Source: a virus. Taken from it: a DNA stretch of 23,710 bases. Numbering within the stretch: the first letter of the stretch is position 1; each line of letters begins with the position of its first letter. Of the stretch, positions 1-23,710 are shown one piece after another. The stretch covers positions 1 to 23,710 of IMG/VR virus record IMGVR_UViG_3300023179_000512. One strand, 5' to 3'. The notes under the pieces are model-generated. The model did no database searches. It was not told where the DNA came from and saw only the letters and a program-made list of their open reading frames with translations. Made by a program: the position numbers and the translations under genes.

Positions 1-2
1 CA

Positions 3-2303
3 GATATTAAATCGATTGTTGAAAAACAAGTAGCTGAAATTTTATCTCGTTATCCCAATTTAGGCTTTACTGGAGGGGGTGGCGGTACCAATGCCGTACA
101 ATACGCTGAAGGTGGTACTATGCGTGGCGACCTTAATGTTACCGGTAAGTATCTATCTGGTGGTGTTGATATTTCTACGTTATTTGGTTCTGGCGGGGGA
201 GCTATTTCTGGAATTCCAGATCGTTTAATTTCTGGTTCTCAATCTCTTATTTTAAATACAGACGGTTCAATTAGTTTTCCAGATAACTTTATTACTGCAC
301 CAGACGGAGAAGTACTTAACATACAATCTGAAACAGTTTCACCTTCTTCATTCTCTAGAATCTCTCTTTCACCCTATGCTTTTTTTGCTTATGACAATGA
401 AGGTAATTCAATCTCTTTTGATGTTGTTGATAATACAATTGAGCTTATATCTCAAAATGAATATTCCTGGAAATTTAATAACCAAGGTGTTTTAGTTGGT
501 CCTGGTAATACCCTTACGGTTACTTCCTTAAGCTCTTTAGGAAAAATTTTATCAGGCGGTAAAGATTTATTAGATATATTCGCATTATCAGGTACCGGTG
601 GAGGAGGAACAGGAAGAGACGATGTTAACACAATTGTTATTTCTAATTCAGCAAATTGGAATACTGCTTACAACACAGCTACTGCTTATAGTTCGGTAAG
701 TTCTTCTTTTGCTACTATTACAGCTTTAAATTCTGTTTCTAGTCTTTTAACACCTTTAACTCTTACAAATACTTTAACAGGTCAGTTAGTTACAAATACA
801 ACTTTTAATAGTTATCGTACAAGTGTAGCAGCTTCTACAGCTACCTTATTACCTACGAGTATATATCAAAGTGCTTCTGGTAACTGGCAATCAACTTACA
901 CAACAGTACAAAGCAATTCCAGTAATTGGCAAAAAGCTTACGAAACTGCTACAACATATCAAAGTACCTCAGGGCAGTTTGCTTTATCAGCTCACGGATA
1001 CACACATTTAAATGTTAGTAAAGCATTTTTCTCCGGTGATATAACAACGCAACTTGCTTATGCATCTTTTTCAGGTACTTTAGTAGATGATATTACAATT
1101 ACTATTGTAGCAGATAATCCTGGAACTGCAGGTAACTCAGCTTATTTGTATTTTAATGGAAATACAAATGTTGATACTGCTATTTATGATTACAATCAAG
1201 ACAACCCCAGTAACACTATCACTTTAACGTCTGGGGACGGTCAGCTGACACCAGAAGCAGATCAAGAGGTATCGTTATCAGGCGGTATTGATTCAGAAAC
1301 AGTATATATTGTTATTAATGCAAATAATTACGGATCAGCTGGTAATAATATTTCTTTAACATTTGACGGCTCCACTACTATAGGTACTGCATTAACTGAT
1401 TGGAATTCTGCTAATCCATCAAATAAGGCCGGTTTAGGTATTGAAAGCGCTGGGGCGTATTATAGTTCTTTAATTCCAGATAGTTCAGTGGTTATAACTC
1501 TATCATCTGGAGTAGATGGAATTGATCCAGTTTTTAATCAAAATTTAAATACAACAGACACGGTAAGATTTAGCTCTATTCTTGTTGGTCTTGATAATGT
1601 TGATCCTAATAGCCCTAATAATAAATTACAAACAAGTTCTTTAACTGTTTTAGGTCAAGATGCTGAAGGCGGCGCCGTGCCTACAACAACTATTAAAGGT
1701 GGAATGTTCTTAGGAAAAGCAGATGGTTCCATAGGAATGTTAACAAATTCAAATAACTATTGGGGACCTTCTGTATTTGAATTTGCTGGTGTTAATGCAA
1801 ATGTATCTCAATATAATAATATATATTTTAACGCAGGTCTTTTTCCTCAGCTTTGGTTAAGTACGTCCGGAAACGTTGGTATACATACAGCTTATCCAAA
1901 TGAAAGACTGACCGTAAAAGGCAATATTTCAGCTACAAATACTGTTTATGCGAATAACTATTTGTCAGCAGGTGTTAATTTATTAGATATTTTTTCAGGT
2001 GGCGGTGGAGGAGGAGACCCAGCAGTCAACACTATTGTTTCTACAACTTCTGCTACTTGGAATAACACTACTACAATCGTTCAAAATAATTCTGCATCTT
2101 GGTTTGAACCTGTTAGAAGATTTGATTATGTAACAGTAGCTAATATTGATTATTCTTATTCTGGAACAGCTCCTTATGGAACATTTGAAACAAACCCAAT
2201 CTGGAAACTCACAAGACTAACCTATAACAATAACGGAACAATTTCAAACCAGGCTTCTGCTATAAATTCTTGGACTGGAAGGTTGACGGCCACTTACGTC
2301 TAA
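3..2303 (+). CDS. Tail-fibre-like structural protein, 5' end outside window
   Basis: The frame is open to the left edge, so the gene starts upstream; the ATG at 120 is internal to a GGTMRGDLNVTG repeat unit. The product is low-complexity and rich in Ser, Thr, Asn and Gly. A YLSGGVD-LLDIF motif followed by a glycine run occurs three times (about 150-200, 540-610 and 1960-2015), as do NSANW-type repeats. A tandem pair of about 70-residue domains lies at about 1085-1545, each with (T/S)AGN, an aliphatic stretch, FxG, W/YN..NPSN and (L)SGG. The last 50 residues form a compact YSGTAPYGT...WKLTRL module. This pattern is usual in distal tail fibres or virion decorations of marine phages; exact role and position in the virion are inferred. 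The next gene follows after 13 bases, suggesting one structural operon. Confidence 0.8.
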   Translation, partial: DIKSIVEKQVAEILSRYPNLGFTGGGGGTNAVQYAEGGTMRGDLNVTGKYLSGGVDISTLFGSGGGAISGIPDRLISGSQSLILNTDGSISFPDNFITAPDGEVLNIQSETVSPSSFSRISLSPYAFFAYDNEGNSISFDVVDNTIELISQNEYSWKFNNQGVLVGPGNTLTVTSLSSLGKILSGGKDLLDIFALSGTGGGGTGRDDVNTIVISNSANWNTAYNTATAYSSVSSSFATITALNSVSSLLTPLTLTNTLTGQLVTNTTFNSYRTSVAASTATLLPTSIYQSASGNWQSTYTTVQSNSSNWQKAYETATTYQSTSGQFALSAHGYTHLNVSKAFFSGDITTQLAYASFSGTLVDDITITIVADNPGTAGNSAYLYFNGNTNVDTAIYDYNQDNPSNTITLTSGDGQLTPEADQEVSLSGGIDSETVYIVINANNYGSAGNNISLTFDGSTTIGTALTDWNSANPSNKAGLGIESAGAYYSSLIPDSSVVITLSSGVDGIDPVFNQNLNTTDTVRFSSILVGLDNVDPNSPNNKLQTSSLTVLGQDAEGGAVPTTTIKGGMFLGKADGSIGMLTNSNNYWGPSVFEFAGVNANVSQYNNIYFNAGLFPQLWLSTSGNVGIHTAYPNERLTVKGNISATNTVYANNYLSAGVNLLDIFSGGGGGGDPAVNTIVSTTSATWNNTTTIVQNNSASWFEPVRRFDYVTVANIDYSYSGTAPYGTFETNPIWKLTRLTYNNNGTISNQASAINSWTGRLTATYV

Positions 2304-2316
2304 AATAAGTCTTATT

Positions 2317-2859
2317 ATGCAAGTTTTCGCTATAAAATCAGGAAACTGGTCTGATCCTACAATCTGGTGTTATCAGGTTGTTCCCGGTGTAGATGATATT
2401 GTATATAGTGCTGGAAAGGATATAGTTATAGATACAGATATTGCTTGTAGTCTAATAACAACTGATTCACCTATTGATGGTCAATTTTATGGTGGTACAT
2501 TTATTTTAGAGGATGAAATTACTTTTGTAGGAAACATTGCTGCTAAGACAAATACTTGTTTAAAATTCTCTGGTACAAATTCTACAATCATTGGAAGTAT
2601 ATCTGGAGGAGATGGTGGTTACATGGCTGGTGTTGAAAATTTAAGCTCTGGGACTTTAAATATTTTTGGTGAAGTAAGAGGAGGTAATGGAGGTTATAGT
2701 TACGGAATTAACAATACCTCTGCAGGTACTATAAATTTATCAGGCACTTCTTTATTAGGTCTTGGAGGTTACTCTTGGGGTATTTGGAATACAGGTTTAG
2801 GAAAAGTTTTTATAAATGGTCAAGAATATACCGGTGAAGGAGGTTTTATAAATGGCTGA
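2317..2859 (+). CDS. Short G8-like/beta-helix fibre paralogue lacking the C-terminal cap
   Basis: This 180-residue protein starts like the next three genes: a G-W-S-D-P-T-W motif, then P-G-V-D-D-I-V and G-K-D-I-V-I-D, the pattern of a G8-like N-terminal domain. Three to four glycine-rich coils follow (YGINNTSAGTINLSG type, about 23 residues each), as expected for a right-handed beta-helix. Unlike its neighbours it stops there and lacks the shared C-terminal region with RGQWPTAGN and PPASSVRLGT. It overlaps the following gene by 8 bases (ATGGCTGA). It could be a truncated paralogue kept for recombination, or a short accessory subunit. The role as a fibre or receptor-binding component is inferred from position and architecture. 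Confidence 0.75.
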   Translation: MQVFAIKSGNWSDPTIWCYQVVPGVDDIVYSAGKDIVIDTDIACSLITTDSPIDGQFYGGTFILEDEITFVGNIAAKTNTCLKFSGTNSTIIGSISGGDGGYMAGVENLSSGTLNIFGEVRGGNGGYSYGINNTSAGTINLSGTSLLGLGGYSWGIWNTGLGKVFINGQEYTGEGGFING

Positions 2860-4279
2860 TTATTGGCCAGCGGCAAACGGAAGCTGGAGCACTCTTAGTA
2901 ACTGGTTAACAGCTACAGGGGTTACTGCTGGGGTATTGCCAACTTCTACAGATGATGTATATGCGGATGGTAAAACGATTACTATAGATATTAGTACAAG
3001 AGTTAATTCTATAAGAACAACACAAAGAACTGGAGGAACTATAGGGGGTACATTTAATATTTCGAATAATATATCATTAACTGCTTCAGTGTTCGCTGGT
3101 TCTACGAGTTGCCTTGTTTTTAATTTAGCCTCTCCTAATAGTGCAACACTTGTAGGTAATGCTGTCGGGGGCTCTTCATCAGGAGCATCTGGGGTTGCAG
3201 TTTCAAATACAGGTACTTTAAATGTTGTTGGAAATCTTTCTGCGTCCGTTTTTAATAGAGGTTACGGGGGAGGCTTTTCTGCAGCAGGCACTTTAAATGT
3301 AGTTGGAGATATTGTTGCTAATTCAGGTAGTGGTACAGCAGCGTTTGGTGTTTTGGTTAACAGTTCTGGTACGTTAAATTTAACAGGTAACGCATACGGC
3401 TCTCGTCAAACAGCAACTGGTACCAACTTTAGTAGTGGTCTTGCAATAGAGACTACGCCTGGCTCTATAAGAGTTATTGGGGGAGTGTATGGTGGGGCAA
3501 CTGCATCGGTTTATGGAATTAACCTAGCTGATTTAGCAAATTCGAGTGTGAGTGTAAGTGGTATTATAGTAGGAGGTTCTGGTACAAACGCTCATGGCAT
3601 TAGCAATAGTAATTCAACAATAACTATTAATGTAACTGGAACAGTTTTAGGTGGAAGTGGTACTACTGCTTATGGTATTAGCCATGGAACAGCTAGTTCT
3701 GTGTATATTTACGGTACAGCTAAAGGAGGAATTACAGCCCCTGGTGTTAATAATTCATCAACAGGATTTTTGTATTGCACAAAAGTGGTAGGTAATGATT
3801 ACGGTCTAGGTTCTGCAGGAATAGGTAGTGTAGTTGGAGCAAGTAATTCACAAAACGGAAGAATGTATGTTGAGCAAGTTGAGTTTGGTATAAGAGGTCA
3901 GACTCCAATTACCGGGCCCGTTTATATACTTCCATCAAATCAAAATACATTAGTAGGTTATACAACAGCAACAGGGAGCACTGTAACATTTTATAACTCT
4001 TTATCAGTATCAGGGTTGATGCCTCCAGCAAGTTCTGTAAGACTAGGAACAGTTTATAATGTCGGTAATACAACAGGTACTATGGCAGTTCCTTCAGCTA
4101 GTGCTGTAGAATTTGGAGTACCTGTAGACAATACAGTTGGTGTAGCTGCTTTAACCCCTCAAACAGTTTGGGGATATTCTAGATTATCTGCAACTGATGT
4201 AGGGTCAATGGGTGATAGACTTCGTAATGCAGCTACAGCGCAATCTGTAGGAAGTCAAATAGCTTCATTTAATTTATAA
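2852..4279 (+). CDS. G8-like plus beta-helix fibre protein, paralogue 2
   Basis: A 475-residue paralogue. The N-terminus (about residues 1-70) carries YWPAANGSWSTLSNW, LPTSTDDVYADGKTITID and a GGTIGGTF stretch, matching the G8-like start of the downstream paralogues almost word for word. Residues of about 90-310 are beta-helix coils with repeated (T/S)G(T)-hydrophobic-x-V-x-G and YGI-N/S motifs. The C-terminal 150 residues hold the shared RGQTPITGPVYILPSN, PPASSVRLGT-YNVG and VPVDNTVG...QTVW cap. No signal peptide or membrane segment is visible. The start is chosen from the alignment with paralogues; it overlaps the previous stop. Likely an extracellular receptor-binding or decoration protein of the virion; host target unknown. 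Confidence 0.8.
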   Translation: MADYWPAANGSWSTLSNWLTATGVTAGVLPTSTDDVYADGKTITIDISTRVNSIRTTQRTGGTIGGTFNISNNISLTASVFAGSTSCLVFNLASPNSATLVGNAVGGSSSGASGVAVSNTGTLNVVGNLSASVFNRGYGGGFSAAGTLNVVGDIVANSGSGTAAFGVLVNSSGTLNLTGNAYGSRQTATGTNFSSGLAIETTPGSIRVIGGVYGGATASVYGINLADLANSSVSVSGIIVGGSGTNAHGISNSNSTITINVTGTVLGGSGTTAYGISHGTASSVYIYGTAKGGITAPGVNNSSTGFLYCTKVVGNDYGLGSAGIGSVVGASNSQNGRMYVEQVEFGIRGQTPITGPVYILPSNQNTLVGYTTATGSTVTFYNSLSVSGLMPPASSVRLGTVYNVGNTTGTMAVPSASAVEFGVPVDNTVGVAALTPQTVWGYSRLSATDVGSMGDRLRNAATAQSVGSQIASFNL

Positions 4280-4282
4280 TGT

Positions 4283-5608
4283 ATGGCAACTTATTGGCCT
4301 TCAGCAAACGGTCTTTGGAGCACTCTTAGTAACTGGCTTACTGCTACAGCTACTCAAGCAGGAACTTTACCTACTATTGCAGATGATGTTTATGCTGATG
4401 GTAAAAACATTTACATAGATATTAGTACTAGTGTTGCCTCAGTAAGAACTACAGCTCGTTCAGGTGGTGTTGCTGGTGGCAACTTTTACCCTAATAATAA
4501 TATTACTTTATCTGCTACAAATATTGTACCGGGAACTACAACTTGTATAACTTTTTTAAGCGCTTTTCCAAATACTTGTACAATAGTTGGTAATGTTTCT
4601 GGATCTAATACCACTGGTATTGTAGGTATTAATAACAATACCAGTGGTACAATGACTATATATGGAAGCGTTGAAGGGGGTCCAATAGGAGGAAATGCTT
4701 ATGGAGCATATAATGCTTCTACAGGCACTTTAACAATTTACGGAAATGTAAGTGGAGCAAGAGCAGTTACTGCAACAGGTTACGGTGTTTTTAATAATAG
4801 TATAGGTATTATTAATATTATAGGAAATTCATATGGGAGAGTTGCTGCTGGCCTTATAAACAATAGTACAGGTGTTATTAATATAACAGGTAATTGTATA
4901 GGTAGTTCGACAAACAATATTTATGGTTCTATTAATAATTCTTTTGGAATATTAAATATATTTGGAATATGTAATGGAGGCTCAGGTACTACCACTTACG
5001 GTGTTAATAATAATAGTGGTGGTACAGTTCAAATTTATGGCAATTCTTTAGGTGGTACAGGTGCGACAGCTTATGGAGCTAATAATAACGCAACCGGATT
5101 CATGTATGTTCAGGGAACCGCTATAGGTAACGGCTGGGGTCTAGGATCTTCTGGTATTGGAGGTGCTGCACCAGGAATTTTCGGATCTCAAACTGGAACA
5201 ACAATCATTCAAGGATTATCTTGTGGGGCTAGAGGTCAATGGCCAACAGCAGGTAATGTTTTTATATTACCTACTAATACCTCTACAACAACAATGTTTA
5301 CTTCTGCTTCTGCTGCACAAGTTCTCTTTACATCTCTTTCTACAAATATAGTACCACCAGCATCTTCAGTAAGACTGGGAACAAAATATAATTTAAATGA
5401 CTATACAGGCACGTGTGCTATACCTTCTATAAGTTCTGTACTACAAGGTGTAGCTGTAGATAATTCTATAGGTATTGTAGCTTTACAACCACAAACAGTT
5501 TGGAGTGTTCAGACAAGTGCTATAGATACAAATTCATTAGGAGGGAGGTTAAAAGAATCAGCAACAGTTCAAAGTTTTGGACAATTGTTGACAGCTTTTA
5601 ATATGTAG
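4283..5608 (+). CDS. G8-like plus beta-helix fibre protein, paralogue 3
   Basis: A 441-residue paralogue beginning three bases after the previous stop. The first 65 residues nearly repeat the preceding protein (YWPSANGLWSTLSNW, DDVYADGK, IDIST). Then come about eight coils of 20-24 residues built on the pattern YG-x-NN-S-x-G-x-hydrophobic-N-I-x-G-N, typical of a parallel beta-helix. The C-terminal cap carries GARGQWPTAGNVFILPTN, PPASSVRLGT-YN, AIPSISSVLQGVAVDN and QTVW, ending in LLTAFNM. Coil number and coil sequence differ from the neighbours while both ends are conserved, which suggests modular exchange of the helix part. Receptor-binding or decoration function is inferred. Confidence 0.8.
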   Translation: MATYWPSANGLWSTLSNWLTATATQAGTLPTIADDVYADGKNIYIDISTSVASVRTTARSGGVAGGNFYPNNNITLSATNIVPGTTTCITFLSAFPNTCTIVGNVSGSNTTGIVGINNNTSGTMTIYGSVEGGPIGGNAYGAYNASTGTLTIYGNVSGARAVTATGYGVFNNSIGIINIIGNSYGRVAAGLINNSTGVINITGNCIGSSTNNIYGSINNSFGILNIFGICNGGSGTTTYGVNNNSGGTVQIYGNSLGGTGATAYGANNNATGFMYVQGTAIGNGWGLGSSGIGGAAPGIFGSQTGTTIIQGLSCGARGQWPTAGNVFILPTNTSTTTMFTSASAAQVLFTSLSTNIVPPASSVRLGTKYNLNDYTGTCAIPSISSVLQGVAVDNSIGIVALQPQTVWSVQTSAIDTNSLGGRLKESATVQSFGQLLTAFNM

Positions 5609-5610
5609 TT

Positions 5611-7191
5611 ATGGCAAATATTAGAGCTACTAAAAATGGTGTTTGGTCAGATGCTACAGTCTGGTCCCCTAATGCTCCTACTTCCACAGATGATGTTTTT
5701 GCTTCAGGGTTTACTATCTATGTGGATCAAAACATACAAGTCTTATCTATTAATACAATTGGTACAACAGGTATAGGCGGCGGTGGAACATTTAGACCTA
5801 ATAATGGTGTGGTAATGACTACAAATGTTATATCTGGTTCTTCTACTTGTGTTACTTTTGCTAGTGCATCCCCTAATGCTTTTACTCTTGTAGGAAGTGT
5901 AACTGCTGGAAACGCTACGAGTATATACGGAATTAATAATTCCTCAACAGGGACAGTTAATATTATAGGTAACGTATCTAATGGCACAGGTGGTTCAACA
6001 TTTTGTATTGTTAACAATAGTACGGGGACAGTTAATATTACAGGGTATGCTTTAGGTAATAGATATGCTACTACTGGTTCCGGAACCGGAATTTATAATG
6101 TTACTTCTGGTGTCGTGAACATATATGGGGGTAGTTTCGGGGGTAGTTTAGCTAGTTGTACAGGTTCTCAAAATGCTAGCACAGGTACTATTACAATTTA
6201 CGGAACTGTAAGTGGTTATAGCGGAACAAATTCTTATGGGGCTATTAATAGTTCGTCAGGTATAATAAGGGTTTTTGGTAATGTATATGGAGGTCAAGGA
6301 ACAAGCACACCTGGTCTTGTTAATAACTCAACAGGCACAGTTGAAGTTTCTGGTAATGTTTACGGTTATGATTTTTCAAGAGCAGATTTAAATCAGCCAA
6401 TAGGAGGTTCTGGTAGTTATGGTCTTAGAAACGTTTCTACTGGTATAATATCAGTTACTGGTAACGTTTTTAGTGGTAATCAAAGAAGTGATTGTTGGGG
6501 AATACACAATGAGGTGGGTGGTTCTGTTACGGTTGTCGGTAACACTTACGGGGGCAACACTACAGATGCAGATGGCGCTAGAAATACCTCAACAGGCACC
6601 ATAACAATTTCCGGAAATGCTATTGGTGGAAATGGTACAACGGCTTATGGTGCAAGAAACGTCTCAACAGGTATTCTTAGAGTTAAAAGAGCTATAGGAA
6701 ATGATTGGGGATTAGGATATACTACAGCTGTAGGTGCTGCTCCTGGTGTATTTTCTTCAGCTCAAGGCTCTCAAACTTTTGTAGAAGAATTGCAATGCGG
6801 TTCAAGAGGTCAATGGCCAACAGCTGGTAATATATACTTTACACCAAATACAAAAGCTACTGCAATGTTTGAAACAGATACCTTTCAAAATTACACTTTA
6901 ATAGAATCAAATTCTGCTGATAATCTTCAACCACCTGTAAGCTCGGTAAGACAAGGAACAACCTATAATTTAGGACTTAGTACGGGTACTTGTATAATAC
7001 CTTCTACAAGTTCTGTAGCTTTAAATATTCTCGTAGACAATTTATCAGGTACTGCAGTCTTAACACCAACAAACGTTTGGAACATTTCTGCTTCTCAAAT
7101 AACTGATAGTCAGAGTTTAGGAGGAAGACTTAAAAATACTTTAACAGCTAATGCAGCAGAAAAAATAATAAATTCATTAAATTTTTCTTGA
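5611..7191 (+). CDS. G8-like plus beta-helix fibre protein, paralogue 4
   Basis: The longest paralogue, 526 residues, starting two bases after the previous stop. The N-terminal domain has the classic G8-like spacing (NGVWSDATVW, then PTSTDDVFASG and IYVDQNIQVLSIN). About ten beta-helix coils follow, with repeated NNSTGT-V-NI-GN and YGG motifs, including an irregular insertion (FSRADLNQP) near residue 255. The cap again holds SRGQWPTAGN, PPVSSVRQGTTYNLG, VDNLSGTAVLTPTNVW and a final LGGRLKN. It ends the structural block; the next gene is an unrelated hsp20 after 94 bases. A trimeric fibre or spike role is plausible because beta-helix phage proteins usually trimerise, but that is inference. Confidence 0.8.
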   Translation: MANIRATKNGVWSDATVWSPNAPTSTDDVFASGFTIYVDQNIQVLSINTIGTTGIGGGGTFRPNNGVVMTTNVISGSSTCVTFASASPNAFTLVGSVTAGNATSIYGINNSSTGTVNIIGNVSNGTGGSTFCIVNNSTGTVNITGYALGNRYATTGSGTGIYNVTSGVVNIYGGSFGGSLASCTGSQNASTGTITIYGTVSGYSGTNSYGAINSSSGIIRVFGNVYGGQGTSTPGLVNNSTGTVEVSGNVYGYDFSRADLNQPIGGSGSYGLRNVSTGIISVTGNVFSGNQRSDCWGIHNEVGGSVTVVGNTYGGNTTDADGARNTSTGTITISGNAIGGNGTTAYGARNVSTGILRVKRAIGNDWGLGYTTAVGAAPGVFSSAQGSQTFVEELQCGSRGQWPTAGNIYFTPNTKATAMFETDTFQNYTLIESNSADNLQPPVSSVRQGTTYNLGLSTGTCIIPSTSSVALNILVDNLSGTAVLTPTNVWNISASQITDSQSLGGRLKNTLTANAAEKIINSLNFS

Positions 7192-7223
7192 AAATTTTTA
7201 GCTAGAGAGAATAATTATTTTTG

Positions 7224-7254
7224 CCTTGGTGCTCAACTTATTGAGGCTAAGACT
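7224..7254. repeat. Left arm of inverted repeat flanking hsp20
   Basis: CCTTGGTGCTCAAC at 7224-7237 is the exact reverse complement of 7822-7835. GGCTAAGACT at 7245-7254 matches the reverse complement of 7807-7816 in 9 of 10 bases. The arm lies in the hsp20 leader, just before its ribosome binding site. It also holds a local hairpin (CTCAA-CTTA-TTGAG, 7232-7245), so local and long-range pairings compete. Confidence 0.85.
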
Positions 7255-7285
7255 CATAAACTCGCTTAGAAAAGGAGAACAAAAC

Positions 7286-7804
7286 ATGAGTACAATAACA
7301 ACATATAAAACCACTAACGGAACTGACTATACAGTTGGCAACGTTAGTTGGTCGCCAATGGAGAGCGTGGTCCGCCAGCTTCCTGCTCTCTTTAATGATA
7401 GCTGGCTAAGTGGTCTATTCGATGGAATAGACATACCTGCTAAGGCCTTTGACGTCCCGGGGGCACATTACCCCTATGATGTCAGGGTTCTTACAAATAA
7501 CGAAGGAGAAATCTATCGTTATGAACTCGACGTTGCGCTTGCGGGCGTCGGAAAAGACAACATTGGAATTAAAGTCCGTGACGGATCTTTAATTATCAGT
7601 GTTGATAAAGAACAGGTCGAACAAAAAGAACATATCAAATATGTTCGTAAAGGAATCAGCAAAAGAAAGACAACAATGTCATTTCACCTCGCTGAAAACG
7701 TAGATGTTAAAAACATCTCGTCAGAATACAAGGACGGTTTACTAAGAGTTTCCGTTCCTGTAAAGGTCCCCGAAACCTACAACGTAGATATAAGGGTTGA
7801 CTAA
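7286..7804 (+). CDS. hsp20: Small heat-shock protein, Hsp20/alpha-crystallin family
   Basis: A 172-residue ATP-independent holdase chaperone expected in the cytoplasm, where it may stabilise phage or host proteins; such genes are a recurrent feature of T4-like marine phages. The alpha-crystallin domain spans about residues 65-165, with the YELDVALAGVGKDNIGIKV strand region, SLIISVDKE, and the closing YKDGLLRVSVPVK motif that holds the conserved G-x-L. The start is ATG 7286, preceded by AAAGGAG at 7271-7277; an ATG at 7226 in frame lies inside the inverted-repeat arm and has no ribosome binding site. The gene uses more G/C-ending codons than its neighbours, which may reflect high expression or separate origin. 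Both flanks carry arms of a long inverted repeat. Confidence 0.93.
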   Translation: MSTITTYKTTNGTDYTVGNVSWSPMESVVRQLPALFNDSWLSGLFDGIDIPAKAFDVPGAHYPYDVRVLTNNEGEIYRYELDVALAGVGKDNIGIKVRDGSLIISVDKEQVEQKEHIKYVRKGISKRKTTMSFHLAENVDVKNISSEYKDGLLRVSVPVKVPETYNVDIRVD

Positions 7805-7806
7805 AA

Positions 7807-7835
7807 AGTTTTAGCCTTGAGGTTGAGCACCAAGG
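7807..7835. repeat. Right arm of inverted repeat flanking hsp20
   Basis: Three bases after the hsp20 stop. GTTGAGCACCAAGG at 7822-7835 is an exact inverted match to 7224-7237, and AGTTTTAGCC at 7807-7816 pairs with 7245-7254. The arm also forms a weak local hairpin (CCTTG/CAAGG) but has no U-tract. It contains the -35 element proposed for the next gene. Confidence 0.85.
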
Positions 7836-7851
7836 GCATTTCCTCTATACT
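7823..7851 (+). promoter_or_regulatory. Sigma70-like promoter for the 7858 gene
   Basis: TTGAGC at 7823-7828, 17-base spacer, TATACT at 7846-7851. Only six bases separate the -10 box from ATG 7858, so transcription would start at or next to the start codon (leaderless mRNA). No Shine-Dalgarno sequence is present. The -35 lies inside the inverted-repeat arm. Confidence 0.6.
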
Positions 7852-7857
7852 CAATTT

Positions 7858-8244
7858 ATGATTGAGTTTTATAAAAATAGCGGAGGGTCTCCTGATGAGG
7901 AGCGGAATGATTGTACTGTAAGGGCATTAGCTATTTCTACAGATATGCCCTATCATAAATGTTATATGGTTTTAGCTAATTTCGGTCGTAAACCTAATAG
8001 AGGAACAAATATTCGTAAATTTTTTAAAAACAATAGAACTGTTTTTCATTGTAGCTTTACTAAATTAAAATTCCGTAAAGCTATAACTCTCAATAAATTT
8101 ATAAAAAAATATCCAGAAGGTACCTTTTATGTTAGAAAATCTAAGCATGTCTTTGTAGTTAAAGATGGAGTGGCAATTGATATGTCAAAACCCAAAACAT
8201 ATTGCAGAATTACTGATGCCTGGGAAGTAAAACCGCTTGAATAA
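7858..8244 (+). CDS. Phage protein, possible papain/C39-like cysteine-peptidase fold
   Basis: A 128-residue protein of unassigned function. It shows an N-terminal NDCTVRALA motif (Cys19, followed by a helix), a GRKPNRGTN segment, and a later GTFYVRKSKHVFVVKDG motif with His about residue 99 and an Asp 8-10 residues after it (AIDMS). A Cys in an N-D-C helix followed far downstream by an H-V-x-x-V-x-D/G strand is the arrangement seen in C39/papain-like folds, so a peptidase or deamidase-like activity is possible; this is a motif reading, not a family assignment. It has no signal peptide or membrane segment. It sits between hsp20 and a phosphoribosyltransferase and probably has its own leaderless promoter. 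Confidence 0.75.
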   Translation: MIEFYKNSGGSPDEERNDCTVRALAISTDMPYHKCYMVLANFGRKPNRGTNIRKFFKNNRTVFHCSFTKLKFRKAITLNKFIKKYPEGTFYVRKSKHVFVVKDGVAIDMSKPKTYCRITDAWEVKPLE

Positions 8245-8264
8245 TATTAAAGTTTTATTAAAAT
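8237..8264 (+). promoter_or_regulatory. Sigma70-like promoter for the phosphoribosyltransferase gene
   Basis: TTGAAT at 8237-8242 (overlapping the previous stop), 16-base spacer, TAAAAT at 8259-8264, then six bases to ATG 8271. No ribosome binding site is visible. This is the same leaderless geometry as at 7858 and 13960. Confidence 0.5.
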
Positions 8265-8270
8265 ATTGAC

Positions 8271-8810
8271 ATGCCTCTATCAGATGAAGACATGTATCGT
8301 ATTATGGGACCAACTTCAATGGCACCAGATGAATTAGGTGAAATAAAACAATCTACAAGACCAAAAAAACAATACTACTCTTGGGATCATTTTCACACTT
8401 TGGTTGGTGAAGTTAAAAAGCGTGTTAAAAGAACGCCTAATATTATTGTTTCTATAGGCAAAGGAGGGTCTATCCCAGGGGTTATCTTAGCAGAAGCCTT
8501 TGGATGTAATAACCTTAATTTGGGTTTAAAGTCTTATAAGAACCAAGAGCGTGGCACAATACATGAATATCAGGATATAAAATGCTTTGAAGGCTTAAGA
8601 GATGCTAATATTCTTATCGTAGATGATATAGCCGACTCTGGTGAAACCTTTAAGTATGCTGTTAACAAATTTAAAGGTAATGGTTGTGAAAGGATTGAAA
8701 CAGCTTCCGTATTTTACAAACCTTGTTCGAAATTTAAACCTGATACCTACGCAGAAGAGGTAGAAGAAACAACTTGGATTGTTCAGCCCTGGGAAGCTAT
8801 GGAAGATTAG
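8271..8810 (+). CDS. Purine-type phosphoribosyltransferase
   Basis: A 179-residue type I phosphoribosyltransferase, which would join a base to PRPP to give a nucleotide. The diagnostic PRPP-binding loop ILIVDDIADSGET is at about residues 114-126, and the VSIGKGGSIPGVILAEAF segment at about 60-77 corresponds to the pyrophosphate-binding part with the usual R/K-G-G-x-x-P pattern. The final WIVQPWE resembles the C-terminus of xanthine/guanine phosphoribosyltransferases (Gpt-like, about 150 residues), so purine salvage is most likely; the base cannot be read from the sequence. The start has no Shine-Dalgarno and is supported by the promoter geometry; M8 or M12 are alternatives. It overlaps the convergent Nudix gene by 14 bases. 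Confidence 0.85.
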   Translation: MPLSDEDMYRIMGPTSMAPDELGEIKQSTRPKKQYYSWDHFHTLVGEVKKRVKRTPNIIVSIGKGGSIPGVILAEAFGCNNLNLGLKSYKNQERGTIHEYQDIKCFEGLRDANILIVDDIADSGETFKYAVNKFKGNGCERIETASVFYKPCSKFKPDTYAEEVEETTWIVQPWEAMED

Positions 8811-9225
8811 TAATAAACCTTTTATACATATCCCAATAAGGTCTAAATACCGAAGTTAAGTTTTCTGATTTAACTTTTCTATAATTTACCCATTTATAGT
8901 CTTTATGCTCCCAAGAAAGAGTAGGCATAAAACTATCGTTAACAACCATAAAAAATGAGTAAACAGGCTGTTTTTCACCTTCTTTGGTAATCTTTAATTT
9001 ACCTATAAGTTTTCCTTCTGGTAACAACCCTAACTCTTCTTGACATTCTCTTTCAGCAGTTTCTAAAGGAGAATATTCTTCCGGCTCTCTATGTCCACCA
9101 GGAAAAGTCCATTTACCGTTTTCTTTTTGAAGTAAAAGAATTTCTTTTTTAGGTGTTATAAAAACAATACCTGCTCCAAGATATTTAATTTTTACAAATT
9201 CTGCAAAATTCATTGTTGATAACAT
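8797..9225 (-). CDS. Nudix hydrolase
   Basis: A 142-residue protein with the Nudix signature: GGHREPEE at about residues 43-50, then RECQEELGL at 59-67, containing the R-E-x-x-E-E-x-G core that binds the catalytic metal. The gap between the first Glu and the Arg is one residue longer than the canonical G-x5-E-x7-R pattern (YSPLETAE). Flanking strands (AGIVFITPKKEILLLQKENGKWTFP) and the late WEHKDYKWVNY match mutator-type Nudix proteins, which cleave nucleoside diphosphates linked to another group. The substrate cannot be read: oxidised dNTPs, ADP-ribose or caps are all possible. ATG 9213 (MNFAEF) is an alternative start. Divergent from the bS21 gene with overlapping promoter space. Confidence 0.88.
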   Translation of the reverse strand: MLSTMNFAEFVKIKYLGAGIVFITPKKEILLLQKENGKWTFPGGHREPEEYSPLETAERECQEELGLLPEGKLIGKLKITKEGEKQPVYSFFMVVNDSFMPTLSWEHKDYKWVNYRKVKSENLTSVFRPYWDMYKRFITNLP

Positions 9226-9243
9226 TTATATATAAATTATAAT
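9216..9243 (+). promoter_or_regulatory. Sigma70-like promoter for the bS21 gene
   Basis: TTGATA at 9216-9221, 16-base spacer, TATAAT at 9238-9243. Seven bases separate the -10 from ATG 9251, again leaderless. The geometry supports 9251 rather than ATG 9242, which lies inside the -10 box. Confidence 0.55.
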
Positions 9244-9250
9244 GTTATCC

Positions 9251-9481
9251 ATGGAAAATATAGCAGTATATCTACAAAAAGGTGAGTTTTCTGGACGCGA
9301 ACATATTGACCGTGCCCTTAAGAGACTCAAAAATAAAGTCGATGCAGAAGGTATTATTGAAACCGTTCGAGTCAAAAGAGCCTTTGAAACTCCGGCTGAA
9401 CGCAAAGTTCGCAAACACCGGAAGCTTCAAAAGACTATTAAAATGATGAGACTTAAAAGGCAGCAACAGCCGCGCAATTAA
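9251..9481 (+). CDS. rpsU: Phage-encoded ribosomal protein bS21
   Basis: A 76-residue basic protein that reads as bS21, the small-subunit protein near the anti-Shine-Dalgarno end of 16S rRNA. The diagnostic N-terminal pattern is present (VYLQKGEF, then HIDRALKRLKNKVDAEGII), followed by VRVKRAFETPAERKVRKHRK, matching the F-E-K-P-x-x-x-R-x-R-K region of cellular bS21, and a Lys/Arg-rich helical tail. Length is close to the usual 65-75 residues. In the phage it may swap into host ribosomes and alter initiation; this is inferred from bS21 biology and from reports of bS21 genes in other phages. Start 9251 fits the leaderless promoter; 9242 would add MLS. Its stop overlaps the convergent histone-like gene by four bases. 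Confidence 0.87.
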   Translation: MENIAVYLQKGEFSGREHIDRALKRLKNKVDAEGIIETVRVKRAFETPAERKVRKHRKLQKTIKMMRLKRQQQPRN

Positions 9482-9672
9482 GCGACTTTAGCGGCTTTAC
9501 GAGAATTCTTTTCTTCTTGAATAGCTTTACGCTCAGATTTAGCATATTTGCCAATTTCTTGAAGTGCTTTACGAGCACGAGCACCAGCAGCATTATTACC
9601 ACCGTAAAACTTTTCAGCTTCAACGGCAAAGGATTCAACGAGTTGTTTTAGTGTTTCGGATGTATTAGGCAT
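9478..9672 (-). CDS. Histone H1-like (Hc1-type) DNA-binding protein
   Basis: A 64-residue basic protein. The centre, AEKFYGGNNAAGARARKALQEI, carries the signature of the bacterial Hc1/histone-H1-like family, where a K-F-x-x-G-N-x-A-A-G-x-R-A-R-K-A-L-Q-E segment precedes a charged helix; the tail (KYAKSERKAIQEEKNSRKAAKVA) is lysine-rich. It would bind nucleic acid non-specifically, possibly packing phage DNA or coating the host nucleoid. It starts with MPNTSETLKQLVESF, preceded by TATTATTATT and no ribosome binding site. It is convergent with bS21, overlapping by four bases, and divergent from the small membrane gene at 9733. Confidence 0.8.
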   Translation of the reverse strand: MPNTSETLKQLVESFAVEAEKFYGGNNAAGARARKALQEIGKYAKSERKAIQEEKNSRKAAKVA

Positions 9673-9732
9673 AATAATAATAGTTATAAAGGTTATTGCT
9701 AAATTGCAACCTACGTTATAATTACTTTTGTT

Positions 9733-9855
9733 ATGATTACATTTCTAATAGCTGTTGCAGCACTTAGTGTTGCTCTTTACGTTCTTAAAAAGCAGAATGA
9801 TTGTCAAAATGACAAAGGTTGCTGCAAAAAAGAAAGTAAAAAAGAAGTAAAATAA
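9733..9855 (+). CDS. Tiny Cys-rich single-span membrane protein
   Basis: A 40-residue frame: an N-terminal hydrophobic segment (ITFLIAVAALSVALYVL, about residues 2-18), then a Lys-rich tail with Cys24 and a CC pair at about 30-31 in KGCCKK. The shape, one membrane span plus a short cytosolic Cys/Lys tail, resembles small metal- or thiol-linked membrane peptides such as FeoB-associated ones, but no family can be asserted. TATAAT at 9717-9722 lies ten bases upstream with TTATTG or TTGCTA as possible -35. There is no Shine-Dalgarno. A strong terminator follows at 9972. Its reality rests on composition and context. Confidence 0.5.
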   Translation: MITFLIAVAALSVALYVLKKQNDCQNDKGCCKKESKKEVK

Positions 9856-9968
9856 TTTAGGTAGTCTCTGCTGTTATTGACTAAATAAACATGATGTTTT
9901 ACTACATACAAAACGAATATAATAGAAAACTTCCCATTACGGGCTGAGTTCTTGATTCGTTTTGTTTT

Positions 9969-10006
9969 AAGACCCGGCCCTCGCAAGAAGGCCGGGTTCT
10001 TTTTTT
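9969..10006 (+). terminator. Strong rho-independent terminator
   Basis: ACCCGGCC (9972-9979), ten-base loop, GGCCGGGT (9990-9997), then a T-rich tract to 10006. The eight-pair GC stem with a U-run is the clearest terminator in the window. It would end plus-strand transcripts from 9251/9733, or a short RNA starting near 9930. Confidence 0.9.
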
Positions 10007-10020
10007 CGATCTTTGACAGT

Positions 10021-10239
10021 TTAAAACAAGTTTGCGAAGGCCATAGGGTTCTTCTCCATAGTTGCTATATAGACCTTATAAGATCTTTTAAAAGATCTCC
10101 AAAACCTTCTTACATAATATCTCATATAACGAAATACTAGGTAGGATGTTTCTGGGTCCATATAGTAACCAGGATAACCTACGCCACCATACATTGTATA
10201 AACCAATCCAAGATCGACTTTTGGTCGATTTTTTTTCAT
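10021..10239 (-). CDS. Small aromatic/basic protein of unknown function
   Basis: A 72-residue frame: MKKNRPKVDLGL, then a Gly/Tyr-rich part (VYTMYGGVGYPGYYMDP) and an Arg/Tyr/Trp-rich amphipathic stretch (VFRYMRYYVRRFWRSFKRSYK). The even mix of residues and lack of low complexity favour a real gene. No family is recognised. No Shine-Dalgarno is visible; TTGTCA and TATCTG 17 bases apart end four bases before the ATG, a possible but unusually close promoter. Its first codons overlap a hairpin with a T-run on the other strand (10213-10236). Confidence 0.5.
   Translation of the reverse strand: MKKNRPKVDLGLVYTMYGGVGYPGYYMDPETSYLVFRYMRYYVRRFWRSFKRSYKVYIATMEKNPMAFANLF
10213..10236 (+). terminator. 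Possible weak rho-independent terminator
   Basis: ATCGAC-TTTTG-GTCGAT followed by a run of T on the plus strand. The stem is only six pairs. It would insulate the tRNA operon from upstream read-through. The same bases encode the start of the minus-strand gene at 10239, so the match could be chance. Confidence 0.4.
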
Positions 10240-10265
10240 GGCGCAGATATTTATTCTATTTTAGC

Positions 10266-10294
10266 TTGACAAACAAAGGGATTTAGTTTAAATT
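10266..10294 (+). promoter_or_regulatory. Sigma70-like promoter of the tRNA array
   Basis: TTGACA (10266-10271), 17-base spacer, TAAATT (10289-10294). Predicted start near 10301, just before tRNA-Tyr at 10309. A perfect -35 and ideal spacing suggest early expression by the host polymerase. Confidence 0.7.
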
Positions 10295-10308
10295 TTCTTA
10301 ATATTTTA

Positions 10309-10391
10309 GGGCGTACGGCGAAGTTGAAGAGTCGCGGGAGACTGTAAATCTCTTTCCTTAGGATGAGTAAGTTTGAATCTTACTGCGCCCA
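10309..10391 (+). tRNA. tRNA-Tyr(GTA)
   Basis: Acceptor GGGCGTA pairs with TGCGCCC (10384-10390), discriminator A. Anticodon stem GGAGA/TCTCT with loop CTGTAAA gives GTA. A long variable arm (normal for bacterial tRNA-Tyr) precedes T arm GTAAG-TTTGAAT-CTTAC. CCA is not encoded (CACC follows). First gene of the array. Confidence 0.93.
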
Positions 10392-10436
10392 CACCTTTAA
10401 GTTGAAGGTTCGAGTTTACGTGCATAAATATAATTA
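10392..10436. other. Possible tRNA scar before the endonuclease gene
   Basis: GGTTCGAGT at 10407-10415 looks like the 3' side of a tRNA T stem-loop, but its flanks do not pair. GTGCATA occurs at 10420-10426 and again at 10437-10443, where it includes the endonuclease GTG start. The stretch may be what is left of a tRNA after the endonuclease gene arrived. Confidence 0.25.
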
Positions 10437-11282
10437 GTGCATATTAATACTATTAGAGCTCAAGCTATCTATGAAATAAATCCTAAGTTTTGCAAATATT
10501 GCGATACCAAATTTACTCATAGTCAAATACAGGCTAATTACAGAAAAAAGTTCTGTAATAGTTCTTGTGCTGCTTCTTATAATAATGCAGGTAGAATACG
10601 AACACAAGAATCAAAACTCAAAACCTCTACTTCATTAAAAAATAGATCTAGCACTTCTATTACATGTGTTGACTGTAATAAACATATTTTAGTTAAAAAG
10701 GTTCTTAAAGAGGGTAATTTATGTAACAAATGTTATAAAAATAGATCTAAAAATATTTGGAGTTTAAAAGGTAAAAAATATAACTGCATTGTTTGTAACA
10801 AACATATATTAAAAAATAAAACTAAACTTTGTAAAGAATGTTGGTTGGTATCTGAAGATTTCGAAAAACAAAGAGGTAATTATTTAAAATCATTTCAAAA
10901 AGGATATTATTTTTGTAAAAAACAAAATAGAGATGTTTATTTAAATAGTAGTTTAGAATTTGCTTTTGCAGAGTATTGTGATAAAAATAACATTGAATGG
11001 TCAAAGCCTAATCATTTAGTTTACACATTGAACGGTAAACGGCATTATTATTTTCCAGATTTTTATTTAAATGAACATAATCTTATAGTTGAAATAAAAG
11101 GTTATTTTTGGAAAAACGATATTAAAAAAATGCAAGCTGTTTTAAAAAGTAATAAAGATAAAAATATTAAAATAATACAACAAAAAGAGTTAAATGAATT
11201 AATAAGTGGTAATAAAGATTTATGCTCTTGCGGGATGGGGGAATTGGTAGACCCACCGGGCTTTGAACCCGGCGCTGAATAA
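10437..11282 (+). CDS. Zinc-ribbon PD-(D/E)XK endonuclease, probable homing type
   Basis: A 281-residue protein. Three Cys4 modules come first (C19/C22/C40/C44; C77/C80/C96/C99; C117/C120/C132/C135), likely DNA-binding zinc ribbons. Then a PD-(D/E)XK fold: Glu174 in YLNSSLEFAFAEY, Pro207-Asp208 in YYFPDFYLNEH, and Glu219-x-Lys221 in IVEIKGYF. This combination is typical of free-standing phage homing-type endonucleases of the Vsr-like/EDxHD kind, which cut intron-less or unoccupied alleles and spread themselves. The GTG start lacks a ribosome binding site; no Met occurs before residue 232, so there is no nearby alternative. The last 17 residues (from about 265) are translated tRNA-Gln sequence: the gene has no stop before the tRNA. 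Confidence 0.8.
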   Translation: MHINTIRAQAIYEINPKFCKYCDTKFTHSQIQANYRKKFCNSSCAASYNNAGRIRTQESKLKTSTSLKNRSSTSITCVDCNKHILVKKVLKEGNLCNKCYKNRSKNIWSLKGKKYNCIVCNKHILKNKTKLCKECWLVSEDFEKQRGNYLKSFQKGYYFCKKQNRDVYLNSSLEFAFAEYCDKNNIEWSKPNHLVYTLNGKRHYYFPDFYLNEHNLIVEIKGYFWKNDIKKMQAVLKSNKDKNIKIIQQKELNELISGNKDLCSCGMGELVDPPGFEPGAE

Positions 11283-11312
11283 GCATTAAACGTTCGAGTC
11301 GTTTTCCCGCAG
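11229..11312 (+). tRNA. tRNA-Gln(TTG) with a long variable arm
   Basis: Acceptor TGCGGGA pairs with TCCCGCA, discriminator G; U1-A72 and G73 are Gln identity features. Anticodon stem CCGGG/CCCGG with loop CTTTGAA gives TTG. The D arm (GGG-GAATTGGTAGA-CCC) is almost exactly that of tRNA-Leu, and the variable region is 15 bases with a GCT/AGC stem, which is class II-like and abnormal for Gln. T arm AAACG-TTCGAGT-CGTTT. No CCA encoded. Its first 54 bases are also the 3' end of the endonuclease frame. Confidence 0.85.
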
Positions 11313-11364
11313 GGTATTTTTCTTGCAAATAATTTTTTTCCCTGTAATATAAAAAAACAATTTA

Positions 11365-11455
11365 GCTGGGTTAGTGTAACTGGAAGCACCGACAGTTTTA
11401 TAAACTGTGTGCCCTAGATGAGGGCCGAGCATGGGTTCAATTCCCATACCCAGCA
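11365..11455 (+). tRNA. Class II tRNA with TAT anticodon (nominally Ile, body Leu-like)
   Basis: Acceptor GCTGGGT/ACCCAGC, discriminator A. Anticodon stem ACAGT/ACTGT, loop TTTATAA, anticodon TAT (codon ATA). The variable arm is long with a five-pair stem GCCCT-AGATG-AGGGC, as in Leu or Ser tRNAs. D stem GTG/CAC, T arm ATGGG-TTCAATT-CCCAT. No CCA encoded. By anticodon it is Ile; by architecture and A73 it looks like a substrate for leucyl-tRNA synthetase. Charging is unknown. Confidence 0.8.
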
Positions 11456-11476
11456 GTTCTTTGATAAAAATTTAAC

Positions 11477-11815
11477 GGGGTGGTAGCTCAATGGTTAGAG
11501 CAGTTAAAGCTGGCTGCTTTGTATCGCGAGATACACTGTTTACAGTATTAAAGTTGCGGCTCATAATATTGTGACATTATAAAGAGATTTATAATGAAAA
11601 CTGGATGAATTCAGTGAAAACCTTATAGGTCAACACTGAGCCAAGCTAGAAGTACACTTCTAGAAGGTGCAGAGACTACTGGGGAGGTTTAGCCCTCTTA
11701 ATTACCAGAATAGCGTCCAGCAACTCAAGTAGTTGAAGATATAGTCCACGGAGTTTGGTAACAAACACAAACGTAAATCGATTGGTTGTCGGTTCGAATC
11801 CGACCCGCCCCACCA
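11477..11815 (+). tRNA. tRNA gene interrupted by a group I intron; identity unresolved
   Basis: The 5' part GGGGTGG-TA-GCTC-AATGGTTA-GAGC-A (11477-11502) and the 3' part with T arm GTCGG-TTCGAAT-CCGAC, acceptor CCGCCCC, A73 and encoded CCA (11788-11815) are clearly two halves of one tRNA: the acceptor stem pairs fully with one T-G pair. Between them lies a group I intron. The best splice model (after T11505 and after G11773) gives an anticodon region five bases too short: the 3' strand TCGAT of the anticodon stem is there but its 5' partner is missing. The loop would end in TAAA. Either the junctions differ from the model or the gene is damaged. Anticodon not assigned. Confidence 0.75.
11506..11773 (+). 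ncRNA. Group I self-splicing intron, IA-like, no internal ORF
   Basis: P1: exon AGAGCAGTT pairs with guide GGCTGCTTT over nine pairs, ending in the U-G pairs expected at the 5' splice site. Further hairpins: GTATC-GCGA-GATAC (11521-11534), ACTG-TTTA-CAGT, ATTATAAA-GAGA-TTTATAAT, and P5-like CTAGAAG-TACA-CTTCTAG. P7 is GACTA (in CAGAGACTACTGG) with TAGTC (in AAGATATAGTCC), the classic R and S elements. CTGG...CCAG with an inner stem between P7 and P3 resembles P7.1/P7.2 of phage IA introns. P8 is CAACT-CAAGT-AGTTG, and P9 GTTTG-GTAA-CAAAC. The intron ends in G11773. At 268 bases it carries no endonuclease gene. Confidence 0.88.
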
Positions 11816-11820
11816 TTTTC

Positions 11821-11892
11821 GGAATGGTAGCTCAACGGTAGAGCAGTACCCTTTTAAGGTATTGGTTCTGGGTTCGAGTCCCAGCCATTCCA
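11821..11892 (+). tRNA. tRNA-Lys(TTT)
   Basis: Acceptor GGAATGG/CCATTCC, discriminator A. D arm GCTC/GAGC, anticodon arm GTACC-CTTTTAA-GGTAT (TTT), T arm CTGGG-TTCGAGT-CCCAG. Class I, no CCA encoded. Confidence 0.95.
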
Positions 11893-11909
11893 AATTAAAT
11901 AAACTTTAT

Positions 11910-11984
11910 TGACAAGTAGCTCAACGGTAGAGCAGAGAGCTGTTAACTCTCCGGTTGTAGGTTCGAATCCTACCTTGTCAGCCA
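11910..11984 (+). tRNA. tRNA-Asn(GTT)
   Basis: Acceptor TGACAAG/CTTGTCA, discriminator G, CCA encoded at 11982-11984. Anticodon arm GAGAG-CTGTTAA-CTCTC (GTT), T arm GTAGG-TTCGAAT-CCTAC. Confidence 0.95.
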
Positions 11985-11990
11985 CTTTAT

Positions 11991-12065
11991 GTCTCGTTCG
12001 TTCAACGGATAGGACAAGGCTCTTCTAAAGCCTCAATGTAGGTTCGATTCCTACACGAGACGCCA
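11991..12065 (+). tRNA. tRNA-Arg(TCT)
   Basis: Acceptor GTCTCGT/ACGAGAC, discriminator G, CCA encoded at 12063-12065. Anticodon arm AGGCT-CTTCTAA-AGCCT (TCT, reading AGA), T arm GTAGG-TTCGATT-CCTAC. Confidence 0.95.
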
Positions 12066-12078
12066 TAATTAACTAAAC

Positions 12079-12150
12079 GTCACCATCGTCTAACGGTTAG
12101 GACACATGGTTTTCATCCATGCAATCGGGGTTCGATTCCCCGTGGTGATG
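12079..12150 (+). tRNA. tRNA-Glu(TTC)
   Basis: Acceptor GTCACCA/TGGTGAT with a G1-U72 wobble, discriminator G. D arm GTCT/GGAC, anticodon arm CATGG-TTTTCAT-CCATG (TTC), T arm CGGGG-TTCGATT-CCCCG. No CCA encoded. Last tRNA of the array. Confidence 0.93.
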
Positions 12151-12153
12151 CTT

Positions 12154-12402
12154 TTACCAGAACCAAAGCTCGTACGAAGCTTCGTAGTAGGGTGGTTTAT
12201 CTAAATTAATCAGATCTAAATTAATCTTGTTATAAACTTTGTAGTCTAAATTATTAATTTTTCCTTTATAGGTTAAAACAGTTTCATTTCTGTGTTTTTC
12301 AGATAATTTTTCTTTTGTATATTCGTAATTACCACCAACTTTTAAATTTTCACAACCACAAAAGAATAGAGTTGCCAGGATTAAAAAACACTTTATACTC
12401 AC
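12154..12402 (-). CDS. Small predicted lipoprotein
   Basis: An 82-residue protein with a type II signal peptide: MSIKCFLILATLFFCGC, a basic N-terminus, a hydrophobic core and a lipobox-like F-C-G-C with the modified Cys at about residue 17, followed by ENLKVGG. The mature part is short and polar. Export and lipid anchoring in the host envelope are predicted. Phage lipoproteins of this size often block superinfection by binding receptors, but no homologue is recognised, so that is only a possibility. The GTG start has TTGAAT-16-TATAAT ending ten bases upstream (12440-12413, minus strand). It is divergent from the AAA+ gene and ends four bases from tRNA-Glu. Confidence 0.7.
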   Translation of the reverse strand: MSIKCFLILATLFFCGCENLKVGGNYEYTKEKLSEKHRNETVLTYKGKINNLDYKVYNKINLDLINLDKPPYYEASYELWFW

Positions 12403-12412
12403 AACAATATTT

Positions 12413-12440
12413 ATTATAGTGTCGTATGTCTAAAATTCAA
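12413..12440. promoter_or_regulatory. Overlapping divergent promoters between lipoprotein and AAA+ genes
   Basis: Minus strand: TTGAAT (12440-12435), 16-base spacer, TATAAT (12418-12413). Plus strand: TATAGT (12415-12420), five bases before ATG 12426, with only a weak -35 (TTTATA near 12392). The two -10 boxes share bases, so the promoters probably compete. Confidence 0.5.
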
Positions 12441-13595
12441 TTACCTAAAAATATCGGACAAGGAAAAACTGCTAAAATTGATCCAAAAGTTCAGTACTTT
12501 GATACTTCTCATCATGGATCGTTTTTTCCTTTTGGAATTTATTTTACAACAACTTATGGTGTAATGCCTTCAACTGTACATGTTAACAAAACATATACTG
12601 AAGATTTAGTTTTCTTTTTGAGAGAAAAGGGAGAAATCTTTCAAGATCTTGTCTCCATTCCAGCGACATCTCCGAAATCAATGACCCTAAACATGTATCA
12701 AGATGATTTTGATATTGATGAACCGGAATATAAAGGTACATTCTTATATAAAGATAGCATTGTACAGTTTTCTAAATCACCGTCTCGCAAACATAAAAAG
12801 TCAAACGATACACCTCCTCTTTTTACCCTTTCGATTTATTTTAAACCGGGTACAACACCTCCGTTAAAAGACTTTGATAAATTTTTATACGAAGAAAAGT
12901 TTAACAGTGTTATTCATACTATTTTTCGGGACGAACATGGTGGAATTGTTTTTGAACCTTTCGAAACTGTTGTACCAGAAAAGTTTTCTATCGACAAATA
13001 TTACAAAGAAGACTTCCCACCAATACATAACCATATTGTAGAAAATCTTAAAAAGAACGAATCAGGTTTATATCTCTTTCATGGAGAACCAGGTACAGGT
13101 AAAACAACATACATTAAGTACCTCTCTACACTTATTAATCGGGATATGATTTATGTTCCGGTTGCTTTTATTGATTCATTAATTGACCCTTCATTCTTAC
13201 CTGCATTACTCAGAAAAAGACATTCAGTACTTGTTATTGAAGATGCTGAAAAGGCCTTATTAGCCCGGGAACCAGGAGATTCGTCCTCATTGGTTTCTGC
13301 CATTCTTAATATCACAGACGGTATTATGGGTAATGTGTTTAGTATCTCAGTTATTGCTACTTACAACTCCCGCCGTCAAGATATTGATAAAGCCTTGCTT
13401 CGTAAGGGAAGACTTAAAGGGGAATATCAATTCGATAAACTTAGCGTTGAACAATGTCAGAGTATTATTGATGATAATAAAATTAAATTTACTGCTAAGG
13501 AACCAATGACTCTGGCGGAAATATTCAACACCCAAGAACCTGATATGATCACTAGTACGGAACTAAAACAGGAAAAAAGAATGGGATTTTTTTAA
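12426..13595 (+). CDS. AAA+ ATPase, Bcs1/CbbX-like core
   Basis: A 389-residue protein. The C-terminal half is an AAA+ module: Walker A GEPGTGKT at about residues 220-227, Walker B VLVIEDAE at about 267-274, sensor 1 in VIATYNSR at about 307-314, and arginine-rich LLRKGRLKGEYQF at about 322-334. The sequence style (F-H-G-E-P-G-T-G-K-T, then R-K-G-R) is closest to BCS1-like and phage AAA family ATPases, which act as hexameric remodelling or unfolding machines. The N-terminal 190 residues are not recognised and may bind the substrate. Target unknown. A -10-like TATAGT ends five bases before ATG. The next small gene starts 12 bases after its stop and is likely co-transcribed. Confidence 0.88.
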   Translation: MSKIQLPKNIGQGKTAKIDPKVQYFDTSHHGSFFPFGIYFTTTYGVMPSTVHVNKTYTEDLVFFLREKGEIFQDLVSIPATSPKSMTLNMYQDDFDIDEPEYKGTFLYKDSIVQFSKSPSRKHKKSNDTPPLFTLSIYFKPGTTPPLKDFDKFLYEEKFNSVIHTIFRDEHGGIVFEPFETVVPEKFSIDKYYKEDFPPIHNHIVENLKKNESGLYLFHGEPGTGKTTYIKYLSTLINRDMIYVPVAFIDSLIDPSFLPALLRKRHSVLVIEDAEKALLAREPGDSSSLVSAILNITDGIMGNVFSISVIATYNSRRQDIDKALLRKGRLKGEYQFDKLSVEQCQSIIDDNKIKFTAKEPMTLAEIFNTQEPDMITSTELKQEKRMGFF

Positions 13596-13607
13596 AAAGT
13601 AGTTGAA

Positions 13608-13886
13608 ATGTCAAAAACTGCATTTATTATTAAACCTGTCATGAAAAACACAAACACAACCATCACGACGATGGGTCTTGACGAAATCGCTGACTTCTAC
13701 ATTCCGGCTAATGCGCCTAAGAATGTTAAGTCCTGCATCGTTGAGAACTATCTCGATACTACCCGTTATGAGTTCCTCGGGTTTGTTGATCGCTCGAACA
13801 CCGCCATCCTTCGCCAGCGCTTCCATAGCGTTCGCGATAACAATGGCCGTTTCGCTAAGATCCGCAACACTCGCCGCGCTCGCTAA
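13608..13886 (+). CDS. Small basic protein of unknown function
   Basis: A 92-residue protein, MSKTAFIIKPVMKNTNTTIT..., ending in a strongly basic tail (VRDNNGRFAKIRNTRRAR). The middle (LDEIADFYIPANAPKNVKSCIVENYLDTTRYEFLGFVDRS) looks globular. No family is recognised; RNA or DNA binding would fit the tail. Codons are unusually C- and G-rich at third positions compared with neighbours (ATC, CGC, TTC, CTC), as in hsp20, which suggests high expression. It follows the AAA+ gene by 12 bases and is followed by a large hairpin. Other frames here are also open but are by-products of this codon use. Confidence 0.75.
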   Translation: MSKTAFIIKPVMKNTNTTITTMGLDEIADFYIPANAPKNVKSCIVENYLDTTRYEFLGFVDRSNTAILRQRFHSVRDNNGRFAKIRNTRRAR

Positions 13887-13909
13887 TCGGTAAGTAGTAG
13901 AACATCATG

Positions 13910-13942
13910 AACCCGGTTTTGAGCTTGACTCAGAACCGGGTT
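13910..13942. other. Long perfect hairpin downstream of the 13608 gene
   Basis: AACCCGGTTTTGAG (13910-13923) pairs with CTCAGAACCGGGTT (13929-13942): 14 pairs, one of them T-G, loop CTTGA. The stem is terminator-strength, but TTCCTGTTAT follows instead of a U-tract. It may protect the 3' end of the upstream mRNA. Its right arm contains promoter elements for 13960. Confidence 0.85.
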
Positions 13943-13953
13943 CCTGTTATACT
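13925..13953 (+). promoter_or_regulatory. Sigma70-like promoter nested in the hairpin
   Basis: TTGACT (13925-13930, spanning loop and right arm), 17-base spacer, TATACT (13948-13953), six bases to ATG 13960. Close to consensus; the transcript would be leaderless. Confidence 0.65.
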
Positions 13954-13959
13954 GACGGT

Positions 13960-14247
13960 ATGAAAAAATTAGAAACTAAATTCACTAAAAAAGGTTTTAA
14001 CTACACTCAAGTTACTCGTAAGGGTAACTTTGCTATTTACCAACAAGAAAATGCTAAAGTGAAAAATCCAACACCTCGCTTTGAAGTTGTTGAGATTAAA
14101 TCTCATAATGGTTACGAGATTGGTGGACAAAAAATTGCCGCAGCTGAAGTCTACCCCGGTTCAACCCAATGGGGTCTTCTTGGATGGACCCATCTTGATT
14201 TAGAATCAGCTAAGAACAGATTTAACAAGCTCATCAAAGGAAATTGA
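13960..14247 (+). CDS. Small phage protein of unknown function
   Basis: A 95-residue protein: a basic N-terminus (MKKLETKFTKKGFNYTQVTRKG), then NFAIYQQENAK, a PRFEVVEIKSHNGYEIGGQKIAAAEVYPGSTQWG segment and a final helix (LDLESAKNRFNKLI). The F-E-V-V-x-I and W-x-x-L-G-W-T pattern suggests a compact alpha/beta domain of the kind found in many phage and plasmid proteins, without a known role. The start is fixed by the promoter geometry: -10 box six bases upstream and no Shine-Dalgarno. Its last 42 bases overlap the convergent gene at 14206. Confidence 0.8.
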   Translation: MKKLETKFTKKGFNYTQVTRKGNFAIYQQENAKVKNPTPRFEVVEIKSHNGYEIGGQKIAAAEVYPGSTQWGLLGWTHLDLESAKNRFNKLIKGN

Positions 14248-14409
14248 TTCCTGAGCCTTCGATAACGCGATGGCAACAGCTTGTTTCTGAGCTGCTTTTT
14301 TGGACCTGGGTTTTGAAGTCCCGATCTTTCCAGATTTTTTATAAGCGCCCATAAGTTCTTTAACGTTTTTACCAATTGTTTTTTGGGATGATCCAGATTT
14401 TAGTGGCAT
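14206..14409 (-). CDS. Short conserved phage protein with PLKSGSSQKTIGKN motif
   Basis: A 67-residue protein. MPLKSGSSQKTIGKNVKELM, then SKKAAQKQAVAIALSKA, is a motif pair seen in many phage and plasmid small proteins, where K-G-S-S-x-K-T-I-x-x-N and P/K-Q-A-V-A-I-A-L recur; their function is not known to me. It is basic and probably soluble. It is convergent with the gene at 13960, overlapping by 42 bases, and both reading frames look genuine. No Shine-Dalgarno is visible before its ATG. Confidence 0.78.
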   Translation of the reverse strand: MPLKSGSSQKTIGKNVKELMGAYKKSGKIGTSKPRSKKAAQKQAVAIALSKAQESISFDELVKSVLS

Positions 14410-14440
14410 ATTACGATTAATTAAGCAATATATTACAAAA

Positions 14441-14995
14441 ATGGCTGAAAAGAAACAAAAACGTCAAAAGCGAGTAGATCTTGTTTGTATATTAACAGGA
14501 GAGATGCTTCCTAAGCAGCCAAGAGCTCGAGTTGATAAGCAAGCCAAGAAGCTTAAGTTTGATGACTCTGAAGATTATATCAATTATTTTATTTCCCGAG
14601 ATGCTCGTAAATTACTAGCTAAAGGTAATTCAGAACTAGAAATTCGTAAGCAATTTAATTGTAAAGAAACAAAACTTATTCCTTTCCACATACTCAAGTG
14701 TTACGTTAAGAAATTTAAATCAAAGGACGCTGTAGATCGTAAGCGACAAAAGAAGATAGCTGAAGAGTATAAAGCTAAACCTATTGTAATGCAGTGGAAA
14801 GGATCGGAACAAATTAGTTTATTGAAAAATAAAGAAATGTGCGCTAAAGTTACCGAGCATGCATGTTGGCGCCCTGACATATATCTTGATTTAGGTTGTG
14901 AGGCCTGTATACTAAAAGATAATTGCGCTTGTCCAATTAAAAATCTCAAGCGAAAACCTCATGCTAGAAGATCTCAAAAAGCTAAAAGTATTTGA
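14441..14995 (+). CDS. Basic protein with a C-terminal Cys cluster, unknown
   Basis: A 184-residue Lys/Arg-rich protein. The N-terminal half includes VCILTGEMLPKQPRARVDK and a helical ISRDARKLLAKGNSELEIRKQF stretch. Near the C-terminus Cys residues cluster (MCAKVTEHACW, GCEACILKDNCACPIK), which suggests a zinc-binding module, followed by a basic tail. A nucleic-acid-binding or transcription-related role would fit but no family is recognised. TATATT at 14429-14434 lies six bases before ATG, with no clear -35. It overlaps the nuclease gene downstream by 35 bases, implying coupled translation. Confidence 0.78.
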   Translation: MAEKKQKRQKRVDLVCILTGEMLPKQPRARVDKQAKKLKFDDSEDYINYFISRDARKLLAKGNSELEIRKQFNCKETKLIPFHILKCYVKKFKSKDAVDRKRQKKIAEEYKAKPIVMQWKGSEQISLLKNKEMCAKVTEHACWRPDIYLDLGCEACILKDNCACPIKNLKRKPHARRSQKAKSI

Positions 14996-15761
14996 CCGAA
15001 TCACCTTTTACGACGATAAACATTCGTATAAAATTGATGGTCAACCTTCTGCTAAAGTTTCTGTAACCGGATTAGTTAACACCGTTAAAGAACCTTTTGA
15101 TGAAGAAAAATGGGCAGGAATTAAAGCTAAAGAAGTAGGTATTTCTCCGGAAGAGATGAAACTTCTTTGGAAGAAAAATAATCAAATGGCAACCTTACAA
15201 GGTTCAACACTTCATAACTATATTGATAACTATTATCAAAATAAGGTTAAGCCGTATAATCGTGTCCTTGCAGAATCTATTTTAGGTCAAACATTACATG
15301 AAATGATGTATAAGAATCTTAAGGTTCTTGTCAAGCAATTTATGAACTTTTATAACGATACAAAAGACAATGTTATACCTATTAAGAATGAATTTGTTGT
15401 TGGGGATTTAGAAGACACCAGAATCTGTGGCATGCTAGACATGCTTGTGTATAACTCTGAGACTGAAAAATATGAAATTTATGATTTTAAAACCAATAAA
15501 CGGTTTAGTATGGTTTCTGAATTTGAAAAGAAACTTCAATACCCGGTTCAGCATCTTGATGAATGCGAGCTTAACATTTACTCTTTGCAGTTATCTTTAT
15601 ATAAAATTTTTATACAAAAGTACGCAAGAATTGTTATCGATAAACTTAAAGTAGTGTGGTTTTCAGTTAATAACGACAATTACAAAGTAATTGAACTAAA
15701 TTTTTATGAAGACGAATGTTTAGCTTTATTGGCTAAACATTTAACCAATAATCCTGTCTAG
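14961..15761 (+). CDS. PD-(D/E)XK exonuclease, RecB/Cas4-like
   Basis: A 266-residue nuclease. The order of motifs fits the RecB/Cas4-like family: GSTLHNYID with His85, ICGMLDMLVY with Asp160, YEIYDFKTN with Asp175 and Lys177, and a final NIYSLQLSLYKIF helix equivalent to the Q-x-x-x-Y motif. Related phage proteins act as single-strand or 5'-3' exonucleases in recombination or DNA degradation. There is no Cys cluster for an iron-sulfur site, unlike Cas4. The N-terminal FYDDKHSYKIDG...VSVTGLV is typical of the phage branch. It is translationally coupled to the gene before it, and overlaps the convergent membrane protein by 21 bases. Confidence 0.87.
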   Translation: MLEDLKKLKVFDRITFYDDKHSYKIDGQPSAKVSVTGLVNTVKEPFDEEKWAGIKAKEVGISPEEMKLLWKKNNQMATLQGSTLHNYIDNYYQNKVKPYNRVLAESILGQTLHEMMYKNLKVLVKQFMNFYNDTKDNVIPIKNEFVVGDLEDTRICGMLDMLVYNSETEKYEIYDFKTNKRFSMVSEFEKKLQYPVQHLDECELNIYSLQLSLYKIFIQKYARIVIDKLKVVWFSVNNDNYKVIELNFYEDECLALLAKHLTNNPV

Positions 15762-16100
15762 CGAGAAGTAGCCGAATAGTATTATAATATAAAAAATGGG
15801 CATTAATAAAATTGATCCGTAAATGCAAGCAGCACCAATACTTAACCAGACACCTAAACATAGCGGACAAGTAATTAAAGCTGTTAAAAACTTGCAAATC
15901 GGACATTTAAATAGAGTTCTTGATTTTACATACAAATACTGTGTAAAAGTAAGGTTATTTGGGTCTTTATCATAACCTAAAAGTAAAAAGTTCAAACCAA
16001 ATAGTTTACTATACTCAACAAAAGCAGCTGATTTAAACCATACAACCATAATTGTAAGTACAAAGCATACTAAATTTACAAAAAGTAGTAAATCTCCCAT
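15741..16100 (-). CDS. Membrane protein with CPIC/CPLC motifs
   Basis: A 119-residue protein with several hydrophobic segments: DLLLFVNLVCFVLTIMVVW at the N-terminus, then two helices near the C-terminus around FLTALITCPLCLGVWLSIGAACIY and ILLMPIFYIIILFGYF. Cys pairs CPIC and CPLC, the latter in C-P-x-C-x-G-x-W, recall the DUF1360 type of small membrane proteins, function unknown. ATG 16100 is preferred: the longer frame from 16166 would run into the divergent gene at 16122 and its promoter. It is convergent with the nuclease gene. Confidence 0.72.
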   Translation of the reverse strand: MGDLLLFVNLVCFVLTIMVVWFKSAAFVEYSKLFGLNFLLLGYDKDPNNLTFTQYLYVKSRTLFKCPICKFLTALITCPLCLGVWLSIGAACIYGSILLMPIFYIIILFGYFSLDRIIG

Positions 16101-16121
16101 AAATATATATAATCTAATTAT

Positions 16122-16559
16122 ATGAAATTTGATAGTCTTTTTAAAACTGTATTTCTCACCGAACAAGACGAAGTAGCTTTACCAGATGAAAATGTAGCTC
16201 CAGAAGAAGTTCCTGCTGAAGAAACACCAGCTCCAGAAGCTGATGGTGTTCCAATGCCAGATAATTACGATGTAGAACCTGTACCTGTTTCTCAACCTGT
16301 TGGAGATGCCGGTTCTATCAAAAATTTCATTATGAAATTAGATGAATTTGCTGACACTTTAAACGGCGTTGATACTGGTTCTTTACAGCAAATGGTAACT
16401 GACATGGATAGAGCTGGTTCATTGTTCCAGGGTATTTCTCGTGAAACATCTTCAGATATTATTAAATTAGCTGAACAGTCGAGACAGTTATCTGAAATTC
16501 TTAAAGGTTTTATTATCAACTCTGCTAAAAGACAGAGAGATATTGCTGCCGGCGCTTAA
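16122..16559 (+). CDS. Acidic protein with capsid-targeting-like N-terminus
   Basis: A 145-residue protein. It begins MKFDSLFKTVFLTEQDE, with an L-T-E that matches the (L/I)-x-E rule for cleavage by the T4 prohead protease. Residues of about 18-60 are Pro/Glu/Ala-rich and disordered (PEEVPAEETPAPEADG). From about 65 there are helices that could form a coiled coil (SIKNFIMKLDEFADTL, SSDIIKLAEQSRQLSEILKGF). The composition resembles prohead core or internal proteins of T4-like phages, but homology is not established. TATAAT at 16108-16113 lies eight bases upstream. The primase gene follows after 17 bases. Confidence 0.75.
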   Translation: MKFDSLFKTVFLTEQDEVALPDENVAPEEVPAEETPAPEADGVPMPDNYDVEPVPVSQPVGDAGSIKNFIMKLDEFADTLNGVDTGSLQQMVTDMDRAGSLFQGISRETSSDIIKLAEQSRQLSEILKGFIINSAKRQRDIAAGA

Positions 16560-16564
16560 TCCTA

Positions 16565-16570
16565 TATAAT
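16565..16570 (+). promoter_or_regulatory. -10 box and ribosome binding site before the primase gene
   Basis: TATAAT at 16565-16570, with TTGCTG at 16543-16548 as a possible -35 (16-base spacer). The start GTG is six bases later. AAAGAGG overlaps the GTG, too close to be a normal ribosome binding site, so leaderless initiation is possible. Confidence 0.4.
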
Positions 16571-16576
16571 AAAGAG

Positions 16577-17581
16577 GTGGAAGGATTACCTCAAGATTAC
16601 GTCATACAGGCTCTCTACTCTTACTGTAAAAGACCGACGTACAAGAAGTATCAAAGAACATATAACGCAGAGTGTTGTGTGTGTGGGGAAGGTAGTTCTG
16701 CAGGCCGTAAGAGACGTCTGTTTTACTTTCCTGACGACCGTTATTTTTATTGTTTTAACTGTTCTAAGTCTTGGAACGAACTTTCATGGATTCATGAAGT
16801 TACTAAAAAAACCATTCCTGAGATTTTAAAAGAGACAAAAAATTTTCACGGATCAGCTGAAATACAAAGTAAAATAGCTAAACAAAGTGAAGCAGTAAAG
16901 GTATACGATATACCTACAATACCTGATGACGCTATTAATATCTGTGATCCAAGTCAGATTGAGTTTTATAAAGACAATAAATTTATTAAAAAAGTAATTG
17001 ATTATTGTCAGTCGAGAAGATTATTTAGTGCTGTTAATAAACCAAAGTCATTGTATGTATCTTTTAAAGATAAGGTGCATAAGAATAGACTTATAATTCC
17101 CTTTTATGGAGAATCGGGTAAGATTGAGTGCTATCAATCAAGAACTCTTGACGGTGATACATATCCAAAATATCTAACAAAGTATGGAGAGAAGAATCTA
17201 TACGGCGAGAACAATATTGATAATAATATTCCTTACATTTTTATCTTCGAAGGACCTATTGATGCTATGTTCGTTAAAAACGCTGTAGCGGTTGGCGGTT
17301 CTTCAATGACTGATAAACAAGAAGCTTTTATTAAGAAGTGTGTCGATAAAGAAATTATCTACGTTTACGATAACGATAAGAATAATAAAGAGATGTCTAA
17401 AAAAATTAAGAACCTTATTAAACAAAATAAAAAACTCTTTGTATGGCCTAAAGAACTTAAGAAGTACAAAGATGTTAACGAGATATGCTGTAACCTTTGT
17501 TTAGACGAACTACCTTACAAATTTATCGTACAAAACTCCTACTCTGGAGTCGAAGCTTTAATGAAACAAAAAATTACTTGA
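16577..17581 (+). CDS. DNA primase, T4 gp61-like
   Basis: A 334-residue primase that would make RNA primers for lagging-strand synthesis with the phage helicase. An N-terminal zinc ribbon is formed by Cys33, Cys36, Cys59 and Cys62 (ECCVCGEG...FYCFNCSKSW). The TOPRIM part has IIPFYGESGKIECYQSRT, the catalytic FEGPIDAMF (Glu at about 225) and the metal-binding YVYDNDK (about 262). The length is close to T4 gp61 (342 residues), and no helicase domain is attached. The GTG start is preferred because the zinc ribbon needs the N-terminal region; a TATAAT lies six bases upstream. Its end overlaps the convergent gene by eight bases. Confidence 0.9.
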   Translation: MEGLPQDYVIQALYSYCKRPTYKKYQRTYNAECCVCGEGSSAGRKRRLFYFPDDRYFYCFNCSKSWNELSWIHEVTKKTIPEILKETKNFHGSAEIQSKIAKQSEAVKVYDIPTIPDDAINICDPSQIEFYKDNKFIKKVIDYCQSRRLFSAVNKPKSLYVSFKDKVHKNRLIIPFYGESGKIECYQSRTLDGDTYPKYLTKYGEKNLYGENNIDNNIPYIFIFEGPIDAMFVKNAVAVGGSSMTDKQEAFIKKCVDKEIIYVYDNDKNNKEMSKKIKNLIKQNKKLFVWPKELKKYKDVNEICCNLCLDELPYKFIVQNSYSGVEALMKQKIT

Positions 17582-17813
17582 GATTACTTACACAGAAGTT
17601 AATAGCCTTAAGAAACTTATCTTTGTAATTACGGATTGGCTTTACTTCTACATCAGTCTCTGCTTCTTCAATCATTTGCAGTCTAGAAAATTCTTCTTTA
17701 AGAGACTTTAAAAATTTTTCTGAAAATTGAATTTGCTTTGGATAACGAACTCTTGTAACCACTTTCATGGTTCTTGGAAAAAAACTTTCACAAATTTGAT
17801 CAAACTTAGACAT
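17574..17813 (-). CDS. Small protein of unknown function
   Basis: A 79-residue protein, MSKFDQICESFFPRTM..., with a helical, charged remainder (FSEKFLKSLKEEFSRLQMIEEAETDVEV). Its start resembles the aromatic N-terminal stretch of several other proteins in this block, but there is no (L/F)-x-E cleavage-like site in the right place. Its ATG overlaps the stop of the upstream gene by one base (TAATG), so it is translationally coupled to it. Function unknown; a small partner of the 372-residue protein is plausible. Confidence 0.7.
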   Translation of the reverse strand: MSKFDQICESFFPRTMKVVTRVRYPKQIQFSEKFLKSLKEEFSRLQMIEEAETDVEVKPIRNYKDKFLKAINFCVSNLK

Positions 17814-18931
17814 TAACGAGTGCCTCCGTATATAGTTTGTCCGCTAAAAGCTGTTATAGCGTTTAAAACATCGGTTAACGAATTTATAGCTCCAAAAATT
17901 GCTTTGCCGGCGACTTTCCAACCATTTGGGTTAGTGCCTTTTTTAATGTTATTAAAAAGAGATAAAAATGCTTCATATATTTCTTGACTCATACCGGTAC
18001 GATTACTAAAATCAGCAACTTTTGTAATTAAAGGGCCTTTTTCATCAATAACATATATTGATTTCCCGTGAGTAAAATTTTTATAATCATTTCTTAAAGC
18101 ATTACCGGCGTTTTCAAAAGTTGCATTTATTTTACCTGCAGATTTATCAAGTATATTTTTAAAATTATTTTCTTCAATATTTAAATTTTTTATTTTTTCG
18201 TTTGTTGAAATTTGTTTTAAAATTTCTTCCCGATAAAAAAGTAACATTAATTTAGAAATTTCAACAATTGTAGCTAAAATTGGTCCATCAATATTACTTT
18301 TTTGTGTGTAACGAGTTTCACCAGGGTAATATATAATATTTTTTACAAGTTTAATATCATAACCGCCATATTCTTTTAATAATTTCATTATAGAATCATA
18401 TGGAGAAAGATTGAGATATTCTTCAGCTGCTAAAGTTTGAGTTTGATCTATTAACTGTTTTAATCTAGTTGAAGTCCATTGACGATAATTATTATAATTT
18501 TCAAATAAATTTTCTATTTTTTCTTGTATAGTTTGTACAACTTTGTTTTTTATATCTTGATTGTTATCAATTTTTGAATTTGGGTATAATTTAAGCAAAT
18601 AACTTAAAAATTCTTCTTCGTTTAACGCTTTATTTAAACATTTACCTACATCTTCTGCTTGTTGTTCTTTAAAAACATTTATAATACTATACCCTTGTAA
18701 AATTCTAATTATAGCATATAAAGTATCTATTATAGGCCATACTGGTCTCATACCTAATAAAGTATCTTTTTTAAGACGGGTGCTACCAGTTTGTGATAAT
18801 TCCCATGCCCATGTTGCTAATTCTATTAATGAATTATTACTAGGTATTAAAAATTTAATTTTTTCTCCTAAAGTGTTTGTTTGCTCGATTAATAAACGTT
18901 CTACTAAAAACTTAAAATTAATTTTAGACAT
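17813..18931 (-). CDS. Unknown protein, possibly virion-internal
   Basis: A 372-residue, mostly helical protein. It starts MSKINFKFLVERLLIEQTN, where L-I-E is a candidate prohead-protease site. The rest shows amphipathic helices (VVQTIQEKIENLFENYNNY, TSTRLKQLIDQTQTL), a conserved-looking YYPGETRY and a Gly-rich C-terminal KVAGKAIFGAINSLTDVLNAITAF segment that could contact membranes. No catalytic motif is seen. The gene has a T4-late-type TATAAATA at 18952-18945, 13 bases before ATG, which would fit a late structural gene. It is coupled to the 79-residue gene downstream. Confidence 0.72.
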   Translation of the reverse strand: MSKINFKFLVERLLIEQTNTLGEKIKFLIPSNNSLIELATWAWELSQTGSTRLKKDTLLGMRPVWPIIDTLYAIIRILQGYSIINVFKEQQAEDVGKCLNKALNEEEFLSYLLKLYPNSKIDNNQDIKNKVVQTIQEKIENLFENYNNYRQWTSTRLKQLIDQTQTLAAEEYLNLSPYDSIMKLLKEYGGYDIKLVKNIIYYPGETRYTQKSNIDGPILATIVEISKLMLLFYREEILKQISTNEKIKNLNIEENNFKNILDKSAGKINATFENAGNALRNDYKNFTHGKSIYVIDEKGPLITKVADFSNRTGMSQEIYEAFLSLFNNIKKGTNPNGWKVAGKAIFGAINSLTDVLNAITAFSGQTIYGGTR

Positions 18932-18960
18932 AAATTCGTATTATTATTTATACGAATTTA
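18931..18960 (-). promoter_or_regulatory. Late-type promoter inside an 11-bp inverted repeat
   Basis: TATAAATA at 18952-18945 (minus strand) equals the T4 late promoter consensus. TAAATTCGTAT (18931-18941) and ATACGAATTTA (18950-18960) form a perfect inverted repeat with an eight-base centre. It reaches from the stop of the kinase gene to the ATG of the next gene, filling the whole gap. Confidence 0.6.
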
Positions 18961-19590
18961 CATATTAGCTAACAAAGAACCATCTTCTTCATCAAAGAAT
19001 TTACCTGATGGTTTAATATACAAAGGAATCTGTTCAATACGTAAATCCGGCGGGCCTTCTAAAGTTATAACAGCAGGACAGTCTACTTTAGGAAAGAAAA
19101 TACCTTGCTGCTTTTCATATGTTCCAACAACAGCTCTAAAAAGATTATCAATCTCTTGACGGTAAACGGGATCAATAGCACGGCCTTTTTTAGGCACTAT
19201 ACTAATTTCCTCTCTTAACGGAAGATAAAAGATAATATCAAAAATACGGATTGCTTCAAAAGCAATGCGCTTTGTATCCATAATAAACTCATCAGATACT
19301 TTACCTTTTTCATTAAGCCAAAGAGAGTAAACGATATTATCAATTACACAGCGATCAAATACTAAAAATTCATTATCTTCTGCAGAAGCTTTTTGTGTAT
19401 CATCAATAATTGCATCGAGAATAGCTCTCTGAGATTCTGCTGTACCTTCTTCATTGTTAGTAATTTTACCGGTTTTAATAAGTTTACGGTAAGTAGACTT
19501 AACTTCTTTGTACATCGGCCAACGCTTACAGAATTCTTTAATCAGTGTACTTTTTCCATTATTTTGACATCCCATTACAGCTATTTTCAT
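18958..19590 (-). CDS. P-loop kinase, AAA_28/NadR-kinase-like
   Basis: A 210-residue nucleotide-binding protein. Walker A GCQNNGKST is at residues 7-15 at the end of the first strand, as in nucleoside and nucleotide kinases. A FDRCVIDNIVYSLWL motif (D-R-x-x-x-D-N) at about 99-113 matches the DR-box of deoxynucleoside kinases and NadR-type nicotinamide riboside kinases. A late lid region is basic (VPKKGRAIDPVYRQEID). The substrate cannot be decided: a (deoxy)nucleoside, dNMP or nicotinamide riboside. The NMN-adenylyltransferase-like gene in the same strand block makes NAD salvage worth considering. An endonuclease remnant lies just upstream, with its stop four bases before this ATG. Confidence 0.8.
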   Translation of the reverse strand: MKIAVMGCQNNGKSTLIKEFCKRWPMYKEVKSTYRKLIKTGKITNNEEGTAESQRAILDAIIDDTQKASAEDNEFLVFDRCVIDNIVYSLWLNEKGKVSDEFIMDTKRIAFEAIRIFDIIFYLPLREEISIVPKKGRAIDPVYRQEIDNLFRAVVGTYEKQQGIFFPKVDCPAVITLEGPPDLRIEQIPLYIKPSGKFFDEEDGSLLANM

Positions 19591-19594
19591 ATTT

Positions 19595-19858
19595 TTAAAT
19601 AAATTTTATTTTCTTTTGTATTAACAAAGAGTCTATTTCGTTTTGTTTTAAAAGATCAAAATCTTTCTCTGTATAAACCTTATATTCTTTATTAATTTGC
19701 TTAGCAAATATTTTTGCTGCTTGTTGTTTACTTATATTTTGTTCAGTATTAATCAACGCTGCTGGCTTAATTTCAATTATTTCTTTTTCTGTAATAAAAT
19801 CAGGAAAATAATTACGCTTAACCCCTTGTTTTGTAACATGGGTATCAATAAAAGCAGT
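19595..19858 (-). pseudogene. Remnant of a PD-(D/E)XK endonuclease (C-terminal part)
   Basis: An 87-codon stretch without an ATG or GTG start. It reads TAFIDTHVTKQG, then VKRNYFPDFITEKEIIEIKP, the P-D and E-x-K core of a PD-(D/E)XK nuclease, then a helical IFAKQINKEYKVYTEKDFDLL tail as in TnsA-like or phage nucleases. The part with the first catalytic Glu is missing: the frame begins right after TGA (queE stop) and TAA. The only possible start, a TTG inside, would remove the catalytic core. It appears to be the surviving end of a nuclease gene cut by recombination at the queE boundary. The core resembles the endonuclease at 10437 (YYFPDF, IVEIKG). Confidence 0.65.
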
Positions 19859-19861
19859 TTA

Positions 19862-20620
19862 TCAAACTTTCAAAGCTTTGTCCCAGATTACCAACTGCAA
19901 TCTCGGAGAAAAATTAACATGCATTGCTTTAGCATATTCAGCTACAGCAGGAGCATTTTCAATATGTTCTTTTCTTGATCCACAGCAAGGCATAAACCAA
20001 ATACGATATAAGGGTATATTTATACCTTCGTAATCATTAACGTATTTTCTCCAAATTTCTTCAATATCTCTGTCAGAGGTGATAACAAATTTAAAACCAG
20101 ATCCATGTTCTACATGCCACTTTAATACTTCGGGTTTGTAAGTCTTTTCTTCTGGATCCCCATTAGTTGTTAGTTTAGGGGATGTGGTAAACGTAGCTTT
20201 ATATACACTTACCCATCTTTCAGAAGGTGTTAGAGTAGCATTTGTTTCAAAATCGATTCTAGGTATAAAATTATATCGTTCTACAAATGCTTCTATAAGT
20301 TTAAGAAGCTGCTTTTCTTGAACAAAAGGTTCTCCGCCAGTTAGCTTTAAAATAGCACCACATTTAAGATGTTCAACGAAATTATTTTCTTCCATCGTTT
20401 GAAAAATCTCTAAAAAAGTCATTTTATTTTTTACAGACCATGAAATAAAAGAGTCACAACCGTTAGGTGAGTCAGGTGAAGACCATGCTTTGCACGAAAG
20501 ATTACACATTGATAAACGCATAAAAACAGATGGTTTACCAATATATTCTCCTTCCCCTTCTATAGTTAGAAAGATTTTGTCGTCAGATAAGAACAATGTT
20601 TCTTTATTAATATCAATCAT
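19862..20620 (-). CDS. queE: 7-carboxy-7-deazaguanine synthase-like radical SAM enzyme
   Basis: A 252-residue enzyme that would convert 6-carboxytetrahydropterin to 7-carboxy-7-deazaguanine in queuosine/preQ0 synthesis. The N-terminus has FLTIEGEGEYIGKPSVFMRL as in QueE, the iron-sulfur cysteines at 39, 43 and 55, and LTGGEPFVQ (about 93-101), the GGE SAM-binding motif. The Cys spacing is C-x3-C-x11-C (CNLSC, then GCDS) instead of the usual C-x3-C-x2-C, an insertion similar in kind to that in some other QueE proteins. A good Shine-Dalgarno (GGAGG, 20632-20628) lies eight bases before ATG. With QueD close by, it supports 7-deazaguanine synthesis; QueC and FolE are not in the window. Confidence 0.9.
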   Translation of the reverse strand: MIDINKETLFLSDDKIFLTIEGEGEYIGKPSVFMRLSMCNLSCKAWSSPDSPNGCDSFISWSVKNKMTFLEIFQTMEENNFVEHLKCGAILKLTGGEPFVQEKQLLKLIEAFVERYNFIPRIDFETNATLTPSERWVSVYKATFTTSPKLTTNGDPEEKTYKPEVLKWHVEHGSGFKFVITSDRDIEEIWRKYVNDYEGINIPLYRIWFMPCCGSRKEHIENAPAVAEYAKAMHVNFSPRLQLVIWDKALKV

Positions 20621-20623
20621 AAA

Positions 20624-20830
20624 TTAACCTCCAATAACAAATTTATAAAGCATTGTACACAACACAATAGCAATCCACCCGATTGGATTAAACAATAGTA
20701 AATAAAATAAAGCAAAAATCAAGACAGAGCAAATAGTTAAAAAGTCCCAAAATCCAATTTTACGATCTTTTGGTACCACTTTTTCAAACTTAGCTGTAAT
20801 TATTTCAAGATCTTTTTTCATAAATTGCAC
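20624..20830 (-). CDS. Small membrane protein
   Basis: A 68-residue protein with a charged N-terminus (KKDLEIITAKFEKVVPKDRK) and two close hydrophobic stretches (FLTICSVLIFALFYLLLF and IGWIAIVLCTMLYKFVI) separated by NP, a helical hairpin. Function unknown. The GTG at 20830 or the ATG at 20821 (MKKDLE) can start it; the latter overlaps queD by 17 bases. The queE ribosome binding site lies at its 3' end. It sits between queD and queE, so it is co-transcribed with them. Confidence 0.65.
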   Translation of the reverse strand: MQFMKKDLEIITAKFEKVVPKDRKIGFWDFLTICSVLIFALFYLLLFNPIGWIAIVLCTMLYKFVIGG

Positions 20831-21251
20831 TATTTAAATCGTGTTCCCAGACCTCTACCTTATTAAGCCAACAACGACCTACAGACATTTCTTTGATCAT
20901 AGGATCAACTGTCTTAAAGCACCACTCGGCCGTCTTTTCAATACCAACACCATCCATAATTTTAAGAACACAACCACCAAGTTGGTCTAATTCTTTAAAG
21001 TGCTCGAGTAATGGGTCGTCTTTTGCAATACAGAGAGTATGATCAAATTGATCCTGTAAAACCTTTTTAACATCTTTTAAGCCACCAAAATTAATAACCC
21101 AGTTCTTATTATCTAAACCTGTACAACCGAACCAAAATTTAGCCATTAAACGATACCCGTGAACATATTTACAGTGAGTGCCTTCAGCTCTCCATTGACG
21201 GAAAGCACAAGAACCGAGCTCTATAATCTTAGTTGATTCAAATCTTACCAT
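20805..21251 (-). CDS. queD: QueD/6-pyruvoyl-tetrahydropterin synthase-like enzyme
   Basis: A 148-residue protein of the 6-carboxytetrahydropterin synthase family, which turns dihydroneopterin triphosphate into the QueE substrate. Seen: CKYVHGY with Cys27 and His31, INFGGLKDVKKVL, FDHTLCI with His71, GIEKTAEW, and VEVWEHDLNSA. The usual zinc triad (one His in an A-A-H motif and H-G-H) is only partly kept: F17 replaces the first His and the second H-G-H His is Tyr33. Other phage QueD-like proteins carry a similar F-R-Q-W...C...H-G-Y variant as I recall, so activity may persist with other ligands. The ATG overlaps the preceding stop by one base. Confidence 0.85.
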   Translation of the reverse strand: MVRFESTKIIELGSCAFRQWRAEGTHCKYVHGYRLMAKFWFGCTGLDNKNWVINFGGLKDVKKVLQDQFDHTLCIAKDDPLLEHFKELDQLGGCVLKIMDGVGIEKTAEWCFKTVDPMIKEMSVGRCWLNKVEVWEHDLNSAIYEKRS

Positions 21252-21538
21252 TAGGCTTGTTGTAATGGAATTATGTTTAAGTCTTTTTTAAAGAAATTAA
21301 AGACTGATTGTGTCCAAGAATCTTCATAATTTTCTTCTTGATAAAAGACAATATTATCTAATTTAGTTGAGCCATTCAAGCTACGCTTAAGCTTTTTAGA
21401 TAGAGATACCATTTTAGTAATATCTTTTTCATCCCATTCAGCTCCAACGTTAACAGAAGAAGCAAACAAAAGGGCTTCTAAAAGCATGTTTGCCTCATCT
21501 TGCTTGAGTTCTAGTGTTACCGTACTACTATTTTTCAT
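21251..21538 (-). CDS. Small acidic/helical protein, unknown
   Basis: A 95-residue protein. The N-terminal half (TVTLELKQDEANMLLEALLFASSVNV) looks like a strand-helix unit, followed by a polar helix (EKDITKMVSLSKKLKRSL) and a C-terminal FNFFKKDL. No motif is recognised. It is the first gene of the queD-membrane-queE unit and is coupled to queD by a TAATG overlap. A good promoter ends eight bases before its ATG. It may regulate or assist the deazaguanine enzymes, which is context only. Confidence 0.7.
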   Translation of the reverse strand: MKNSSTVTLELKQDEANMLLEALLFASSVNVGAEWDEKDITKMVSLSKKLKRSLNGSTKLDNIVFYQEENYEDSWTQSVFNFFKKDLNIIPLQQA

Positions 21539-21546
21539 ATAGCAGT

Positions 21547-21574
21547 ATTATACTAACTCTAGAACTTATTTCAA
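21547..21574 (-). promoter_or_regulatory. Sigma70-like promoter of the que gene block
   Basis: TTGAAA (21574-21569), 16-base spacer, TATAAT (21552-21547), minus strand. Eight bases separate the -10 from ATG 21538 and there is no Shine-Dalgarno, so the transcript would be leaderless or nearly so. The -35 lies in the last codons of the upstream nucleotidyltransferase gene. Confidence 0.65.
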
Positions 21575-22180
21575 CTTTTTATTAAACAAGTTATAGATAT
21601 CTTTATCAAACTTATCGTACAGGTCAACAATGATTTGTTTTCTTTCTTGATCCGAGACATGTTTATACATATCTCTTATTTGAGATGCACTGGTTATATT
21701 TTTACCTAATACTTTAAAAGGAAATGTTTTTCCGACTTTTATATACCCTTTTTGACCCATAGGTAAGAGCGGCATGCTCTCTACGTATTTTGCAAAATAG
21801 CTTGGTGATCCGTCTTTTTTAGGCTTGTATGAAAATCTATCAACATCTTTTTCAGATACAACATATATAAGATGATCTTTTGTATCATTATATTTTGATG
21901 TTATTTCTTTTGCTACATATGTACTAACAACCTGCATTATTCTATTACTAGGTATGCCGGCTTTTTCTAATAAAAATTTACGCTCTTGAAAATTAAATGG
22001 TGATTTTTCGTTAACTACATTTGAAGTAGCAACCCATACATCTGCTTCAGGGTACTCTTGTACTATAGAATTATAAATCATAGCGTGCCCTCTATGAGCA
22101 GGCTGAAATCTACCGGGGTAAATTATAACTAATTTCCCATCTCTTGTTTGTTCTGTAAAAAAACTATTAAAAGCTATCAT
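21566..22180 (-). CDS. NMN adenylyltransferase-like nucleotidyltransferase (NadM type)
   Basis: A 204-residue nucleotidyltransferase of the HxGH superfamily. GRFQPAHRGH at residues 23-32 contains the ATP-binding H-x-G-H; ITSASQIRD near 164 corresponds to the C-terminal I-S-S-T-x-x-R motif. The best fit is NMN adenylyltransferase (NMN + ATP to NAD), with other cytidylyl/adenylyl transfer possible. The first ten residues, MIAFNSFFTE, precede the catalytic fold and end in F-T-E, resembling a T4 capsid-targeting peptide. Its ATG overlaps the stop of the ligase-like gene by four bases (ATGA), so the two are coupled. The P-loop kinase at 18958 could supply NMN if it is NadR-like. Confidence 0.87.
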   Translation of the reverse strand: MIAFNSFFTEQTRDGKLVIIYPGRFQPAHRGHAMIYNSIVQEYPEADVWVATSNVVNEKSPFNFQERKFLLEKAGIPSNRIMQVVSTYVAKEITSKYNDTKDHLIYVVSEKDVDRFSYKPKKDGSPSYFAKYVESMPLLPMGQKGYIKVGKTFPFKVLGKNITSASQIRDMYKHVSDQERKQIIVDLYDKFDKDIYNLFNKKLK

Positions 22181-23445
22181 TTGAATTTCTTTTCTCTTGG
22201 TACGGCAAAGTTAGCTCGTGAAAATTCTAATCTATCTACAAGTTTTATTGAATTACCTACATGATCAACGGCAACAAAACCTTCTGGTTTTGTAACTTTA
22301 AGTGTGCCATCTGGTTGAGCTATAAATTGTTTTGATTTTACAGCGTTACTATATTTTGTAATAAAAATTTTTTTAATTTCAGCAATTTTTTCAGTTATAC
22401 TAAATATGTTAATAATTGAAAGTTTATTTTGTTTGAAAAATTCTAACGCTTTATTTTTGTTTTCTGTTTTTTTCTGCCTTGTAGCATCAGTTTTTACTTT
22501 TTCAGGGTTGTTTATTTCAGCATCTTTTCTATCATTAAACCATTGAATAAAATCGTCAAAATTTTTATCTAAATCTCCAACAAATTCACCTCTTTTAATT
22601 AAAAAGTTTATAAATGTGTTAGCATCTATATAAAATGTTGTAGGTAATGTAGTCCAGTTTATAATCTTTGCAGAATTTTGTATAAATTTTAAACTTTTTT
22701 CAACTATTTTTTTTTCTTGTTCTGTTAAAGTAACAAGCCCTGACATATCTTTGAATTTTGCATCATCTACCCATACATCTGGTGTTTGATTAAATTCAGC
22801 AGCTGATACATCTGGAGATTGTTTAAGTTGTTTAAAGGATGGTCCTGTAAGTCTTGTATGAAATACAATACCAATTTGTGCTCTTTGTACTTTTTTACCT
22901 AATTCAGAGTTAGCTTCTACTGCATAGGTAATAGTATTAGGTTTGAAGGTTATTAATTCTTCGCCTTCATAGTTAACTCTACTCAAAGATGCTTTATCAA
23001 ACATAAAATCACCTTGATACATGTTTTGTTTAATAACATTTGGTAAATACAATAAAGCTAGTTTAAGTTTATCCGCTAAACCCGGACTCTCACTATAATA
23101 TGTAGCAATATCTTGTACAGTATAACATGCTTTTGCTGTTTTTGCTCCAACACCTTTAGTACCTACAAAAAAACGTCCATCTTCAGGATTGTAACCACAT
23201 ATTAATGCAGGCGCGCCATCATACTTTACTGTTGTAAAAATTTTTGAATCAGTACTTCCTTCTAATACCCGAACAAGTTCATTAATAAACTGAACAGCAA
23301 GATCTAAACCTTGTTTTTGGCCCTTCAATACAAGCTCTTCAAGATGTGTAAGGTGATGTATAATACCTTCACCAGCAGCTTCTTGAATAGATATGGTTTT
23401 ACCTGTGCTTTCTTTAAAAAAACTATAAAAAGCTTGTTCAATCAT
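22177..23445 (-). CDS. Nucleotidyltransferase of the RNA/DNA ligase superfamily
   Basis: A 422-residue protein. Motif I TTVKYDGAP (Lys74, the probable nucleotidylated lysine in K-x-D-G), then RFFVGTKG, YQGDFMFD (motif III-like), and close to the C-terminus KPEGFVAVD (motif IV E-G-x-V) and SIKLVDRLEF (motif V-like). This is the set expected for polynucleotide ligases, here with a Lys-rich coiled insertion at about residues 310-370. The reaction (RNA or DNA sealing, or another nucleotidyl transfer) cannot be decided. The N-terminus MIEQAFYSFFKE again looks like a capsid-targeting peptide. It overlaps the NadM-like gene by four bases. An inverted repeat TAACGCT/AGCGTTA (23445-23451/23462-23468) surrounds its upstream gap. 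Confidence 0.82.
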   Translation of the reverse strand: MIEQAFYSFFKESTGKTISIQEAAGEGIIHHLTHLEELVLKGQKQGLDLAVQFINELVRVLEGSTDSKIFTTVKYDGAPALICGYNPEDGRFFVGTKGVGAKTAKACYTVQDIATYYSESPGLADKLKLALLYLPNVIKQNMYQGDFMFDKASLSRVNYEGEELITFKPNTITYAVEANSELGKKVQRAQIGIVFHTRLTGPSFKQLKQSPDVSAAEFNQTPDVWVDDAKFKDMSGLVTLTEQEKKIVEKSLKFIQNSAKIINWTTLPTTFYIDANTFINFLIKRGEFVGDLDKNFDDFIQWFNDRKDAEINNPEKVKTDATRQKKTENKNKALEFFKQNKLSIINIFSITEKIAEIKKIFITKYSNAVKSKQFIAQPDGTLKVTKPEGFVAVDHVGNSIKLVDRLEFSRANFAVPREKKFK

Positions 23446-23454
23446 AACGCTCTA

Positions 23455-23709
23455 TTATTTAAGCGTTAGGAGATAGCGTAGTCTATTAATAACTGCAAGG
23501 ATTTCGTCTCTAATATTGAGACAATCAGTATCTTTAACTGAATCATGCATTTCAGCAAACGGTCCGGACAAATAATCGTTTAATTGAATAAGAATATCTT
23601 CAAGATCAATTTCGTCCTGATTAACTAAACCTAAATCAATTGGGGTTTCGAAAATTATTCTACCATACTTACCTTGATGTACTTCCACTAAACTATCGAT
23701 TAAATCGTC
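23455..23709 (-). CDS. Protein of unknown function, 5' end outside window
   Basis: The frame is open to the right edge (DDLIDSLVEVHQGKYGRIIFETP...), so the GTG at 23688 is probably internal. The visible 84 residues are acidic, with LEDILIQLNDYLSGPFAEMHD and a C-terminal helix IRDEILAVINRLRYLLTLK. No motif is recognised. It lies nine bases upstream of the ligase-like gene on the same strand and likely shares its operon. Confidence 0.7.
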   Translation of the reverse strand, partial: DDLIDSLVEVHQGKYGRIIFETPIDLGLVNQDEIDLEDILIQLNDYLSGPFAEMHDSVKDTDCLNIRDEILAVINRLRYLLTLK

Positions 23710-23710
23710 T

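Follow-up and report, generated by a model that had tools for sequence, protein, structure and literature searches.

A T4-like marine phage appears to place removable head-loading tags on an NAD-synthesis-type enzyme and on an RNA-ligase-like protein. The window (the whole 23,710-nucleotide stretch of viral DNA analysed here) is a fragment of a T4-like myovirus of marine origin with a bacterial host. We estimate a probability of roughly 0.75 that proteins encoded in it would be loaded into the prohead through short N-terminal capsid-targeting sequences, as T4 does with its internal proteins. The grading of cargo differs from gene to gene: best supported are the NadM/NMNAT-like enzyme and the protein encoded from 16122, next comes the ligase-like DUF6267 protein, a probable cargo whose cut would fall near residue 22, and those encoded at 17813-18931 and 17574-17813 count as plausible (Table 1). 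What we established is that the N-terminal residues are conserved and lie outside the fold, that a relative encodes a protease, and that published virion proteomes of other phages agree; for the window phage itself we infer packaging, cutting, injection, substrates and benefit. All four N-termini reported in the preliminary description were found where it had placed them and on the same strands, and 17574-17813, overlooked there, was added as a fifth tagged gene.

Table 1. Putative cargo genes, targeting sequences and late-promoter-like octamers in the window
Feature	Position	Strand	Basis
T4-late-promoter-like octamer CATAAATA, 5' of the 16122 gene	16098..16105	+	position kept in relatives
Probable internal head protein without assigned function, 145 aa, with an acidic linker and a conserved domain at the C-terminus	16122..16559	+	alignment
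Putative capsid-targeting sequence MKFDSLFKTVFLTE; cleavage predicted after E14	16122..16163	+	invariant residues in 9 sequences
79-aa protein with similar conserved start, MSKFDQICE followed by SFF; new here	17574..17813	-	[ILV]xE at residue 9
MSKFDQICE, a possible targeting sequence; cleavage predicted after E9	17787..17813	-	homologue starts
Protein without assigned function, 372 aa, exchangeable gene slot; plausible cargo	17813..18931	-	two homologues, 48% identity
Putative targeting sequence MSKINFKFLVE; cleavage predicted after E11	18899..18931	-	homologues MSNINFAFLVE
T4-late-promoter-like octamer TATAAATA, 5' of the 17813-18931 gene	18945..18952	-	sequence match
NadM/NMNAT-like nucleotidyltransferase, 204 aa; best-supported cargo	21566..22180	-	Pfam CTP_transf_like; PDB match; AlphaFold
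MIAFNSFFTE, putative capsid-targeting sequence on the NadM-like protein; cleavage predicted after E10	22151..22180	-	conservation; low pLDDT
Probable cargo: ligase-like nucleotidyltransferase of the DUF6267 family, 422 aa	22177..23445	-	Pfam; VIA-align; invariant motifs
Putative N-terminal targeting segment, DUF6267 residues 1-22; cleavage predicted after SIQE22	23380..23445	-	conservation; low pLDDT

The NadM-like enzyme and its N-terminus

In T4, the internal proteins IPI, IPII and IPIII as well as Alt bear capsid-targeting sequences that are cleaved by gp21 (PMC9026906, PMC3012670), and within IPIII head targeting depends on positions 4 and 7 and processing on positions 8 and 10 (PMC9026906). 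Alignment of 11 NadM-like sequences, with identity down to about 40%, showed that F4, F7 and E10 of the tag are invariant and that F8 is kept in 10 of the 11. These conserved residues sit at the positions that IPIII mutagenesis ties to targeting and cutting, and this enzyme is the strongest case for head targeting. In the AlphaFold model (pLDDT 90.6) the fold starts at about residue 14, while residues 1-13 lie outside it with pLDDT below 50. Related solved structures start where the model fold starts, and several homologues lack the tag, their first residues being the fold start. The earlier proposal that this enzyme is targeted to the head is well supported by retention of the positions that function in T4 and by a tag that is out of the fold and missing in some homologues. 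It is further backed by the gp21-type protease of a relative and by tagged NMNAT-like homologues that published mass spectrometry places in three cyanophage virions.

The best PDB sequence match of the protein was NadM 2qjt (profile match, E 7.7e-8), and VIA-align recovered a HIGH-superfamily nucleotidyltransferase fold with Z 10-11 to NMNAT, NadD and PPAT structures. The fold and the retained GRFQPxHxGH motif are shared with NMNAT/NadM (2qjt, 1ej2) and PPAT (1b6t); unlike bacterial and archaeal NMNAT/NadM, the window enzyme carries an extra N-terminal tag, has no Nudix domain and falls below NCBIfam cut-offs. NCBIfam NMNAT models ranked top but with scores below cut-off, PPAT and NMNAT structures tied in VIA-align, and we considered that the enzyme may use the PPAT rather than the NMNAT substrate. 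Of the window proteins that were examined, none was recognised as a partner enzyme for an NAD+ pathway.

The 16122 protein and a possible structural role

Nine aligned sequences of the 16122 protein have F3, L6, V10, F11, T13, E14 and Q15 invariant, and the protein had no match in Pfam or PHROG. The lack of a recognised enzyme domain in this protein, together with the influence of IPIII on head assembly in T4 (PMC9026906), would suit a reading in which tagged proteins are packaged for head assembly or DNA condensation and their enzyme folds have been exapted for structural use. Against this stand the NadM-like GRFQPxHxGH motif and the KxDG and EG motifs of the DUF6267 protein, whose retention fits catalysis, and we regard a purely structural role as improbable.

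The DUF6267 protein is predicted to be ligase-like

The Pfam DUF6267 match exceeded the curated cut-off (E 2.5e-92; 310.6 bits against 27). When the model was compared with structures in VIA-align, the first 16 rows were all RNA ligases, with Z falling from 9.6 (Rnl5) to 7.5 and standing at 8.2 for T4 Rnl2. Across 42 sequences K74, D76 and G77 (the KxDG motif I) and the downstream E388, G389 and K401 are invariant. Foldseek returned no significant match, although ligases were among its top rows, and PDB sequences gave no meaningful match to a solved ligase. Based on VIA-align and the motifs, we predict that the DUF6267 protein is an RNA/DNA-ligase-like covalent nucleotidyltransferase, with RNA ligases ranking first. 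Like Rnl5 of Naegleria and T4 Rnl2 and Rnl1, it combines a predicted nucleotidyltransferase fold with invariant KxDG, EG and Lys motifs; unlike them, it has a large helical insert and no significant sequence match to them.

The preliminary description had called this protein ligase-like and placed its cut after FKE12. The kind of protein stands, as a predicted covalent nucleotidyltransferase fold, and the cut site does not: relatives have E, D, N or G at residue 12, while what recurs is a site of the hydrophobic-x-Glu type at about residues 20-22. In the window lineage the cut is likely to fall near residue 22 rather than after residue 12. The segment might also be no head tag at all in this lineage, with only the NadM-like and 16122 proteins packaged and DUF6267 cytoplasmic, as it seemingly is in cyanophages. 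The variable residue 12, a spacing two residues off that of T4, and relatives that are untagged and unlisted in the accessible parts of three virion proteomes all favor a cytoplasmic DUF6267. On the other side, F6 never varies and F9 hardly does, the second hydrophobic-x-Glu site is recurrent, residues 1-30 lie outside the fold with pLDDT below 50, and canonical tags, for instance MKPFSIFLQE, are present on many distant marine homologues. The DUF6267 proteins of HTVC008M and Melnitz are tagged as well (MYNDLLVE and LINFSKYITE, respectively, each followed by DK). We give the cytoplasmic alternative a substantial minority share and retain DUF6267 as probable cargo. With both segments modeled below pLDDT 50, the position of the tags outside the catalytic fold was borne out for the NadM-like and DUF6267 proteins alike.

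Two further tagged genes

For the 17813-18931 protein, a cut after E16 had been proposed. This is rejected, since both homologues retain FLVE11 and have lost LIE16. These homologues were found in neighbouring loci only, and direct scanning of viral contigs confirmed no relatives. In two related genomes (G001 and G002) the same slot is occupied by an unrelated tagged protein, with the start MFNFxKxVHLVLE followed by QPKP. Among the homologues listed for the 17574-17813 protein, [ILV]xE is retained at residue 9 in the forms QLCE, QICE, QLVE, QVCE and RLCE.

How specific the motif is

An aromatic-hydrophobic-x-Glu motif near the N-terminus occurs in 4 of the 37 genes of the window, where about 1.2 would be expected, so that the bare motif is only modestly above chance; it is residue conservation that raises it clear of chance. 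Strict patterns were enriched in G001 (7 against 1.3 expected) and showed no clear enrichment in G002 (2 of 109 genes against 1.6 expected). Several hits were set aside as false positives: a start MTFTKNMFNE belongs to a protein that resembles gp32 in relatives, and a looser pattern caught QueD and a deoxynucleoside kinase-like gene, where the motif lies within the fold. A loose [LIVF]-x-E count was a poor detector of virion proteins in S-CREM2 (11/28 detected vs 35/167 non-detected, p 0.035).

Protease, scaffold and late promoters

The window, being a fragment, contains neither the protease gene nor its region. A gp21-like protease, one of the checks proposed earlier, was found in its 103-kb relative G001, which encodes an S77 (gp21-type) prohead protease (E 3.6e-30) next to a protein in the scaffold position that itself starts MDFKSILKEQFKDLITE.

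The octamer before the 16122 gene lies 23-24 nt upstream and is in the same place in 3/3 relatives examined. The overall count of TATAAATA across the window was not above chance. What is suggestive is solely that it tends to lie upstream of tagged genes (12/60 vs 22/262, p 0.011), in a test made non-independent by the relatedness of the four genomes. No octamer of this kind belongs to the NadM-like gene itself.

Tagged enzymes in cyanophage virions

NMNAT-like proteins were detected by mass spectrometry in virions of S-CREM2, S-SZBM1 and S-SCSM1 (PMC10665884, PMC9146016, PMC9602691), and each is tagged (MKNFSSFLTE, MRFRQFIIE and MKSFLQFLKE, respectively); in S-CREM2 the protein is ORF154, with ADEK directly after the tag Glu. 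DUF6267 relatives of the same three phages are untagged and absent from the accessible virion lists. Exact T4 spacing occurs in 5/28 detected non-structural S-CREM2 proteins vs 1/191 others (p 1.3e-4) in a test devised after inspection of that phage; for S-SCSM1 alone the difference was not significant (1/19 vs 1/230, p 0.15). These virion proteins share the enzyme superfamily and tag pattern of the window protein, and in S-SZBM1 the NMNAT-like gene also adjoins a DUF6267 gene; they are longer and distant in sequence.

The authors of PMC10665884 raise co-purification as a possible source of enzymes in virion preparations. The N-termini could be amphipathic leaders that bind a partner or membrane, or inherited disordered starts, on enzymes that are cytoplasmic and reach virion preparations by co-purification. 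The commonness and weak enrichment of the bare motif and the missing octamer of the NadM-like gene agree with this. However, only the positions that function in T4 are invariant in the NadM-like tag, the tag is common to unrelated proteins, and in the same cyanophages the tagged enzymes were detected and the untagged DUF6267 relatives were not, to judge from the accessible lists. We consider such leaders or contaminants an unlikely explanation and favor head targeting.

Both the presence of NMNAT-like proteins in virions and the tag of T4 were known before, separately. The accessible parts of the three proteome reports (PMC10665884, PMC9146016, PMC9602691) gave no mention of a tag. A literature search with most subscription journals outside its scope found nothing that joins capsid targeting to cyanophage NMNATs, leaving priority unproven, and within the same scope nothing that describes a tagged ligase-like cargo.

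A model for head-borne enzymes

The proposed tag resembles those of the T4 internal proteins: it is short and N-terminal, has Glu at residue 10 and hydrophobic residues at 4, 7 and 8, lies outside the mature fold and is common to unrelated proteins, with an S77 protease in a relative. What differs is the putative cargo, here an enzyme of NMNAT-like type and the ligase-like DUF6267 protein. Binding to the scaffold core would be through a spaced pair of hydrophobic residues (F4 and F7 in the NadM-like enzyme), a gp21-type S77 protease would cleave after the Glu of the hydrophobic-x-Glu site, and the freed protein would remain in the head beside the DNA and enter the host upon infection. The likely benefit would be nucleotide or NAD chemistry and nucleic-acid sealing before phage gene expression, for example to blunt NAD-depleting or RNA-cleaving host defences. 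As in NAD+ reconstitution by the phage pathways NARP1 and NARP2, an NMNAT-type step could restore NAD+; unlike there, the window enzyme would come pre-made in the virion. More tentatively, the NMNAT-like and DUF6267 proteins might form a head-borne repair kit that undoes NAD depletion and RNA cleavage before expression begins, with gain or loss of the DUF6267 tag switching between packaged and cytoplasmic use, a scheme that we would hold as speculative.

The tags offer a sequence-level explanation for enzymes that recur in cyanophage virions yet are suspected contaminants, and they supply a rule by which a genome sequence can be used to predict which proteins are packaged. They also draw attention to DUF6267, a widespread and unnamed marine phage family, which is probably a ligase-like enzyme. 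Packaging of DUF6267 seems to occur in some phages and not in others, so the role of packaged enzymes is directly testable.

Conserved tag-like N-termini in the window

The window (23.7 kb), probably a fragment, was grouped with T4-like myoviruses because of its gene content, which includes primase-like, QueD, QueE, deoxynucleoside-kinase-like, AAA, HSP20 and PDDEXK-like genes, and its IMG/VR relatives. Two proteins of the 103-kb relative G001, its DNA polymerase and its prohead protease, matched T4-like phages at <40% identity, the nearest of them including cyanophages, and the lineage is therefore divergent.

In T4, short N-terminal capsid-targeting tags are cut by gp21 after hydrophobic-x-Glu. 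All four N-termini that a preliminary description had likened to such tags are present at the positions it gave. The bare motif occurs in 4 of 37 window genes, modestly above the roughly 1.2 expected; a looser form of it also lies within the true folds of QueD and the deoxynucleoside-kinase-like gene. Conservation is the better test.

Features and their coordinates
Source	Position	Feature	N-terminal sequence
Window	2317-7191	Four repetitive-protein genes in a row, possibly tail-fibre/adhesin paralogues	ANGxWSTLSNW (related starts)
Window	8271-9225	Phosphoribosyltransferase gene adjoining convergent NUDIX hydrolase gene, possibly linked to nucleotide/NAD metabolism	
Window	16122-16559	16122 protein	
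Window	17574-17813	79-aa protein	
Window	17813-18931	17813-18931 protein	MSNINFAFLVE (homologues)
Window	21566-22180	NadM-like protein	MIAFNSFFTE
Window	22177-23445	DUF6267 protein (Pfam DUF6267, PHROG 455)	
L044 (G003)	16506-17942 (-)	478-aa protein, C-terminal M15 peptidase domain	MINFVGLCEKVLIAE
L040 (G002)	734-6439, 17235-17513	About ten small genes	Tag-like, including MNKDQKILAEKY, MNFDQLVNTIFEGE, MNKFNEVAQTVLKEE
S-CREM2 OR473000	7704-10313	ORF12, virion Cas9-like	FASFMAE (about residues 19-25)

In the 16122 protein, F3, L6, V10, F11, T13, E14 and Q15 are invariant (n = 9 sequences); next come an acidic linker, which varies, and a C-terminal domain, which is conserved. Because of how its homologues begin, the 17813-18931 protein was assigned a putative cut at E11; its slot in G001 and the 75-kb relative G002 holds an unrelated protein starting MFNFxKxVHLVLE, a pattern that exchangeable cargo would be expected to show. 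A similar and likewise conserved start, overlooked earlier, was seen in the 79-aa gene. In the relative G003, the M15 peptidase protein occupies the slot of a short tag-like protein in G001 and G002.

The NadM-like protein and cyanophage virions

Among 11 sequences whose identity goes as low as about 40%, every one has F4, F7 and E10 of the NadM-like tag and 10 have F8, whereas residues 2, 3, 5 and 6 vary. Mutagenesis of T4 IPIII attributes targeting mainly to residues 4 and 7 and processing to 8 and 10 (reviewed in PMC9026906). The tag is an add-on rather than part of the catalytic fold, since the AlphaFold model (mean pLDDT 90.6) falls below 50 over residues 1-13, solved NMNAT and PPAT chains start at about model residue 13-17, and several homologues lack the tag and begin at the fold itself (e.g., MQGKTVVIYPGRFQPFH). 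On the putative substrate, PPAT and NMNAT structures tied in structure comparison and NCBIfam NMNAT models scored under cut-off, but the top PDB sequence match is NadM and the GRFQPxHxGH motif favours NMNAT.

NMNAT-like or cytidylyltransferase proteins are listed for purified virions of the cyanophages S-CREM2 (PMC10665884, Table 3), S-SZBM1 (PMC9146016, Table 1) and S-SCSM1 (PMC9602691); these proteins start MKNFSSFLTE, MRFRQFIIE and MKSFLQFLKE, respectively. The tag is common to other S-CREM2 virion proteins (SAM hydrolase, APH-like kinase, ORF13 and ORF136). In ORF12 it is offset by some 17 residues, perhaps because the start codon was called too far upstream. Exact T4 spacing occurs in 5/28 detected non-structural S-CREM2 proteins versus 1/191 others (p = 1.3 × 10−4), in a test framed after these data had been inspected. 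Pooling S-CREM2 and S-SCSM1 with one-residue tolerance gave 6/47 versus 2/397 (p = 2.5 × 10−5); S-SCSM1 by itself was not significantly enriched (p = 0.15). The S-CREM2 report considers co-purification of enzymes possible (PMC10665884).

The DUF6267 protein

Relatives all have F6, and nearly all have F9. The proposed cut after Glu12 did not hold: residue 12 is E, D, N or G in relatives. Because a second hydrophobic-x-Glu site recurs at about residues 20-22 and the model is low-confidence up to residue 30, the predicted cut lies near residue 22. In many distant marine homologues, a textbook tag stands immediately ahead of the domain (MKPFSIFLQE, MKSFLSYLTE, MLSFKQYITE). Isolates include tagged (HTVC008M, Melnitz, DLP_6) and untagged forms (P-HM1, S-CRM01, S-SZBM1, Syn33, P-SSM7). 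The relatives S-CREM2 gp87, S-SZBM1_141 and S-SCSM1_257 lack the tag and are not among the virion proteins listed for their own phages.

VIA-align rows 1-16 were all RNA ligases (Z 9.6, Naegleria Rnl5; 8.2, T4 Rnl2), and K74, D76, G77, E388, G389 and K401 are invariant (n = 42 sequences). Foldseek alone gave no significant match to the model, so the case for a ligase-like fold is good but not final. At loci L059, L071, L077 and L084, a KxDG-containing ligase-like domain, whose N-terminus looks tagged (MNFQRFFILNE), is fused to a following NadM-like domain, which suggests that the two activities work together.

Protease, timing and proposed packaging

A gp21-like protease, sought alongside the tags, was found as an S77 prohead protease in G001 (E = 3.6 × 10−30), the window being too short to show one. 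The next G001 gene, in scaffold position, begins MDFKSILKEQFKDLITE and precedes a capsid-protein-like fragment. The small-gene array of G002, two of whose proteins had no Pfam match, may encode a reserve of small packaged proteins; several of its genes sit behind late-promoter-like octamers.

A T4-late-promoter-like octamer lies 21-24 nt upstream of the 16122 gene and the 17813-18931 gene; three relatives have one upstream of their 16122 orthologue as well. The octamer stands ahead of 12/60 tag-like genes versus 22/262 others (p = 0.011; four related, non-independent genomes), weakly supporting late expression, at the time of head assembly.

The T4 tag and NMNAT-like virion proteins in cyanophages were already known; packaging of NAD-ADPr enzymes in myovirus heads has been argued broadly (PMC9503650), and the tag was suggested to let T4-like phages package varied proteins (PMC9026906). 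Our literature search, of incomplete coverage, found no paper that joins the tag to the cyanophage enzymes and none on a ligase-like DUF6267 protein with a tag, and we claim no priority. Most likely, the tag would dock the protein onto the scaffold core, a gp21-type protease would then strip it, and the freed protein would leave the head together with the DNA. A reasonable guess is that this benefits the phage against NAD-depleting or RNA-cleaving defence.
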